This document shows positions 1 to 52,218 of a stretch of 52,218 bases of DNA, piece by piece. How positions within the stretch are numbered: the first letter of the stretch is position 1; the number at the start of each line of letters is the position of its first letter. The stretch covers positions 1 through 52,218 of IMG/VR virus record IMGVR_UViG_3300025846_000001. One strand, given 5' to 3'. The notes below the pieces were generated by a model. It saw nothing but the letters and a program-made list of their open reading frames with translations, did not search any database and was not told where the DNA came from. The DNA is from a virus. The position numbers were made by a program, and so were the translations under genes.

Positions 1-127
1 AGAAATAAATTGTCTATGACCTTCAGTTCTTTTGACTTGCTCCCATCCAAGCTCTATAAGCAAGTCATTACCCCTCGACCATCCGCCCCACGAACCACAT
101 GCCCAATCATGCCCCTTATACTCTACT
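1..127. repeat. terminal direct repeat, left copy (circular join)
   Basis: Bases 1-127 are identical to 52092-52218. An overlap of exactly 127 bases is what a k=127 assembly graph leaves on a circular contig, so this is most simply an assembly overlap and not a biological terminal repeat. The unique genome is then 52,091 bp. A coding frame runs uninterrupted across the join, which supports true circularity or circular permutation. Confidence 0.95.
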
Positions 128-273
128 GCTGTATCATACTTAATTCTATCTGCATTAGATAATTTATTTCTTTCTTCTTCTGTAAGCTCCCATGTATTTT
201 TAACACTATCATTAGGCAACTGTAATTGATTATTAAGGATGTCCTTAAAAATTGGATGTAAATTATCATTCAT
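1..273 (-). CDS. hypothetical protein crossing the circular join (5' part)
   Basis: ATG at 273-271 starts MNDNLHPIFKDILNN. The frame stays open to base 1, giving 91 codons. In the circular molecule it continues through 52091-52059 for ten more residues (LVKPKNIRIK) and a TAA, so the whole protein is 101 residues. It is charged, has a Trp/Gly-rich middle (GHDWACGSWGGWSRG) and no membrane segment. I do not recognise the family. It is downstream of the 293-526 gene with a 19-bp gap and is probably the last gene of that small operon. Its function is unknown. Confidence 0.8.
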   Translation of the reverse strand, partial: MNDNLHPIFKDILNNQLQLPNDSVKNTWELTEEERNKLSNADRIKYDTAVEYKGHDWACGSWGGWSRGNDLLIELGWEQVKRTEGHRQFIS

Positions 274-292
274 GGTTAAATTTATTACTGGT

Positions 293-526
293 TTATTTTA
301 AATGCGAAGGCTTGACCATCGCTAAAATTCCGTCAAAATGATGGTTGACTGTTCCTTTTGATTGGTTTAATATTTCTTCTTCCAATTGAGCGTAATAATC
401 ACATTCACACTCCTCAATAAGTTCCATGCATTTCGGACAAAGCTCATCTTCCTTATCTTCTTCCGTATTTCGGAAATCGTAATCGGAATAAGGATCACGC
501 ATTTGGTGTAAATAAATTGTACTCAT
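293..526 (-). CDS. small acidic protein with Cys motif
   Basis: 77 residues. The start ATG overlaps the TGA of the sliding-clamp-like gene (ATGA), so translation is coupled to it. The acidic middle contains CPKCMELIEECEC, a cluster of four cysteines that could bind one zinc ion together with nearby His residues (NHHFDG). No known family is recognised. Coupling to a clamp-like protein hints at a replication-associated accessory, but that is inference from position only. Confidence 0.7.
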   Translation of the reverse strand: MSTIYLHQMRDPYSDYDFRNTEEDKEDELCPKCMELIEECECDYYAQLEEEILNQSKGTVNHHFDGILAMVKPSHLK

Positions 527-1065
527 AAGTTAATATTTACCGGCATTATAATACCAACAGCATCTTCATAATCGGAATGCGGTGAAGTCACATAAATAGC
601 ATGACTTCGATCAAAGAAATTCAGATGTAATACTGGAATATCACATCCTAATCCATCTGAAAGTCTGTCGAGTAAATTTGAATTTATTCCTACTTTATCA
701 AGTGGCTTTATATCCTTAATGTCAGGTATTATCTTATTCGCATCAGGATAAGCGCGATCAATATAAAGTTTATAGCTTATAATAGATCCATCCAATCGGT
801 GCAATTGGATTTGTTTTTTATCGTCAGTAAGTGATATTTTTACAGTCGCTTTTTCACAAATTAACTTTACTGCTTTTTTGTGAACCATTATTGAATGGGC
901 GGGTAATGAAGCAATAAAATTCTTTTCAAATATTTCAGATGTCATGTGCCTCACTAAAATATGCCCATCAGAAGCAAATGTAAACTCTTTGTCAATACAG
1001 ATATGTTCCATATTGGGACGTAATTCGTCTGCTGCACAAACTAAATGTAATTTTGGAAATTTCAT
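523..1065 (-). CDS. sliding-clamp-like protein (DnaN fold candidate)
   Basis: 180 residues. The N-terminal half has the strand pattern of a clamp domain (CIDKEFTFASDGHILVRH). The C-terminus ends YEDAVGIIMPVNINL, resembling the conserved last strand of bacterial beta clamps (a ...MP.R/N.. ending). A full DnaN is about 370 residues with three domains, so this would be a short, roughly one-and-a-half-domain version, as some phages carry. If correct it would tether the host polymerase to phage DNA. Resemblance is by eye only; it could be another all-beta protein. The gene is coupled (ATGA) to the next gene downstream. Confidence 0.45.
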   Translation of the reverse strand: MKFPKLHLVCAADELRPNMEHICIDKEFTFASDGHILVRHMTSEIFEKNFIASLPAHSIMVHKKAVKLICEKATVKISLTDDKKQIQLHRLDGSIISYKLYIDRAYPDANKIIPDIKDIKPLDKVGINSNLLDRLSDGLGCDIPVLHLNFFDRSHAIYVTSPHSDYEDAVGIIMPVNINL

Positions 1066-1077
1066 GGTTTTATAGTT

Positions 1078-1170
1078 TTAGTTTAAGCAAATCATTTTTA
1101 TCAAAGGATGAATTGCATACCCAACGAGGTGTTCATCGTACGGTTCTGTTTGTAATTGAAATACTTCCAT
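1078..1170 (-). CDS. micro-protein, 30 residues
   Basis: ATG at 1170-1168 opens a frame MEVFQLQTEPYDEHLVGYAI... ending at TAA 1080-1078. It begins 3 bp after the stop of the pentapeptide gene and ends 12 bp before the clamp-like gene, filling a gap that would otherwise be empty. No membrane segment or motif is visible. The tight spacing is the main reason to accept it. Confidence 0.45.
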   Translation of the reverse strand: MEVFQLQTEPYDEHLVGYAIHPLIKMICLN

Positions 1171-1173
1171 GGC

Positions 1174-1884
1174 TTAATTATATTCTTGCGCTTCAAGTTT
1201 CGTAATAAAGGCATGAATGCCATGCGAACACTCAATAAGAGGGGAAGGATCAAAGGAATCAGGAGTGACTACCTCGCCGGTCTTATAAATAAAAACAGAG
1301 TTATAGGTGCCTAATCCTTTTTTTACTTTCTTTTTACCATCATAAATTGCAATTACTTGAGCAAATTCAAATCTACATTTACGGCTTCCGATAGCATTTA
1401 CTCTTTTTGCTTTTGTAGGAATAAGAAGTTTTGCTATTAAATTACCTTGCAGTTTTTTCCATACTATTAAATCACCTTCTGGAGTTATTGAATTTAAGGA
1501 TGCTATTCTTTCTAAATTCGCTCTGGATAAATCCGCTCTGGATAAATCCGCTCTGTATAAATCCGCTCCGTATAAATTCGCTCTGGATAAATTCGCTCCG
1601 GATAAATTCGCTCCGGATAAATCCGCTCCGGATAAATTCGCTCTGGATAAATCCGCTCTGTATAAATCCGCTCCGTATAAATCCGCTCCGGATAAATCCG
1701 CTCTGGATAAATCCGCTCCGGATAAATCCGCTCCGTATAAATTCGCTCTGGATAAATCCGCTCCGGATAAATCCGCTCCGTATTTCAAAGCTTCTAAAAC
1801 AGTTTCTTTTATTGAGTTATCTTCCTTTTCAAACTCAAAAAGAAGTTTGCCGAAAATTGATTTAATTTGAATAGTTGTTTTCAT
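1174..1884 (-). CDS. pentapeptide-repeat protein with DUF5758-like C-terminus
   Basis: 236 residues. Residues about 36-127 are some 18 tandem pentapeptide units of the type A(D/N)L(S/Y)(G/R), which fold as a right-handed quadrilateral beta helix. The C-terminal ~100 residues (from [17 protein letters not shown] to [17 protein letters not shown]) match the domain that often follows phage pentapeptide repeats (DUF5758-like). Some pentapeptide proteins mimic DNA and inhibit gyrase, but the phage forms with this tail have no settled function. The repeats are almost perfect at DNA level (15-bp units), indicating recent expansion by slippage. Confidence 0.85.
1514..1783. repeat. 15-bp tandem repeat array inside the pentapeptide gene
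   Basis: About 18 near-identical 15-bp units (plus-strand unit gataaatccgctccg and variants) encode the pentapeptide helix. Units differ mainly at three positions, switching Ser/Tyr, Gly/Arg and Asp/Asn. The array should change length readily by slippage or recombination. Confidence 0.9.
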
Positions 1885-1904
1885 TTTGGTTTAGTTTATA
1901 TGGC

Positions 1905-2090
1905 TTAATTTTTTGATAACATTTCATATTCGCGGTGCAATCCTACTGAGAATAATTCAGATGCAACCTCTGACTTGGTTTTGTAAACACCTACACTTTC
2001 AAGGTTTATCATGTATTGTTTTAGTAATAAATTATCTTCCATCGAGAAGATTATTACCGTGCTGACTTTCTCTTTTTTCTTTTTTGCCAT
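1905..2090 (-). CDS. small basic/ribbon-helix-helix-like protein
   Basis: 61 residues. A lysine-rich N-terminus (MAKKKKEKVS) is followed by a short hydrophobic strand (TVIIFSME) and two predicted helices around YKTKSEVASELFSVGL. That order and length fit a ribbon-helix-helix DNA-binding fold of the CopG/Arc kind, where the strand contacts DNA. The similarity is structural impression, not a sequence match. The gene starts 4 bp after a micro membrane protein, behind a Bacteroidetes-type promoter box at 2211-2218. Confidence 0.5.
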   Translation of the reverse strand: MAKKKKEKVSTVIIFSMEDNLLLKQYMINLESVGVYKTKSEVASELFSVGLHREYEMLSKN

Positions 2091-2094
2091 GATT

Positions 2095-2187
2095 TTAAAA
2101 TTTAAAGATTGCTTTCAAAAATGAGCGAAGTAATATTATCAGCATCACTGCGACAAAAATTACTGGTATTAAGTATAAATGATTCAT
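2095..2187 (-). CDS. micro membrane protein, 30 residues
   Basis: ATG at 2187-2185 gives MNHLYLIPVIFVAVMLIILL followed by RSFLKAIFKF and TAA. One transmembrane helix (residues about 5-20) is followed by a basic tail, so N-out/C-in topology is likely. It ends 4 bp before the next start, and a TAnnTTTG promoter box lies 24 bp upstream, making it the first gene of its transcript. Function is unknown. Confidence 0.6.
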   Translation of the reverse strand: MNHLYLIPVIFVAVMLIILLRSFLKAIFKF

Positions 2188-2210
2188 GGTTTTTGGTTTT
2201 TATTACTCAA

Positions 2211-2218
2211 CAAAGATA
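2211..2218 (-). promoter_or_regulatory. promoter -7 box (TATCTTTG)
   Basis: The minus strand reads TATCTTTG, an exact match to the Bacteroidetes -7 consensus TAnnTTTG. No TTTG is found 19-21 bp upstream. It sits between RNA element copy A and the micro membrane gene at 2187, so it could start a short transcript for 2187 to the join. Confidence 0.45.
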
Positions 2219-2362
2219 TATAATATTTTTAATATTAATCATATTTTAGTAACTATTTTCACCTCGAACGCTAATTTATATTGATTCTAACTTATATTAC
2301 TCTTTAAGATATAGCACCTCTATTCGGTAATTCTTATGAATATCCGCTTTGTTATTTAAACA

Positions 2363-2543
2363 CTCAGGAAAGAAGACAGCCCCATCGTTAAGGGTTGGAT
2401 TGAACTTTTAAAGTATTACCGACCAAATTGTGAGTTTGCGCACGTTGTTTGGATTTGTTTATCGTTACCAAGCCTTCTCATCCTGCTCTGTTTTTGTTTT
2501 ACATTCGATATAATCAATACCGGCTAAACTGTGTCAAAATAGC
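2363..2543 (-). ncRNA. candidate structured RNA element, copy A
   Basis: This non-coding stretch shares six collinear sequence blocks with 51720-51894: 2363-2368, 2386-2405, 2419-2430, 2450-2463, 2480-2494 and 2526-2539. Spacing between blocks differs by 0-1 bp except the last interval (46 against 40). Read on the minus strand it begins with a hairpin (GGCTA/TAGCC at 2540-2544 and 2522-2526, loop containing GACACAG) and ends with another (2380-2383 with 2392-2394) whose loop is conserved in copy B. A longer-range helix (2392-2398 with 2468-2474) has a different but also complementary sequence in copy B. Sense strand is inferred from the all-minus gene order. No known RNA family is recognised. 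Confidence 0.55.
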
Positions 2544-3074
2544 CTATTTTAAAAACATATCATAAGGATCAAATCTGTAAATATTAACTTTCCTTTTACT
2601 TGTTTGAATCCATGTATTTTTGTGACTTATTCCGAATCTTTGATTTATTTTTACCCATCCCATTGTTTGCCAAAATAAGTTACTTGGTAAATCATCTGCA
2701 CAACCACAGGAAAATGAATGAGTATAGATAGTTTTTGCATATTCAATTACGCTATCCAAAAGTAATTTACCCCTTAACATTAATCTTGCATCTATCTGTA
2801 AGCATATTTGCGCTATTTTGCCATATTTCCAAACCGCATTATATTGACCAAATGAAGCTAAAACAAATCCGACCAAATCACCATTACAATCACAAACCCA
2901 AATCTTATCATTACAAGTATCTGACCACCTATCCCCTTTTTTAATTCCTGTTATAGCAGATTCATAAGCCATTTTGGGAATAAAACCAATTGATTGTGAT
3001 TCCTTTTTTGAAAGACTAACAATATAAGGTAAATCTTTAATTTCAGCAAAACGGACAATTCCGATTTCAATCAT
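2544..3074 (-). CDS. GNAT-like acetyltransferase
   Basis: 176 residues. The order of elements fits the GNAT fold: an N-terminal strand and helix (VRFAEIKDLPYIVSLS), a central strand pair (WVCDCNGDLVGFVLASF), then a segment resembling motif A (ICLQIDARLMLRGKLLLDSV) where acetyl-CoA would bind, and a late FWQTMGW segment typical of the final strand-helix. The glycine-rich pyrophosphate loop is degenerate (RLMLRGKL), so activity is uncertain. The start overlaps the upstream stop (ATGA). Substrate is unknown. Confidence 0.55.
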   Translation of the reverse strand: MIEIGIVRFAEIKDLPYIVSLSKKESQSIGFIPKMAYESAITGIKKGDRWSDTCNDKIWVCDCNGDLVGFVLASFGQYNAVWKYGKIAQICLQIDARLMLRGKLLLDSVIEYAKTIYTHSFSCGCADDLPSNLFWQTMGWVKINQRFGISHKNTWIQTSKRKVNIYRFDPYDMFLK

Positions 3075-3292
3075 TTATTTTGACTTAAATATTCACTAAG
3101 TACATCAAAAAGAAGTAAATGAGGGCTTTTATCTGCAAATTTAACAAATTTCAAAAGTTCCCTCCGATTATCCTGAATAACACATTCTTCCACTATCTTA
3201 TGTGCCATAACTTCAGGGATTGAACCACTATTTATTATTTCACAAATTTGCTTTTCTACCTCTATTGCACTCTCCTGTTTTTTAATTTTCAT
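3071..3292 (-). CDS. hypothetical 73-residue protein
   Basis: Mostly helical and charged (MKIKKQESAIEVEKQICEII...). It has ATGA overlaps with both neighbours, so it belongs to one translationally coupled string, 3611 to 2544. No motif is recognised. Confidence 0.65.
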   Translation of the reverse strand: MKIKKQESAIEVEKQICEIINSGSIPEVMAHKIVEECVIQDNRRELLKFVKFADKSPHLLLFDVLSEYLSQNK

Positions 3293-3477
3293 AATTTCTC
3301 TTTCTTAAATCTTTTATTTATTTCATTTGTTTTATCTTCCATTACAGATATTAAACTTGAATACATAGCTATTGCTAATATCTCAGGTTTTCCAACCAAG
3401 TATTCATCCTTCCATAGTAATACTGCCTCTGATAATTTTAATTTTATTTCTTCTGATAATTCAATCTTTGTTTTCAT
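3289..3477 (-). CDS. hypothetical 62-residue protein
   Basis: A short helical protein (MKTKIELSEEIKLKLSEAVLLW...) with a basic tail. Its ATG overlaps the TGA of the 45-residue gene upstream and its stop overlaps the next start. No known family is recognised. Confidence 0.65.
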   Translation of the reverse strand: MKTKIELSEEIKLKLSEAVLLWKDEYLVGKPEILAIAMYSSLISVMEDKTNEINKRFKKEKL

Positions 3478-3611
3478 CTATCTATGTTTTTAATTCTTTT
3501 AATCCTATTATCTCTCCTAATCACAGATATCCATTGTAACACCTGAATAATATCAATCTGTTCGTAACCTTGTTTTTCTAAGTCTTTTAATCTTTTTTCA
3601 AGTTCATTCAT
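3474..3611 (-). CDS. micro-protein, 45 residues, first gene of the 3.6-kb operon
   Basis: ATG at 3611-3609 opens MNELEKRLKDLEKQGYEQID..., closing with TGA at 3476-3474 that overlaps the next ATG. An amphipathic first helix is followed by a basic C-terminus (IRRDNRIKRIKNIDR), compatible with nucleic-acid binding. It lies 18 bp downstream of the pseudoknot-like leader at 3629-3705, so it is the gene that leader would control first. Confidence 0.6.
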   Translation of the reverse strand: MNELEKRLKDLEKQGYEQIDIIQVLQWISVIRRDNRIKRIKNIDR

Positions 3612-3628
3612 ATCTATAAAAATTTAAA

Positions 3629-3705
3629 ACCCCCGGAAGCCTGGTGAGACTGGAGCGGGGGTCTTAGGTTAACCTTAATATCTTTATGTTTTTGCCTCAC
3701 CAAGC
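3629..3705 (-). ncRNA. pseudoknot-like terminator/attenuator leader RNA 1
   Basis: On the minus strand, arm a GCTTGGTGAG (3705-3696) is followed by a palindrome AGGTTAACCT (3675-3666), arm b ACCCCCG (3662-3656), arm a' CTCACCAGGC (3648-3639) and arm b' CGGGGGT (3635-3629), then TTTAAATTTTT. Stem b/b' plus the U-rich tract looks like an intrinsic terminator; its loop carries a', which is complementary to the transcript's 5' end (10 pairs including one wobble). The two stems interleave as a pseudoknot. Four other leaders in the genome share this order. Confidence 0.6.
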
Positions 3706-3710
3706 AGATA

Positions 3711-3742
3711 CAAAATTAAAACATATTAATTTAATAAACAAA
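3711..3742 (-). promoter_or_regulatory. Bacteroidetes-type promoter
   Basis: On the minus strand TTTG (3742-3739), a 20-bp spacer, then TAATTTTG (3718-3711) match the -33/-7 consensus in sequence and spacing. It drives the small-gene operon 3611 to 2544 through leader RNA 1 and sits just after the lysis-operon terminator. Confidence 0.7.
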
Positions 3743-3760
3743 TTTATTTTAATAAATAAT

Positions 3761-3790
3761 AAAAAAGCAGGGAGAAACTACGCTCCCTGC
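3761..3790 (-). terminator. intrinsic terminator after the lysis genes
   Basis: Minus strand GCAGGGAG (3790-3783), 8-nt loop, CTCCCTGC (3774-3767), then TTTTTT. A perfect 8-bp GC-rich stem and U-run directly follow the spanin stop at 3825, ending the late transcript. Confidence 0.9.
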
Positions 3791-3824
3791 CAAACCTAAC
3801 TACCATGAAAAAAACCAAGAAAAC

Positions 3825-4289
3825 CTATATTTTCGGCTTAAACATCTTATAAACTTTTATCCCGAACCAGGCAAAAGCCCCGGCAAAGATTAAGATACAA
3901 ATCATTAATGCACTTTTATAAATGCCCGGTACAAATTTAACCGGTTGGGTAACGATAACTTCTTTAACCTTTGTCACCGTTTCAGTAACAGTAACTTTTA
4001 CCGTGTCCGGTTTAACGATCGTATTTGAAATAAGTTTCCCCTTAAGGATACTTATCTGCTGTTTTAATTTACTATTTTCAAAACTTGCCACATCCTGATC
4101 GGGACAATTAATAGGTGCTATTATATTGATCGTGTCACCCGGGATATAAATCGGCACTTCTTTGACCTTCTCTATATACACAGAGTCGATTGTCGTTGTC
4201 GGAGGAAATTTAAGTAAGCATTTACGCTGCGTTACACAAGATAGCGCAAATACGCTTAAAAGGGCAAATAAAAGGATTTTAGTTTTCAT
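3825..4289 (-). CDS. unimolecular spanin candidate (lipoprotein plus C-terminal TM)
   Basis: 154 residues. The N-terminus MKTKILLFALLSVFALSC is a lipoprotein signal peptide with a lipobox ending in Cys18, which anchors the mature end in the outer membrane. The middle is a periplasmic, Thr/Val-rich, coiled-coil-like region. The C-terminus (about 126-146, ALMICILIFAGAFAWFGIKV) is a transmembrane helix with a basic tail for the inner membrane. One chain linking both membranes is the definition of a u-spanin, which fuses the membranes at the last step of lysis. Position directly after the endolysin, before a terminator, supports this. Confidence 0.75.
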   Translation of the reverse strand: MKTKILLFALLSVFALSCVTQRKCLLKFPPTTTIDSVYIEKVKEVPIYIPGDTINIIAPINCPDQDVASFENSKLKQQISILKGKLISNTIVKPDTVKVTVTETVTKVKEVIVTQPVKFVPGIYKSALMICILIFAGAFAWFGIKVYKMFKPKI

Positions 4290-4291
4290 AA

Positions 4292-4786
4292 TTATGAGAA
4301 TTTAGTATTATCTATTCGATTTAACCACCCGGCCAGAAACACTTCTAAGTTTGGATTTCTTCTTGCAATTGTAAAATAGTATTTCTTTCTTTCCTGCTTG
4401 TATGTATCAACTATTGAAGGAAAGTTATTAATTGCCTTAATAGTTTGTGGTCCTACTATTCCGTCCGCAGTGACATTAATAAGCCTTTGAACCATCTTAA
4501 TAGCTGTTTTTATCCCGGCATTAACCCCCATATCGAATAAGTGAAGTATTAAATCTTCATTATGGATCCCAAGAAGATTCATTTTATTCCAATAATCTTC
4601 GTGATAGATTTCTATTGCATGGTTTTTGGTTAAATTCTTAATATCCAAATCGGGATAGGACTTCTTGGAAATACCAAAATTTGTTTCCTCGCCTGTATCG
4701 TGAGGATGATTTATATATCCGCCTTCATTTTTCAGAATGACGTCGATACACTTCATAAAAATATAAACGGTACTGAATTGGCTCAT
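4292..4786 (-). CDS. endolysin, GH108 with peptidoglycan-binding C-terminus
   Basis: About 164 residues from the chosen ATG at 4786 (MSQFSTVYIF); an inner ATG at 4756 is possible. The GH108 signature is clear: LKNEGGYINHPHDTGEETNFGIS, with the Glu of EGGY as catalytic acid, then AIEIYHEDYWNK. The C-terminal part (VTADGIVGPQTIKAINN) matches the small peptidoglycan-binding domain that normally follows GH108. It hydrolyses the glycan backbone of host cell wall. No signal peptide is seen, so release depends on a holin. Lysis cassette neighbours are on both sides. Confidence 0.9.
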   Translation of the reverse strand: MSQFSTVYIFMKCIDVILKNEGGYINHPHDTGEETNFGISKKSYPDLDIKNLTKNHAIEIYHEDYWNKMNLLGIHNEDLILHLFDMGVNAGIKTAIKMVQRLINVTADGIVGPQTIKAINNFPSIVDTYKQERKKYYFTIARRNPNLEVFLAGWLNRIDNTKFS

Positions 4787-4790
4787 TTCT

Positions 4791-5264
4791 TTAAATTTTA
4801 ATCCCAAATAAGTGATACAGTATAATCGATAAGAGTATTACCACAATTGATACTCCTACTGTGATTATTGTAGCCTGCCTTGTCTTTGAAGTTTCTAATG
4901 CAAAAATACGGGTTTCGTGATCTGCTATTTTAGCAGAAGTACCGTCTTTAATATCCTTTATATCATCCTTTAACCCTGTCATTTTTGTTTCTAACCGGAT
5001 TAATAGATCGTGATCATTGCCTCCAAGGGCAGTACTTACCTTTAGTGCGGCAGCAGCATTATTAGCCACAACATCAGTTGCCTTTAGTGCATCATTAGCT
5101 ATCTTGTCCGATGCCAGGTCAGCAGCTTTTAAAATCTTAACAATTGCATTATCGGAGGATGCGGTTATCTTTTCGGATGCCCTATCTACTGCAATAGCTA
5201 ATATTTTCATTGCCTTTTCAGCAGGACTTAGATTTTCCTTCGATATATTTGTTTTTAAAGCCAT
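4791..5264 (-). CDS. coiled-coil tail-anchored membrane protein, XhlA/holin-like
   Basis: 157 residues. An alanine-rich helical N-terminal half precedes a heptad segment (LIRLETKMTGLKDDIKDIKD...HETRIFALE), then one C-terminal transmembrane helix (about 132-152, IITVGVSIVVILLSIILYHLF). That arrangement resembles hemolysin XhlA-type lysis accessory proteins, where the coiled coil faces the cytoplasm. It lies between a two-TM holin candidate and the endolysin, so a role in timing or helping lysis is likely. Exact family is not certain. Confidence 0.6.
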   Translation of the reverse strand: MALKTNISKENLSPAEKAMKILAIAVDRASEKITASSDNAIVKILKAADLASDKIANDALKATDVVANNAAAALKVSTALGGNDHDLLIRLETKMTGLKDDIKDIKDGTSAKIADHETRIFALETSKTRQATIITVGVSIVVILLSIILYHLFGIKI

Positions 5265-5272
5265 AACCCTAT

Positions 5273-5515
5273 TTATTTTGTTTCGACTGTATTAACTGAA
5301 GAAGTTACATTATTATCAATACTTGTGCTATCCGTTGTTATGGTTGTATTTTTTGTCGGGTTACTACTTCTGATAGTTTCTCCTGTTATGTATATACCGC
5401 AAATTATCGAAATAGCAGTGGCAAGTTCCATAGGTTTATAATCTGTAAGAAATATCCCAGATTCAAACATTCCGACTGCAATTAAAAACGCTAAAAATCT
5501 TTTTGAAGTTATCAT
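5273..5515 (-). CDS. holin candidate, two transmembrane helices
   Basis: 80 residues. Two hydrophobic segments (about 8-24, FLAFLIAVGMFESGIFL, and 32-46, ATAISIICGIYITGE) are separated by a short polar turn and followed by a Ser/Thr/Asn-rich hydrophilic tail. Size and topology fit a small holin. It is the first gene of the holin, accessory, endolysin, spanin series. No sequence family was recognised, so the call rests on topology and context. Confidence 0.6.
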   Translation of the reverse strand: MITSKRFLAFLIAVGMFESGIFLTDYKPMELATAISIICGIYITGETIRSSNPTKNTTITTDSTSIDNNVTSSVNTVETK

Positions 5516-5580
5516 ACCTTTATTTTAATCGTTGCGTTACATACAATAGAACTCATTTAGCTATATTGAAATCATATCAA

Positions 5581-7119
5581 CTATTTTGTTGTTACTGTCC
5601 ATAATGCATTTGCACCGTCATTATTAGGAGACCTGTAAGCCGCTAATGCTGCTTTATCTATTATACCCTGTCCTGTTGGTGCCTGTGATTGCCACCATGC
5701 GCCTACATTGATAACTCTTTCGCTTCTTGGTTTTGGATAATCCTTATTTGCCACAAAGTCTGCAAGTATTTGATTTACATTAGCTGATAAGAATTTAGTA
5801 TTGCCACCTAAATAACATAAATCATGTAAATTGGTTACATTTGGGACTGTTATTGTACAGGTACTTGAAACACTAAAATACCGCAATAAGGTTAACCCAG
5901 CGATTGATCCTGAAATTGTAGCAGTGCCTGTAAGACTAACTACTAACAGAGAAGTCAATCCGGCAATAGAACCATATAGTGTATTATTTCCAGTAGGCCT
6001 AAAAACAGTCAATAAAGTAAATTTACTAATATCACCACTGATATTAGGTGCATTAGTAGAACTAATCCACTCATTCCATTCGGATATTGACGACCCTACA
6101 ATACTTAACGTAGAAGAAGATGTACACTTAATATATCTTGTTTTTGAAAGACCCCTTGTCAATACCCATGTTTGAGATTGCCCTAAAGTTCCTGCTGCAT
6201 CAGTATAAAATGATGCCCCTGCACTCAATGTTAAAGTCGTAGTAGTATTACTACGCATATTAATTTTGGCTATACCAGTACCGTCACCAGTTGGCGTAAG
6301 CACAAAATCCGATCTCTCGCCCTCAATAGGCAAATGATCAATTAAGTTTTTAATGCTATAAACTCTTACGTAATCTATATAAAACTTTTGCGGTAAAATA
6401 GCATCATCAATAGTTCCACTCCAAGCATCCTTACCAAGTGATGTCATGAGTAATAAATAAAGCGGATCAACAAATGTTCCTGCATAGGCAACAGCAGGCG
6501 CAGCTAAACTCATATAATAAACATCATCAACAAAAAGACTTATAACATTTCCTTTTCTTTCCAATCCATAAACATGATAATTTGTTGATAAGTCAATAAA
6601 AGGAGGTATTACCAAAGCCTTGTCAGTTATATTTTCCAGTGTGTCTTTCCATATTAAGGTCTGCTGAATTGTATTTGGGGCACTACTCACCCATTCCATT
6701 ATATCAATTTCGCCACACTCAGGCCACCCAACCGTGGGAAAGTCTTCTCCCATCATCCAGATTGATGGCCAGATACCTTGACCTTGAGGAAGTTTTGCTC
6801 TTACCTCAACCCTTATATCACCTGCAAAGGACGCTTTTCCTAATGTAATAATACTTGCAGAAGTATAATGTGAACCTAAATATTCTTCTTTTAGTGTTGT
6901 GATAACAAGGTTTCCATTATCCACTACTACATTTTCAGGGCGATTAGTGGAGTATTGCGTTTGGCCGGGTCTGGTAATTCCAATTTCGTAATCCCATTTA
7001 GTAGGATCAGGAGTTCCGTCTACATCAAACTCATCAGCAAAAATTAATCGTTGCGTCCAGTAACTACTCCCACCTAAATGAAACGGTATTGCTATTCTAC
7101 TTGATGATATACCAGGCAT
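5581..7119 (-). CDS. GH16 family glycan hydrolase on the virion (depolymerase)
   Basis: 512 residues. Residues about 25-258 are a GH16 domain with the catalytic motif EIDIME (Glu137 nucleophile, Asp139, Glu142 acid/base) of the beta-bulge type found in laminarinases, agarases and carrageenases. Further GH16 features are FADEFDVDG near the start, QGIWPSIWMMG before the active site and FYIDYVRVY at the end. The rest (about 270-512) is repetitive beta-rich sequence. The first 22 residues match the N-terminus of the 18863 gene, suggesting a shared virion attachment tag. It likely cuts host surface polysaccharide during adsorption. Substrate cannot be read from sequence. Confidence 0.85.
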   Translation of the reverse strand: MPGISSSRIAIPFHLGGSSYWTQRLIFADEFDVDGTPDPTKWDYEIGITRPGQTQYSTNRPENVVVDNGNLVITTLKEEYLGSHYTSASIITLGKASFAGDIRVEVRAKLPQGQGIWPSIWMMGEDFPTVGWPECGEIDIMEWVSSAPNTIQQTLIWKDTLENITDKALVIPPFIDLSTNYHVYGLERKGNVISLFVDDVYYMSLAAPAVAYAGTFVDPLYLLLMTSLGKDAWSGTIDDAILPQKFYIDYVRVYSIKNLIDHLPIEGERSDFVLTPTGDGTGIAKINMRSNTTTTLTLSAGASFYTDAAGTLGQSQTWVLTRGLSKTRYIKCTSSSTLSIVGSSISEWNEWISSTNAPNISGDISKFTLLTVFRPTGNNTLYGSIAGLTSLLVVSLTGTATISGSIAGLTLLRYFSVSSTCTITVPNVTNLHDLCYLGGNTKFLSANVNQILADFVANKDYPKPRSERVINVGAWWQSQAPTGQGIIDKAALAAYRSPNNDGANALWTVTTK

Positions 7120-7136
7120 AATTATTTTTATTAAGT

Positions 7137-7160
7137 TAAAAAGGGAGAATAACTCCCTTA
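7137..7160 (-). terminator. intrinsic terminator between GIY-YIG and GH16 genes
   Basis: Minus strand AAGGGAG, 5-nt loop, CTCCCTT then T-rich sequence. A 7-bp stem with a short U-run directly follows the endonuclease stop. It would reduce readthrough into the GH16 and lysis genes; no strong promoter is seen between it and 7119, so it is probably leaky. Confidence 0.7.
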
Positions 7161-7172
7161 ACGACCTACTGT

Positions 7173-7769
7173 TTAATTTTTATTAATAAGATTAGTGTTT
7201 TTCATCCTTCTCAATTCCCATGCCTTTTTCATATTGTTTATATGATCCTCTGATTTGCATACTCCCTGCATAGTTTTGGATGTTTTATTTTTATGCTCTT
7301 CCGTAAGCGGCCTTAATTTTTTACCAGTTTTGCCAAGACTAATATTTTTAGCGTGTTCTTTAGTTTTACTCTTACCATTAAGAGCTTTACTAATCTTTAA
7401 ATTAGATTCTTTTGAATTAGGATTTTGAAGTTTTATCTCTCTTAATTTTTGTCTGGTTTCCTTAGAAACGCTTCTTCCTAATGAACTGCCGGCTACTTTA
7501 CAAATATTAAAATAGGGATTATAGGAATCAATAAAAAACTGTTCGTTTGCTATCAAATTCTCTTTATCACAACATATTAAAATAGAAAATAGAAGATCAT
7601 TCTTTCCGTATTTATTATAATGATTTTGAAGCCTATTGTTAGCGTGTTTGTTTTTAATCAAATCCTCTAAATGATAATTCCATCTTTTTGATATATTAAC
7701 AGCACTACCAACATAACATCTATTAGGATGTATTTTGCTTTCTATTTTATAGATACCAGTTCTTTTCAC
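7173..7769 (-). CDS. GIY-YIG homing endonuclease with NUMOD3 motifs
   Basis: 198 residues, GTG start at 7769. The domain starts at residue 5 with GIYKI, then CYVGSAVNISKRW (the YIG-equivalent Y-V-G and the catalytic Arg), and the Glu/Asn region NLIANEQFFIDSYNP, which is the canonical order. The C-terminal half has NUMOD3-type repeats (SKETRQKLREIKLQN; SKTKEHAKNISLGKTGKK; TEEHKNKTSKTMQG) that bind DNA. It is a free-standing selfish nuclease lying between virion genes, and no ATG exists near the domain start, so GTG is secure. Confidence 0.9.
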   Translation of the reverse strand: MKRTGIYKIESKIHPNRCYVGSAVNISKRWNYHLEDLIKNKHANNRLQNHYNKYGKNDLLFSILICCDKENLIANEQFFIDSYNPYFNICKVAGSSLGRSVSKETRQKLREIKLQNPNSKESNLKISKALNGKSKTKEHAKNISLGKTGKKLRPLTEEHKNKTSKTMQGVCKSEDHINNMKKAWELRRMKNTNLINKN

Positions 7770-7781
7770 CGTTAATATAAT

Positions 7782-8126
7782 TTATCTTCCAACTGAAAAG
7801 GTACCCAAAGTTCCAGTTTTGTAAACTTTAAGTAATAACGCAGGATACCATTGCCCCAGATATGCAGTAGCCTGTGCCTGTGTTATAGTAAAATCATTAC
7901 CGTCCGCAAGTTTAACTTCAATAGGTGCATCTGTTTCAATATTTATAATAAATGTACCTCCTGCACCTAAATTAGCAGGGATAAAATCACCTGCAAGGCC
8001 ACTCATGGTAACTACCCCTACCGCAGGATCAGTACCAGTAACAAAGAAAGGCACTGCGCTCCCGCCCGCCCCTATAAGACTCAGTGGTGTCGGGACAAGA
8101 TCACCACATCCATATTCGTAAGCCAT
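7782..8126 (-). CDS. virion-associated hypothetical protein, 114 residues
   Basis: Beta-rich and Gly/Ala/Thr-rich (SLIGAGGSAVPFFVTGTDPAV...), low in charge. Its ATG overlaps the preceding TAA (TAATG). It sits in the distal tail block between the 186-residue protein and the GIY-YIG gene. No known family is recognised; a minor virion or adsorption role is inferred from position. Confidence 0.65.
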   Translation of the reverse strand: MAYEYGCGDLVPTPLSLIGAGGSAVPFFVTGTDPAVGVVTMSGLAGDFIPANLGAGGTFIINIETDAPIEVKLADGNDFTITQAQATAYLGQWYPALLLKVYKTGTLGTFSVGR

Positions 8127-8410
8127 TATAATACTGCAACATTTTCAGCATCAGCAACAACGCAAACTCTTAACTTAAGAGCCAGATTACCGCATGAATC
8201 AACTCCAAAAGCGTTAGCTACAACAAAATTTTCAGGATCAACAAAATCAGCACACTTTACACCTGGTGTCATTGTCGAACATTCCTCGTCATAACATATA
8301 ACATTAAGGAACTTATCCCCGCTTGATCCCGTCACAATGCAACTTGCCAAAGCCTCCATAAACGTTGCTGGCATTATCGCACAATCCAAACTACCTCTTT
8401 CTGCTACCAT
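8126..8410 (-). CDS. virion-associated hypothetical protein, 94 residues
   Basis: A Cys-containing acidic protein (MVAERGSLDCAIMPATFMEALASC...) with seven cysteines and mixed strands. It is coupled to the next gene by TAATG. No known family is recognised. It belongs to the transcript that starts at the late-type promoter 9032-9080. Confidence 0.65.
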   Translation of the reverse strand: MVAERGSLDCAIMPATFMEALASCIVTGSSGDKFLNVICYDEECSTMTPGVKCADFVDPENFVVANAFGVDSCGNLALKLRVCVVADAENVAVL

Positions 8411-8444
8411 TTTATTTATTTTTAATTGTTAAACATTTTTAAGC

Positions 8445-9005
8445 CTATAAAGGCATTGGTGTTAAAGTTCTCAAAGGATGATTCTTTGATTTCCATTTGA
8501 TAGAAAGCATGAATTTTGCAACTTCTTCACGTCCTTTAGGAATAGGCGCATCCATGTTAAAGATTGCCTCAATACCGTCTTTTCCTCCGTAAAGCATCCC
8601 ATCGCTGGTCTGGTACCAAAACTTGAATTTCAAATTACACTCGGTGCTGAGTAAAAATTCATAGTTGGTATCATTTGTTTCGTCCACTTCAAAAAGAAGA
8701 TTAAATCCTTTTGGTGAATAGATAGTCCTGCCGCCACTTATGAGTATCTCAGTCTTTTCAGATTGTGTCAACTCACCTATCCCGATCATTGTACGAATCT
8801 TATCGATAGTCGTTTCTGTATCAGACAGTCTGGTTGTCCATTCCGCTAAAAGATCAGGATTTGTAAAACTGGCAGCATCAGCCCTTGCAATAAAGAGTTT
8901 TGATATTTCCCCATAATGAATTTCTGGGGCACATTCATTAAAACTCACCGCTTCTAAAGACCCCGCGCAGTCAATTGGACAGACGGGCAACAATAATACG
9001 CTCAT
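8445..9005 (-). CDS. virion protein of unknown class, first gene behind a late-type promoter
   Basis: 186 residues (MSVLLLPVCPIDCAGSLEAV...), rich in beta strands, with Cys pairs near the N-terminus and ending HPLRTLTPMPL. It is preceded by a TAnnTTTG box and a 25-bp element that is also found downstream of the capsid gene, so strong late expression is likely. A tail-tube or other abundant structural protein is possible, but no family signature is visible. Confidence 0.6.
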   Translation of the reverse strand: MSVLLLPVCPIDCAGSLEAVSFNECAPEIHYGEISKLFIARADAASFTNPDLLAEWTTRLSDTETTIDKIRTMIGIGELTQSEKTEILISGGRTIYSPKGFNLLFEVDETNDTNYEFLLSTECNLKFKFWYQTSDGMLYGGKDGIEAIFNMDAPIPKGREEVAKFMLSIKWKSKNHPLRTLTPMPL

Positions 9006-9031
9006 TTTCTTTTCATTTTTAATTTATACTA

Positions 9032-9080
9032 CAAATTTATAAATACTCAATTCCCTATTAAGAAACATTAAGTTATATTA
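9032..9080 (-). promoter_or_regulatory. candidate late promoter, copy 1
   Basis: Minus strand TAAATTTG (9039-9032) is a -7 box. In place of the usual TTTG at -33 there is a 25-bp sequence (9080-9056, containing TTAATGTTTCTTAATA) that begins 16 bp upstream. The same 25 bases lie at exactly the same distance from a TAATTTTG box at 20336-20343. This element also covers the stop codon of the gene ending at 9073. Confidence 0.55.
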
Positions 9081-10605
9081 TATTCGAACAGCATCCAGCC
9101 AAAACAACTATCTCATCATAATCAAAAGTCAGATCCAGTTTAGCATAATATTTATCATCAAAAAGCCAATCATGTTCTACCTCAAGATTATAAACAGTAT
9201 TTGTATCGCCAACTAAATCAGTTAAAGCGATAGTATCATGTAGTCTTAATCTGTGGAATACATCAACCATATAATCGGGCATATTCTTTGTCCGGACAAG
9301 GTATTTCTTTGTCTGACGGGCAAAAGTCCTTACAAACCGTCCTTCCCCATTTTTCTGTCCTTCTTCTTCCAAAGGAAACGATGGCTCCATAGTTTCGGAT
9401 TCAAACCAAAGAGTTTGAGTGAATCCATCATGGTAAAGAATATCGCCTAAATCACAATTATTATGGAAATTAAGGATAAGATACTTGTCTGAATAAGATC
9501 TGAATACAAAAATCTCTGACACTGAAAAATTTAATGCGGCGGTATTAGTGAACCTAAATACAGCCATTTCGGTTGATGTTACGGTAAACGTAATTACATT
9601 TAACCCGGCAGTTGTTACAACCTGATTAGAAATTACTGCACCCCCTGATTTAGCTATATCAACTATTGGGAGTTCCCCTGAAATTTTAGTAAGATAGAAC
9701 AGAACTTCAATTATATCTCCTTTTGCGACCTGAAATTCATTACTATAATTAACTGCATTGCCGGCGTTATTAATTGCGGAGGTTATTGCCAGTCCTGATA
9801 CGTTTAAAGTATCATAATCATCACCGACATTAGGATTAGTTATCAGATTCTCGTAAATACAATCCACTTTAAACCATTCGGAATAATAAATAAATCCATT
9901 GTCCATTGTTATTTTCAAATAATACTCTCCGACTGGAAGCGAGTAATTAAGCGTATCACCTTTGTATTGAAAATAAACATCACTGGTTATAGCATGAGAA
10001 GCTGGAAGCGCAGAGAAATAACTATTAATATTTGCATAACCAATCTCTACGTTTGTAAATGAAAAATTACAATTTCCTCCTGCTGCTCTAATACTAAAAA
10101 ATATTGTAAGAGCCCCAGTAGAAGTATATGTTATAGTATTTAATCCGGCTGTTAAAGCTACTGTATTAACTACTGCATTATTATAATAAACATCGATAGA
10201 GGGCGCAGCGCCGGAATTTAATGTCAAAAATCCCTTAAAAGTGATTACCGTACCGATAGGACTATGAATATGCGCTTCTGCTCCATTACGCACTCCGGCA
10301 GAATCATTACCCCCATCTGAATTTACTGCACTTATAATATTAAGACCTGATGATGTAAAGGAATCAAATGAACCATTTACCCAGCTATCAAAAAGATTTC
10401 TGTAATAAGTATCCCCGTCTTTATTGATCATCTCTATATTAGATACCGTTGCGGCTCCGTCCGTTCCGTCCTTCCATTGAAAAGAAGGTAATCGGTGCCT
10501 CGGAGTTAAAGTAGGAATTATCCCATTTCCAGAATGTTTTGATCTCTCATAACATTGCTTTTCGATCTTATCGTAAATCGGGAGTGTAGTGATTATTGTT
10601 TTCAT
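9073..10605 (-). CDS. distal tail / adsorption protein
   Basis: 510 residues from ATG at 10605, which lies directly after the upstream TAA at 10607. It is beta-rich with two similar jelly-roll-like repeats (DVYYNNAVVNTVALTAGLNTITYTST... and ...VVTTAGLNVITFTVTSTEMAVF), resembling carbohydrate-binding modules. The C-terminal ~120 residues (FPLEEEGQKNGEGRFVRTF...HRLRLHDTIALTDL) look like a separate conserved tail domain. It follows the tape measure and a 590-residue tail gene, the usual place for tail-tip or receptor-contacting proteins. No named family is recognised. Confidence 0.65.
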   Translation of the reverse strand: MKTIITTLPIYDKIEKQCYERSKHSGNGIIPTLTPRHRLPSFQWKDGTDGAATVSNIEMINKDGDTYYRNLFDSWVNGSFDSFTSSGLNIISAVNSDGGNDSAGVRNGAEAHIHSPIGTVITFKGFLTLNSGAAPSIDVYYNNAVVNTVALTAGLNTITYTSTGALTIFFSIRAAGGNCNFSFTNVEIGYANINSYFSALPASHAITSDVYFQYKGDTLNYSLPVGEYYLKITMDNGFIYYSEWFKVDCIYENLITNPNVGDDYDTLNVSGLAITSAINNAGNAVNYSNEFQVAKGDIIEVLFYLTKISGELPIVDIAKSGGAVISNQVVTTAGLNVITFTVTSTEMAVFRFTNTAALNFSVSEIFVFRSYSDKYLILNFHNNCDLGDILYHDGFTQTLWFESETMEPSFPLEEEGQKNGEGRFVRTFARQTKKYLVRTKNMPDYMVDVFHRLRLHDTIALTDLVGDTNTVYNLEVEHDWLFDDKYYAKLDLTFDYDEIVVLAGCCSNII

Positions 10606-10606
10606 A

Positions 10607-12379
10607 TTATGGGCATAAACTATTAACAGCAACAGCAGGATCCATATCGTAAACAGGCAACGTCCATCCTGCGGGGAGTGCCGATGTATCAATGATTAAT
10701 CCCATGGACCACATTGCATCAAACGAATGACAAAGGTCTGCAAAAGTAAATGTACCGGTAATCTCTCCGGTGGGAATAGTCCAAGTCTCAGCAACGCCGG
10801 TACAATTCAAGGTGCAAGTTTCATCATATAAAAGTTCCTGCATACCTAATACTAAATCTGCATCGGCAGGTTCTGATAGAACTGCATGAAATGTATTTAC
10901 TCCATCCTGCCATACATAGATTATCTTTGGATCCGGAACAGGCGTAATTGCGGTATCTGGCGGACCATAAAGAAGTGCAAACTTCATCTCTCCTGAGGGG
11001 TTTAACTGAGAACTTTGCACTCTTGCCTGTGTTCCGTGAAAATAATTTATTCCTAATTCCGTTGTGATCTCATCCGAAGGATCATAATCATCCGCAGGAC
11101 AAACAATAGCGAAACAATCTTGCTTTATATTTTTTTGCACTGTATAAAATGTAACATCAGATCCATTTAATTTACCTTCTTTTAATACCCTGTTATGCCG
11201 GAAGTATTTATCATGAAGATTTGCAACTGATAGATGCATGTTTAATTTAGTATCCGCTGAAAGTATTCCAAGTGCAGATTCAACATGATATTCCCAACCC
11301 GCAAATCCCCAGACCTGATAATTACAAAGTATCACAAATCCATCATCACTTATTGCATCCGGATTGTTTACTATATATTCTAAGTCAGTCGTTACCTCAA
11401 TAGGTACATCATTTGTATTACTTTCCGAGTCCTGGTTTACGCATTTCGAATCATACCAAATAGGCACTCCGACAAAATTAACATTATCGGCTTCCATAAA
11501 AGTAATACTCTCATATTTAGGCATCTGCTCTTTTATGTAAGAGAATTTATTAGCCGCTTTAGATATTAATTGCGTTGTCAGATCAAGACCGTCATTATGA
11601 GTGAATGTGCTTATATGTTCTACATTTATCGTATTCGTTGCAGAATTATAGTTCCATTTTACCTGAAACATACCCCAAAGAATATCCATTAACTCATTCC
11701 AGCTCATCATGGCTGTTGTAGATGGAGTGTAAGAAAGTGGTCGTATTATATCAGATTTTTGTGCAATAGTAAGGTAAAGAAGATGGTTAACAACTCCGGT
11801 TGCAGGATTATTCGCAGCGGTGAAAAATGTAGTTGTTACATTCACCCCTGGTTTTATCTTGTCTGCAAGAAAATCAATAACACCAGTAAGCCATCGATTA
11901 CGCGTATATGTTTTACTTATCGATCCTCTCGTTGCAATGGCTTTTATTACCGGGGTAACAGCTAATATATTATATTGAGTCTCTGCATTGTCAAGAAGTG
12001 AATCATAGTCATCATCCATGGACGGAGTAACTTCAAAAGTGCATTTTGTCATATCAAATTCCCCGTCTGCTGTGGCAAAATACCCATTCCAATAAGCCAC
12101 TCCGTCTCGTTCTATCTCATAAATTATCTTAGTGCATAAATCAGTTCCTTCAATAAGAGACAATAGGTCGAAATCATCATCGCCATTAGTATTAACAAAG
12201 GTTAGTTTTCCGCTAAATTTTGTTCTGTAAAATACATTGTCTTTTTCCAGTTCATCACTAAGCGAAGATGATAAGAAGTTCAAAGGGAATACCTCGGTAC
12301 GTGTTGAACCAATAGTCAAATAATGCCTATAAGTAGCCAGATTACCTAATCCCGGATTTGCTATTGTAAATATGCTCAT
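10607..12379 (-). CDS. large tail protein downstream of the tape measure (distal tail/hub candidate)
   Basis: 590 residues, start overlapping the tape-measure stop (ATGA). The N-terminal ~130 residues (YRHYLTIGSTRTEVFPLNF...ELEKDNVFYRTKFSGKLTF...YWNGYFATADGEFD) have the strand pattern of distal-tail/hub N-terminal domains. The middle (LTGVIDFLADKI...MSWNELMDILWGMFQVKWNYN) resembles hub regions of Bacteroidetes phages. In siphophages the gene after the tape measure encodes the distal tail protein or hub, which is the basis for this call. Confidence 0.6.
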   Translation of the reverse strand: MSIFTIANPGLGNLATYRHYLTIGSTRTEVFPLNFLSSSLSDELEKDNVFYRTKFSGKLTFVNTNGDDDFDLLSLIEGTDLCTKIIYEIERDGVAYWNGYFATADGEFDMTKCTFEVTPSMDDDYDSLLDNAETQYNILAVTPVIKAIATRGSISKTYTRNRWLTGVIDFLADKIKPGVNVTTTFFTAANNPATGVVNHLLYLTIAQKSDIIRPLSYTPSTTAMMSWNELMDILWGMFQVKWNYNSATNTINVEHISTFTHNDGLDLTTQLISKAANKFSYIKEQMPKYESITFMEADNVNFVGVPIWYDSKCVNQDSESNTNDVPIEVTTDLEYIVNNPDAISDDGFVILCNYQVWGFAGWEYHVESALGILSADTKLNMHLSVANLHDKYFRHNRVLKEGKLNGSDVTFYTVQKNIKQDCFAIVCPADDYDPSDEITTELGINYFHGTQARVQSSQLNPSGEMKFALLYGPPDTAITPVPDPKIIYVWQDGVNTFHAVLSEPADADLVLGMQELLYDETCTLNCTGVAETWTIPTGEITGTFTFADLCHSFDAMWSMGLIIDTSALPAGWTLPVYDMDPAVAVNSLCP

Positions 12380-14520
12380 CTTCTTATTGTTCTTACTGAG
12401 TTACCTTTTTTGATTATAGTTAAGTTACCCATTATCATTATCTCTTCTTTATTATTCATTTTCTTTTGTTCTGCAATTACTTGATCCAATCTTTGATTTG
12501 GCCCGGTATTCTCAACCAATATGTTATTTGTTGATCCTGCCAGTTCAGGAGTTAATCTATTGAATGAATTTAATATCATTCGTTTGTCATCTCTGTTAAT
12601 AGCCTCTAAAACGCTTCTAAACTTATTTGCAGGCCCTTTACGAACAACAAACTCTCTTTCGTGAACTATTCCTGCCATGCGTTCACCAGAACTGTCACGC
12701 TGTTTGCCTTCGCCCGTCCAGCCACCCTTGGCGTATTGAGGAATAGGTTTTGCGGCTATTAATGCAGCCTGAATAAGTCCATTAGCAATGATCCAAGGTA
12801 TTAAAGGAATAGTAATTACTTTACTTGCAGCACTTGCCACTCCCTTTGCGGTATCAATACCTACACTAAATAGCCCCGCTATTTTTTCAGCTATCGATGC
12901 TTTGCGTGCGAGTGCGTTTTTCTTTGCAGCATATTTTTCATCAATTATTTCTTTTTGTCTGGCATTATCACCCGCCGCCTTAATTTCTTTGTTATATTGT
13001 TTGTCAAGATTTGAAAACTGCCTATTAAATAATTCAGCACCCAGCCCTGTGGCATTTGCCATTAAATCACGCTTAGCATTATATAAATCTTCTTCTCTCT
13101 TTTTTTCTTTATCAAAATATTCATTCGTATAACGCTCCGCCCGTTCTTTGTCACTCAAAACTTCCTGTTGTCTTTTTTGCTCTTTTGTAAAATATTCTTC
13201 AGTATATCTTTCCATTAAAGCTTTCATATCTAAATCTTCTTTTTGTCTTTTTTGCTCTTTTGTAAAATATTCTTCAGTATATCTTTCCATTAAAGCTTTC
13301 AATTTTAAATCTTCCTGTTGTTTTTTTTGTTCTTCTTTTGTTAGATTTGCCTGATCAGAACTTAATTTAGTTTGTATTCTTATTGTATTCTGCAACACCT
13401 CTCCTTTTGATTGTATAAGGTCAACTGATTTTCCTACCAATACATTATATTTTTCCTCTGTTGGGATTACCATATTATTAGCTATCTCTCCCCATTTCTT
13501 CTGTTCATCAGTTGTGCTTTTAACAGATTCATTTAATTTATCATATTCTGCAAATTGCTCCTTAGTGATAGCAATAATTCCCATTCCAGAAGATGTAATT
13601 GTTTTTTCTGCAGCATCACGTTTACTTATTAATTGATTATATTCTTTCCCTATTTCAATACCCTTTAAAAATTCTGCATCCCGTTCTACATAAAGTGTGA
13701 TTTGATTTCTCATTTCATCATTTATATCCTTTGTCTTAAATGCCGCTTTGGTAATATTATCAAGTTCATTATCATAAGCTAATTGTGCAATTCCTGTTCT
13801 TATTTTAGCTAAATCTTCTTCTATTTTAATGGCTTCTTTGCCTGCTGCAATTTGCTGAGCCTTTGTACTTAATGCACTTTGTTGTATTTTCCTTTGTTCT
13901 AAAAGTGCATTTGCCGCGTTAGCTTCAGCTATTTTTAAAGCTCTGGTCTTACTGTCAATAAGATCCAATGCTTCTGCATATCTTCTTCCTTCTTGTATTG
14001 CCTCGTTAACTTTTCTATTAAAATCCTTGAAATCCAATGTAGCCACTGCCACTTTTATGGCATCGAACCCAGCCTTAACTCCTGCAATAACAACATTAAG
14101 CTGATTTGCTGTTTTGCCTGTTGATTCAAATGCAGATTTTAAAAGTCCCAAAACAGCAGTAAATCCCGCAACAATACCACCCCATTTAAATATTGAACCG
14201 GAAAGCGAATCCCCAGATTTTTCAACATTTTCAATTACACCACCACCGCCACCAGAAGAAGGTGCTAAGTCGGATAATTTCTTTTTTAAATCATCCATTT
14301 TTTTATTATAGGTATCTATTTGCCCAGTTGAACTAAATCCCTTTTTCTGCTCATTAAATAAATCCCTCATTGACTTAGTAATGCTTTCAGTGGTCGCCTT
14401 TTGTTTCTCGTTACCTTGCACAACAGTATCATTCAACTTTTTTGCTGCACTTTCAACTTCCTTAATTCCCTTAACAGCATCCTTGTTATTTGCCACTAAT
14501 CGAAGTTCCACATCTTCCAT
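12376..14520 (-). CDS. tail tape measure protein
   Basis: 714 residues. It has a long coiled-coil rich in Lys/Glu/Ala, a hydrophobic stretch near 125-145 (FKWGGIVAGFTAVLGLLKSAF) and another around 560-590 (VITIPLIPWIIANGLIQAALIAA), as expected for a protein that fills the tail tube and reaches the host membrane. The C-terminal region (ARKASIAEKIAGLFSVG ... GGWTGEG ... AGIVHEREFVV) is typical of phage tape measures. Residues about 390-470 contain three copies of a 25-residue charged unit (LMERYTEEYFTKEQKRQ...). Length would set a tail of roughly 100 nm by the usual 1.5 angstrom per residue rule. Confidence 0.88.
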   Translation of the reverse strand: MEDVELRLVANNKDAVKGIKEVESAAKKLNDTVVQGNEKQKATTESITKSMRDLFNEQKKGFSSTGQIDTYNKKMDDLKKKLSDLAPSSGGGGGVIENVEKSGDSLSGSIFKWGGIVAGFTAVLGLLKSAFESTGKTANQLNVVIAGVKAGFDAIKVAVATLDFKDFNRKVNEAIQEGRRYAEALDLIDSKTRALKIAEANAANALLEQRKIQQSALSTKAQQIAAGKEAIKIEEDLAKIRTGIAQLAYDNELDNITKAAFKTKDINDEMRNQITLYVERDAEFLKGIEIGKEYNQLISKRDAAEKTITSSGMGIIAITKEQFAEYDKLNESVKSTTDEQKKWGEIANNMVIPTEEKYNVLVGKSVDLIQSKGEVLQNTIRIQTKLSSDQANLTKEEQKKQQEDLKLKALMERYTEEYFTKEQKRQKEDLDMKALMERYTEEYFTKEQKRQQEVLSDKERAERYTNEYFDKEKKREEDLYNAKRDLMANATGLGAELFNRQFSNLDKQYNKEIKAAGDNARQKEIIDEKYAAKKNALARKASIAEKIAGLFSVGIDTAKGVASAASKVITIPLIPWIIANGLIQAALIAAKPIPQYAKGGWTGEGKQRDSSGERMAGIVHEREFVVRKGPANKFRSVLEAINRDDKRMILNSFNRLTPELAGSTNNILVENTGPNQRLDQVIAEQKKMNNKEEIMIMGNLTIIKKGNSVRTIRR
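13169..13301. repeat. 75-bp-period direct repeat in the tape measure gene
   Basis: 58 bases at 13169-13226 recur identically at 13244-13301, 75 bp apart (25 codons in frame). A third, diverged unit lies just below 13169. In-frame duplication of a coiled-coil unit would lengthen the tail by a fixed step. Confidence 0.9.
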
Positions 14521-14521
14521 A

Positions 14522-14781
14522 CTATTTCCCTTTCATATAATTATCAACAAAACCAAAAAAATCGAATATGTCAAACTTAACTACCTCTCTCATTTGTCCC
14601 GGGTCTTTATTACAAATTGAATAAACCAAATCTTTCCAATATTTATCGAGTTCCTTAATATCATCTGATATTGATTTTAACTTTGGTTCTGATTTTCGTC
14701 CTTCTTTATTGAACCATTTGGGATAGTCAGTAAGTAGGCGGGCATCCAACTTGGTACAAGACTGGTTGCCAAATAAAAGAA
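14522..14781 (-). CDS. tail assembly chaperone, -1 frame extension (T part of G-T)
   Basis: This frame overlaps the upstream chaperone gene and has no ATG near its beginning (only TTG at 14809). It is one base back (-1) from the upstream frame, and a stop codon at about 14812 limits the overlap. Ribosomes that slip at 14779-14785 would join residues 1-128 of the upstream protein to 85 residues of this frame (LLFGNQSCTK ... FVDNYMKGK), ending at TAG 1 bp before the tape-measure ATG. This is the arrangement of lambda gpG and gpGT. Confidence 0.75.
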
Positions 14782-15162
14782 AGGGGATATTTCTAACTCC
14801 CTCCCCCAACTATCTATTTTTGATTTCATCATAGCCGCATTATAAACAGTAGGATCTTCATTCTCTTCATCAATAAATAAAGCGCAAAGTCTTAATGCAG
14901 GATCGTCCTTTTCTTCCAAGTTCTTTATTCCTTCCTGAATCTTATAAAGTACAATAGACATATTAAAATAATCATGCTTATTGTAAGAGTCAACCGCTGT
15001 TTTAAGGTTGTTAAATATGTCCTCAAAGGTTGCTGAAAATCCAAATTCAAGAGTTATCTTTTGCAGTTCCCGATAACGATTAAATGAAAGAGATTCTTTA
15101 ACAAAGAACTTCTTTCCGTCACATTCAAAATACTTCTCTTTTTCAAAATCAATCTTTTTCAT
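14677..15162 (-). CDS. tail assembly chaperone (G-like)
   Basis: 161 residues, ATG at 15162. It is a mostly helical, acidic protein (MKKIDFEKEKYFECDGKKFF...) directly upstream of the tape measure. Chaperones at this position coat the tape measure during tail assembly and are made as a short form and a frameshifted long form. The 133-bp overlap with a -1 frame and a fitting heptamer (see 14779-14785) support that role. No clear sequence family was recognised; the call rests on gene order and overlap. Confidence 0.75.
   Translation of the reverse strand: MKKIDFEKEKYFECDGKKFFVKESLSFNRYRELQKITLEFGFSATFEDIFNNLKTAVDSYNKHDYFNMSIVLYKIQEGIKNLEEKDDPALRLCALFIDEENEDPTVYNAAMMKSKIDSWGRELEISPFFYLATSLVPSWMPAYLLTIPNGSIKKDENQNQS
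14779..14785 (-). other. -1 ribosomal frameshift site (C CCT TTC)
   Basis: On the minus strand, in the frame of the 15162 gene, codons read TCC CCT TTC. The heptamer C CCT TTC fits X XXY YYZ with X = C and Y = T, allowing both tRNAs to re-pair on CCC TTT. It is the only X XXY YYZ match I find in the allowed window (14677-14812). Confidence 0.6.
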
Positions 15163-15427
15163 ATAAATATTGGTAAATGGTGGCTAATAAAATCCCGGCA
15201 GCCGGGTAAAATAATTGATCAATCAAGTGATAATTCTGTAAATGAGTAATCCAGTAGTAATGAAAAAGAACTTGCCCACTCATACACCGTAAACAGCCAC
15301 CGATAGGTTTATTCAACCATGTGGGCAAATTCTCTATCCACCTGAAATAAAAGTTAAATATCTGACCCGATTCTCCTAATGTCCAGAATATAAATACAAT
15401 GATTGATAATTTTAAAATCTCTAACAT
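15149..15427 (-). CDS. membrane protein with CxxC motif
   Basis: 92 residues, with an N-terminal transmembrane helix (LKLSIIVFIFWTLGESG), a CLRCMSGQ motif about residue 45, and a second hydrophobic segment near the C-terminus (FYPAAGILLATIYQYLY). A cysteine pair between membrane helices resembles DUF1360-type small membrane proteins. It overlaps the chaperone gene by 14 bp and the upstream gene by 7 bp. Role in a tail operon is unknown. Confidence 0.6.
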   Translation of the reverse strand: MLEILKLSIIVFIFWTLGESGQIFNFYFRWIENLPTWLNKPIGGCLRCMSGQVLFHYYWITHLQNYHLIDQLFYPAAGILLATIYQYLYEKD

Positions 15428-15993
15428 GGTATTACAAAATGAATTTCTAAATCCAAAGCAAAAAATGAATATGGATGAAGTAAATATTGAGTCGCATTTT
15501 CATTATAAGTATATTTTGAGAATATATCAACAGATCGCTCCGCTTCGGAAATACCCGAAACGAATATGCTTACAAAGTCCGCTGTCTGAATCGGGGTTGT
15601 CGGTAATACCTGAATGACATCTATCACATAATCACCCGCTGTTCCGCAACCTTCAGGATCGCAGTCATTATTTATCAGTTTGAGATTCAACCAGCCGACC
15701 AACCGAAGTGAGGATGTAAACTTTAACCTGGATCCTATACGTTCTACAAACGAAACCCCTTTGTCTTCGAAATAAAGTACGCTCTTCTTTTTTGAATCAG
15801 GTGTTAAGGCCTGATATTCGCCTTTGATACAATCTTCCGCAGTAACATCACAGGAGACCGGGTAACTTTTTTCAACTGCTGAATCATCTTTCTTAACTCT
15901 TATATTAGCAGTCTGAACAAGACCGGCAACTTTATCCGACCATGGAAGAGTTTCTAAGTATGTTTTAAAAAGTCCGGCAATTTTATTATTCAT
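15421..15993 (-). CDS. tail completion/terminator-like protein
   Basis: 190 residues (MNNKIAGLFKTYLETLPWSDKV...), beta-rich, with ATGA coupling to the upstream 154-residue gene. Its position, after a gp10-like connector protein and before the chaperones, is where tail terminator or tail completion proteins normally lie. No motif confirms it. A Cys-rich loop (NDCDPEGCGTAGDYVI) and a C-terminal Cys are notable. Confidence 0.5.
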   Translation of the reverse strand: MNNKIAGLFKTYLETLPWSDKVAGLVQTANIRVKKDDSAVEKSYPVSCDVTAEDCIKGEYQALTPDSKKKSVLYFEDKGVSFVERIGSRLKFTSSLRLVGWLNLKLINNDCDPEGCGTAGDYVIDVIQVLPTTPIQTADFVSIFVSGISEAERSVDIFSKYTYNENATQYLLHPYSFFALDLEIHFVIPC

Positions 15994-16454
15994 AATAATT
16001 GATTTTTGCGAAACATATTAAGTATGCCTTGTTCGTATGATTTCACTAAAGACTGTTTTTCCTTTTCATTTAATGCGAGTATATCGCCTTTCTTTTCCGT
16101 GTTCCAGTTTAATTTATTCTGTTCAAAGCTTGTAGTTGCTTTTATTACTGCAATACCTTTATCAAGTTCGTCTTTTGGTGAAATGAGTTTAATCCTCGAC
16201 CACATATCATTTGTAAAAGAAAAATCAACAAAGCCCCTGTACTTACCTTCTTTTTTCTTATATGTTAAATAACCTTTAGAATATTCCGGATACTTTGCTC
16301 CTTCAGGATTTAATCCTTTCTCTTGTACCCTCTGTTTGATTAACACAATAGCATTACTCGCAACCTGAACCATAACCTGCCCATGTGCGCCCTCCTGAAG
16401 GTCTCTAATCACTCCATTGAGTCTTTTGCTATAATCTAAAAGTGTTATACTCAT
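15990..16454 (-). CDS. connector/minor tail protein, HK97 gp10-like
   Basis: 154 residues. The N-terminal helix (YSKRLNGVIRDLQEG) is followed by VASNAIVLIKQRVQEKGLNPEGAKYPEYSKGY, matching the pattern in gp10-like and neck proteins (a helix with ...I..R..., then G.....G..Y..YS). A strand pair (FVDFSFTNDMWSRIKLI) follows, and the C-terminus is basic and helical (NEKEKQSLVKSYEQGILNMF). Such proteins sit at the head-tail junction. Gene order (capsid side upstream, chaperone downstream) agrees. Confidence 0.6.
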   Translation of the reverse strand: MSITLLDYSKRLNGVIRDLQEGAHGQVMVQVASNAIVLIKQRVQEKGLNPEGAKYPEYSKGYLTYKKKEGKYRGFVDFSFTNDMWSRIKLISPKDELDKGIAVIKATTSFEQNKLNWNTEKKGDILALNEKEKQSLVKSYEQGILNMFRKNQLL

Positions 16455-16501
16455 TTTATTATTTTACTCATGCTTTTTATTCTCGTTTCGTCTGATAGCA
16501 A

Positions 16502-17629
16502 CTAAATTAAGCAGTATTCTTTTATCTTCAATAAATCGTTACCTGTCTTTTTATTGGCATAATTCAGCACTTCTTTAAGTAAATTATTTTCAACTTTGGT
16601 AAATAATCTATCCTGATATGCTCCATTGAAATAAGCATTATAAACTACATAATCAAGCAATTCATCTATTCTCCACTCAAAAGGATTCGCAGCATTATAA
16701 TAAAGCATACTACCTGTTGCTATATGGATAGTTGAATTTGATTTGTCAAAAACGTCAAGTTTTGTTTCTCCTATTAACCCAGCCGGATTAAAATTAAAAA
16801 CTGCGGGTGCTAAATTCCAATAATCTGGACTTGCAGGACTATCATAATCCTTTGTATAAGTACTTAATTCTGCTGGGGATTGCGGTACTCCTGCCTCTGT
16901 GTATGGAACGTATTCATCTAATTCACCAACCTTAATAAACTTGGAATAACCTTTTAAGTTAGCAAGATGAAAAGATGCTGTCTTATCATAGGCTATCTTA
17001 CTTCCTGTTCCTGTATATAAAAGATGACTTGTCCCGATAACGTCATATATATATTTTCCTGTTCCTGTAAGAATCCATTTATTTGTACCATCAACTTCTA
17101 CCCATGCACCACTCCCCACTCCAAAAACATCAGCAAGCCTGTCGTACATTCCGATAGTAATATTGTCTCGTATAGGATTCGTGCACTTGGAAAACCAAGC
17201 ACCGTCATCACTCCCTGCGGACACAGAAATCGTTATTGAAGCGCCATCAATTTTAATATAATATGCTACACCTGTTGATCCAAATTCTATCTCATGCCAT
17301 CCATAAGACATAGCTGTAATATGTTGTATTCTATTCAGAACAGCACCATCCTTATAGACTAAGAACTTCAATACTCCATCAACTGTATTTAATATAAAAT
17401 ATTTTGAACTTGTACCCACATCAGCAGATCCAAATATGACATTTGTTCCCGCAATGACATTCCAGTATGCTTTTATATATCCAGAGGCATTGCCAGAATT
17501 GAAATTAGCTACTGCTTTATATAACTTATCATCTGTCCCATTAAAAGTGGAATATGCCGGTTTTGGCTGTGACCATAAACCAAATTGTCCGTATGGTGTT
17601 TGTTTTTTCTCTTTAAATATAGTTTCCAT
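16502..17629 (-). CDS. virion protein with lectin-like (LamG/concanavalin) domain
   Basis: 375 residues. Residues about 28-155 have the strand pattern and aromatic spacing of a concanavalin-like sandwich (YSTFNGTDDKLYKAVANFNSG, ...WNVIAGTNVIFGSAD, ...YGWHEIEFGSTGVAYYIKIDG). The C-terminal region includes another beta-rich domain and a helical tail (FTKVENNLLKEVLNYANKK). It follows directly after the tagged 410-residue gene, so the two may form one adsorption apparatus that binds surface glycans. Specificity is unknown. Confidence 0.6.
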   Translation of the reverse strand: METIFKEKKQTPYGQFGLWSQPKPAYSTFNGTDDKLYKAVANFNSGNASGYIKAYWNVIAGTNVIFGSADVGTSSKYFILNTVDGVLKFLVYKDGAVLNRIQHITAMSYGWHEIEFGSTGVAYYIKIDGASITISVSAGSDDGAWFSKCTNPIRDNITIGMYDRLADVFGVGSGAWVEVDGTNKWILTGTGKYIYDVIGTSHLLYTGTGSKIAYDKTASFHLANLKGYSKFIKVGELDEYVPYTEAGVPQSPAELSTYTKDYDSPASPDYWNLAPAVFNFNPAGLIGETKLDVFDKSNSTIHIATGSMLYYNAANPFEWRIDELLDYVVYNAYFNGAYQDRLFTKVENNLLKEVLNYANKKTGNDLLKIKEYCLI

Positions 17630-17630
17630 A

Positions 17631-18863
17631 TCATTTAAATTTTACCCACATTGTACCAGTCCCAAAAGGTAATGTACTTATTGAAGCATCCATCCGCCAC
17701 CATCCTTGTGCATTTTTAGTAGACACCCTTAAATAACTCAAATTACCTCCCGGCCCTGTCAGTGTTTTCTCTAAATTAGTAACTCCGCTATCTTTTGATA
17801 GGATTAATTTCCTATAACTATTTCCACCACAACCAGCTATAAACTCACCATTAGAGTTCATTTGGAAACTATTAATAATATCAGCCACATTTGAGTAAAC
17901 ACCTATGTATTCTACTGTATCAAGTAAGCCGGCAATTGGTACTTTGTAAATTGATCTCTTTAATACATCCCCGGTTGCATCGCTTCCCCAAAATATATAA
18001 GTACCGTCATAATACATACCCGTTGTCTTATTATAAGAGTTTTCATCGCTTGATGCTAACGTCAAGGGAGTCCATACGCCACCACTATAAGTTAATTTAA
18101 GCCAATTACACCTATCAACCGTGTCTCCTGTCTGAACTATCCAGTACCCATCAATAAAATTGGTAGCGTGAATATGCCTTGCTGCAAGATTAGGTGCAAT
18201 ACCATCGAACTTATATATAATTCTAATAGTAACTCCTGAATCTAAGGTTGCAAAAACATTAGTTTCATTATCAGAAACACCCACGCTATTACCATAATTA
18301 CCCCAAACATCATATTCAACTCCACCGATAATGACCTGCCTACCAACATTGAGTTCTTTATAACTTTGGCCGTCTGAATTAACAGATGGTGTCCATGCTG
18401 ACCCATCAATATCTTTTACAATTACTTCATTGTAAGTAGAAAGATCATCAGTGCTTAAATATACTTTTGTTTGTGTGCACCATAGAATATTACCGTTTGC
18501 ATATATCTTTGATCTTCTTATTTCATTACAATCAGCAAACGGAATATTTTTAACAAATGAAAATCCAGCATCATAGGATAAATACAGTACACCGTTTGAA
18601 TATGCAAATACCTTATTATCAATAGCGTATTCTCCTTTTATAGAAGTATCCCACCTGAAATAAATATTTGCATCAGAACCAACCACGCCCAAGACAGGAA
18701 TTAAAACATCCTCTTCGCTTACTCCTTGATACCATGTATCTAATCCACTTACAGATTGTGGCGTCCAGTAACTACTCCCAGTATTATGAAGCGGTATTGT
18801 TAATCTTGTTGCTGAAATTCCCGGCATAGCTAATGATGTTTTATTTTTAAACGGTACATTCAT
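17631..18863 (-). CDS. virion adsorption protein with N-terminal tag shared with the GH16 protein
   Basis: 410 residues. ATG at 18863 overlaps the upstream stop (ATGA); an inner ATG at 18827 would begin exactly at MPGISATRLTIPLH, the segment shared with the GH16 protein (both run MPGIS, Arg, I-P, G/N, GSSYWT). The remainder has repeated short units resembling sialidase/BNR-type Asp-box or beta-propeller blades (KVYLSTDDLSTYNE, ISFKNIPF-like, LSKDSGVTNLEK). A propeller-like receptor-binding protein held by the same anchor as the GH16 enzyme is the best reading. Confidence 0.6.
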   Translation of the reverse strand: MNVPFKNKTSLAMPGISATRLTIPLHNTGSSYWTPQSVSGLDTWYQGVSEEDVLIPVLGVVGSDANIYFRWDTSIKGEYAIDNKVFAYSNGVLYLSYDAGFSFVKNIPFADCNEIRRSKIYANGNILWCTQTKVYLSTDDLSTYNEVIVKDIDGSAWTPSVNSDGQSYKELNVGRQVIIGGVEYDVWGNYGNSVGVSDNETNVFATLDSGVTIRIIYKFDGIAPNLAARHIHATNFIDGYWIVQTGDTVDRCNWLKLTYSGGVWTPLTLASSDENSYNKTTGMYYDGTYIFWGSDATGDVLKRSIYKVPIAGLLDTVEYIGVYSNVADIINSFQMNSNGEFIAGCGGNSYRKLILSKDSGVTNLEKTLTGPGGNLSYLRVSTKNAQGWWRMDASISTLPFGTGTMWVKFK

Positions 18864-19234
18864 TCTTTTATAAGTTTAAATGCCTCTACAATAGAATGCG
18901 TAGTCTTAATTCCCGATGTAAAATTTGTATCTGTTACGGTTGTTATGATCCTTGCAAAATATTTTGTACAGATAGGCCAAAGAGCGTGAATAGAAGGATC
19001 GATATAACAAGCCAATGTCCCGGAAGCAGCAACTAAAGTGATAACTTCTCCGGTTAAAATTGTGCCAGTCCAGTAAACGGTATTATTAGGGATTGCCTTA
19101 TCGGACTTGATGATCTCTACTGAAACATCATCCAGAGTAGTTATATCAATCGGCAATAGAGTATCCGCATCGATCAATGTTAATTCTAATTGAATGCTAT
19201 CAACCCCTCGAATATATGAATCGATTGTTGCCAT
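18860..19234 (-). CDS. small baseplate/neck protein, BppU-like N-terminal pattern
   Basis: 124 residues. The core reads DSIQLELTLIDADTLLPIDITTLDDVSVEI, close to the pattern of BppU-type N-terminal domains (strand, D, P.DLT, V.v.i). That domain attaches receptor-binding proteins to tails. It lies directly before the tagged adsorption gene, which fits an adaptor role, but the evidence is weak. Confidence 0.45.
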   Translation of the reverse strand: MATIDSYIRGVDSIQLELTLIDADTLLPIDITTLDDVSVEIIKSDKAIPNNTVYWTGTILTGEVITLVAASGTLACYIDPSIHALWPICTKYFARIITTVTDTNFTSGIKTTHSIVEAFKLIKE

Positions 19235-19235
19235 A

Positions 19236-20303
19236 TTATAGTCTTTGTGATATTTTTCCTACACTAAGGGAAGATTTACATTTGAGACATTCACCCCGCG
19301 ATGGTTCAATATTCTCTGCAATGAAATTTATCAGGGCAGTGTATCTCTCCGAGTAATATGCCATATTTGCGCCTAATACGTCATCATTGCCAATCAACGT
19401 GTAACGGCTTACCTCCCCTGAGTTCTTAATCTCATAAGTCAGAAACTCCGCTGTCTTATAAAGAATAGCATAAGCAATAGCTCTATCGATTTCATTATTT
19501 TCAAAGTCTGAGTGCTCACTGCAAAGCATAGCCACGGCATCGCATTTAAACTCTCCATGAAGCCTTAATCCCTGAGCATAATCAGTAACGGCCCAATGAT
19601 CGCGCTCGTTAGGATCATCGCCATGTATCCCCCCAGCCATTGACCATAATGTCCAGTTCTCTTTTGAAGAGTTAAAGCAAGGCTTAGCGATATTAAAACA
19701 CCAACGATAACCACCGCATCCGCATGTCATCTTATTATTGTACGGAGTTCCGACAGGAGAATAGATAAAATAATAATTCCCATTCAATTCAAGGTCAATA
19801 GGTGTTATCGCTGTGTATTTCGGTTTGCCGGCATCGGACGAAATAGCAACTGTATGTAAAAGCTGAAAATCATCATAAATCAATAGATTGACATTTTCTG
19901 TTGTGTTAAGATTTAAGGTAACTCCCCGCAATATAAACACCCCTCCACGTATATCGGAATAAACACGCATACCGTGATAAATGTCCTTAGTGATTACCTG
20001 AGTAAATCTTCTGTGCCCTATGTCGCCGGAGAACTTTTCTCTTCGATATTCATTATATTTTAAAAGTTCTGTGAATATGTCGGTGCGAAAAGTATTAACC
20101 CCATTTATGCGCGCGCAGGTCATCATATCCCAGATGTTATCCTTACCGCCTACCGCATCAAGAATGCGTAAAGACATCCCTTGAAGTTCATCGACAAATA
20201 ATCCGGAATTGGATACTGAATAGGCGACATCGTAATCAGCGACACATAAGTCTTCGCTACGTGTTAATCCTATGATATTTTCAAAACAAACTGGCAAACT
20301 CAT
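19236..20303 (-). CDS. virion structural protein, 355 residues
   Basis: It starts MSLPVCFENIIGLTRSEDLC and has several Cys clusters (MTCGCGGYRWCFNIAKPC; ECLKCKSS). The C-terminal third is helical (IDRAIAYAILYKTAEFLTYEI). Proteins of this kind follow the capsid gene in Bacteroidetes phages, but I cannot name its function; neck or decoration are options. A late-type promoter and the capsid terminator lie just upstream, so it probably begins its own strong transcript. Confidence 0.6.
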   Translation of the reverse strand: MSLPVCFENIIGLTRSEDLCVADYDVAYSVSNSGLFVDELQGMSLRILDAVGGKDNIWDMMTCARINGVNTFRTDIFTELLKYNEYRREKFSGDIGHRRFTQVITKDIYHGMRVYSDIRGGVFILRGVTLNLNTTENVNLLIYDDFQLLHTVAISSDAGKPKYTAITPIDLELNGNYYFIYSPVGTPYNNKMTCGCGGYRWCFNIAKPCFNSSKENWTLWSMAGGIHGDDPNERDHWAVTDYAQGLRLHGEFKCDAVAMLCSEHSDFENNEIDRAIAYAILYKTAEFLTYEIKNSGEVSRYTLIGNDDVLGANMAYYSERYTALINFIAENIEPSRGECLKCKSSLSVGKISQRL

Positions 20304-20320
20304 ATTATATTATTTTAAGT

Positions 20321-20361
20321 AAAAAAGGCCTGATACAAAATTAAATGATCAGACCTTTTTA
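20321..20361 (-). terminator. intrinsic terminator after the capsid gene
   Basis: Minus strand AAAAA, GGTCTGAT, 13-nt loop, ATCAGGCC, TTTTTT. The 8-bp stem has one wobble pair and A/U tracts on both sides. The loop contains TAATTTTG, a -7 promoter box, so termination of the capsid transcript and initiation of the next share the same bases. Confidence 0.85.
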
Positions 20362-20384
20362 TTAAGAAACATTAAGTTATATTA
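20336..20384 (-). promoter_or_regulatory. candidate late promoter, copy 2
   Basis: Minus strand TAATTTTG (20343-20336) lies 16 bp downstream of a 25-bp element (20384-20360) identical to 9056-9080, where the spacing to the -7 box is also 16 bp. It would transcribe the 355-residue virion gene and those after it. Confidence 0.55.
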
Positions 20385-21392
20385 AGCACATGCAAATGCT
20401 AAAATACCAGAATTGGTTGCAGAGCAAGGAGCAGGATTCAGCGCAAACAGTCCATGAAGCTGAACTTTAAATGCGGTGAAGTAATCGTTATTCAAACAAG
20501 TCCTTTCAGTAAAGATGTCATAAGACACTCCCGGAAGGTTCCTTGAGTTTTCACTCCATGCCATCCTGTCAGCGGTGAGTTGTACGGCATTAGCACCACC
20601 AAGCGGATACCAAGCCTTGCCAACGAAAGCAACAGCGGTTTTATGCAGTAAGAACGTGTAAGCCGGGGCGATAACCTCAACATTTTCAGGGTCAAGATAC
20701 ATCTTCAGCGTATTCATCTTTGCATAATTACCTTTACCATCAGCATTACCAACTTCCAGAGACCGGTTAAAGATCAACTGATAAAGGTTTGTTCCGGTAA
20801 TACCATAAGGAGAAGTAAATTTATTCATCCTTGCAACCAGATCCATATAACCCCAGATATTATCATTCCAGTTACCTGGAGCAATAGTTGTCAGAGCGCC
20901 GGCAACGGTTCCAACACCTCCGGTATATACGTTCGTCCCAGCAGCAGCAAGAATCCCTGTTAAAACAAACTGAGCAATATACTCATCTAATAGTTTTTTA
21001 CGTCTCTCAATGAGGAATGCGATAGACTCTTCTGGGTTTGTAGTTCTCTCCCTATATACACGGTCGGCAACTTTAAAAGACGACTCCTGTAAACAGGTAA
21101 TCTCATATTCCTTACATTCCGGAGTTGCATCATCACCGTCAATAGAGCAATCATCGGTACATGCTTCGGTAGTGGCATCGCAATCAGTGAGCCATTCCAA
21201 AGAAATAACTTTCTTTTTATTCTTATCTTGAAGTTCACCAAACTTAACAGATTGGTTTTCAAGTACAGCCTTTGCAGCATTTACATCAGCTTTCAGATCA
21301 ATGTTTTTTATAGGATCAAGCCAGATCGCATCAGCTTTTGCCTGAATCGTAGCTAAATATCCACAGTCAATTAATGAGTTCGGTTGTGACAT
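20382..21392 (-). CDS. major capsid protein candidate
   Basis: 336 residues. It immediately follows a scaffold-like gene and precedes a strong terminator, the usual signature of a capsid gene. The chain starts acidic, has a Cys/Asp-rich insert (TDCDATTEACTDDCSIDGDD), a long helix (EESIAFLIERRKKLLDEYIAQF) like the HK97 spine helix, then a beta-rich domain and a C-terminal strand region. HK97-fold capsid proteins are commonly 300-400 residues. No sequence family was recognised, so the call is from order and architecture. Confidence 0.75.
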   Translation of the reverse strand: MSQPNSLIDCGYLATIQAKADAIWLDPIKNIDLKADVNAAKAVLENQSVKFGELQDKNKKKVISLEWLTDCDATTEACTDDCSIDGDDATPECKEYEITCLQESSFKVADRVYRERTTNPEESIAFLIERRKKLLDEYIAQFVLTGILAAAGTNVYTGGVGTVAGALTTIAPGNWNDNIWGYMDLVARMNKFTSPYGITGTNLYQLIFNRSLEVGNADGKGNYAKMNTLKMYLDPENVEVIAPAYTFLLHKTAVAFVGKAWYPLGGANAVQLTADRMAWSENSRNLPGVSYDIFTERTCLNNDYFTAFKVQLHGLFALNPAPCSATNSGILAFACA

Positions 21393-21394
21393 AA

Positions 21395-22267
21395 TTATTT
21401 ATTTTTCGTTTCCCAATTAGTTTGTATTTCAACTCTTTCTTTTGGGGTTAACGTCTGATCTCTCATTATATTGATATAGTCGTCTCTGTCTTTAGGCATC
21501 TTGACTTTACTTCCATTAGGTCCTGCCGCGGGTTTATTCCCGGACGAACTTCTATCTTCAGCTTTTTTAAAATCAAAATATCTTTCGGCGTGTCCTTTTA
21601 CGTGATCCTGAAAATTAACATTATTCGCGTGACCATCCTGAAGTGGGGTTCCATCTTCTTTTAGTACGATGAACCCTGACTCATCTTTCTGGTATTTGTT
21701 CTTTTTCAATTCACTTACAAGAACAGCTTTTAATGCCGCTGCCTTTTTAGCATCTTCCGGTAAAATAGGATTAAGGTTATCAAACTCTGCAAGAGCGGCT
21801 GTCTCGACTTCCTTAAATAGATTTACGCTATTTATCTCATCTTCTTTTGCCTTTAACTTATCTTCCAGTTCTTTATCCTTTGCCTTCAATACCTTTGAAT
21901 GTTGATTAACGAGCTTTATGACTTCTGGATTTTTCATTATATCCTCCGTCCCGGCTCCTTCGACTTCGCCCAACTTTGTCTCTACAATGTGATCAAACAA
22001 ATCAACTCCGATTAAATCAGATTCAACTTCATATTTCTCTTTGAGTTCTTTTTCCAGTTTCAGGGATGCTTCCTTCAATCCTCTGTTATACTGGTTTGTT
22101 TTGTCCGCTGTAAGTTTTGAGATCCTTTCAGTGTCTTTGCGCTCAATTAAAGAAAAGTCTGTTAATTCTCCGGCTTCATTATAAAGGCTGGCCAAGTCCT
22201 CAGCAGTGAGTTTAAAGGCTTTCACTGCAAATGCCTCAAATGCTTCCGCATTAATATTTTTATCCAT
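21395..22267 (-). CDS. capsid scaffolding protein
   Basis: 290 residues, almost entirely helical and highly charged. A helical N-terminus (AEAFEAFAVKAFKL), long coiled coils (ISKLTADKTNQYNRGLKEASLKLEKELKEKYE; SKVLKAKDKELEDKLKAKEDEI) and a flexible, Ser/Gly/Pro-rich then basic C-terminus are the standard form of phage scaffolds, whose C-terminus touches the capsid inner face. It lies 2 bp upstream of the capsid gene. Confidence 0.85.
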   Translation of the reverse strand: MDKNINAEAFEAFAVKAFKLTAEDLASLYNEAGELTDFSLIERKDTERISKLTADKTNQYNRGLKEASLKLEKELKEKYEVESDLIGVDLFDHIVETKLGEVEGAGTEDIMKNPEVIKLVNQHSKVLKAKDKELEDKLKAKEDEINSVNLFKEVETAALAEFDNLNPILPEDAKKAAALKAVLVSELKKNKYQKDESGFIVLKEDGTPLQDGHANNVNFQDHVKGHAERYFDFKKAEDRSSSGNKPAAGPNGSKVKMPKDRDDYINIMRDQTLTPKERVEIQTNWETKNK

Positions 22268-22454
22268 TTTTAGATATTTTCTTTTTAGTTATTTCTATTG
22301 GTTTGTTAATTACTGGTACTTCTCTGAGTTTACGTTCCACGATAGGAGTCATGTCATAAGATTTATCCCATCCACGTCCGACAAGATTATCCCAGACCTC
22401 ATCCGATATGATTTCTACCTTTTTTGTTTTCTTGCCTATAATCTCTTTTGCCAT
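22260..22454 (-). CDS. hypothetical 64-residue basic protein
   Basis: MAKEIIGKKTKKVEIISDEVWDNL..., with a basic start and end. It overlaps the scaffold gene by 8 bp and its ATG overlaps the upstream TAA (TAATG). Head-operon position suggests a small virion or assembly factor, unassigned. Confidence 0.6.
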   Translation of the reverse strand: MAKEIIGKKTKKVEIISDEVWDNLVGRGWDKSYDMTPIVERKLREVPVINKPIEITKKKISKNG

Positions 22455-22831
22455 TACTTTGTAGATTTGGAACGTACACGAGATTTGCGGGTTTTCTTAG
22501 CAGCTTCAGAAAACTTCTCCACAAGGGGAGATTTTGATGATGTAAGATCAGAAATATCAGAAGTATTAACTTCAATTGTTTTTTCAATACTTCCATTTAA
22601 ACCCGGTTCAGGAATCAGGTCAACTTTCTTTTCATCCCCGGGATATTCTGTTGCTATTGGTTTGGTAATTAATGGAGGCGACACCCTTTTAAGAGGCACT
22701 CCCTTATTAAGTTCAACAGGCTTAGGAAGTGGTTGAAACTCCGACCATCCCAGATGCTCCTTAGCTATTTGTGCAGCTCTTGGACTAAAAACTCGTTTTT
22801 GATTGTCTTTTATTAAAGTAATTTTTTCCAT
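22454..22831 (-). CDS. hypothetical head-operon protein, 125 residues
   Basis: I start it at ATG 22831 (MEKITLIKDNQKRVFSPRAAQIAKEHLGW), leaving a clear upstream gap after the terminator. The N-terminal 35 residues are an ordered basic segment; the rest is Pro/Lys/Ser-rich and likely disordered, ending in a basic patch (KKTRKSRVRSKSTK). The disordered basic tail could bind DNA or capsid. It is the first gene of the scaffold-capsid transcript. Confidence 0.6.
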   Translation of the reverse strand: MEKITLIKDNQKRVFSPRAAQIAKEHLGWSEFQPLPKPVELNKGVPLKRVSPPLITKPIATEYPGDEKKVDLIPEPGLNGSIEKTIEVNTSDISDLTSSKSPLVEKFSEAAKKTRKSRVRSKSTK

Positions 22832-22844
22832 AATTGAATAATTA

Positions 22845-22904
22845 ATTGACAAATATCAATATAATAAATGACATATATTACTTTTTCTATTGATAATTAT
22901 CAAC
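22845..22904. promoter_or_regulatory. pair of ATTGA-N6-TCAA operator-like palindromes
   Basis: Two sites have the same form: 22889-22904 (attgataattatcaac, perfect 14-bp palindrome inside) and 22845-22860 (attgacaaatatcaat). Their starts are 44 bp apart, about four helical turns. They lie between the terminator and the first gene of the head operon, where no consensus promoter is seen. A dimeric regulator binding both is plausible. Confidence 0.4.
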
Positions 22905-22930
22905 ATTTATTAACAAAATGCAATTATATG

Positions 22931-22963
22931 AAATAAAAAAGCCCCTAAAATTAATTAGAGGCT
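22931..22963 (-). terminator. intrinsic terminator upstream of the head operon
   Basis: Minus strand GCCTCT, AT-rich loop, AGGGGC, then TTTTTTATTT, a compact stem with a U-run. It ends the transcript from 23652 and isolates the scaffold-capsid operon. Confidence 0.8.
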
Positions 22964-23018
22964 AATAGTAAAAGTTCGGGGACGATAATTATTCTAAAAA
23001 AATGATCTGGAAACCTAT

Positions 23019-23162
23019 TTATCTTAACATCCTTTCAGTTAATTTATTTATTTTTTCTTTTAATTCTTTTATTTCAGTAGATTGTTTTGCAAGAATAATC
23101 CAAAAGTAAATTATTGAAATTAAAGAAAACACTAAATACAAAAAATCAACTAATTTTTCCAT
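23019..23162 (-). CDS. small membrane protein, 47 residues
   Basis: ATG at 23162 (MEKLVDFLYLVFSLISIIYF) begins 1 bp after the upstream TAA; a longer form from 23225 is possible but would overlap the upstream gene in another frame. One transmembrane helix is followed by a short coiled coil (QSTEIKELKEKINKLTERML). Topology resembles small holin-helper or superinfection proteins. No family is recognised. Confidence 0.55.
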   Translation of the reverse strand: MEKLVDFLYLVFSLISIIYFWIILAKQSTEIKELKEKINKLTERMLR

Positions 23163-23163
23163 A

Positions 23164-23652
23164 TTATCTATTTTGAGGGTCAGAATAAATGCCGTTAAAA
23201 TTAGGATTAACAGAATACAGTTCATCTCTAAGAGGCTGACCTGTCCCTTTTTTAATTCGTCTATTCATTTCCTTAATATCTCTTTTGTCAGTTATCTGGA
23301 CATTATATTCTATTGTGAATGCTTTAAAATTCCTTTGTTTAATTAATTTCTTTTGAAACTTTAAACACTCTTTTGGAGGTTCTTTAAATTTATATAACTC
23401 ATTAATTAAATCATCATTTGCATTAATTAGCGTAAGTTTCTTGCGTTTATTAAATTGTTTTCTTGATTCCCTTTTCTTAGAAGACACTAATAACTCTTCT
23501 GCAAAAATAGTTCTATTAGCCGATTGTTCTGCTTTATTTTTAAAATGTTCCAATACTTCTTTTGGAAGATTTCCTTTTTTTGCGTTTTTTAACATTTTAT
23601 TTAATTCTAATTCAGTAAAAATACCAACCCCTTCAAAAATATATGTTTTCAT
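23164..23652 (-). CDS. hypothetical basic protein, 162 residues
   Basis: Start chosen at ATG 23652 (MKTYIFEGVGIFTELELNKML), just downstream of the leader RNA 2 stems; the upstream TTG at 23694 lies inside that structure. It is helical and very basic in the middle (SSKKRESRKQFNKRKKLTL), suggesting nucleic-acid binding. It has its own consensus promoter between head genes, so it is probably expressed earlier than its neighbours. No known family is recognised. Confidence 0.6.
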   Translation of the reverse strand: MKTYIFEGVGIFTELELNKMLKNAKKGNLPKEVLEHFKNKAEQSANRTIFAEELLVSSKKRESRKQFNKRKKLTLINANDDLINELYKFKEPPKECLKFQKKLIKQRNFKAFTIEYNVQITDKRDIKEMNRRIKKGTGQPLRDELYSVNPNFNGIYSDPQNR

Positions 23653-23667
23653 TTTGACAATTTTAAA

Positions 23668-23745
23668 ATCCCCTTCAAGTTCCGTCAGAAACAAGAAGGG
23701 GATTTGTGGTTTTTAAACCGTATTTCTTATATGTATCTGACGGAA
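23668..23745 (-). ncRNA. pseudoknot-like leader RNA 2
   Basis: Minus strand order: a TTCCGTCAGA (23745-23736); hairpin GGTTT/AAACC (23719-23708); b ATCCCCTTC (23703-23695); a' TCTGACGGAA (23689-23680); b' GAAGGGGAT (23676-23668); then TTTAAAATTG. Both long-range stems are perfect (10 and 9 bp) and interleaved. This has the same plan as leader 1 with different sequence. Confidence 0.65.
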
Positions 23746-23753
23746 TACAATTA

Positions 23754-23784
23754 CAAATATAAACCTTTATTTTTTATAAACAAA
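23754..23784 (-). promoter_or_regulatory. Bacteroidetes-type promoter
   Basis: Minus strand TTTG (23784-23781), a 19-bp spacer, TATATTTG (23761-23754). Full consensus. It starts a transcript through leader RNA 2 into the 162- and 47-residue genes. Confidence 0.7.
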
Positions 23785-23790
23785 TTTATT

Positions 23791-24780
23791 TTAGCTTTTC
23801 TTCAAATCTTGACGTAAATCAAAAGCCAGATCATCAGAAATGAAACCTATTGAATGTCTGCAATTATAACCTCCAGCATCGGTTAAAGGTTGATAACCAG
23901 GATAACCAAGATAACTTGGTACTTCATAAGGATTCTTTGACTTAATAACATACCCTGCAGGATATTCACCTATGGAAGGAGTCCATTCACCCCATAGAGC
24001 AGCTTCGTCCCTTGTCCATACTTTATTATTGTGAGCAGCGCAAAAGTCCCGGGAATCATCTATTAATCCACCCTGATAGACAAAATATTTCATATCAAAT
24101 TCATCAGCCAAAGAAGTATTATAAGCTCGATCATACTGTTGGTATATATCATAAGCATACCTTTCGTATTGTTTTTCCAAGGCTCCTGTTTGAAGAATAG
24201 TCTTAACTCCGTCTTTAATTACCTCACGTGGCACACCCTCGACAATATCAGTCAGTCCTTTGATAAATACCTTTGTATCTACTTGTCCTGTTATAGACTT
24301 TGAAACGAAACTCTTTACCTGTGTTGCTAATGTCTTGTCGGTAAAAAAGGATTCAAGAAAGCCACCTCTAACCATTTTACCACCTTCTAATCCGATCCGC
24401 ATATTGATCTTCTTTTCAGTAGCACTAACAATCTTACCGAATCGGGAACCAAGATCACCAATGAGCGCAACGCCTATATAACTATTCTCCAAGGCAACCA
24501 GTCCATAAGTAGTATTTACTATCTGCGGTAATATTGTTAGCTCCTGAATCTTTGCGAACTTCTTATATATATCTTCAACCTGGCTTAACTTTCGGTAATT
24601 AGTCAAAACATCCAAAAGGGATCCTTCTTTAAAGGTCATGTCTGGAAGTAAATCTGCCAGTAACTCATTAAGAAACTGCGATTGTAATTTAACAACAGAC
24701 TTCTCAAGTTCGGTTCTATGAAGATCAATATAATCCTGCTTTTTATTTAACAGATCTATAATCCGTTTTGGAATTTTCAT
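23791..24780 (-). CDS. MuF/SPP1 gp7-type head morphogenesis protein
   Basis: 329 residues. The C-terminal domain carries the MuF signature: QGGLIDDSRDFCAAHNNKVW, then ...GGYNCRHSIGFISDD, with conserved Cys/His pairs. The N-terminal ~200 residues are helical. MuF proteins are minor head components close to the portal, sometimes ejected with DNA. Portal and terminase lie upstream, as usual, but three glycosyltransferase-like genes have come between. Confidence 0.85.
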   Translation of the reverse strand: MKIPKRIIDLLNKKQDYIDLHRTELEKSVVKLQSQFLNELLADLLPDMTFKEGSLLDVLTNYRKLSQVEDIYKKFAKIQELTILPQIVNTTYGLVALENSYIGVALIGDLGSRFGKIVSATEKKINMRIGLEGGKMVRGGFLESFFTDKTLATQVKSFVSKSITGQVDTKVFIKGLTDIVEGVPREVIKDGVKTILQTGALEKQYERYAYDIYQQYDRAYNTSLADEFDMKYFVYQGGLIDDSRDFCAAHNNKVWTRDEAALWGEWTPSIGEYPAGYVIKSKNPYEVPSYLGYPGYQPLTDAGGYNCRHSIGFISDDLAFDLRQDLKKS

Positions 24781-24997
24781 ATAATTCTTTTTTTAATCTT
24801 TGGAATGTCGTTAATGCTGATTCAATATTATAATTTTCTTCGTCAACATACTTAAAATAATTATAAAGTGCCTTCTCTACACTTATTGCCGGCATGATCG
24901 ACCGTTGACCCTCAATAAAGAAAAACATCGATAGATCAGAATAGTTCCTTTTGTAAATCTTTGGGATCAGGGACATATATAACTTTTCCTTCGGCAT
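24743..24997 (-). CDS. hypothetical 84-residue protein
   Basis: MPKEKLYMSLIPKIYKRNYSD..., basic N-terminus and helical C-terminus (ESALTTFQRLKKELYENSK). It overlaps the MuF gene by 38 bp and abuts the glycosyltransferase upstream. No known family is recognised; conserved placement between portal and MuF would suggest a head function. Confidence 0.6.
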   Translation of the reverse strand: MPKEKLYMSLIPKIYKRNYSDLSMFFFIEGQRSIMPAISVEKALYNYFKYVDEENYNIESALTTFQRLKKELYENSKTDYRSVK

Positions 24998-25629
24998 TAT
25001 CTAAGGTTTTTTATTTGTCCGGAAGTATAGAGATGCTGAACGCTTCGCGGTAATCGTTGTAATGTAGTGCTTCCTAAATGATCAACTTGAACAGAACAAA
25101 TAACAGCATGTTTGATTTTCTTTGCCCTTAATTGTTCAGCATATACATTGTCAGAAAACCAGAAGCGGTGGCGCTCATTCAATGGTCCTATAATGGGCCA
25201 CAGTTCTTTATAGGTAAAGATGCACCATCCCGCTAACTGGTATCCGATTGTATAACCTTCATACGCTATATTGCCATGCTTATAAGATTTCTGTCTTACA
25301 TCATTTGAAAGTGCCGACGCTGATAGGTAATTATTAAGATTCATTATGTCTCCGATCTTTGACCATCCCTTATGAAAAATAAGATCATTATTAGCAAGGA
25401 TCTGAAATTCTGATTTTGCAAATTTTAATCCCAGATTCAGGGCCCGGTTATAATTGAACTCTCCATTGTAATTAACTATCTTATCAACATCATATATATA
25501 AGGATTCCCGGTCTCCACCACGATAATATTAAGATCCGCATTGTCTCTCCGTGCTGAATCAATACAAGCCTGAGTAATTTGAATCAAATCACCTACGCTT
25601 TTGGATATTATGATAAGATCATAAGTCAT
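24997..25629 (-). CDS. GT2-like glycosyltransferase
   Basis: 210 residues with the GT-A order: N-terminal strand (MTYDLIIISKS), NIIVVETGNP, NYNRALNLGLKFAKSEFQILANNDLIFHKGW where NND replaces the usual DxD metal-binding motif, and a late LAGWCIFTYKELW acceptor region. The NND variant occurs in glycan-modifying phage and host GT2s, but activity is not assured. It is coupled to the next gene (25626) by ATGA. Confidence 0.7.
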   Translation of the reverse strand: MTYDLIIISKSVGDLIQITQACIDSARRDNADLNIIVVETGNPYIYDVDKIVNYNGEFNYNRALNLGLKFAKSEFQILANNDLIFHKGWSKIGDIMNLNNYLSASALSNDVRQKSYKHGNIAYEGYTIGYQLAGWCIFTYKELWPIIGPLNERHRFWFSDNVYAEQLRAKKIKHAVICSVQVDHLGSTTLQRLPRSVQHLYTSGQIKNLR

Positions 25630-25850
25630 CTATAAAAGAATAATTGTATTTGTACCCAAATCCTATGGAATAGAGTTATTCGTTTTCTTTTATAAGGATA
25701 TAATTGCATTGCATTATAGGGATTGTCACAAATAAATTGACCACTACATGGATTGATATTTTTAGTTACCCACTCGTCCATTGCAAACGATTCTATTCCA
25801 TTTTCAGCCTCTATCGTCAATAATCCATCTTCATTTATTGTTGTTTTCAT
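25626..25850 (-). CDS. hypothetical 74-residue protein in the GT block
   Basis: A short protein (MKTTINEDGLLTIEAENGIE...) with two cysteines and a basic, aromatic C-terminus (KRKRITLFHRIWVQIQLFFYR) that could lie on a membrane. It is ATGA-coupled to the glycosyltransferase after it. Not recognised. Confidence 0.55.
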   Translation of the reverse strand: MKTTINEDGLLTIEAENGIESFAMDEWVTKNINPCSGQFICDNPYNAMQLYPYKRKRITLFHRIWVQIQLFFYR

Positions 25851-25861
25851 AGTATTTAGTT

Positions 25862-26470
25862 TTAAGTTAAATTATATCCTCCAACTCTCTTAACTGTTCC
25901 TTGCCAGTCGTGGATAATAAATATTTTATTCTTATTGCGAAAGTCATTAGTTACCCATGGCTCATGTTGAAGTAAACTTTTATCAACTACTTTCATGGCT
26001 TCGATCATCGGGGCTCCGTGTTTTATTGGTAATGGGTACCTTAAAGCGACCTTTCGATTGATAAGTGCACATGCCGGATGCAGATAGCTTATCCCATGCG
26101 TGGAGTTAAATCCTTTATCATTAATTATCTGAACGTCACCGATACCATAACTCTCAGGTCTTAATTTACTTTGTAAATCTTCAACGAATCCCGGATGCAG
26201 GACAATAAGATCAGAGTCTAATAAAAGAATCTGTTCAGTCTTTAAATACTTTATTCCATAAGCTAATCCGGGGCCATGATGAATATTGTAATCAAAATGA
26301 TGAATCTCTACATCATATTTTTCTGTAAAAAGTTCTATCTTCTTATAATTCGATTCCCCAGAACCGTCAACAACCAGAAATGGCATATCATAGAACTGAC
26401 GAAATGAAATAAGTAACCGTTCAAGAAAATCGGGTGTATTGTAATTGACCGTTAGTGCTGAAATTTTCAT
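25862..26470 (-). CDS. GT2 glycosyltransferase
   Basis: 202 residues. It begins MKISALTVNYNTPDFLERLL, the classic GT2 start; FLVVDGSGE is the second strand; GPGLAYGIKYLKTEQILLLDSDLIVLHPGF contains the DSD metal/nucleotide-sugar site. It lacks membrane helices, so it is a soluble single-domain enzyme. Sugar and acceptor are unknown. It is ATGA-coupled to its neighbour. Confidence 0.85.
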   Translation of the reverse strand: MKISALTVNYNTPDFLERLLISFRQFYDMPFLVVDGSGESNYKKIELFTEKYDVEIHHFDYNIHHGPGLAYGIKYLKTEQILLLDSDLIVLHPGFVEDLQSKLRPESYGIGDVQIINDKGFNSTHGISYLHPACALINRKVALRYPLPIKHGAPMIEAMKVVDKSLLQHEPWVTNDFRNKNKIFIIHDWQGTVKRVGGYNLT

Positions 26471-26688
26471 TTATTAAGTATTGATTCAAATATTTCAATG
26501 TTCTTTTGACAATTCCTACAAAGAAAACTTTGTACACCCAAATAAAATGTAAGGGACTCCCCTTCATTACTTATCCAATAACCAATAAAATGCGATTCAG
26601 CAAAACGCAATGGAGTATAAGTAGATTCCTGATCAACTCCTAAGTCTTGAAGTTCTGTATTTACTATTTCAATCTTAACCTCTTTCAT
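26467..26688 (-). CDS. hypothetical 73-residue protein in the GT block
   Basis: ATG at 26688 overlaps the TGA of the upstream glycosyltransferase (ATGA), which decides the start. It ends with a CxxC pair (FLCRNCQKNIEIFESIL). Not recognised; conserved between two GT2 genes and probably co-expressed with them. Confidence 0.55.
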   Translation of the reverse strand: MKEVKIEIVNTELQDLGVDQESTYTPLRFAESHFIGYWISNEGESLTFYLGVQSFLCRNCQKNIEIFESILNK

Positions 26689-27290
26689 ATATCCCATCCT
26701 CCTGCTGCTAAAGGTGCATGACAAACATAATATTCCGGTGTTTCGATCTTTGCATTATTCGGAAAATTCCTGAGTTTCTGATTGAAATAGAAATCATGTG
26801 AGTAACCTGGTCTATCCCATTTAAGATTCAACTTACGTGCATGACAGACGTTTGACGTTCCACAACCACCAAGCAATCGAATATTACAAGCCCGCTCAAC
26901 CCAGTCCCCTTTATAAATAAAGTCATTATAATAAACCCAGTCATATTTATTTAGATTTCTATTAATGATCGCTAAGTGATTCGGGCCCCAATAGTCATCC
27001 GCATCAATGTAAATAATGTAATCACCCTTTGCTTCCGTTATCCCGGTATTACGAGGCAAGTTATCGAATGCCTGTCTATGTTCACATTCAAGTAATCGTA
27101 TTCTTTCATCTGTAAACTTTGCAATTATGTCTTTAGTTTGTTGGCATCCATCAGCAATAACTATCAATTCAAAGTCAGTAAAAGATTGATCGAGTACTGA
27201 TTGAACACTTCTGACAAGTTTCTGATCCATAAATTGAGCGCAATTCTGATAAGGAATTAATCTGCTTGGAGTTATTATGCTAAATCTCAT
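26685..27290 (-). CDS. GT2 glycosyltransferase
   Basis: 201 residues. It has the standard GT2 layout: MRFSIITPSR, SVLDQSFTDFELIVIADG, then LPRNTGITEAKGDYIIYIDADDYWGPNHL with the DADD metal site. The C-terminal part has RLLGGCGTSNVCHARKL, the acceptor side. It is soluble. It is coupled to the fibre-like gene upstream, so it is expressed with virion genes; it may glycosylate virion proteins. Confidence 0.88.
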   Translation of the reverse strand: MRFSIITPSRLIPYQNCAQFMDQKLVRSVQSVLDQSFTDFELIVIADGCQQTKDIIAKFTDERIRLLECEHRQAFDNLPRNTGITEAKGDYIIYIDADDYWGPNHLAIINRNLNKYDWVYYNDFIYKGDWVERACNIRLLGGCGTSNVCHARKLNLKWDRPGYSHDFYFNQKLRNFPNNAKIETPEYYVCHAPLAAGGWDI

Positions 27291-28291
27291 CTTATTTCTT
27301 CAATATTACCAACCTGTGCCGTAAATGTTCCACTTGAACAAATCACTGTTAAATTTATATACCAAGTCCCTGATATTGCTATTGCAGGAGTAGTTGGTGC
27401 GGCTATGGTTGTTGGTAGTTGAACTGCCCCGGCATACCCAACTCCTTCAGCTTTAATGGTAGTTGCTGACCGAATAGTTATTAATACGTCAAATCCTGCC
27501 CTTGCATTTGCAGCCTGAGCAGCAGAAGTAACAGCCGTCCAGTCAATAGTATCAGCGATTGTCCCTAAGTTTCCGCATCTTACTTTAAAAATTAATGTAC
27601 CCGTGCTTGATGAATTGCCAATTATCCATACCCGGAATGTTGACCCGACAATAGCCCTCCCTGATGGTATTTGTAACTGAAGTAAAACCTTTTCAGTTGT
27701 ACCAGAAGTAACCACTGGCGCGAGTAAGTTAGTAAATAGTCTAACATCTGGGATGGAGGGTTTATTTGATATATTAGTATTCCAATCAGCTCCGACCGTT
27801 GCGCTTGCAGATGCATGTGCGACCTGAGAATGATCATAAGCAGTCTTGCCCTTGTCGCCATAATACGCATTTGTTGAAAGTTCTCCAAGTGCTAAACTAC
27901 CTCCTCCTGCATGAGTATGCGAGGTTAATTCACCTGTTAATTTCGCTTCAATCTCTGCTTTAGTAATATCTGCATTAATCTGAGCTGTTGCGGGTGCATG
28001 TGTACTTCCTGCATGAGAAACAGCACCATCATAATTTGTCTTTAATGCGGATGTAAGATCATTTGCACTCAATCCCTTGCCAGATTCTTTTGGTTGTAAC
28101 TCGGATAAGTCCTGATTATCGCTACCTGAAGCATGATCTGTAGAATTGGAATGTTTCTTTGTTATCACATCCGCAATAGATGTATCTGCTTTTATTTGAT
28201 CAATTGTCAGTCCTCCTGTTGGCGGATGATCAGTCAGGTAATCAGTAATAGCCACACTTAGATCGAGAGGGTCTTTACTTGCGTAACTCAT
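27287..28291 (-). CDS. fibre-like virion protein
   Basis: 334 residues. The N-terminal half is repetitive, low in hydrophobic residues, and rich in Ser/His/Ala/Asn (HSNSTDHASGSDNQDLSE, THAPATAQINADITKAEIEA, ELTSHTHAGGG), as in phage fibre shafts. The C-terminal ~150 residues are a compact beta domain (IPDVRLFTNLLAPVVTSGTTEKVLL...). It is coupled to the portal gene (ATGA), so a head fibre is more likely than a tail fibre. Receptor unknown. Confidence 0.7.
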   Translation of the reverse strand: MSYASKDPLDLSVAITDYLTDHPPTGGLTIDQIKADTSIADVITKKHSNSTDHASGSDNQDLSELQPKESGKGLSANDLTSALKTNYDGAVSHAGSTHAPATAQINADITKAEIEAKLTGELTSHTHAGGGSLALGELSTNAYYGDKGKTAYDHSQVAHASASATVGADWNTNISNKPSIPDVRLFTNLLAPVVTSGTTEKVLLQLQIPSGRAIVGSTFRVWIIGNSSSTGTLIFKVRCGNLGTIADTIDWTAVTSAAQAANARAGFDVLITIRSATTIKAEGVGYAGAVQLPTTIAAPTTPAIAISGTWYINLTVICSSGTFTAQVGNIEEIR

Positions 28292-30030
28292 TGATTCGGA
28301 TTTTGAAATGGATTAACAACCGGCTCAGGTATTTCCGCTTTCATCAGCTCAATATATTCCTGAGTCTTAAGTTTAACCTTTTCCCTGATTAACTTAAAAT
28401 TCATATTGTAAAGATCAGGCACCTCAAGTTCTATCTCATTAAAGATCGATTCAAGATTAGCCCAGAGAGTGGCATTATATTCTGTTGTTAATCCCTGACT
28501 TATCAAAAGTCTTGTCGTGGCTTCCGGGTAACCTCTAAAGGGATTCATCAAGGATTTAATCTGTATCTTCTTTAAGTCCCCCGGACGGTCCGAGTAAAGG
28601 ATTTCATTTATGTCATCTTCAATAGCTGAAATGGTTGAAGTGGAAGCCCCTGCATCTTTAGCGACCTTCAATTCATTCATCAATTCGACAAGTGATTTGA
28701 ATTTAAAGTCATTAGGGAATTTATGATGAACAATTAATCCCTCGCCTAAATCGGTAAAAGTAGCTATGTCTTGAACTACAAACTCCCAAAGCGAAGAGTA
28801 ATTCCGTGCAAAAGGGTAAAGAGTATCATTCATATTATCCGCTCCGAAATTCTTTTCCGTTGCCGTTACTGCTGTGGCAACTTCTGATCGAGTGGCTATC
28901 TCATTATTGAACATCATAGTATGAACCAAGATACGAAGATCATTGATATAATCTTTATTAAAAGATAGTAACTCAATAGGTGGGGTCTTATAGACTAACA
29001 TCTTTTCAAGGTCAATCATATCAACAGGATTCCTTGGAATGGTAAGCGTGATCACATCCTTTACCCCTGAATGAAGTGGCTGTTGTCCTGTTCCGTTACA
29101 ATTCTTACAAATAGTATGCCCATCAAGAAGAATCCCTGCATTACAGTCTTTATTAGAACACTTATCAACATAGGCAAACCTCTGAGGAAATGCTGTCATT
29201 GCTGTACTTAAATCCAACTCTGAATCAGTTTTCATTAGCTTTTCAAGTAAAAGTATTACCGGATGAAATACTGAAACAAATGTCCGTCCTTTTGTTTCTG
29301 CATCACGAATAAATCCAAACCTTTGAGCTGGCACTTTCTTTGCTCCGGGTTGAAACTCCTGATATTCGTAAAATAGACTATTAATTTCAATCCCCAAAGC
29401 GGCCTGAGTCATCTGGATGGTATCAGGACCTAAGTACATGGTAAACTTAAAACCATCTGTCTTTACTTCGTCACGCATAAACTTAATCGGTAACTTAACG
29501 ATAAGATATTGCAGATTCTCATTCTTAAACTCAAACATTATCGCATCGGTTGACGTTGCAATGAAAGGATAAGGACTGGCCTTCTCTACATTCGGATCAA
29601 AGGAATCAAACTCTGTAATCAAAAAAGCGTTTGGATCAATATAGTTATAATCAATGATAGAATATTCCAGATACTCTTCCAGTGACTTCTCACCCCAGAA
29701 ATGACTAATAAACTCTTCAAGTTCAAGAGTCTTATCACCAGTCTTGTAAATCAATTCTCTCAATAGGGGTGTTTTCCTTAATGCTTTCTGAAACGGAAGC
29801 TGTGTCGAGTTAAGAATCGAAGGAACAACCGACTTTGATATATTCTCACGCTGTTCAAACTCCTCCTTTGTTTCGCGGGTTACTATCTTCTCAAGTAAGT
29901 CGGTTATGTCATCACCGGTTTTCATCTTGTAATATTTATCCGCTAATTCAGTGACTCTTTTATAGTCCTGATGATAAATCTCATCTTTAATTACTTTCTT
30001 CAGTAATTCAAATCCCGTCTCTTTATCCAT
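28288..30030 (-). CDS. portal protein
   Basis: 580 residues, placed directly after the large terminase. The helical N-terminus (GFELLKKVIKDEIYHQ), long central wing region and C-terminal helical barrel-like region (SLVELMNELKVAKDAGASTSTISAIEDD) fit portal proteins. A CSNKDCNAG...CKNCNGTG insert (about 312-336) is a four-cysteine zinc-knuckle, unusual for a portal. The ring forms the DNA channel of the head. Confidence 0.8.
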   Translation of the reverse strand: MDKETGFELLKKVIKDEIYHQDYKRVTELADKYYKMKTGDDITDLLEKIVTRETKEEFEQRENISKSVVPSILNSTQLPFQKALRKTPLLRELIYKTGDKTLELEEFISHFWGEKSLEEYLEYSIIDYNYIDPNAFLITEFDSFDPNVEKASPYPFIATSTDAIMFEFKNENLQYLIVKLPIKFMRDEVKTDGFKFTMYLGPDTIQMTQAALGIEINSLFYEYQEFQPGAKKVPAQRFGFIRDAETKGRTFVSVFHPVILLLEKLMKTDSELDLSTAMTAFPQRFAYVDKCSNKDCNAGILLDGHTICKNCNGTGQQPLHSGVKDVITLTIPRNPVDMIDLEKMLVYKTPPIELLSFNKDYINDLRILVHTMMFNNEIATRSEVATAVTATEKNFGADNMNDTLYPFARNYSSLWEFVVQDIATFTDLGEGLIVHHKFPNDFKFKSLVELMNELKVAKDAGASTSTISAIEDDINEILYSDRPGDLKKIQIKSLMNPFRGYPEATTRLLISQGLTTEYNATLWANLESIFNEIELEVPDLYNMNFKLIREKVKLKTQEYIELMKAEIPEPVVNPFQNPNQ

Positions 30031-30106
30031 TTCAATTAATATTTATTATTTTCACTCCTATCGTTTTGCATTATCGTAAGTAAGCAAACCTTTTCGCTTA
30101 ATATTA

Positions 30107-32560
30107 TTAACCATTATAATAGTTTTTAAATAATTCGACTAATTGATATTCGCAATTATGTACTAAAATACCATTTGCAAAGTATTCATGTTCTGATTCA
30201 ACTGTAATATCATAGACATTTCTTTTTTCGCCCTCCTTTATTCTCCACACATGCATGAGAACAGAACTTATTTTTACTCCATTTATTAATTGAAAATATA
30301 TTCCCGCATTTTTGACATATTCTATCTTCGTGATATTTCTTCGCAGCTCTGTCTTTTCTTGCTTGATATTTGAGCTGACATTTTCTTGAACAATGTTTTG
30401 GTTTTCTCCTGAGATTAGATTTAAATTCCGTACCGCAATCAATACATTTTGTAATATATTCTTCTGTATATATAAGTTTAGCAGTGTTTTGCTCATGCCA
30501 CTGCTTCCCTGTTTCGGATTTGTGCCACTTAACTGCTTCCGGAATAGCCAATTCGATAAGTTTTTTAGTATTGGCATCTTTATATTCCTTTGATGAGATT
30601 TTGTAATGATGACTGATATGCTTTCCCTGAAGCATAATCTCATAATTTGAAACTTCGTTATTATTAAAATTAGTATCAGAATGATGTACTGAAAAACCCT
30701 TTGGAATAATCCCGACTTCTTTTGTGTATTTGTGAATATGGAGGCTTTTTTTACGCCAGATTCCATTTTCTTTAACCCATCCTTTATAGTAGTTTCTGTC
30801 TGATGCTTTCTTTGCATTTGGGTATCTATGAAACTTAAACCCATCATAAATAATAGTTTGTCTTTCCATGTTTGTTTTTCTTCAAAGATAGCTATAATAT
30901 TCTTATCTATCAATGTTGATACCATAGAAAAACTGCCATTGTCGTATATTTTATGATCAGGCGTGCAAGTTATTTCTTTATCACCTATCCTGTATGTTTC
31001 AACTGCTTTGATACCATTATTTTTTACCGCCGTAATTCGTTTATACCCATTACGTGTTAAAACATTATCACCTACTTTTAAATTCCTGATATATTGAGCG
31101 CCCCTATCAGTACTTATTAAAGTTTCAGCCACGAAACACAAATCCCCAAAATGCCCATATTTCTGATATTTCTCCCCGGAATCTTTATCAGTAACTATAT
31201 GCTTATCTTTACCTCCGTCAAGAGCCTGCTTAGTGTACATCATGTCAGCTATCATCTTTTTACAACTCTCGTCAAAGCAAATCCTGATCGGTAATTTGTT
31301 TTCTAAGATCAGATTAATAAAGTCCCTGCGCTTAACAATAGAAGGATTACTAAATAGCGTTCGATCAGATCCGTTATTTAAGTATCTCCTTAACTTAAAA
31401 TCAATTATCTCATAATGGTGTTTAAAGTCTTTATTCATCGTTGTCCGATTGTGCCCGGAAGCATCACCGTAATAGTAAAGCCCTGAATTATGATTCGGGT
31501 AACGCATCATGAACTCCTCACATACCTCTTCCGTGGAATTACGAGGGTTCTCCAGGGCTATCTCATCAATAAAGATACATTCCCATAAGTCTCCATTACG
31601 TTTAACCTGCGATATGCCACATGAGTTATAAGGTACAGTATTTTGGTCAAAGCTTAAATGAAGCGGAAGTAACGGATCGTATCTGAAATTTCCTACATGA
31701 GTCAATCGATTAAAAGATGAATAAAACTCTCCCCCCGAAACCGCAAAAGGGTTAGCAAATACCAATGCGCGACCTCGTTCCTCTGTATTATTCTGTAAGA
31801 TATTATTAATGTAGTTAATACCTACATTATGAACATTATGATAAGTTGAAGAAATAACAACCTTTTTGTTATTAAACTCCTTTTCAAAAAAGGTTTTATC
31901 GGAATATATTTTAGATGCAATTTCATCTACATGCTGATCTAATTCAAAAAGTAAATTTAGCCAGTCAACGCGGGCCGGCGACGTAAGACAATAAAGCGGA
32001 TTCCATTGCTGGTCTACTCTCCCTGTATGGCTTACCTTGCCATCAACAACGAACATACCGGGTTGACGAAGCCTTGTTATTATAACCTCTTTAACTGCCT
32101 CCTCGCGAGTATCCTTAGTCTCGTCAAGCAGACAAAAACCGAACTCTTTTCCAGAATGACTCATGTAATTTTCAAGTGACCCTGTAAAGATTAATCCCCC
32201 ATTACAGAAGGATATTATATTATTGAATCTATCAAAATTGCGCTTGCATTTAAGCCACTGTGGAGGCGGTTCTTTGCCCGACGCATATGTTCCCGATAGA
32301 TTATCCTTACTCCACTCCGTCACTCCTATACTTGCCCAGTATTCCCGTATCCTAAAGAGCGTGGCTGAGTTAAGTTGATCGAATGTGTTACTAAAGATTG
32401 CACCCCTTACTTCCGGGAACTGGTTGATAAAATTTATCGCAATCATCCCCCCTAAAAATGTTTTTCCGGATCCAGTACCTCCGAGAAATAAGTTATTATT
32501 CGCCGTACTGGAGAGTATAGCCATTTGCGGTTCTGATATTATTTGCTCAATTACTTCCAT
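30107..32560 (-). CDS. terminase large subunit containing an intein
   Basis: 817 residues as encoded. Extein part: Walker A GGTGSGKT (27-34) and Walker B FCLLDE (142-147) form the packaging ATPase; YYYGDASGHN (Asp366) and GHFGDL (Asp473) are nuclease-site acids of the RNase H fold. An intein of 328 residues (Cys475-Asn802) sits one residue after Asp473-Leu474 and is followed by CEYQLVELF, where the extein resumes with Cys803. After splicing the terminase is about 489 residues, which is normal. Residues 564-783 of the intein frame overlap a second gene in another frame. Confidence 0.9.
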   Translation of the reverse strand: MEVIEQIISEPQMAILSSTANNNLFLGGTGSGKTFLGGMIAINFINQFPEVRGAIFSNTFDQLNSATLFRIREYWASIGVTEWSKDNLSGTYASGKEPPPQWLKCKRNFDRFNNIISFCNGGLIFTGSLENYMSHSGKEFGFCLLDETKDTREEAVKEVIITRLRQPGMFVVDGKVSHTGRVDQQWNPLYCLTSPARVDWLNLLFELDQHVDEIASKIYSDKTFFEKEFNNKKVVISSTYHNVHNVGINYINNILQNNTEERGRALVFANPFAVSGGEFYSSFNRLTHVGNFRYDPLLPLHLSFDQNTVPYNSCGISQVKRNGDLWECIFIDEIALENPRNSTEEVCEEFMMRYPNHNSGLYYYGDASGHNRTTMNKDFKHHYEIIDFKLRRYLNNGSDRTLFSNPSIVKRRDFINLILENKLPIRICFDESCKKMIADMMYTKQALDGGKDKHIVTDKDSGEKYQKYGHFGDLCFVAETLISTDRGAQYIRNLKVGDNVLTRNGYKRITAVKNNGIKAVETYRIGDKEITCTPDHKIYDNGSFSMVSTLIDKNIIAIFEEKQTWKDKLLFMMGLSFIDTQMQRKHQTETTIKDGLKKMESGVKKASIFTNTQKKSGLFQRVFQYIILILILIITKFQIMRLCFRESISVIITKSHQRNIKMPILKNLSNWLFRKQLSGTNPKQGSSGMSKTLLNLYIQKNILQNVLIAVRNLNLISGENQNIVQENVSSNIKQEKTELRRNITKIEYVKNAGIYFQLINGVKISSVLMHVWRIKEGEKRNVYDITVESEHEYFANGILVHNCEYQLVELFKNYYNG
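30155..31138 (-). mobile_element. intein in the terminase nuclease motif
   Basis: Block A CFVAETLISTDRGAQYI..LKVGDNVL begins at Cys475; block B is ITCTPDHK; blocks F/G are NVYDITVESEHEYFANGILV ending in His-Asn, followed by Cys803. These are the residues needed for self-splicing. The middle (about 560-770) has no DOD endonuclease motifs and reads as low-complexity sequence, because the endonuclease is encoded there in another frame. Confidence 0.9.
30210..30869 (-). CDS. HNH homing endonuclease nested out of frame in the intein
   Basis: 219 residues, ATG at 30869, -1 relative to the terminase frame. It has a NUMOD4-like start (FKFHRYPNAKKASDRNYYKGW), the HNH core IPKGFSVHHSDTNFNNNEVSNYEIM, and two C-terminal zinc-ribbon-like motifs (CIDCGTEF...CSRKC and CQKCGNIF...CSHAC). 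The whole gene lies within the intein-coding DNA and ends where the C-terminal splicing block begins. Both frames stay open for 220 codons. It would cut intein-less terminase alleles and drive spread of the intein. Confidence 0.88.
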   Translation of the reverse strand: MERQTIIYDGFKFHRYPNAKKASDRNYYKGWVKENGIWRKKSLHIHKYTKEVGIIPKGFSVHHSDTNFNNNEVSNYEIMLQGKHISHHYKISSKEYKDANTKKLIELAIPEAVKWHKSETGKQWHEQNTAKLIYTEEYITKCIDCGTEFKSNLRRKPKHCSRKCQLKYQARKDRAAKKYHEDRICQKCGNIFSINKWSKNKFCSHACVENKGGRKKKCL

Positions 32561-33000
32561 TAATCCGCTGCACTTTCTTTAGTCATTATATTTATTGTCG
32601 GTAATTGCTGTATCTTTTCTCCGCCGCTCGTAACATCTAATTGATCGCCATATTTCTTAGGACGCAATTTTGCCAATAGCCATTTACGGGAATCAACTCT
32701 CAATCGATCCCTTTGAACAACTGCATTATCGACTACTTCCCTACCGTCTGGCAGTATTACTAAGTCATGTCCAACATTATCAGATATGCTAAGTATTTCA
32801 TCTGCCATCATATCAGCTCTATCATCAGTCGCGCGCGCGTACCTTTGCAACTTTTTTTCATCCTTCAAGAGATCATAAAAAGTATTTGCAGTCATTTTCC
32901 CTTTAACAGCTTGTAATAAAGATTTCCCATTGATAGCTATTTCATTGATAGCCTCATTAAATAGAATTTCTTTTTTTTCTTTTCCTTTTGGAGCTGCCAT
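32560..33000 (-). CDS. terminase small subunit
   Basis: 146 residues. The C-terminal motif VVQRDRLRVDSRKWLLAKLRPKKYG is strongly typical of phage small terminases (Terminase_5-like). The N-terminal ~60 residues (LFNEAINEIAINGKSLLQAVKGKMTANTFYDLLKDEKK) look like the DNA-recognition helix-turn-helix. It starts packaging by binding the phage DNA. Start ATG overlaps the TAA of the micro-gene upstream (TAATG), and the stop overlaps the large terminase start. Confidence 0.9.
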   Translation of the reverse strand: MAAPKGKEKKEILFNEAINEIAINGKSLLQAVKGKMTANTFYDLLKDEKKLQRYARATDDRADMMADEILSISDNVGHDLVILPDGREVVDNAVVQRDRLRVDSRKWLLAKLRPKKYGDQLDVTSGGEKIQQLPTINIMTKESAAD

Positions 33001-33116
33001 TATCTTTCCTTCTTCTCCCTGTTTATTCTTTTATACTTCTCCACCTGCTCAAATCGTCTTAATGATTTATCTTTGAACTCTTTAAACTTTGGAAACTTCT
33101 TTTTAGATGCTTTCAT
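33000..33116 (-). CDS. micro-protein, 38 residues, very basic
   Basis: ATG at 33116: MKASKKKFPKFKEFKDKSLR... ending REKKER and TAA at 33002-33000. Nearly half Lys/Arg. TAATG coupling to the terminase and ATGA coupling upstream support it. A DNA-binding helper for packaging is possible. Confidence 0.6.
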   Translation of the reverse strand: MKASKKKFPKFKEFKDKSLRRFEQVEKYKRINREKKER

Positions 33117-33274
33117 TCTGTTGTTATTTCCATATTGTAATAACCTAAATAATCCAGAGGGAATAATCCTTCTTCTATGTCTGCCTGAAAAATAAGTTTA
33201 GAATTTCCATCCCGAAAAAAATACTTATTACCTCGCCTGTAATAATATTGCATTTTTTTTATTATTGTTTCCAT
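33113..33274 (-). CDS. micro-protein, 53 residues, first gene of the packaging operon
   Basis: ATG at 33274: METIIKKMQYYYRRGNKYFF..., TGA overlapping the next ATG. The consensus promoter at 33279-33311 has its -7 box only 4 bp before this ATG, so the transcript would be leaderless or start at the second Met (33253). No known family is recognised. Confidence 0.6.
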   Translation of the reverse strand: METIIKKMQYYYRRGNKYFFRDGNSKLIFQADIEEGLFPLDYLGYYNMEITTE

Positions 33275-33278
33275 ACTG

Positions 33279-33311
33279 CAAAATTAAACTATTTTATTCA
33301 ATATAACCAAA
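33279..33311 (-). promoter_or_regulatory. Bacteroidetes-type promoter of the packaging operon
   Basis: Minus strand TTTG (33311-33308), a 21-bp spacer, TAATTTTG (33286-33279). It overlaps the end of the upstream barrel gene. It is followed directly by a start codon, without a leader RNA, unlike the other consensus promoters. Confidence 0.6.
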
Positions 33312-33755
33312 TTAAAATACAAACCCTATATTAACAGTCCCTTCACGCTTTATGAAATCTGCTCCAAAACCTACACTGAATCTATTTAATTGCACTCCTG
33401 TACTCAAATCAAATGAATAAGGATTATAAACCCTATCCGGCAGTTCAATAGTCTTTTCACCGTATTTGTGATAGCTTAACCCTATTGAAAAGTAATGAGT
33501 GATATTATCCAAATAGGAACTTGGAATGAATTTACTAATTCCGATAACTCCTTTGATATGGTCCTTTATAGTTTCTCTTTCGTCTAACCGGTAATTACCA
33601 TGACTAATTGAAGTATAGACTCCAAAGGTCTTTATCTGTCTGTCATATCTTAAGCCAAAGCCCAAGTCGGTAGGTTGGTGAATAAGTGAAATAGTATTCT
33701 TTTGACCAAATAAGGCCAATGGCATAAATAACAATATCAGAATTAGGATTTTCAT
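33312..33755 (-). CDS. small outer-membrane beta-barrel-like protein
   Basis: 147 residues; ATG at 33755 overlaps the upstream TGA. Signal peptide MKILILILLFMPLALFGQ, then amphipathic alternating strands with GLGFGLRYDRQ, YHKYGEKTIE and FSVGFGADF, and a C-terminal Phe (GTVNIGFVF), the usual BAM recognition ending. A phage-made outer-membrane barrel might block superinfection by altering a receptor; that role is inference. It ends the sugar-modification block. Confidence 0.6.
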   Translation of the reverse strand: MKILILILLFMPLALFGQKNTISLIHQPTDLGFGLRYDRQIKTFGVYTSISHGNYRLDERETIKDHIKGVIGISKFIPSSYLDNITHYFSIGLSYHKYGEKTIELPDRVYNPYSFDLSTGVQLNRFSVGFGADFIKREGTVNIGFVF

Positions 33756-34474
33756 ATAGTTATCCACTCTTTACAATTAACATCATCCGTTTTTACAGGT
33801 AATCCAGGGAACCAATCCGATGGGAACACTGCTTTTGCTTTCGACAACCATGCGCCCCACCATCCAAAAGTGCTATTTGAACCTATAATATATTCAGCTT
33901 TTGTCAGTAAGTAAAAATCTTCTATCGGAGTGTTACTGGTATATTCAAAGTCTGGCCCTAATTTATCATAGGCTTGTTCTATATTATCGGTTACTACAAT
34001 CACTCTCCGGTCAGGCAAATGCTTTAAAGCGTTCATGTAATATTCTCTGGTCATGTTTGTAAATCCCATAGCAAGATATTGAGGTGCATAATTACGGCAA
34101 TGAACCAATATGCAATCCTTATAAGGCTCTACAAGTGGTTTTAAGGTAAAATAATGTCTTATAATATCCTCGCAATGTTCAAAATATTTCTCTGACTGCA
34201 TATAACCAAAAATGGAAGAATTGTCCGGAATATCAAAGCCTAAGAAGTTACCTTCCGGAATATCTACGGTAGTAAACAGCTGCTCTTTTACTTTTGGCAG
34301 GCTATTAACAAAATATTCATGGTTGTTCCACTGAGGGAATCCATACTCATAACCGTTCTTAACAGCTATCCCAATTGTTGATGCAATGAAAAATAGGATA
34401 TTACCAAAACTATTATCTCCTCTGACATCAGCCTTTGGCCTATTATTAAACCATTCACTTCTAAATGTTATCAT
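33752..34474 (-). CDS. GT11-like glycosyltransferase (alpha-1,2-fucosyltransferase family)
   Basis: 240 residues. The C-terminal motif IIGSNSTFGWWGAWLSKA is the diagnostic GT11 segment, and VIVVTDNIEQAYDKLG precedes it as in that family. The N-terminal arginine motif HxRxGD is changed to HCRN (LVHCRNYAPQYL), so donor preference may differ from GDP-fucose. It is soluble and cytoplasmic. It belongs to a four-gene surface-sugar block with the GT25-like, methyltransferase-like and radical SAM genes. Confidence 0.78.
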   Translation of the reverse strand: MITFRSEWFNNRPKADVRGDNSFGNILFFIASTIGIAVKNGYEYGFPQWNNHEYFVNSLPKVKEQLFTTVDIPEGNFLGFDIPDNSSIFGYMQSEKYFEHCEDIIRHYFTLKPLVEPYKDCILVHCRNYAPQYLAMGFTNMTREYYMNALKHLPDRRVIVVTDNIEQAYDKLGPDFEYTSNTPIEDFYLLTKAEYIIGSNSTFGWWGAWLSKAKAVFPSDWFPGLPVKTDDVNCKEWITI

Positions 34475-35007
34475 CTATTTAAGCATTTTGCAACAAGTAT
34501 ATCATTTGGAATAAAACCATCTTCAAGAGTAAAAACATAATCAGGATTGATCTCTAATATTTTCTTCATTAAATCCAGAGTATCAAATCCCCGCAGCTCC
34601 CTTATCCATCCTCTTAAATCATCAATCAGTATCGTATGAGTTTTTATTGGATGTCGTTTTATTGCTTCTAATTCCCGTAATAATGGAGTATTCTCTGGTC
34701 CTATAGCCGTATCCCCGCCTGAATAATGTCCATCAAGCCAGAATGTAATTTGCTCATTTTGCTCTTCCATTACTTCGAATAACTTTTCACCAGAGTCACC
34801 ACAAATACAATGAACAATTTCATTTTTTTCAAATCTATCGCAGCAATGAGTATAAAAGTTTCGGGATAATTCTATTGAATAAATCTTTTTAAATCCAGCA
34901 TCAATGGCCTGTTGTATCCCATCGCCTAAATATGATCCTGTCTCAATAAATACAGGATTTATATATTTTCGGAATAACTCTTTACAATGAATACTACTTG
35001 CCGACAT
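34471..35007 (-). CDS. methyltransferase-like protein
   Basis: 178 residues. ETGSYLGDGIQQAIDAGFKKIYSIELS fits motif I and the acidic end of strand 2 of class I SAM-dependent methyltransferases (E/DxGxxxGxG variant). LDGHYSGGDTAIG and ILIDDLRGW are like those in Methyltransf_24 proteins. Such enzymes O-methylate sugars. It overlaps GT neighbours at both ends. The glycine loop is degenerate, so catalytic status is uncertain. Confidence 0.65.
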   Translation of the reverse strand: MSASSIHCKELFRKYINPVFIETGSYLGDGIQQAIDAGFKKIYSIELSRNFYTHCCDRFEKNEIVHCICGDSGEKLFEVMEEQNEQITFWLDGHYSGGDTAIGPENTPLLRELEAIKRHPIKTHTILIDDLRGWIRELRGFDTLDLMKKILEINPDYVFTLEDGFIPNDILVAKCLNR

Positions 35008-35590
35008 TAGTATAAATATTAAAATGTTCTATTATTTGCGTATAATCAACTTCCCTGTTTTCAATATCTGAATAACCTGATCTTTGTGTTGCCGCAATTG
35101 GATCTGTGATAAAACAGTTAAACTTCTCCTGCACATCATAGGCATAAAATACATCGAGCGTATTTCTTGCCGTTGAGTTTCTGAAAAACTCCTCATAATT
35201 ATCTAAAACATACTGAACCATCCGCCATGAATTATAAATAATTACATGAGCGCAAAATGCATTCTTAAGTCTGAATAGATTCTCTGAATATCGCTCAATA
35301 GGTTGCATTAAAGTTGCGCCCAGATAGAGCGCATCCCAGTCTGGAGGTAATTGTTTTATAGAATTTTCAACTGCATTCCATGTGTGCAACATCAAACAAT
35401 CATCCTCAAATATAATAAATGGAAATTCTTTTTGCTGCTTTAAAATAGTAAGTTGCGAGTTAGTGCAACCCACCCATCCGGGATCTGTTTTAATAGCATT
35501 AAATCTCTCTACTCCAAAAGGAAAAATGTTCTTTTGAAATTCAACCATCCTATCTGGTCTGGATTCCAGATTTATCACGTAGGCTTTCAT
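34994..35590 (-). CDS. GT25-like glycosyltransferase
   Basis: 198 residues from ATG 35590, which overlaps the radical SAM stop (ATGA); a start at 35605 would add five residues. It opens MKAYVINLESRPDRMVEFQKN, the GT25 signature, then GWVGCTNSQLTIL and PFIIFEDDCLML with the EDD metal site, and WDALYLGATLM. GT25 enzymes add galactose or other sugars to LPS or proteins. Substrate not predicted. Confidence 0.85.
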   Translation of the reverse strand: MKAYVINLESRPDRMVEFQKNIFPFGVERFNAIKTDPGWVGCTNSQLTILKQQKEFPFIIFEDDCLMLHTWNAVENSIKQLPPDWDALYLGATLMQPIERYSENLFRLKNAFCAHVIIYNSWRMVQYVLDNYEEFFRNSTARNTLDVFYAYDVQEKFNCFITDPIAATQRSGYSDIENREVDYTQIIEHFNIYTNVGK

Positions 35591-36687
35591 ATTGCACTTG
35601 CCCATTGGTTTAGTGTTTCGATAGATTGTTCATAACAATAAAAAGGTGTCCCGGATTCTAAATATACATCATCATTCATGCCATATTCCCTTGCCTTCTT
35701 ATAGATGCTTGTTCCTGGAAGGACCCAGCATATATTAGGACCATACTGAGTGATCTTGCTTCTTAATCTATTATACCGGGTTTCTTCAATGTTCTTAATT
35801 GTATCACCAGGAAGCCCAACAAGGAATAAACTCATCGTGCTTATCCCTGATGTTTCAGCAATTTCAATTCCTTTGAGCATCTTTTCAACAGTAGTGTTTT
35901 TACCCATACGATCAAGTGCATCCTGACTTAAAGATTCTATCCCAAAATGAATTTTACGACATCCAGCCCTATATAGTTCTCTGCAAAGTTCTTCATCCAT
36001 TGACTCGGCCCTGCCTACGCATTCCCATTTCAATTCTCCATCAAGTCCTGCACAAATCTCAAATACTCTTTTTTTATTTGCTGTAAAATTATCATCATAA
36101 AATATCCATGTTGTAAACCCTTCTGATATTTTTTGATTAACCTCAGTAAGTACGTCCTGAGCTGATCGCATCTTATATTTATGGTGCCAGAAATCAGACG
36201 ATCCACAAAATATACAATCAAAAGGACATCCGCGTGATGAAATAATCGGAATGCGAGGATCTGAATATCCTAAACCTGAGTAATCCGGATAAGGAATATC
36301 ATTTATACCGTTAAAATATTTACGGTCGCAATCTTTTACTATTTTTGAATCATTACCTTGAATAATATCGATAATGGCATTCTCTCCCTCACCGATAACT
36401 ACCTGATCATAACCTATGCTTAACATCTGTTTTGGCATAGCAGAAGGATGATGACCGCCACAGATTAAATGACCTTTAAACTTATCTCTTATCTGCCTGG
36501 CGTATTTCACTGAGAAGCTATGAAACGAAACAGCTATTAAATCATAATCTTCATTACTATTCATTGCTTCGTTTAAATCTCTTGCCACAACTTCGACTTT
36601 CCAATGATTAAGTGCTGCCTGTAAATAACCAATAGCAGGAGGAGGCATTTGATCTGGTGTCCAAGGATTTATTAATAACACTTTCAT
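35587..36687 (-). CDS. B12-binding-type radical SAM protein
   Basis: 366 residues. N-terminal Rossmann-like B12-binding domain (VLLINPWTPDQMPPPAIGYL, ICGGHHPSAMPKQML, VVIGEGENAI); the His of the DxHxxG motif is absent, so cobalamin may be bound differently or not at all. Radical SAM core: SSRGCPFDCIFCGSS (Cys154, Cys158, Cys161), then IHFGIESLSQDALDRMGKN and LFLVGLPGDT. The family includes C- and P-methylases and sulfur inserters; position among sugar genes hints at modification of a glycan or lipid. Reaction is unknown. Confidence 0.82.
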   Translation of the reverse strand: MKVLLINPWTPDQMPPPAIGYLQAALNHWKVEVVARDLNEAMNSNEDYDLIAVSFHSFSVKYARQIRDKFKGHLICGGHHPSAMPKQMLSIGYDQVVIGEGENAIIDIIQGNDSKIVKDCDRKYFNGINDIPYPDYSGLGYSDPRIPIISSRGCPFDCIFCGSSDFWHHKYKMRSAQDVLTEVNQKISEGFTTWIFYDDNFTANKKRVFEICAGLDGELKWECVGRAESMDEELCRELYRAGCRKIHFGIESLSQDALDRMGKNTTVEKMLKGIEIAETSGISTMSLFLVGLPGDTIKNIEETRYNRLRSKITQYGPNICWVLPGTSIYKKAREYGMNDDVYLESGTPFYCYEQSIETLNQWASAI

Positions 36688-36706
36688 TAGTTATTCAAAA
36701 ATATAT

Positions 36707-36889
36707 TCAATTATTAAGAATTTTCCAGTTTATTACAAATTGAACACAATTTTCAGGACACCTAAAACAGTAAGAATCAAGTTTTGGCTGAACATTTAAT
36801 ATTCTCCGGTGGTCTCTTTTGATCATTAAGACATCAAAACGAAATAACCAGGCTTTTTCAGGGTCTGAATCGTATAATTGCTTAACCAT
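36707..36889 (-). CDS. small Cys-motif protein, 60 residues
   Basis: MVKQLYDSDPEKAWLFRFD... with CFRCPENC near residue 41. A -7 box lies 4 bp before the ATG. Upstream of the radical SAM gene with a 19-bp gap; its cysteines are suggestive of metal binding. Not recognised. Confidence 0.55.
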   Translation of the reverse strand: MVKQLYDSDPEKAWLFRFDVLMIKRDHRRILNVQPKLDSYCFRCPENCVQFVINWKILNN

Positions 36890-36893
36890 TTCA

Positions 36894-36901
36894 CAAAATT
36901 A
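36894..36901 (-). promoter_or_regulatory. promoter -7 box adjacent to a start codon
   Basis: Minus strand TAATTTTG 4 bp before the ATG of the 60-residue gene, the same arrangement as at 33279. No TTTG lies 19-21 bp upstream, so this is weaker. Confidence 0.35.
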
Positions 36902-36953
36902 ACTTATAATCATTCTAAATAAAAATATATCTATTAATAATTACTGACAATTA

Positions 36954-37292
36954 TTAACAGTTTTTAACAGACTTAATCTTATAGTACTCTTCGCTTGTCA
37001 TCATTATCTTCTTTGGCTGGCCATTAGATAAAAATTTATTAAGGCTTTCAGGTGTTTCTTTTGCCAATGAATCATCTAACCGTTTTAAAAGTTCCTTTAA
37101 ATTAGGGTGTTCTTCCTTTAGCTGGTCTTCTAATTCACCTTCAAATGTTTCAACTACTGGAATTGTTCCTGTCCCATGACATACTGGACAAACATTTGTC
37201 ATTCCAGTACCACTATAGTTTTCCATTGGGTATTTTATACCTGTGGCATTACACCAAGTACATCCTGATAAATAAGTTCGTATTGTTTTCAT
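36954..37292 (-). CDS. DnaJ-type zinc finger protein
   Basis: 112 residues. CTWCNATGIKYP and CPVCHGTGTIP are two CxxCxxTG motifs like those of the DnaJ Cys-rich domain, enough to bind one zinc ion. The rest is a charged helical tail. Single zinc-finger proteins of this kind are common in phages and have no defined role. It follows the HNH gene by 1 bp. Confidence 0.7.
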   Translation of the reverse strand: MKTIRTYLSGCTWCNATGIKYPMENYSGTGMTNVCPVCHGTGTIPVVETFEGELEDQLKEEHPNLKELLKRLDDSLAKETPESLNKFLSNGQPKKIMMTSEEYYKIKSVKNC

Positions 37293-37293
37293 A

Positions 37294-37761
37294 TTATTTA
37301 ATAATATTTAAATTTGCATATTCTCCGTGAAATTTTGATGCTGCCTTATTGTATGCTAACGCAGCATCTTCAATAGTTTTATAACTCCCTAAATAAATCT
37401 GTTTTCCATTCACCTTTATTGCAGATGTAATATATCCAGAAGAAATAAAAACACCTAAATATCCGGATTTGCCAGAACAGCGTTTGTTCATTCCGTTCTG
37501 TGCGTACGTACAAAATCTTAGATTATATTTTTGATTGTTTAGTCCGTTGTGATCAATATGGTCTATTTGTAAATTATTAGGAGGGCTTAAAAGAACACGG
37601 TGCATAAAATATCTATAAGTTACATGCTTTATATTATTTACTCTCCGTGCATAACTATTTCTGCCATCATGAAATGCATGCCACCCCCATTGATTCAGAA
37701 ATTCATAATCTTCATCATCAACTTGTGCGATTTGCCCCTGAGAGAGCTTAATCTCTTTCAT
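37294..37761 (-). CDS. HNH homing endonuclease with AP2 DNA-binding domain
   Basis: 155 residues. N-terminal YRYFMHRVLLSPPNNLQIDHIDHNGLNNQKYNLR is the HNH core (DHIDHNGLNN, N-x8-type end), and SGYLGVFISSG ... YLGSYKTIEDAALAYNKAASKFHGEYANLN is the AP2 domain. This combination is a typical free-standing homing endonuclease in phages. It stands alone behind a consensus promoter with a pseudoknot-like leader. Confidence 0.92.
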   Translation of the reverse strand: MKEIKLSQGQIAQVDDEDYEFLNQWGWHAFHDGRNSYARRVNNIKHVTYRYFMHRVLLSPPNNLQIDHIDHNGLNNQKYNLRFCTYAQNGMNKRCSGKSGYLGVFISSGYITSAIKVNGKQIYLGSYKTIEDAALAYNKAASKFHGEYANLNIIK

Positions 37762-37781
37762 TTTACGAACATTTAATAAGT

Positions 37782-37855
37782 CCGAACGAAAAGGTATTGG
37801 AAGAGGCGTTCGGTTCCTTTTATCAATCGGTAATTACTCCGACCTATCCAATACC
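37782..37855 (-). ncRNA. pseudoknot-like leader RNA 3
   Basis: Minus strand: a GGTATTGG (37855-37848); hairpin CGG/CCG around TAATTA (37841-37828); b CCGAACG (37813-37807); a' CCAATACC (37800-37793); b' CGTTCGG (37788-37782); then ACTTATTAAATG. Stems of 8 and 7 bp are perfect. Here b' is followed by an AU-rich, not U-only, stretch, and arm a begins inside the -7 box, so the exact transcription start matters. Confidence 0.55.
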
Positions 37856-37886
37856 AAAGATAGTAATTATTATTCACTTTTGCAAA
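37855..37886 (-). promoter_or_regulatory. Bacteroidetes-type promoter of the HNH-AP2 gene
   Basis: Minus strand TTTG (37886-37883), a 20-bp spacer, TATCTTTG (37862-37855). Full consensus. The -33 box lies in the last codons of the upstream 70-residue gene. Confidence 0.7.
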
Positions 37887-38086
37887 ATTTCATCCTTCTT
37901 TTTTTCTAATTCTCTCATCTCTTGATGATAGGCTTCGGCAAACTCCTGCATGGCATCTGTACAAATAGTCCATTCTTCGCAAACCTTAACCAATTTTATA
38001 GCCCGATCCATTGCAATATCATTAGGGAACGCATCCTCCCATTTATCACGATAAGTCAATTCAAGTATTTCTTCTTTTGTTTTCAT
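37874..38086 (-). CDS. hypothetical 70-residue protein
   Basis: Helical and charged (MKTKEEILELTYRDKWEDAF...EFAEAYHQEMRELEKKKDE). ATGA overlap with the upstream membrane micro-gene. No known family is recognised. Confidence 0.6.
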   Translation of the reverse strand: MKTKEEILELTYRDKWEDAFPNDIAMDRAIKLVKVCEEWTICTDAMQEFAEAYHQEMRELEKKKDEILQK

Positions 38087-38259
38087 TTATTACTGTTATT
38101 TTTAATATTATCAATAATGTCTAATGCAATACTTTCTATTATTGCCATAAAGGACAATAAATAATAAAACATGGTTTTTGCAGTCAATGGATTATTCATC
38201 TCTGCTAAGCAAATTAAAACTAATCCAGTTAAGCCTAATATAAATAATATATATCTCAT
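38083..38259 (-). CDS. small membrane protein, 58 residues
   Basis: ATG at 38259 gives MRYILFILGLTGLVLICLAE and a second hydrophobic segment (TMFYYLLSFMAIIESIALDI), so two transmembrane helices. Both ends overlap neighbours by ATGA. Not recognised. Confidence 0.6.
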   Translation of the reverse strand: MRYILFILGLTGLVLICLAEMNNPLTAKTMFYYLLSFMAIIESIALDIIDNIKNNSNK

Positions 38260-38426
38260 ACCTGCCTCCCTGCAACACCAAACCCTCTGTTATAAATAAA
38301 TACAGCTAACTGTTCGGGTGTAGCATCCTTGACTAATATGAAGTATCCAAACCAATCAGATTTCCAAACATTATCATTAGGATTTTCAAATCCCATCTTT
38401 AATAAAATATCCTGTGTCTCTTTCAT
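38256..38426 (-). CDS. micro-protein, 56 residues
   Basis: ATG at 38426: MKETQDILLKMGFENPNDNVWKS..., rich in aromatic residues (WKSDWFGYFILV), closing with TGA that overlaps the next ATG. No known family is recognised. Confidence 0.6.
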   Translation of the reverse strand: MKETQDILLKMGFENPNDNVWKSDWFGYFILVKDATPEQLAVFIYNRGFGVAGRQV

Positions 38427-38554
38427 TGCCTGTCTTTTTGAAATAAATGTTTAATCAATTTGTCATTTTCAAACACGTAAAAATGTAAACCAAGTCCTCC
38501 GAATGGAGAAAATCCATAATCACTAACAATCCTGATTTTATTTTTTGTTTTCAT
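38423..38554 (-). CDS. micro-protein, 43 residues
   Basis: ATG at 38554: MKTKNKIRIVSDYGFSPFGG... then TGA overlapping the next ATG. It starts 3 bp after the stop of the 80-residue gene. Compact beta-hairpin-like. Not recognised. Confidence 0.55.
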   Translation of the reverse strand: MKTKNKIRIVSDYGFSPFGGLGLHFYVFENDKLIKHLFQKDRQ

Positions 38555-38557
38555 CTG

Positions 38558-38800
38558 TTACTGTTTTGCGGTTAGCCAATACTGATAAAGTTTCTTAATG
38601 CCTTTAAAGGTTTTATGAGTTTCAATTTCCTGATACACATCCGCTTTATTCCATAATTTCACACAATCAGCAGCCACCCATTCAGCAAATTCCTTTTCGA
38701 CATACTTACTCTCTATAAACACTGCAATGTCTTTTGCATAATCTTCAAACGAACATGATAAATCACGTTTTCCAAATATTGCTAAAATCTGCTTTTCCAT
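38558..38800 (-). CDS. hypothetical 80-residue protein
   Basis: MEKQILAIFGKRDLSCSFEDYAKDIAVF..., helical with Trp/Tyr near the C-terminus. Early-region operon member. Not recognised. Confidence 0.6.
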   Translation of the reverse strand: MEKQILAIFGKRDLSCSFEDYAKDIAVFIESKYVEKEFAEWVAADCVKLWNKADVYQEIETHKTFKGIKKLYQYWLTAKQ

Positions 38801-38844
38801 GATTCCTTATTTATTTAACTCTATCCGAGATTTACTTTGGGTGG

Positions 38845-39180
38845 TTACCATTTTACTTCAAAAGGCATTTTTGCAATTATCTCTATTGCTGTTTTGTTTG
38901 CCATTATACGCTTTATCATTTCGGGTTTATCAATAGTTTCCTTAACCCAAAATACTGACTTCGTTCCCGGTCTTGTGTCGGTACAACTTCCAGCAATCCC
39001 AATAACAGTATAACCACCACCCTGATAAAATGATACTTCTCCTTTTTGGAGGTTATTAGTTAATTGTTCGGGATTAAACGGAAGGTCATTAAATCTTATT
39101 GAAGTATGATAACTAAAACCGTCATCTATATTTACTCGATAATGTCCTGCAACTTGTAAATCTGTTCCAAAATATTCCAT
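38845..39180 (-). CDS. hypothetical 111-residue protein
   Basis: Beta-rich in the first half (DLQVAGHYRVNIDDGFSYHT), with a Gly-rich turn (YQGGGYTVIGIAGSC) and helical end (MIKRIMANKTAIEIIAKM). Not recognised. Confidence 0.6.
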   Translation of the reverse strand: MEYFGTDLQVAGHYRVNIDDGFSYHTSIRFNDLPFNPEQLTNNLQKGEVSFYQGGGYTVIGIAGSCTDTRPGTKSVFWVKETIDKPEMIKRIMANKTAIEIIAKMPFEVKW

Positions 39181-39215
39181 TTTCGTATAATTTAGTTTTA
39201 CTTATTTACTATCCG

Positions 39216-39860
39216 TTATGGTTGCTTTGACTTGAAAATAATAAATCCCGCTTCTTTTAAATAAAGCAATATCCCGTCTGCTAATTCAGAACATTGATCT
39301 GTTGTAAAAGCATTTGTAGCATAAAGAGCATTTTGAATAGGTTCAGATACATCTTCATCCGTCACGCTTATCTCTGGCTGTTGATTCTGCTTAATTAACT
39401 TATCCAAACATTCAGCACAAATACTATGAGTATCCTTTTCTTTGTCGCAATCAACACAGGTACTCGTCTGTTTTGGCTTAACAGGATAATACCTTTCGCA
39501 TATAAGACATGAAGTTTCTCTTTTACACGTTGCAGGATCAATATGATTTTGACAATTAATGTTTCCCCATAAATCCATTTTTTCATCAATACATCCTATT
39601 TGCATAAAACTTCCATTTTTCATTTTAGCAAACTCTTCTGGTGTCTGTTTTGGCTCGATCTTATCAGTCATAGTAAAGTCTCTCCAGCTCGTAGGGTGTT
39701 TTGGTGTTTCCTCTTGTGGCTCGATGGGATGAACTATTGGTCTCCATTCCATGCCTTGTTTGCATGGATATTCTGAATCACATTTTTTATGGTTTACACA
39801 ATGTAGTCTGCAATTATGGCAACCTCTTTCAGGAATATGTATTACGGTTTCTTTTTTCAT
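39216..39860 (-). CDS. Cys-rich multi-zinc-finger protein
   Basis: 214 residues with four cysteine clusters: CHNCRLHCVNHKKCDSEYPC at 14-33, CIDEK...CQNH, CKRETSCLICERYYP and CVDCDKEKDTHSICAEC. The spacing suggests several independent zinc sites joined by Pro/Thr-rich linkers, with a helical C-terminus. No known family is recognised; a nucleic-acid or protein-binding hub is plausible. Confidence 0.6.
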   Translation of the reverse strand: MKKETVIHIPERGCHNCRLHCVNHKKCDSEYPCKQGMEWRPIVHPIEPQEETPKHPTSWRDFTMTDKIEPKQTPEEFAKMKNGSFMQIGCIDEKMDLWGNINCQNHIDPATCKRETSCLICERYYPVKPKQTSTCVDCDKEKDTHSICAECLDKLIKQNQQPEISVTDEDVSEPIQNALYATNAFTTDQCSELADGILLYLKEAGFIIFKSKQP

Positions 39861-39861
39861 G

Positions 39862-39963
39862 TTATTTGGTTTTAATTTTATATTTTACACAATCTAAATC
39901 ACATAATTTACACCCATTACACAAAATACTACTGATGAAAATATTACATTCTTTCTTTTTCAT
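39862..39963 (-). CDS. micro-protein, 33 residues, Cys-rich
   Basis: ATG at 39963, overlapping the upstream TGA: MKKKECNIFISSILCNGCKL followed by CDLDCVKYKIKTK and TAA. Five cysteines in 33 residues (C-x2-C-x2-C-x3-C core) suit one metal site. It sits between two other Cys-motif genes. Confidence 0.55.
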   Translation of the reverse strand: MKKKECNIFISSILCNGCKLCDLDCVKYKIKTK

Positions 39964-40232
39964 AGATGCTTAATTCTCTTGTTTAAATGTTCATTTGCTA
40001 TCGTGTTTTTAGTTCTCTTTATAAACAAATGGGTTCTCCATGTATCAAAATAACCTAAATGTTTGTGACATCCATTACAATATACTTCATCACCTATTGT
40101 GTAAAAGTCTGGATGACTGCATTCTTGAGCTTTCTCTTCTGTTAAAGGCTTTTCTTCTTTCTTATATAACGTATCCCTTGCTTTTGCAAACTCCTCGGGT
40201 GATACTTTCGGAAAATTCTTGCTCTCTTTCAT
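39960..40232 (-). CDS. small zinc-ribbon-like protein, 90 residues
   Basis: ECSHPDFYTIGDEVYCNGCHKHLG gives Cys-x-His...Cys-x2-Cys-His ligands for one zinc. Basic N- and C-termini. The early N-terminal PEEFAKARDTLY recalls the EEFAKMKNG of the 214-residue neighbour, so the two may share a short domain. Not recognised. Confidence 0.6.
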   Translation of the reverse strand: MKESKNFPKVSPEEFAKARDTLYKKEEKPLTEEKAQECSHPDFYTIGDEVYCNGCHKHLGYFDTWRTHLFIKRTKNTIANEHLNKRIKHL

Positions 40233-40237
40233 TTTTT

Positions 40238-40636
40238 TTATAGTTTCAGTGCTTTATAAGAAGTTTTATCATCCCAGTTATCCCTGTGCAATATCAAGTC
40301 AATTAAAGCACCTGAAATTTCCTGAGAGGTTGCATTTTTAAGTTTTGTTCTTGAAAGCCAAACACTATTAATTCCATGTTTAATTTCTCCCTTATTTTTT
40401 GTTATATTAAAAAATGAGAACGCATCAGCAGTGGTATTCATTTCAATATTATGTATTTCAAATAATTCAACCAATGTGTAGAAAATACACTCTACCGTTT
40501 TGACTTGATTTATATTATCATTCTGTTCTATTTCTGAAAGTGTATTTATTATTCTATACAACCCGTTGGCATCGGGATGACTCAATGAATCAACACTTAC
40601 TTTGTAATTGTCAATTATAAACTTATTAAATCTCAT
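40238..40636 (-). CDS. hypothetical 132-residue protein
   Basis: Helical (ANGLYRIINTLSEIEQNDNINQVKTVEC...). The C-terminal half has SVWLSRTKLKNATSQEISGALIDLILH. Not recognised. Confidence 0.6.
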   Translation of the reverse strand: MRFNKFIIDNYKVSVDSLSHPDANGLYRIINTLSEIEQNDNINQVKTVECIFYTLVELFEIHNIEMNTTADAFSFFNITKNKGEIKHGINSVWLSRTKLKNATSQEISGALIDLILHRDNWDDKTSYKALKL

Positions 40637-40674
40637 CTTTCTCTTATTAGTTATTAACTCTAATACACTGGTGA

Positions 40675-41085
40675 TTAACTCGTTTTATAAAGACCACATG
40701 GTTTTGAATTAATAGCCCCTGCTACTCCCATCTCTTTCCCCGCTTTCTTTGATGCAAGTTCAGTAGGTTCTTTTGACAGTTCTGCAAGTGCAGATTTGAT
40801 ACGTTTAATTTCATGCCATAACCGTAATTTTAAATCTTTACTTTCGTCATCATCCAACTCCTTACTCCACATAATTACAACATGCGTGCTGTATGCTGAT
40901 AATGCTTCAATCAGTCCCGCTTGCTTCTCATTGATCAACTTTAGATTTGCTGTTTGCTGGTCGCTGAACTCCTGCATTGTATGTAAGGATTCAGAAACAG
41001 TTAAGTTAAAACAACCTTCATTTACTGATTCTATACGCCTGCCTGTAATGCGTGCAATGATTTCTTCTTTTGTAAGTGTTTTCAT
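40675..41085 (-). CDS. hypothetical 136-residue protein
   Basis: Coiled-coil-rich (DQQTANLKLINEKQAGLIEALS, ...KLRLWHEIKRIKSALAEL). ATGA overlap with the transglycosylase-like gene upstream. Not recognised. Confidence 0.6.
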   Translation of the reverse strand: MKTLTKEEIIARITGRRIESVNEGCFNLTVSESLHTMQEFSDQQTANLKLINEKQAGLIEALSAYSTHVVIMWSKELDDDESKDLKLRLWHEIKRIKSALAELSKEPTELASKKAGKEMGVAGAINSKPCGLYKTS

Positions 41086-41483
41086 AGTTTCGCTTTTACG
41101 AGTTTCCAGTAATCCAATGTCATAGGGCCTGATCCATTCCAGTCCTTCGCTGCCTGGGAGTAATTTTTACCCTGAGCAAATCGCAGAAATACTTTCCGAC
41201 TTAATTCTAAATCAAAACAATCTGCAGTCGTGTAATTTGAACCTACTAACTTGTTATAGTGATTAATTCTGCACGGTCTTATCTGCATCGGCCCGGCTGC
41301 TTGTTCAAGAAAGTTAAAGGCGAATATGTCCCCTTTGCTTTCAACCATTACTATTGCCCTCATTAAAGCATCGTAATAGTTTATTTCTTCTGGAACGGCA
41401 ATATATACCACTTTCGTATCGGGTGCCTTAGCGTTGCTTAAAAATAGGCTTAGCATTAAAATTGTTATTGTCATCATTTTCAT
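41082..41483 (-). CDS. secreted lytic transglycosylase-like protein
   Basis: 133 residues. Signal peptide MKMMTITILMLSLFLSNAKA, then AIVMVESKGDIFAFN...AAGPMQIRP, where Glu (VES) is in the catalytic position of SLT/lysozyme-like folds and the GPMQI motif is the family's signature; WNGSGPMTLDYWK resembles the last conserved block. It lies far from the lysis genes among early genes, so local wall opening (for example during entry or replication) is more likely than final lysis. Confidence 0.75.
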   Translation of the reverse strand: MKMMTITILMLSLFLSNAKAPDTKVVYIAVPEEINYYDALMRAIVMVESKGDIFAFNFLEQAAGPMQIRPCRINHYNKLVGSNYTTADCFDLELSRKVFLRFAQGKNYSQAAKDWNGSGPMTLDYWKLVKAKL

Positions 41484-41503
41484 TACTTTCTTTTTAGTGA
41501 ATA

Positions 41504-42262
41504 CTATCTATTACAAAATACTCCACACTTTGTGGCATCATTAATTATTGGATATATTTCTTCTGGTTTAAAAATCATATTTGAAACACCATCCCTGATC
41601 TGGCTCATTTTAATCTTTGGTATGATACTGAAAAAATCTTCTCTTCTGTCTTGTATATTTTCCTCAACCTGTTCAACTTGTTTAAATTCTTCGGGGTCCA
41701 ATAATGCCATTGCCTCATATTCTTTTTTACTTTTATAATAACACCCTACACATCCACCCCGTTGCATATATACCGGAAATCGAGGAAGTAATCCCGTTTT
41801 GTTTAAAATTATTTTACATCCATCTCTTGTTATATTTGCATCGGCAAGAGGATATGAATAATCCACAAACTTTTTATTACCATGATTTCCTGTCCTTTGA
41901 TCTATTTCATCAGCATTTAATCCAATCATTAACCCCGCGCCCTTCTCTTTAAATTGTTCAAGAAAATCATCAATAGGCTCGATTTTAAACATTCTCGTAC
42001 AGTAACGAGATTTAAAAGAAGGATAAAACTTACTCTGAATTATGTATGATTTCAATGAAATATATTTATCGTTTTTTATCCGATATATCTTAAAATCCTT
42101 TCTATGAAAATTCTGAACCCATTTTTCAACTAAATCCAATCTATCATAAATCTGTCTATGTTCATAACCAGTATCGGCAAATATAGCATCATGTCTGTCT
42201 CCAAATAAGATACACATTGTCGTGCTTTCAACACCCCCAGAAAAAGATATAAAACTTTTCAT
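41504..42262 (-). CDS. PP-loop ATPase, PAPS-reductase-like
   Basis: 252 residues. SFSGGVEST (6-14) is the PP-loop; IFADTGYEHRQIYDRLDLVEKW is the next conserved element; RYCTRMFKIEPI and CVGCYYKSKKE supply cysteines, and KCGVFCNR closes the chain. Phage members of this family are common but not characterised; DNA base or tRNA thiolation has been suggested for relatives. No partner dnd or ssp genes are visible here. Confidence 0.8.
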   Translation of the reverse strand: MKSFISFSGGVESTTMCILFGDRHDAIFADTGYEHRQIYDRLDLVEKWVQNFHRKDFKIYRIKNDKYISLKSYIIQSKFYPSFKSRYCTRMFKIEPIDDFLEQFKEKGAGLMIGLNADEIDQRTGNHGNKKFVDYSYPLADANITRDGCKIILNKTGLLPRFPVYMQRGGCVGCYYKSKKEYEAMALLDPEEFKQVEQVEENIQDRREDFFSIIPKIKMSQIRDGVSNMIFKPEEIYPIINDATKCGVFCNR

Positions 42263-42522
42263 TCTGTTATCTTAAACTTTTCCTCAAACATGTAATAAAG
42301 TTCATACAGCTTGTCCCCTCGATACTCGTTACATAAATTATATTCAGTGAACATTGCTTCAATATTTTTCCGGCTGATAGAATCCGTCTTGCAATTCCTG
42401 ATCAGGAACTCCAGGTAAATGAGATTATCTGATACATTGCGCTCTTTGCCGACCTTTTTAGCATAGTTGAAGCCTAAAATGATCAGGACAAAAACTACGA
42501 GGAAGATTAGTGTTATTATCAT
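42259..42522 (-). CDS. membrane-anchored small protein, 87 residues
   Basis: One N-terminal transmembrane helix (MIITLIFLVVFVLIILGFNY) then a cytoplasmic helical domain (SRKNIEAMFTEYNLCNEY). ATGA overlap with the PP-loop gene. Not recognised. Confidence 0.65.
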   Translation of the reverse strand: MIITLIFLVVFVLIILGFNYAKKVGKERNVSDNLIYLEFLIRNCKTDSISRKNIEAMFTEYNLCNEYRGDKLYELYYMFEEKFKITE

Positions 42523-42533
42523 GGGGTAAGTTT

Positions 42534-42923
42534 TTAATAAGCCAATTCTTTCGTTGTTTTTTGTTCGTAAATATTATCATATACCTGCCAATCAGTTTCA
42601 TCCCATTCCGCCTCGCCTTCGCCATCAAGAATAAATCTGGCCATCTCGTTATTGTATTTAACAGTAAATAATTCTCTCTCATCCTTGGCGGCAAAAGGAT
42701 CAAATACTCGATCAGATTCATAAATCTCTTTACCGTTCTTATCGAGCAGTCCGGTGAATTGCATTACAGGAGCATTATCATATTTGGTATTAAAAGGACT
42801 CATTGAAGCGGAATCCTTTTCATCAATACCCTGTACATAAAATGCACCTAAAAAGCCTGCCATTACATTATATTCCATTTGCAGACCATTCCAAATTCTG
42901 AATTTAATTTCTCTATTTTTCAT
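42534..42923 (-). CDS. YopX family protein
   Basis: 129 residues. MKNREIKFRIWNG and VMQFTGLLDKNGKEIYESDRV are the two diagnostic YopX motifs; the rest, FTVKYNNEMARF, fits. YopX proteins form multimers in phages and their function is not known. The start overlaps the TAA of the membrane micro-gene (TAATG). Confidence 0.9.
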   Translation of the reverse strand: MKNREIKFRIWNGLQMEYNVMAGFLGAFYVQGIDEKDSASMSPFNTKYDNAPVMQFTGLLDKNGKEIYESDRVFDPFAAKDERELFTVKYNNEMARFILDGEGEAEWDETDWQVYDNIYEQKTTKELAY

Positions 42924-43012
42924 TATCTTGATTTTTTAATGATTCCCTCGATCACAAACCATAAAAGGAAGGCGACCAAAACTGATACTGTGAAAAGAAT
43001 TACTATATTCAT
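42923..43012 (-). CDS. micro membrane protein, 29 residues
   Basis: ATG at 43012: MNIVILFTVSVLVAFLLWFV then EGIIKKSR and TAA, overlapping the YopX start. Single transmembrane helix with a basic end, as for the other membrane micro-genes at 2095 and 43929. Confidence 0.6.
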   Translation of the reverse strand: MNIVILFTVSVLVAFLLWFVIEGIIKKSR

Positions 43013-43014
43013 AA

Positions 43015-43314
43015 CTATACTAATTGTTTTATTGTTTTATAGCAAGCTTTTATTTCAGAAATATGGGCATCCGTATATTTATCAAAACCATTTTCTCCTC
43101 CGAATATTTCATCCAGTCGTGCAGATACCTTCCCGGTAATATCCATCCAAGCATCGTCTTTTACGATTTCTTTTGGCTCATAAAGTGCAATCATGTGACT
43201 GCTTGAGTCGTAGTGAAGACACATAGTCACGTATGCAGTAAGTTTATTTTCAGCCTCACAACTATACCTACTACTCATTACTCCGTATTCAAAAATTATT
43301 AATTCTGTTGCCAT
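43015..43314 (-). CDS. hypothetical 99-residue protein
   Basis: MATELIIFEYGVMSSRYSCEAENKLTAYV..., mixed alpha/beta. Ends 2 bp before the next start. Not recognised. Confidence 0.6.
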   Translation of the reverse strand: MATELIIFEYGVMSSRYSCEAENKLTAYVTMCLHYDSSSHMIALYEPKEIVKDDAWMDITGKVSARLDEIFGGENGFDKYTDAHISEIKACYKTIKQLV

Positions 43315-43325
43315 TTAGTTTAGTT

Positions 43326-43925
43326 TTAAATTTGATGTTCTTTATAAAGTGAATTAATGCGATCGCAACTTCTTGTGACATTTGCGTATGGCCGTACAAA
43401 TGGTTTAAAAGGCTCTTTAATTGTCTTAATAGGCTCAGGAAATTTAATGTGTTCTATCTTTACCGATTCCATTTTAATAGGATTGACAATCCTTTTGATT
43501 ATCGCATATTTTTTATGGAAATAATAAATTGGAGGTAACTGAAAAGGAATAAATACAATATTTTTTATCATTATAAATCTTTCCGATATATGACCACGTC
43601 CTATATATTTCTTTTTTAGATTTAACTTTATGCGTATTTTATCAATCTCAATTTTATCGCATGGATAAATATCTATACTATCGTTAACCTTTTTAATTGA
43701 ATGAAGCACCGTTGAATGATTTTTTGTTTTGCTTTTAGTCGTCCCGCTGTTGAAACACGCTCCAATGCGAGCAAGTGATAATTTGGTATAGTCTTTTATG
43801 AAATACATTGATATACCTCTGGCTTTAACAATTTCCTTTTTTCGACTTGCTGAGATAATACCTTCGATGGGTAAATTGTAAAATTCCGAGACTTTTTGAA
43901 TTATAAACAATGGGATTGATTCCAT
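43326..43925 (-). CDS. DnaA domain IV-like DNA-binding protein
   Basis: 199 residues. Residues 10-75 follow the DnaA C-terminal domain closely: VSEFYNLPIEGIISASRKKEIVKAR (helix 1 and basic loop), GISMYFIKDYTKLSLARIGA and NHSTVLHSIKKV, the signature that reads the GATC-like part of DnaA boxes in bacterial DnaA (DHTTVLHA.). The AAA+ ATPase part is missing. The rest of the chain (about 100-199) is basic and unlike DnaA. It may bind DnaA-box-like sites in host or phage DNA, or interfere with host initiation. Confidence 0.85.
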   Translation of the reverse strand: MESIPLFIIQKVSEFYNLPIEGIISASRKKEIVKARGISMYFIKDYTKLSLARIGACFNSGTTKSKTKNHSTVLHSIKKVNDSIDIYPCDKIEIDKIRIKLNLKKKYIGRGHISERFIMIKNIVFIPFQLPPIYYFHKKYAIIKRIVNPIKMESVKIEHIKFPEPIKTIKEPFKPFVRPYANVTRSCDRINSLYKEHQI

Positions 43926-43928
43926 AAC

Positions 43929-44027
43929 TTAAAAGATTATCATTATTATTGAAATACAAACTAAAATATCAAAAATGATTGCTATTATTATACCTGTGCA
44001 AATCAATATCTTAAAGGGCTTTTTCAT
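43929..44027 (-). CDS. micro membrane protein, 32 residues
   Basis: ATG at 44027: MKKPFKILICTGIIIAIIFD then ILVCISIIMIIF and TAA at 43931-43929, 4 bp before the DnaA-like start. A single hydrophobic helix with a basic N-terminus. Confidence 0.55.
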   Translation of the reverse strand: MKKPFKILICTGIIIAIIFDILVCISIIMIIF

Positions 44028-44046
44028 TAGTTCCGTGCTTTTAGTT

Positions 44047-44232
44047 TTATAGTTTTTCATTCATAAACACACATTCAGGAGTTCTGTAAAACAAATTGCC
44101 GAAGCGATCCTGATACATCATCTTCTGAAATCTATAATCGTAATACCTATGACTTTTACACTTGACACATTCGGCGTGTTTCAATAATCCGCTTCCTGTA
44201 ATCTTTGACCATGTATGATGTATGAGTTTCAT
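44047..44232 (-). CDS. hypothetical 61-residue protein with CxxC
   Basis: ATG at 44232 overlaps the TGA of the RNase H gene, preferred over the ATG two codons upstream. MKLIHHTWSKITGSGLLKHAECVKCKS..., with CVKC and a later Cys. Not recognised. Confidence 0.6.
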   Translation of the reverse strand: MKLIHHTWSKITGSGLLKHAECVKCKSHRYYDYRFQKMMYQDRFGNLFYRTPECVFMNEKL

Positions 44233-44663
44233 TTCCATTTTCTCCTTTCAAATCCGATTGCCTTCATGCTCTGAAAATCTGCCTTTTCGTTTTGTTCCCG
44301 GGGAATCCATCGTATTACTACTTCATTATTCCTTTTTAATTCCGAAAGTAAAGGACTGGCTTTTAATGCATATTCCATATAAGCACCTTTTTTTAATCTC
44401 CATTCTCCATTCATTTGATTCACAACTAACATTGAATCCCCAAAGATTTCTATTTTATCACCTATCTTATTTTTCATCAATCCCAAAATCATAATGAATG
44501 CTGAGTATTCCGCAATGTTATTTGTATTTTCCGGCTTTGCAGCGACAAAGGTATTGCTAGCAAATTCCTTCGTCCCATCTGTAATATAAATACCCATTCC
44601 CATTTTACCCCCGGGATTTTTCGGTTCACAAGCTCCGTCAAAGTAGCATTTGTAAGTTTTCAT
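44229..44663 (-). CDS. rnhA: ribonuclease HI
   Basis: 144 residues. Catalytic acids are all present: Asp9 (YFDGAC), Glu52 (AEYSA), Asp76 (FGDSMLV) and Asp129 (KADFQS). Length matches single-domain RNase HI. It removes RNA from RNA-DNA hybrids, such as primers made by the primase-helicase encoded directly upstream (ATGA overlap). The substrate-binding basic handle is short. Confidence 0.92.
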   Translation of the reverse strand: MKTYKCYFDGACEPKNPGGKMGMGIYITDGTKEFASNTFVAAKPENTNNIAEYSAFIMILGLMKNKIGDKIEIFGDSMLVVNQMNGEWRLKKGAYMEYALKASPLLSELKRNNEVVIRWIPREQNEKADFQSMKAIGFERRKWK

Positions 44664-46411
44664 TTGTAAAATTCTGGTTCTTCGTTTAGATTATTTGCCT
44701 CAAATTCTGACTTAATTACAGGGATCCCATTATCATCAATCACAATATTAAACCTATCAAATTCCATTGCGCCCCGGATATAATCACAATTAACTTCACT
44801 CTTTAATGAATCACTTGCATCCTTTGTAACTGAAATAATACATTCAGCTTTTTTCATTATTGAAGATCCCAAATGACCGGTTGCAAAATTGTCGTTCTTA
44901 TTTTGATGTAAAATTACACAAATATGAATATTATATACCTTTGTCCATTTCATCAAAAGAGATACAACCCGAGAGGCCTCTATTTCATCATTGATTGCCA
45001 TTGCCAAATCTGCTATTCCATCAATGACAATAAAACTAATTCCATAACTTCTCTTTTCAATAAATCGGTTAATTATATCACATCGTTCCAATGGTGTAAA
45101 TTCTCTCAGATCAAAAGAGCCAAAACGACTTTTATTTTTACCTGACATATCACAAACCCTCTTGGCCGAAATATAAGCATCGTAATTACTTTGCTCGGTG
45201 TCAAATAAAACCACACCCGGGCGACTGGAAGGTAAATCGGATTCTATTGTGTAATCTAATCGGCCTCCTTTTGTTGCACACGCCATAAATAAAGAAGCTA
45301 AAAATGTTTTCTTTGCTTTTGATTTTCCGATTATTGCGCTGAAGTTTCCTAATGTGAATACCCGAGTAAATATTTCACCAGTTCCATGATTAGCTTTTAT
45401 TCTCATAATTATCGGAGGCTTTGCAACCGGCACTTCGGTATCAATATAAGCCTTCCGTATTATTTCGTCTAACTGATCAACTGTTTTAACTTCTGCTTTT
45501 GGTTCTTCTTTTGGTATTTCTCTTTTTACATTATACCGTACGGCCAGTTCTTTTGCAAACCTGCTAAAGTCCCCATTATAGTCTAACATTGTAACAACCT
45601 GAAAAGCACTATAAGCATGATTATTTTCAAACGGATCTGCACTGGATGAAAAATTATAAAATATCCCGGGTGCAACTTTCCCCATAGTAGCGGAAATTCC
45701 TTTTTTCTTTCCGGGACGTAACCAATAACCCTCTCTTAACTCCGACCAGCCCGCACCCCTTAGAGACTTCTCCATTTCATTTTTTGACTCAGGAGAATGG
45801 TTAAATATATTACCGGGCAAATCTTTATTTTCTTCTTCTTTATGTTTTACTTCTGCAAAGGTATTGAATGACATACATCCAGAAAGTAATATTTCTCTTT
45901 CCTCAGGTGTTATATTGTTGATTTTAAAAACATCATTTCTGACAAATTGATAACCCGGTGTCGGGTCAATGCAGAAATAACCACCCTTCCCCCGCGTTTC
46001 AATAAGGACGTCCTTTTTGTACTTTTTTATATTTGCATCATATTTTGGACGACTGGCGAGTTTCTGATTACCTCCAACTATCGAACAGCGATAAAGCAAA
46101 TGAAAGCCTCCTGATGTAGTACTTTGAATCGGAAGTTTATATTTTGTATAAATATCTTTTACTTCCTCAATTTGAAGGAAATCTGAAAGCACTTGTTTTG
46201 CATCACCAAAATGGTTATCGAAATCAATACACTCCAAACCGCCAGAAGGTTGACCACAAATAACAGCAAGTCCAAAAGACTTTTCATATTCCGCTTCATT
46301 ATTCCAACCCATTAGCCAGCTTTCACCCTTTGGAATAGCAGGTAGTTTATCCTTTGCAGTTGGCAAACATGCAAGTCCTGATAATTTATATTTTCTAAAT
46401 GCGTTTAACAT
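44660..46411 (-). CDS. primase-polymerase / RecA-like helicase fusion
   Basis: 583 residues. N-terminal Prim-Pol (archaeo-eukaryotic primase) domain: LECIDFDNHFG holds the DxD metal site (Asp63, Asp65), TSGGFHLLYR the SxH-type motif, and IETRGKGGYFCIDPTPGYQF the conserved glycine-rich segment. Middle region about 215-295 is a linker domain. C-terminal RecA/DnaB-type ATPase: Walker A GKSKAKKT (362-369), GVVLFDTEQSNYD, Walker B FIVIDGIADLA, and VILHQNK. It should both prime and unwind DNA at the phage fork. Confidence 0.85.
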   Translation of the reverse strand: MLNAFRKYKLSGLACLPTAKDKLPAIPKGESWLMGWNNEAEYEKSFGLAVICGQPSGGLECIDFDNHFGDAKQVLSDFLQIEEVKDIYTKYKLPIQSTTSGGFHLLYRCSIVGGNQKLASRPKYDANIKKYKKDVLIETRGKGGYFCIDPTPGYQFVRNDVFKINNITPEEREILLSGCMSFNTFAEVKHKEEENKDLPGNIFNHSPESKNEMEKSLRGAGWSELREGYWLRPGKKKGISATMGKVAPGIFYNFSSSADPFENNHAYSAFQVVTMLDYNGDFSRFAKELAVRYNVKREIPKEEPKAEVKTVDQLDEIIRKAYIDTEVPVAKPPIIMRIKANHGTGEIFTRVFTLGNFSAIIGKSKAKKTFLASLFMACATKGGRLDYTIESDLPSSRPGVVLFDTEQSNYDAYISAKRVCDMSGKNKSRFGSFDLREFTPLERCDIINRFIEKRSYGISFIVIDGIADLAMAINDEIEASRVVSLLMKWTKVYNIHICVILHQNKNDNFATGHLGSSIMKKAECIISVTKDASDSLKSEVNCDYIRGAMEFDRFNIVIDDNGIPVIKSEFEANNLNEEPEFYK

Positions 46412-47103
46412 TGGAGTGTTAATTCTTGTTTTGTGTAATAAACTTTATTTACAGTGATTGAATTTATTATAGTTGATTGCCAGTTTATATCCTTTGATCT
46501 TTTACTCTTTTTGAAATTCCATCCAGCTTCTGTTCCCCAAAAATTTACAAAACCTTTTTCAATTGAAAGTTTAACATTTATCCCCGGGTTTAATCTTTGT
46601 TGTGTTTTTAATAATTCTGGATTCTTCATAAATTTTTCATATCCCAGTTTACATTCGGACAAATAAACATCAAAATCAGATCGCCAATTAGTATTCTTAT
46701 CATTCTTTACTTCTTTAATAGTGGTTAGTTGTTGGTTAGTTGCTGGTTGATTGCTGGTTAGTTGTTGGTTAGTTTGCTGGTTGCTTCCATTTTTACAACC
46801 CTGATAAACTTCATAATTACAAACAGTTATAATACTAAATTTGCTGGTTGATTTGATGGTTATTTCTTTTGTAATTTCTAATTTTTTTAAACAAGTCCTT
46901 AAAGTTTGCTCACTTATTCCGGTTTTTTCATTCAATGATTTTCGACCTGTTACCATTTGCCCTCTTTTGATTTTTACCCCCCTCCATTCACTATCCATAT
47001 TATTTGCATTTAAAAGAAGATGAATGAAGAGATGAACCATTTCAGAAATATTATACCATTCCCATTCATCAAACTTCCGGTATAATTTAATCCAGGTCTC
47101 CAT
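46405..47103 (-). CDS. replication initiator / replisome organizer
   Basis: 232 residues from ATG 47103. METWIKLYRKFDEWEWYNIS is the start shared by Bacteroidetes phage initiators; GRKSLNEKTGISEQTLRTCLKKLE is a winged helix-turn-helix. A Gln/Asn/Thr linker (residues about 108-128) is encoded by the 11-bp iteron array 46724-46779. The C-terminal domain (ELLKTQQRLNPGINVKLSIEKGF) resembles the helicase-loading part. A longer start at TTG 47127 would lie inside the terminator and is rejected. Overlaps the primase-helicase by 7 bp. Confidence 0.8.
   Translation of the reverse strand: METWIKLYRKFDEWEWYNISEMVHLFIHLLLNANNMDSEWRGVKIKRGQMVTGRKSLNEKTGISEQTLRTCLKKLEITKEITIKSTSKFSIITVCNYEVYQGCKNGSNQQTNQQLTSNQPATNQQLTTIKEVKNDKNTNWRSDFDVYLSECKLGYEKFMKNPELLKTQQRLNPGINVKLSIEKGFVNFWGTEAGWNFKKSKRSKDINWQSTIINSITVNKVYYTKQELTLQC
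46724..46779. repeat. five 11-bp iterons, candidate replication origin
   Basis: Tandem plus-strand units: gttagttgttg, gttagttgctg, gttgattgctg, gttagttgttg and gttagtttgctg (last one 12 bp). Because 11 is not a multiple of 3, the repeat cannot come from codon repetition; the DNA itself is under selection. Tandem sites inside the initiator gene are the lambda O arrangement. One unit per helical turn puts bound protomers on one face. Confidence 0.65.
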
Positions 47104-47106
47104 ATT

Positions 47107-47124
47107 AAAAAGTAGCCCCGCTAC
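47107..47124 (-). terminator. second intrinsic terminator in the initiator leader
   Basis: Minus strand GTAGC-GGG-GCTAC then TTTTT, ending 4 bp before the initiator ATG. A 5-bp stem with a strong U-run. With leader RNA 4 just upstream, the initiator mRNA passes two potential termination points. Confidence 0.6.
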
Positions 47125-47235
47125 CAAAAATAAAAACCACCAGCCCCGGGGAGAGTGACCTCCAGCTGATGGTATTATTCCCGATAACGGGGTATTTAAT
47201 TGTCGAGATTAAATCAAATTCATTCATGTCACTCT
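47125..47235 (-). ncRNA. pseudoknot-like leader RNA 4
   Basis: Minus strand: a AGAGTGAC (47235-47228); hairpin CCCG/CGGG (47191-47180); b ACCATCAGC (47173-47165); a' GTCACTCT (47159-47152); b' GCTGGTGGT (47144-47136); then TTTTTATTTTT. Stem a is 8 perfect pairs, b is 9 with one wobble. Same interleaved plan as leaders 1-3 and 5, in front of the replication operon. Confidence 0.6.
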
Positions 47236-47248
47236 TAATTTGGTACCT

Positions 47249-47256
47249 CAAAGATA
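47249..47256 (-). promoter_or_regulatory. promoter -7 box of the replication operon
   Basis: Minus strand TATCTTTG, exact -7 consensus; no TTTG at 19-21 bp upstream. Leader RNA 4 begins about 13 bp downstream, so this box is supported by the same promoter-leader layout seen at full-consensus sites. Confidence 0.5.
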
Positions 47257-47305
47257 CATCTTTTATTTAATATCCTAATCATTTTTGATTTATTTTCTGA
47301 TCTGA

Positions 47306-47647
47306 TTAAAAATTATACTGTTCGTTTGTTTCTTTTGTCATTGCCCTAATAGGGATGCCCTCACCTTTACAGATTTCTATTTCTGCCCTCATGCCATGAC
47401 TAATACGATCGCCATATAATCTTAATTCAAATATAACGCCCTTTTTAAACCATGATACATCGTTTTTAATGCCCCTTTGCCGTTCTTCTGGTATATCATC
47501 ATTTAAACAATAACAATCAAAGAAATAGGGCGCAAAGGGTATTACGTCCGGTTCTGATAGATTTATCTCTCTGCCTATTTTTACAATCTTCTGGAGGTTG
47601 CCGGTAATGTCTCCACTTATCGGATGTGCAATATAAATTATTTTCAT
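47306..47647 (-). CDS. DUF4406-like protein (nucleoside deoxyribosyltransferase fold)
   Basis: 113 residues. MKIIYIAHPISGDITGNLQK is the typical start of DUF4406 and related nucleoside 2-deoxyribosyltransferase-like proteins; VIPFAPYFFDCYCLND and SHGMRAEIEICKGEGIPI complete the pattern (the latter with the Glu that acts as nucleophile in relatives). It may bind or cleave a nucleoside or nucleotide. Substrate is unproven. It ends the transcript that starts near 52 kb. Confidence 0.75.
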   Translation of the reverse strand: MKIIYIAHPISGDITGNLQKIVKIGREINLSEPDVIPFAPYFFDCYCLNDDIPEERQRGIKNDVSWFKKGVIFELRLYGDRISHGMRAEIEICKGEGIPIRAMTKETNEQYNF

Positions 47648-47650
47648 ATT

Positions 47651-48304
47651 TTAAAAGTTAAGTTTCAACCGAAGTTTATAATTCTCAAATCTTTTATTAC
47701 CTGCATCGAAATATTCTTTATCCAATTCGCAACCAATAAAATCAAACCCGCCTTCATAACATGCAATGCGGCTGCTTTGGCTTCCCATGTGAGAATCGAA
47801 GATAGTGTCGCCGGGCTTTGCATAGTTCTTTAAAAGCCACTTGTAGAGCTGTACGGGCTTCTGAGTTGGCACAATTGTAATATCTTTCCTATTTGTATCT
47901 CCTTCAATATTTCCGTAATATTGATAATCAAAACAGAGTGCAGGTCTTTGAAATGAAGTCCAAATATATTCCCCATCTGCAAAATTAGGAACAGGATTTC
48001 TTTTATACCAAAAAACAAAACCTTGTGTAGGGGGTAAATTAAAGTAATTGCCTCCGCAAATAATTTGATTTTTAGATACTCTAAACAACTCATTAAAATA
48101 TGATTGATCTGGTGTTTTTGAATCCCATGTTTTCTTTCCGTTTTTCGTGTAGCGTTCTTTAACTTTTATTCCAGAAGATCCCCGCTCATAAGAACTAAAG
48201 CCGATGCCATATTCGGGGTCGCAAATAGCTAAATCAAACTGCTTATCTTTGCAGGTTGCCATGAATGTATTGCAGTCGATATTATATGTTTCTGATATTG
48301 GCAT
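47651..48304 (-). CDS. DNA methyltransferase (beta-class N4/N6)
   Basis: 217 residues from ATG 48304 (TAATG with the gene upstream). DLAICDPEYGIG is motif IV with DPEY in place of DPPY; GGNYF and VFWYKRNPVP follow; GDTIFDSHMGSQSSRIAC near the C-terminus is the SAM-binding motif I in permuted position, then GFDFIGCELDKEYF. Order IV before I is the beta class. No target-recognition insert is obvious. It would protect phage DNA from restriction. Specificity not predictable. Confidence 0.88.
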   Translation of the reverse strand: MPISETYNIDCNTFMATCKDKQFDLAICDPEYGIGFSSYERGSSGIKVKERYTKNGKKTWDSKTPDQSYFNELFRVSKNQIICGGNYFNLPPTQGFVFWYKRNPVPNFADGEYIWTSFQRPALCFDYQYYGNIEGDTNRKDITIVPTQKPVQLYKWLLKNYAKPGDTIFDSHMGSQSSRIACYEGGFDFIGCELDKEYFDAGNKRFENYKLRLKLNF

Positions 48305-48672
48305 TATTTTAGTCTCCACGCGTAACAAAGCGCCCCGTATTTCCCTTTTCGCTGAACTTTCGGACGGCCGCTTAAACCATCACATTTCTCTAACTTGCCA
48401 AGAGATGTAAGATCAGAAAGAGAGCGCCCTATACTTGTCTCAGGGTTGTTTCGTATTCCTAAAACTTTCCACAGCTCAAATCGAGTATGGTTGTCAAACC
48501 GGTGTGCCTGGAAATACTTAAATATTTTGTCATTTAATTTTCCAGCCCGGAATTTACATCCTTTAAGATCTTCGCCGGATAGATTTGTGGTATTGTGAAA
48601 GCGTTCAATCATCGACCTGTCAAAAGGTCTTACTATTTCTGCTAACTGGTCGAATAAGGTTGGTTGTGTCAT
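48304..48672 (-). CDS. winged-helix-like hypothetical protein
   Basis: 122 residues. HRFDNHTRFELWKVLGIRNNPETSIGRSLSDLTSLGKLEKCDG fits a winged helix in which the recognition helix is GRSLSDLTS. Early region; overlaps the methyltransferase start and the NinG stop. Could be a regulator or initiator accessory. Family not recognised. Confidence 0.55.
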   Translation of the reverse strand: MTQPTLFDQLAEIVRPFDRSMIERFHNTTNLSGEDLKGCKFRAGKLNDKIFKYFQAHRFDNHTRFELWKVLGIRNNPETSIGRSLSDLTSLGKLEKCDGLSGRPKVQRKGKYGALCYAWRLK

Positions 48673-49073
48673 TGGTTTAGTTCTTTAATTTGCTGAGTAA
48701 AAGAAGTTATCATTTCAAGTAAATCTGATCGTCCCCATTTAACTTGAGTATGTCTCCTTAATTCTAATTCAGTTACTTTATTATAACCTATTTCATTTAT
48801 AAGTCTTTCACGAAATTCTATCGTATTACCGTGTAAGTGAACATTGCACCGATAGCACTGCGGGCGCGAATTATCAGAATGGAATGTTAATCCAGGATAA
48901 GCACCTCTGCTTAAATAATGTCCCAGCTGACAATTACAGGTCTTTAAAGTAAGTTCGTGATCACATGTATAGCATCTTAATTTACCTTCATTGTGAGCTT
49001 TAATCTTTACCAGTTCAGAGTAAAGATCGAGGGCTTTCTTCTTAAGTTTCGGAAGTGTCGGAGGTTTTTTCAT
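48669..49073 (-). CDS. ninG: NinG/Rap-like recombination protein
   Basis: 134 residues, shorter than lambda NinG. CYTCDHELTLKTCNCQLGHYLSRGAYPGLTFHSDNSRPQCYRCNVHLHGN carries the family's Cys/His core (HYLSRG.....F...N...QC..CN..L.GN), an HNH-like zinc fold. NinG binds branched DNA and helps RecA-type or phage recombination. The start overlaps the upstream stop (ATGA). Confidence 0.88.
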   Translation of the reverse strand: MKKPPTLPKLKKKALDLYSELVKIKAHNEGKLRCYTCDHELTLKTCNCQLGHYLSRGAYPGLTFHSDNSRPQCYRCNVHLHGNTIEFRERLINEIGYNKVTELELRRHTQVKWGRSDLLEMITSFTQQIKELNQ

Positions 49074-49276
49074 CTTTCCCGTCTGCTTGTTTTACGCATG
49101 TAGCCTTTGAACTTTCCACGATGGGGAATATGGATAGGAGAACCACCTCCGACATATCCATTAGGCGACCCAGTATTACCACCGGAACCGCCATTTTTCA
49201 TAGCATTAAACCCGGCACTTAAAGCCAGTATCATTGTCATTAAGAATGACTTCTTTGATAGATTGTTTGTTTTCAT
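49070..49276 (-). CDS. Gly-rich small protein, possibly secreted
   Basis: 68 residues. A hydrophobic N-terminal helix (KKSFLMTMILALSAGFNA) is followed by a Gly/Ser/Asn-rich segment (NGGSGGNTGSPNGYVGGG) and a basic end (MRKTSRRER). It may be a membrane-anchored or exported peptide. Not recognised. Confidence 0.6.
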   Translation of the reverse strand: MKTNNLSKKSFLMTMILALSAGFNAMKNGGSGGNTGSPNGYVGGGSPIHIPHRGKFKGYMRKTSRRER

Positions 49277-49632
49277 TTGGTTATATAATAAGCATGTTTA
49301 AGAATTGTGATTACATTCATACTCTTTTTAAAGAGTCCTGTTTTTTTATAAAAATTAACCTCTAAGTGATTTACTACAATCAAAGCGTAATCATCACATG
49401 GCAGAACATAATGTCTTTTACCTCCACCTACCTTATTTATCTTGCTTATACTTGCCCTCTTATCAGCGTATTTTTTAGCAAACCACCAGTGACCATATCC
49501 TCTAAATACACGAGGCTGTGATTTAGTTGTTAAGTATAGAAAACATAGATTTTTAAACCAGTGCCAGATCATGTGTGATTGACCAGCGATCCATTGCCAT
49601 AATAGGCGTAATTTGTTTTTAATTTTAATCAT
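49273..49632 (-). CDS. hypothetical phage protein, 119 residues
   Basis: I start it at ATG 49632 (MIKIKNKLRLLWQWIAGQ), which overlaps the TGA of the 37-residue gene upstream; the longer start at 49710 would run across that gene in another frame. Basic and aromatic, with a conserved-looking FRGYGHWWFAKKYADKR and DDYALIVVNHLEVN. Proteins of this look are common in Bacteroidetes phages; function unknown. Confidence 0.6.
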   Translation of the reverse strand: MIKIKNKLRLLWQWIAGQSHMIWHWFKNLCFLYLTTKSQPRVFRGYGHWWFAKKYADKRASISKINKVGGGKRHYVLPCDDYALIVVNHLEVNFYKKTGLFKKSMNVITILKHAYYITK

Positions 49633-49742
49633 CTCGTTAATTTTTCTTTTATCCAGTTCAGAATTTTCACAGGACGATCTTCTCTTAAATGGAACTTCCG
49701 TCTTATCCATCTTCTAAATATCTTCCAGATTAGGCGTGTCAT
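49629..49742 (-). CDS. micro-protein, 37 residues, basic
   Basis: ATG at 49742: MTRLIWKIFRRWIRRKFHLR... then TGA overlapping the next ATG. Highly basic, amphipathic. Accepted because ATGA overlaps occur at both ends. Confidence 0.5.
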   Translation of the reverse strand: MTRLIWKIFRRWIRRKFHLREDRPVKILNWIKEKLTR

Positions 49743-49909
49743 AGCGATATGAATATCTTGTTTATTATTTCAGTCAGATCACCGTTTTTAACCTCTTTAA
49801 GCGCATCGACTACTCTTTGATTGAATAGTATTATTATCTGGCTTGCTTTCATTTCTGCACACTCTGGCTCCATTTGGAAGCCTATTATTTCAATAATCTT
49901 TTCTTTCAT
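49739..49909 (-). CDS. micro-protein, 56 residues
   Basis: ATG at 49909: MKEKIIEIIGFQMEPECAEM..., two helices, no motif. ATGA overlaps with both neighbours. Confidence 0.6.
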   Translation of the reverse strand: MKEKIIEIIGFQMEPECAEMKASQIIILFNQRVVDALKEVKNGDLTEIINKIFISL

Positions 49910-50058
49910 ATCTCGTCCTCCAAATCAGATACCTCTTCGTCTAATCCAAATATTGACTCGGGTGAACTCTCTTCAAGGTCTCTGTCATCGGTTGAAATTC
50001 TGCTTTCATTAAGTACAAAAGCACTTAAATCGTCATCGTCATAATTGTTAGTTTTCAT
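49906..50058 (-). CDS. micro-protein, 50 residues, very acidic
   Basis: ATG at 50058: MKTNNYDDDDLSAFVLNESR... ending LDEEVSDLEDEI. About one third Asp/Glu, so it could mimic DNA or bind a basic host protein; this is inference. ATGA coupling to the next gene supports translation. Confidence 0.6.
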   Translation of the reverse strand: MKTNNYDDDDLSAFVLNESRISTDDRDLEESSPESIFGLDEEVSDLEDEI

Positions 50059-50070
50059 AATAGTTTACTT

Positions 50071-50436
50071 TTAAGGTTGAAATCTCATTTGTTCCTTCTC
50101 ATAACTAAGGAGGGAACGTAAAGAATCAAGTTGATGCGTGCATGCCCTATTAATTCTATCAAGCCAATCCACCATAAAAGCCTCGTCCCCACAGATAGAA
50201 TCTAATAAGGCATTCTGCACGCTGGCCGATAAGCATTGTTCTTTAGCGATTGTAAGAATTGTTTTACTTATTTCGGTTGTTTTCTTTGCTCGTAGAATTT
50301 GCTTAGCCCGTGCAAACATCTCACCTGATCGTGACATATAAGCCATGAGAGTACCTATTCTATTGATAATCTCTGCCGGATCAGTAGATACAGTAATGTC
50401 AAGATATTCCTGTATTTTTTGAGCTTCTTCTTTCAT
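50071..50436 (-). CDS. hypothetical 121-residue protein
   Basis: Helical (GTLMAYMSRSGEMFARAKQILRAKKTTEISKTIL...). A four-helix protein that may act with the SSB-like and 154-residue proteins in the same operon; similar trios occur in Bacteroidetes phages. Function unknown. Confidence 0.65.
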   Translation of the reverse strand: MKEEAQKIQEYLDITVSTDPAEIINRIGTLMAYMSRSGEMFARAKQILRAKKTTEISKTILTIAKEQCLSASVQNALLDSICGDEAFMVDWLDRINRACTHQLDSLRSLLSYEKEQMRFQP

Positions 50437-50897
50437 AACCTTACAGTTACTTTAGTCTTACCTGTTTTTGGAGGACGTGTTAAGAAGTTCCCATATACAG
50501 GGCAAACAGTTCCCTCCTCAGGAATTGATTTTAAATAGGTTTCACGAGCCTTAATCTTCTCTTTAAGGGTTTCTACTTCTTTAGTAAGATCAAGCCAAAT
50601 AGCATCGCCGGAATCGTTGTACAAATATTTCGTACCTACTTCCTGAACGGTGAATTTTATTCCCAGATGATCAAAGGTCTTTTCCTTGTACTTTTCAGCT
50701 TCAGTAAGAAAATGCTCTTCAATATCTTTATCGGTTAAAATATCTGCAAACACCTTTTCAATAAATTTCAACCTTTTGAGTATCTCTAAAGGGTCGCGGT
50801 CGTCTGCCAGAATCTCTGATTTAAGCATCCTGGTAAATTGTGCCACCTCCAGTTTTTCTGAAGGCAGCACGCTGATTGTTGATAATGCAGTTTCCAT
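50433..50897 (-). CDS. hypothetical 154-residue protein next to SSB
   Basis: Helical N-terminus (FTRMLKSEILADDRDPLEILKRLKFIEKVFADIL), then FDHLGIKFTVQEVGTKYLYND and a coiled coil (TKEVETLKEKIKARETYLKS), and a basic, Pro-rich end (TRPPKTGKTKVTV). Coupled to the SSB-like gene by TAATG. Likely a recombination or replication partner by position. Family not named. Confidence 0.65.
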   Translation of the reverse strand: METALSTISVLPSEKLEVAQFTRMLKSEILADDRDPLEILKRLKFIEKVFADILTDKDIEEHFLTEAEKYKEKTFDHLGIKFTVQEVGTKYLYNDSGDAIWLDLTKEVETLKEKIKARETYLKSIPEEGTVCPVYGNFLTRPPKTGKTKVTVRL

Positions 50898-51634
50898 TAG
50901 AAGGGTAAATCTGAAAGTTCATCACTCTGATCTGCTTTTGACTTATTAACCAAGTCTTGTTTTGCGGAACCTTTTTGCCAATCCGGATTAGCAACAAACT
51001 CTTCGGTTGCTTCAGCTTTAGCAATTTCCTTTTCTGGTTGTTGGTTTTTATATTCATCCAAATAACCTTGAAGTATCTCATCCAATAAAATTGCTTCCTG
51101 TCTTATCTCATCAGTCATTTTAAAAGCCTTGAAAACAGGAACATTATAAACAGTATTCCCATTTGTTTCTTCTGTTAGATCAACAATTCCGACAACTGAA
51201 TTGTTTGTATTGAATTTCTTTTCAAGCCAGCCGGAAAATGAAGATCCTTTGAATTTAAAGTTTACCAGCTCATTTGTTCCATCTTTTTGAACAAGCAAAG
51301 CATAAACAGACTTTGTGTATTTGCCTCCAATAGCCTTTATAGAGTCTTTAACATCATTATAAAGTCCGATAATACTTTCCCCGCCTTTAAAGGTCTTGAC
51401 CCTTAAAATCTCTTTAACGGTTGAATGCACTTCATTTGAATACACACCGCAGTCATTTTTCTTATTGTAGCCGGAAATTGTTGAAAGCTCATCCAGTACT
51501 ACAAAATAAATAGGCATAGGAATTTCAATCTGAACTTCTTTTTCTTTATCATAATAGAAAAATTGTCCTTTGTCCCCTTTAAAGTCAATAAACTTCTTGC
51601 AGGGATTCTCTAATTTTGGTTTTGAAATACTCAT
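50897..51634 (-). CDS. single-stranded DNA-binding protein candidate
   Basis: 245 residues. It starts MSISKPKLENPCKKFIDFKG and contains beta-rich core segments (YYDKEKEVQIEIPMPIYFVVLDELSTI, SNEVHSTVKEILRVKTF, SVYALLVQKDG). The C-terminus ends acidic and aromatic (DQSDELSDLPF), as in SSB tails that bind replication partners. Gene order with a NinG-like recombination gene supports ssDNA handling. The OB fold itself is not proven from sequence. It is the first gene of the early operon behind leader RNA 5 and element copy B. Confidence 0.7.
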   Translation of the reverse strand: MSISKPKLENPCKKFIDFKGDKGQFFYYDKEKEVQIEIPMPIYFVVLDELSTISGYNKKNDCGVYSNEVHSTVKEILRVKTFKGGESIIGLYNDVKDSIKAIGGKYTKSVYALLVQKDGTNELVNFKFKGSSFSGWLEKKFNTNNSVVGIVDLTEETNGNTVYNVPVFKAFKMTDEIRQEAILLDEILQGYLDEYKNQQPEKEIAKAEATEEFVANPDWQKGSAKQDLVNKSKADQSDELSDLPF

Positions 51635-51719
51635 TTTTTAAGGTTTAATTATTTAACATTTAACATATCACTTTTATTCGGACATTATTATTAATATCCA
51701 TTTAACTTTATTTAAAGTT

Positions 51720-51894
51720 CTCAGGTCAAAAGATGCCCGCATTCGGTAACGGCTGAGTTTGAATCTTTATTCATGTCCGACCAAGTTGAGAAGTTGACTC
51801 AGAGCCTGGATTTTGTTATCTAACTCAGATCTTTATATCCTGCTTTGTTTTGGATTACCCTATTTCGGGATGGGAAAAACTGTATCAAAAACCC
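51720..51894 (-). ncRNA. candidate structured RNA element, copy B
   Basis: Blocks shared with copy A: 51720-51725, 51744-51764, 51777-51788 (11 of 12 identical), 51807-51820, 51837-51851 (14 of 15) and 51877-51890 (13 of 14), in the same order and nearly equal spacing. The 3' end has a hairpin (51735-51739 with 51750-51753) whose loop keeps TCGKTAA as in copy A. A long-range helix 51753-51759 with 51822-51828 is a perfect 7 bp and differs in sequence from that of copy A. It lies in the leader of the SSB operon, 85 bp before the start codon. Confidence 0.6.
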
Positions 51895-52007
51895 TATGTC
51901 TGGCGTTACATGGGCTGTAAACGACTGCATCACTGCGGGCGGTTTTTCGCCAGAGCATAGAGCAATTTTTGATAAGTCTTTAATTTGTATCATTTACACC
52001 CATGTAA
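51894..52007 (-). ncRNA. pseudoknot-like leader RNA 5
   Basis: Minus strand: a TTACATGGG (52007-51999), b CTATGCTCTGGCG (51960-51948), a' CCCATGTAA (51914-51906), b' CGCCAGACATAG (51905-51894), then GGGTTTTTG. Arm a/a' can be extended to 15 pairs with one bulge, and b/b' is 12 pairs with one bulged base. This is the strongest of the five. It stands between the promoter and RNA element copy B. Confidence 0.65.
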
Positions 52008-52015
52008 ATCCAATA

Positions 52016-52023
52016 CAAATATA
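52016..52023 (-). promoter_or_regulatory. promoter -7 box of the SSB operon
   Basis: Minus strand TATATTTG. A TTTG at 52042-52039 is only 15 bp upstream, shorter than the usual 19-21. Leader RNA 5 begins about 9 bp downstream, as at the other leaders. Confidence 0.5.
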
Positions 52024-52058
52024 AACATTAATTCAATTCAAAGAACTTTTTTTGATAT

Positions 52059-52218
52059 TTATTTTATTCTGATATTTTTCGGCTTAACAAGAGAAATAAA
52101 TTGTCTATGACCTTCAGTTCTTTTGACTTGCTCCCATCCAAGCTCTATAAGCAAGTCATTACCCCTCGACCATCCGCCCCACGAACCACATGCCCAATCA
52201 TGCCCCTTATACTCTACT
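52059..52218 (-). CDS. hypothetical protein crossing the circular join (3' part)
   Basis: This is the second piece of the 101-residue gene that starts at 273. In this copy the frame enters at 52218, passes 52092 (equivalent to base 1) and ends at TAA 52061-52059. Nothing interrupts it across the join. Confidence 0.8.
   Translation of the reverse strand, partial: VEYKGHDWACGSWGGWSRGNDLLIELGWEQVKRTEGHRQFISLVKPKNIRIK
52092..52218. repeat. terminal direct repeat, right copy (circular join)
   Basis: Identical to bases 1-127. One of the two copies should be removed when the circular genome is written. Confidence 0.95.

Follow-up and report, generated by a model that had tools for sequence, protein, structure and literature searches.

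The sequence analysed here, referred to as the window, comprises the 52,218 nt of IMG/VR record IMGVR_UViG_3300025846_000001 (positions 1 to 52,218) and represents a circular phage contig, the circle being closed by a 127-nt terminal overlap. Nearly all of its genes are carried on the minus strand, and two stretches located between minus-strand genes, E1 and E2, were found to be homologous. A preliminary description of this DNA had proposed two related copies of one element sharing blocks in the same order, and this was borne out, as E1 and E2 align in the same order with few gaps and with 71% identity over 204 columns. Their local alignment score was 77, compared with 19.6 +/- 2.6 (maximum 31) for dinucleotide shuffles and with at most 27 elsewhere in the window. 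A one-domain model built later, R2, matched precisely the intervals 2363-2486 and 51720-51843, and a search of the window with it returned nothing beyond these two; its scores were obtained on the training sequences and are not evidence on their own.

E2 is a long form of about 340 nt extending from a hairpin, H1, to a conserved 3' tail (51669-52011, minus strand), and the same span was found in the relatives L010, L011, L013, L075, L076, L083, and L093. A Bacteroidetes-type promoter, TTTG...TATATTTG (52016-52042), ends 4 nt before H1. In the direction of the minus strand, this promoter is followed by H1 (51991-52011), which forms the 5' end of the RNA, by helix P1 (51892-51962; CUCUAUG at 51956-51962 with CAUAGGG at 51892-51898, CYCUAUG/CAUAGGG in the long forms in general), which encloses P2 (51948-51953 with 51900-51905), by a GNRA hairpin GCAGUGAUGC (51927-51936), for which relatives have GCCGAAAGGC, GCCGAGAGGC, or GCCGUGAGGC, and by hairpin H2 (51906-51921), which is complementary to H1. 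The core common to both forms then begins with hairpin P3, GGG-UUUUUGAUACAGUUUUU-CCC (51872-51894), whose GGG is shared with P1, and continues with hairpin P4, seen directly in E2 in a short version, CCC-GAAATA-GGG (51858-51869), and with an A tract, CCAAAACAAAG (51843-51853), which is near invariant in all relatives and which pairs with the 3' part of the P3 loop as the 3' strand of an H-type pseudoknot. The remainder of the core consists of P5 enclosing P10, the double hairpin P6, and P11 (51720-51843, the R2 match), and of a 3'-terminal strand, AUGUCCGA, with the conserved tail AUAAAAGUG (51669-51685), which pairs back with a strand S, UCGGACAU (51773-51780), located between P6 and P10. A 57-codon ORF (51820-51993, minus strand) overlaps the 5' half of E2. 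The gene directly downstream (50897-51634, minus strand; phrog_6706, of unknown function) has its AUG about 43 nt past the end of the terminal helix, with no intervening promoter motif.

E1 is a short form of about 230 nt running from P3 to the 3' tail (2315-2546, minus strand). It begins at the stop codon of the upstream gene (2544-3074) and lacks both the promoter and the 5' domain of E2, which adds about 115 nt and reaches to about 52011. Its P3, GGCUA-UUUUGACACAGUU-UAGCC (2522-2544), directly follows that stop codon and leads to P4 (2501-2520) and the A tract (2486-2500), which together occupy 2486-2520. The P5-P10-P6-P11 domain (2363-2486) is again the R2 match, and the 3'-terminal strand AUUACCGA with its tail (2315-2331) can form 8 nt of exact pairing with strand S, UCGGUAAU, at 2415-2422. 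The extent of about 180 nt that had originally been assigned to the element had its 3' end set too early, since the RNA runs about 50 nt further, to about 2315 and 51669. Similarly, the statement that both copies lie near the start of an operon holds for E2, with which a transcription unit begins, but not for E1, which is found where a unit ends. Features that had been overlooked are the pseudoknot, the long-range helix formed by the 3' terminus, the additional 5' domain of E2, the ORF that overlaps it, and the division into a long and a short form.

Relatives were sought with short DNA patterns over IMG/VR and, with one pattern, over bacterial genome contigs, and the matches were verified with profile models, with covariance models, and by eye. 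Because the patterns spanned short anchors only, conservation of the rest of the architecture serves as an independent check. Fourteen further distinct relatives were obtained; their source contigs (6-79 kb) are viral or metagenomic and, besides the window, number at least twelve. Eleven sequences are long forms (E2, L010 with the near-identical L012, L011, L013, L075, L076, L083, L093, L043, which equals L044, L045, and L051/L052), and the short forms are E1, L003 (equal to L006), L005, and L071, with L003/L006 and L005 being close relatives of E1. In L030, which was the yield of the bacterial scan and comes from the contig of a bacterial MAG that is possibly misbinned, only the core was recognised and the 5' end is not clear. 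The 12 copies whose whole 3' domain aligns are termed class A; in L043, L045, L052, and L030, which fall outside it, recognition is limited to the core and, in those where it was seen, the 5' domain. Genomes contain one to three copies, two in the window and three, at different gene groups, in phage G008. As far as can be judged from the stretches available, some of the relative phages share several genes with the window and others few or none. Many pattern matches proved to be due to chance and were dropped on checking (L002, L004, L014-L029, L031-L042, and L046-L050), and most matches of one later scan were likewise rejected, with only L076, L083, L084, and L093 being both new and real. Covariance models were also run against 395 Bacteroidota and 395 Bacteroidia genomes, in which, under strict filters and without a positive control, they detected no credible copy; the single weak host match, L105, was rejected, as the remainder of the element is absent from it. 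No relative was found by blastn in the collections of phage and plasmid records. Rfam 15 had no match in the window or in L010, L011, and L013, in agreement with the initial view of an undescribed RNA, and permissive Rfam searches of the element regions and the relatives gave nothing on the element itself, the best below-threshold matches lying outside it.

Several other features were noted on these contigs. Neither a tRNA nor a tmRNA was found in the window. As regards a self-splicing intron, which would have a known core and flanking exons that belong together, the window gave no Rfam intron match, and homologues of the upstream ORFs, which were sought in phage records to judge a truncation, were not found. 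The 49-kb phage contig of L043, which also bears the new RNA, carries a permuted tmRNA (L043:2125-2503, plus strand; RF04321, 63 bits). The window encodes a pentapeptide-repeat protein at 1174-1884 (minus strand), with about 18 tandem 15-bp units, and homologues of it were found in two contigs, L007 and L101, the latter being the contig of L052, where the homologue lies downstream of the RNA. In L007, a related contig, the place syntenic to E2 (2980-3240, plus strand) is occupied by a different hairpin-rich segment, of which only the last 22 nt (AATAATGTCCGAATAAAAGTGA) match E2. Since the match is limited to these nucleotides, the 3' tail of E2 may have a separate role of its own.

The fold was supported by comparison of the relatives in alignments made with MAFFT without structure information. 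In an alignment of 12 sequences (A8), 96.3% of the cells in P5a, P10, P6, and the P6 inner hairpin were paired, compared with 79.0% in shuffles, both sides were changed in 12 of the 18 pairs, and the covariation score was 0.534, against 0.204 for shuffles and 0.010-0.159 for slid partners. In an alignment of eight sequences (A9), P1, P2, and the stem of the GNRA hairpin were 97.7% paired, with covariation of 0.295 versus 0.151, and RNAalifold contributed the additional helix P11. P4 is represented in the relatives by 15 distinct strand pairs with 69 of 76 cells standard. Strands located by hand in all sequences gave consistent results, which should be taken with caution because they were chosen by eye. 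In tests free of such hand selection, the two long-range contacts proved particular to each sequence: exact complementarity of H1 to the H2 of the same RNA is 7-11 nt in all 11 long forms (mean 9.2 nt, versus 5.0 in cross comparisons), and that of strand S to the 3'-terminal strand is 6-9 nt in 12 of 12 (mean 7.8 versus 4.9). An internal UUACCGA as a second, switch-like partner of S is not claimed, with 4.58 for own and 4.20 for cross pairings. In the 12 class-A copies, P3 and the far end of the terminal helix delimit a stretch of 210-226 nt, and about 40 core bases are near invariant across very divergent relatives. The preliminary description had noted a hairpin with a constant loop and an altered stem, which is P3 (GGCUA/UAGCC in E1, GGG/CCC in E2, and GGGAA/UUCCC in L005; the stem is GGG/CCC except for the 5 bp in E1, L003, and L005), and a long-range helix altered on both strands, which was recovered as CCAAA/UUUGG versus CCAGG/CUUGG. 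Its inference of a structured RNA would have failed had transcripts been absent and had the homologues in phage metagenomes shown no covariation and conservation only as DNA. The covariation test in such homologues gave compensatory changes in helices that lie outside the search patterns, and, transcripts aside, this objection does not apply. The covariation counts do not represent independent events, given the small number of relatives and the kinship among some of them; folding energies of the single sequences did not stand out (minus strand, z -0.22 and -1.20) and were not used as evidence. A diversity-generating TR/VR repeat was also considered and rejected, as the differences between the copies spread beyond one base. 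Judged from sequence comparison alone, we have very little doubt that E1 and E2 represent a genuine new family of structured phage RNA.

Stem 2 of the pseudoknot covaries, being GUUUU/AAAAC in most relatives, CUUUU/AAAG in L075 and L083, and UCCU/AGGA in L071, but independent changes are few (permutation P 0.052), and L030 has one mismatch. H-type pseudoknots with a triple helix are known from telomerase RNA and from the SAM-II and preQ1-II riboswitches, and triple helices also from ENE elements. The new RNA resembles them in having a GGG/CCC stem 1, a U-rich loop 1, and a GUUUU/AAAAC stem 2, so that loop 1 could form U.A-U triples and a triple helix in the core is possible. The U tract 5' of the pseudoknot strand becomes UUUC where the A tract becomes AAAG (L075 and L083), which is the change that a triple helix of U.A-U and C+.G-C would require, although the triple helix itself remains an inference. 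A sequence relation of the new RNA to those pseudoknots was not found by Rfam, and no link to a reverse transcriptase or ligand was found, without a systematic search. P1 followed by U5 was considered as an intrinsic terminator and rejected, as L075 and L083 keep only UUUC, which tracks its AAAG partner and not a terminator. A terminator-like hairpin, CCGCTG...CAGCGG followed by seven T, occurs about 21 nt before P3 in L052, between the 5' domain and the core; it is the only true one among the copies, and its loop holds the strand complementary to H1.

Several observations indicate on which strand the element is read. The proposed helices contain 38 G.U pairs versus 8 A.C (30 versus 8 without P1), the GNRA loops are legible on the minus strand of the window, and each copy with listed neighbours has the orientation of those genes. 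TAnnTTTG has been named as a Bacteroidetes promoter motif (PMC10309648), and a full TTG-TAnnTTTG promoter directly precedes H1 in 8 of the 11 long forms; in the short form L071 one directly precedes P3. About 0.13 such motifs per kb per strand would be expected by chance. No copy has a full antisense (-33/-7) promoter match, other promoter types being outside the scope of the search. The G.U excess, the GNRA loops, the orientation of the genes, and the position of the promoter all agree with the minus-strand reading first suggested and point to an RNA from that strand, although its transcription is inferred and no transcript data are at hand. An element acting as DNA, for example a protein-binding repeat or a site of packaging, recombination, or replication, would account for the presence of more than one copy per genome and for the copy in L010 that adjoins terminase genes on their upstream side. 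However, it would leave unexplained the G.U excess, the GNRA loops, the pseudoknots, the promoter at the 5' edge, and the many different neighbouring genes whose orientation the element follows, and we regard it as extremely unlikely.

The long forms raise the question of coding. An ATG ORF of 54-96 codons adjoins H1 in all 11 of them, each with P 0.001-0.042 against shuffles. The earlier statement that both copies are non-coding therefore has to be qualified for E2, although its ORF shows no clear amino-acid constraint. Relative to the core, three or more frames are used by these ORFs, so that relatives read shared conserved bases differently. Upstream of P3, pN/pS was 0.79 in the ORF frame and 0.92 and 1.13 in the other frames, compared with 0.29 in a control gene. 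Two frames of the core are partly open (VFDTVFPxxDYIExNPKQ and GFLTQFFPxLII), and the variation there is wobble-like. From the differences in frame and the weak constraint we conclude that the conservation is due to RNA structure and not to a protein, and coding as its main cause was rejected; this rejection leaves unexplained why the ORF is open in all 11 long forms, which may be a mark of translation through the element. In hok and AapA1 mRNAs, a short ORF is contained in a strongly structured mRNA with competing helices. Functional metastable structures have been described for one such mRNA (PMC6733600). The consistent presence of an ORF next to H1 would fit a structured mRNA of this type, in which the fold regulates the synthesis of a small, fast-evolving peptide, but the absence of clear amino-acid constraint and of a full antisense promoter, the reading of shared bases in different frames, and the lack of the ORF in the short forms make this explanation improbable.

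The genes that follow the RNA are unrelated to one another and include genes for terminase, an epimerase, an HNH protein, and unknown functions. Six of the 12 class-A copies (E2, L011, L013, L083, L093, and L003) have the next ORF 16-53 nt past the 3' helix without an intervening promoter motif, in four (E1, L005, L075, and L076) 112-233 nt separate the RNA from the next ORF with 40 codons or more, and two (L010 and L071) have a promoter motif between the RNA and the next gene. In L010 this motif, TTTG/TAACTTTG, lies between the end of the RNA (588) and the genes for the small and large terminase subunits (704). In L003 (9756-10025, minus strand), as in L006, the short form is followed after 53 nt by the start of a small gene resembling those of HNH endonucleases. 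No terminator consisting of a hairpin and a U run was detected after the RNA in any copy, in stretches reaching to about 290 nt after P3. The promoter before H1, the absence of a terminator, the nearness of the next ORF, the unrelated genes, and the three copies in G008 support a role in cis, as the leader of an operon or at the junction between operons. This is the reading that we tentatively prefer, while its effect on the downstream genes is inferred; a leader role cannot be universal, because of the promoters after the RNA in L010 and L071 and the more distant ORFs of E1, L005, L075, and L076.

Alternatively, the element could be a free-standing, abundant structural or trans-acting RNA similar to GOLLD or ROOL, transcribed from its own promoter and functioning as RNA only or in an RNA-protein complex, in which case the H1-H2 complementarity could be an intermolecular kissing contact. 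The promoter in most long forms, the varied neighbours, the promoter motifs that separate the RNA from the next gene in L010 and L071, and conservation up to the terminal helix are in line with this possibility. A homo-oligomeric RNA cage joined by kissing loops between molecules characterises ROOL and GOLLD. Both contain kissing loops, and in GOLLD the 3' region is conserved while a 5' domain is optional (PMC12286853), as in the RNA described here, which resembles both as a large ornate RNA of phages or prophages with a pseudoknot, a possible kissing contact, and no known function. However, it is much shorter, at about half their size or less, the window lacks a tRNA, the next gene often starts at most 53 nt away (in half of class A with no promoter motif before it), no terminator follows any copy, and no match in sequence or structure to GOLLD or ROOL was obtained at gathering or permissive thresholds, on the assumption that the Rfam release searched includes both. 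We rank the free-standing RNA as a possible and close second to the cis role, and the mechanism is still undecided. A riboswitch-like sensor, with a pseudoknot core that switches the genes behind it on binding of a metabolite or protein, would make sense of the near-invariant core bases in very divergent relatives and of the GGG common to P1 and P3, which makes an extended P1 and P3 mutually exclusive. It is a very unlikely explanation, as P1, and hence its competition with P3, is missing from the short forms and the downstream genes have no common function; with unrelated genes and no terminator, a cis-acting RNA of several operons fits better than a gene-specific riboswitch.

Among the closest precedents for such an RNA is put of the lambdoid coliphage HK022, which binds the beta' zinc-binding domain of RNA polymerase and suppresses termination. 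Two related copies of put are found per genome downstream of promoters, and a short RNA triplex has been reported in stem I (PMC9378689). The new RNA is likewise a structured phage RNA with related copies per genome, and put-like placement, with a phage promoter upstream and more than one copy per genome, is met by the long forms only. It differs from put, which is about 70 nt with two stem-loops, in its length of 230-340 nt, its pseudoknot core, its multi-helix domain, and its occurrence in phages with Bacteroidetes-type promoters, and both its three- to fivefold larger size and the location of short forms after stop codons argue against the reading in cis. Since no Rfam family matches and the RNA does not satisfy the structural definitions tested for put, GOLLD, ROOL, and type I toxin mRNAs, we consider it to be novel.

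If the RNA acts in cis, it would fold while emerging from the polymerase and alter elongation, processing, or translation of its own transcript, and one phage would reuse it ahead of several unrelated gene groups, as HK022 does with put RNA. Comparison indicates that the terminal helix locks the 3' end back into the RNA and that the extreme 5' end of the long form pairs with an internal hairpin. The short ORF of the long form has its start codon right beside H1, and its translation is a plausible sensor by which the fold would be remodelled. It is conceivable, although on balance unlikely, that this amounts to a new class of regulatory RNA and to control of phage operons by RNA only, in which a triple-helix pseudoknot core, a contact between the 5' end and an internal loop, and the 3' lock constitute a conformational device. 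One phage would employ this device repeatedly where unrelated gene groups adjoin, and its sensor would be an ORF that is translated while its amino-acid sequence is free to vary. To our knowledge, large structured phage RNAs are few and mostly without known function. Comparative support for the new family is strong, its start is defined, its 3' end is conserved, and its compact invariant core lends itself to structure determination; the pseudoknot triples, the H1-H2 contact, and the 3' lock are concrete predictions. With these properties, and with natural long and short forms present in one to three copies per genome, it offers a tractable test case for operon control in phages that have Bacteroidetes-type promoters and no studied regulators.

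Follow-up and report, generated by a model that had tools for sequence, protein, structure and literature searches.

A palindromic element at fixed distance from a -7 box marks two predicted late promoters, one merged with a terminator, in a group of related phages

The virus record analyzed here (phage W; the window is its full length of 52,218 bp) contains two sites at which a 17-bp dyad precedes a Bacteroidetes-type -7 box at a fixed distance. The arrangement is real and conserved. It is best read as two late promoters that depend on an activator, one of which shares its sequence with a terminator. Judging from the sequence pattern and its conservation, both sites are likely to be late promoters that would need a dimeric activator and be transcribed by host RNA polymerase with its primary sigma factor. 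The record looks complete because it carries a 127-bp end repeat, and all W genes named below lie on the minus strand.

A 25-mer (minus strand letters TAATATAACTTAATGTTTCTTAATA) occurs twice in W (Table 1). As originally predicted from the sequence, a repeat search found the two copies identical, each followed 16 bp downstream by a TAnnTTTG box (TAAATTTG at site 1 and TAATTTTG at site 2) and each overlapping the stop codon of the gene before it (9073-9075 and 20382-20384). The element had been described as confined to two late-gene positions, and W indeed contained no third copy at up to 3 mismatches (shuffled sequences gave none). An exact search found the 25-mer nowhere else in IMG/VR. Thus, the 25-mer is a real element of W but is specific to this phage, and the conserved unit is the 17-bp dyad. 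The protein encoded upstream of site 2 matched neither the library nor PHROGs and is called capsid-like from its position and context.

Table 1. Features of the two sites and their surroundings in phage W.
Feature	Position	Strand	Remarks
Site 1 25-mer copy	9056..9080	-	exact repeat; 17-bp dyad at 9061-9077
Site 1 -7 box, TAAATTTG	9032..9039	-	TAnnTTTG, same offset in 6/6 site 1 phages
Gene with stop codon inside the site 1 element	9073..10692	-	
First gene after site 1, 186 aa	8445..9005	-	52-80% identical in five relatives
Site 2 25-mer copy	20360..20384	-	exact repeat; 17-bp dyad at 20365-20381
Site 2 -7 box, TAATTTTG	20336..20343	-	mostly within the terminator loop
Predicted intrinsic terminator hairpin with T run, after the capsid gene	20322..20360	-	individual folds
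Capsid-like gene upstream of site 2	20382..21392	-	58-74% identical in relatives
First gene after site 2 (355 aa), opening the connector/tail block	19236..20303	-	conserved in relatives
84-aa protein, speculative activator candidate	24743..24997	-	small, basic, in all six larger genomes

A search with the capsid-like protein yielded the relatives L003 (G1, 48.4 kb), L004 (G2), L005 and L006. Profile searches added L019, L020 (G5), L021 (G6), L026 and L053 (G10; 51.9 kb with a 126-bp end repeat), so that ten phages including W were compared, with whole records of the relatives read where possible. L022 and L023 had the same match scores as L021, and L022 gave an identical reading at both sites. 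Both positions are covered in W, G1, G2, G5, G6 and G10, while for L005, L006, L019 and L026 the available sequence contains the capsid-side position only, giving 16 sites in total. The segment 10607-12379 used as query returned no relatives, and the capsid and 186-aa proteins had no match among 50,697 phage records. L026 lies on a contig of a Bacteroidales assembly, which hints at a Bacteroidales host; note that binning can be wrong.

In an ungapped alignment of the ten phages, all 16 sites contain a 17-bp dyad (core AACnT-W-AnGTT) whose right half-site ends exactly 21 bp before TAnnTT. Positions A-6, T-2, A0, T+4 and T+5 of the dyad and TA..TT of the box are invariant. Dyad and box follow the capsid gene in 10/10 phages and precede the homologue of the 8445-9005 gene in all six that cover this position, with the dyad and spacing of site 1 kept in G1, G2, G5, G6 and G10. 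The site 1 boxes all read TAnnTTTG. At site 2, TAnnTT is present at the same offset in every phage, and the full TAnnTTTG in half of them (W, G6, G10, L006 and L019). The other five (G1, G2, G5, L005 and L026) have TAnnTTGC, the changed bases joining the stem of the hairpin described below; that these boxes end in GC rather than TG counts against the best explanation. The dyads vary between phages, whereas within one phage those of site 1 and site 2 are alike. G6 and G10 have identical 22-bp dyad regions and boxes, and their site 1 spacers show 4 differences in 21 bases. Thus, the search of relatives proposed with the original prediction recovered the element-box pair in the same two places and with identical spacing, the element itself having diverged. 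Scanning IMG/VR for the palindrome-plus-box pattern returned 13 loci, one of which was G5. The others were rejected, as the arrangement was not seen on reading and several look like coding sequence.

To score the element, we used profiles from which the phage being tested was excluded (G10 was found later and is not included). The true sites ranked first and second in all five two-site phages, and the true site ranked first in all four single-site phages. In W, the two sites scored 23.0 and 23.0 bits, compared to 10.3 bits for the next match. TAnnTT occurred at offset 29 in 14/14 of the sites then known and at no other downstream offset in more than 3/14. When 21-bp stretches were compared, the two sites of each phage agreed at 89 of 105 bases in total, the best of 120 pairings, compared to a mean of 12.2 of 21 bases for site pairs from other pairings; no within-phage likeness was found in the spacers and upstream flanks. 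Symmetry within the dyad amounted to 74 of 112 pairs, compared to 41.8 ± 4.7 in shuffled sequences, and peaked only at the assigned centre. Note that the sites were first anchored by eye and that the phages are related, so that these counts do not represent independent events.

Promoters of Bacteroidetes combine a -7 box, TAnnTTTG, with a TTTG near -33, the distance between the two being variable (PMC7366714). Other boxes in W, such as those near 33286, 37862, 23761 and 3718, have TTTG ~19-21 bp upstream. In contrast, no TTG is present 16-24 bp upstream of the box at either site, and the right half of the dyad sits where the -33 box would be, in agreement with the earlier proposal that the element replaces the TTTG of host promoters. 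With the box centred at -7, the dyad would be centred about -40 (its midpoint lies ~30 bp before the box begins, at roughly -40 to -42), and transcription is predicted to start at about 9025-9029 at site 1 and 20329-20333 at site 2. We propose that a dimeric activator, probably phage-encoded, binds the 17-bp dyad and stands in for the contact normally made at -33, allowing host RNA polymerase with the primary sigma factor to read both promoters late in infection. A trans-acting factor over the -33 region that aids the host sigma factor had been suggested before, and would fit because pair, places and spacing are the same in the relatives although the element has diverged. The genes turned on from site 2 would be the connector/tail block; those turned on from site 1 would be the block for distal tail, fibre and lysis.

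W contains a second set of promoter-like repeats that are alike (3713-3751, 23755-23793 and 52014-52060); in the first two, TTTG lies about 19-20 bp before TAnnTTTG. In the tail region, two different proteins (5581-7119 and 17631-18863) have a similar start (7047-7120 and 18755-18828), and a GIY-YIG homing endonuclease gene (7173-7769) adjoins the former. Within the minus-strand gene at 1174-1884, 15-bp units repeated in tandem (1453-1842) encode a pentapeptide-repeat protein.

At site 2, individual folds place box 2 in the loop of a predicted hairpin just after the capsid gene. Its energy ranges from -15.8 to -21.0 kcal/mol across the ten phages, and in each of them the hairpin is stable and followed by a T run, as in intrinsic terminators. 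The stem letters change among the ten phages and the pairing is kept. No such hairpin is present at site 1 in any of six phages (folds of -1.0 to -4.9 kcal/mol). RNAalifold on a gapped MAFFT alignment of the terminator returned no consensus structure; the hairpin rests on the individual folds. An automatic scan missed it in its terminator listing, and the sigma-70 consensus used there is unsuited to the host type. Folding of the element itself was weak or absent (0 to -3.6 kcal/mol), and a role of the element in RNA only was rejected. The earlier reading was right about the element-box pair but missed the dyad symmetry and the conserved terminator around box 2.

We see an even chance that site 2 is a conserved terminate-and-restart module, the capsid terminator holding in its loop the -7 box of a late promoter that depends on an activator, and that this activator is a member of a so far unrecognized family. 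Transcripts arriving from the capsid gene would stop at the terminator, and activated polymerase would start inside the 3' arm of the hairpin. With a start ~7 nt past the centre of the box, the new RNA would contain only this arm; the 5' arm being absent, the terminator could not re-form and the transcript would run on. If so, a single stretch of ~60 bp would terminate capsid transcription and, after the activator has been produced, initiate that of the tail block. Terminator and activated promoter in one sequence suggest a compact setting of the capsid-to-tail transcript ratio. We found no report in the open-access literature of a promoter in a terminator loop.

Several other explanations of the two sites were considered. 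The identity of the two W copies over 25 bp might be taken to indicate a recent duplication, or a recombination site, without promoter function, the outcome that would have undone the original prediction. This is contradicted by the diverged counterparts that all relatives hold at both homologous positions at a fixed spacing to the box, as well as by flanks and spacers that are unalike, and we give it practically no credence. More weight attaches to the view that site 2 consists of the capsid terminator and an accessory upstream signal, site 1 being the only promoter and the TAnnTT in the loop incidental. The strong hairpin with T run in 10/10 phages and the imperfect boxes in half of them would agree with this. 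However, TAnnTT stands in the loop of all ten phages at precisely the offset that it has at site 1, and the two sites have the same dyad; we regard this view as unlikely.

The dyad could also be the operator of a repressor that holds the late promoters off, as a protein bound at about -40 would likewise block polymerase. A tyrosine recombinase was recognized in G1 by reading, and some members may therefore be temperate. However, no recombinase was seen among the W proteins read, promoters without a -33 box are expected to be weak unaided, and a repressor site would more likely lie over a full promoter, making this explanation unlikely. That the element is AT-rich and located just upstream of -33 is reminiscent of an UP-like element contacted by the polymerase alpha subunit, or of a factor-independent extended promoter. 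Dyad symmetry and a phage-specific sequence common to both sites would not be expected of an UP element, and we consider this very improbable. Activation from the dyad is the reading we prefer.

What would the activator be? The six larger genomes (W, G1, G2, G5, G6 and G10) have in common the terminase, glycosyltransferases, virion-like proteins and two small basic proteins (24743-24997, 84 aa; 22260-22454, 64 aa); no recognized DNA-binding protein common to all six was found. The 84-aa protein is a speculative candidate. Profile searches of Pfam, PHROGs and PDB returned nothing credible for it. Covariation with the operator was rejected as support, being no better for this protein (rho 0.33 with operator distance) than for the capsid (0.43) or other head-block proteins. 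A DnaA-C-type HTH protein (43326-43925) has relatives in G6 and G10, but no relative was observed in G1. The presumed small terminase gene (32560-33000, minus strand) differs in type between W, G1, G2 and G5/G6, whereas the large terminase is conserved. No sigma factor was recognized among the W proteins scanned with Pfam, which comprised part of the ORFs. The activator may come from the host or be a phage protein that evolves fast.

Other observations concern the genes encountered in this comparison. The terminase-like large protein (30107-32560, minus strand) has an intein-like insert (VAETLISTDRG...VHNC); its counterparts in G1, G2 and L026 align only in pieces and that of G6 nearly throughout. 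Glycosyltransferase-like genes lie within the head-gene block (24997-27290, minus strand), two of them conserved in all six larger genomes. G6 (record L032-L034) encodes an ECF-like sigma factor by reading (11333-11863 in gene orientation).

The switch from early to late transcription in lytic Bacteroidales phages is largely unmapped. For crAss001, middle and late genes have been suggested to depend on host polymerase (PMC8375218). We found no description of late promoters of the present kind in Bacteroidales phages in the open-access literature. The finding supplies an exact promoter signature and predicted start sites, together with a few candidates for the activator, the products of 24743-24997, 22260-22454, 32560-33000 and 43326-43925. 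An activator whose 17-bp operator is known would be valuable for controlling expression in Bacteroides.

Among known systems, Parabacteroides and Bacteroides phages match the portal protein at 22% identity. The Parabacteroides phage PDS1, a distant cultured relative by this measure (portal 22% identical), has a hairpin after the capsid gene, as does W. In contrast to W, no TAnnTTTG box or dyad was seen there, and PDS1 encodes a sigma factor; it was therefore rejected as a cultured example of the site 2 architecture. Bacteroidetes sigma-ABfr promoters (PMC7366714) share the TAnnTTTG -7 box with the two sites but carry at -33 the TTTG that is missing here, where the dyad is found instead. At the Pm promoter of phage Mu, inverted repeats with their centre at -43.5 are occupied by a dimer of the activator Mor, which takes the place of the -35 element (PMC4390567). 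The two sites resemble Pm in having a dyad near -40 of the predicted start in place of the -35/-33 element, and the use of host polymerase with the primary sigma factor would be a further parallel. They differ in the type of -7 box and in the merging of one copy with a terminator. Membership in the Mor type fails because no relative of the Mor/C family (PF08765) was found in six genomes at E <= 1; as a comparison of how the promoters would work, Mu Pm is a good one. Phage T4 middle promoters provide another, although no relative of MotA or AsiA was recognized among the phage proteins read. In T4, the box of the activator MotA near -30 replaces the -35 contact, much as a phage activator bound to the dyad would replace the contact at -33.
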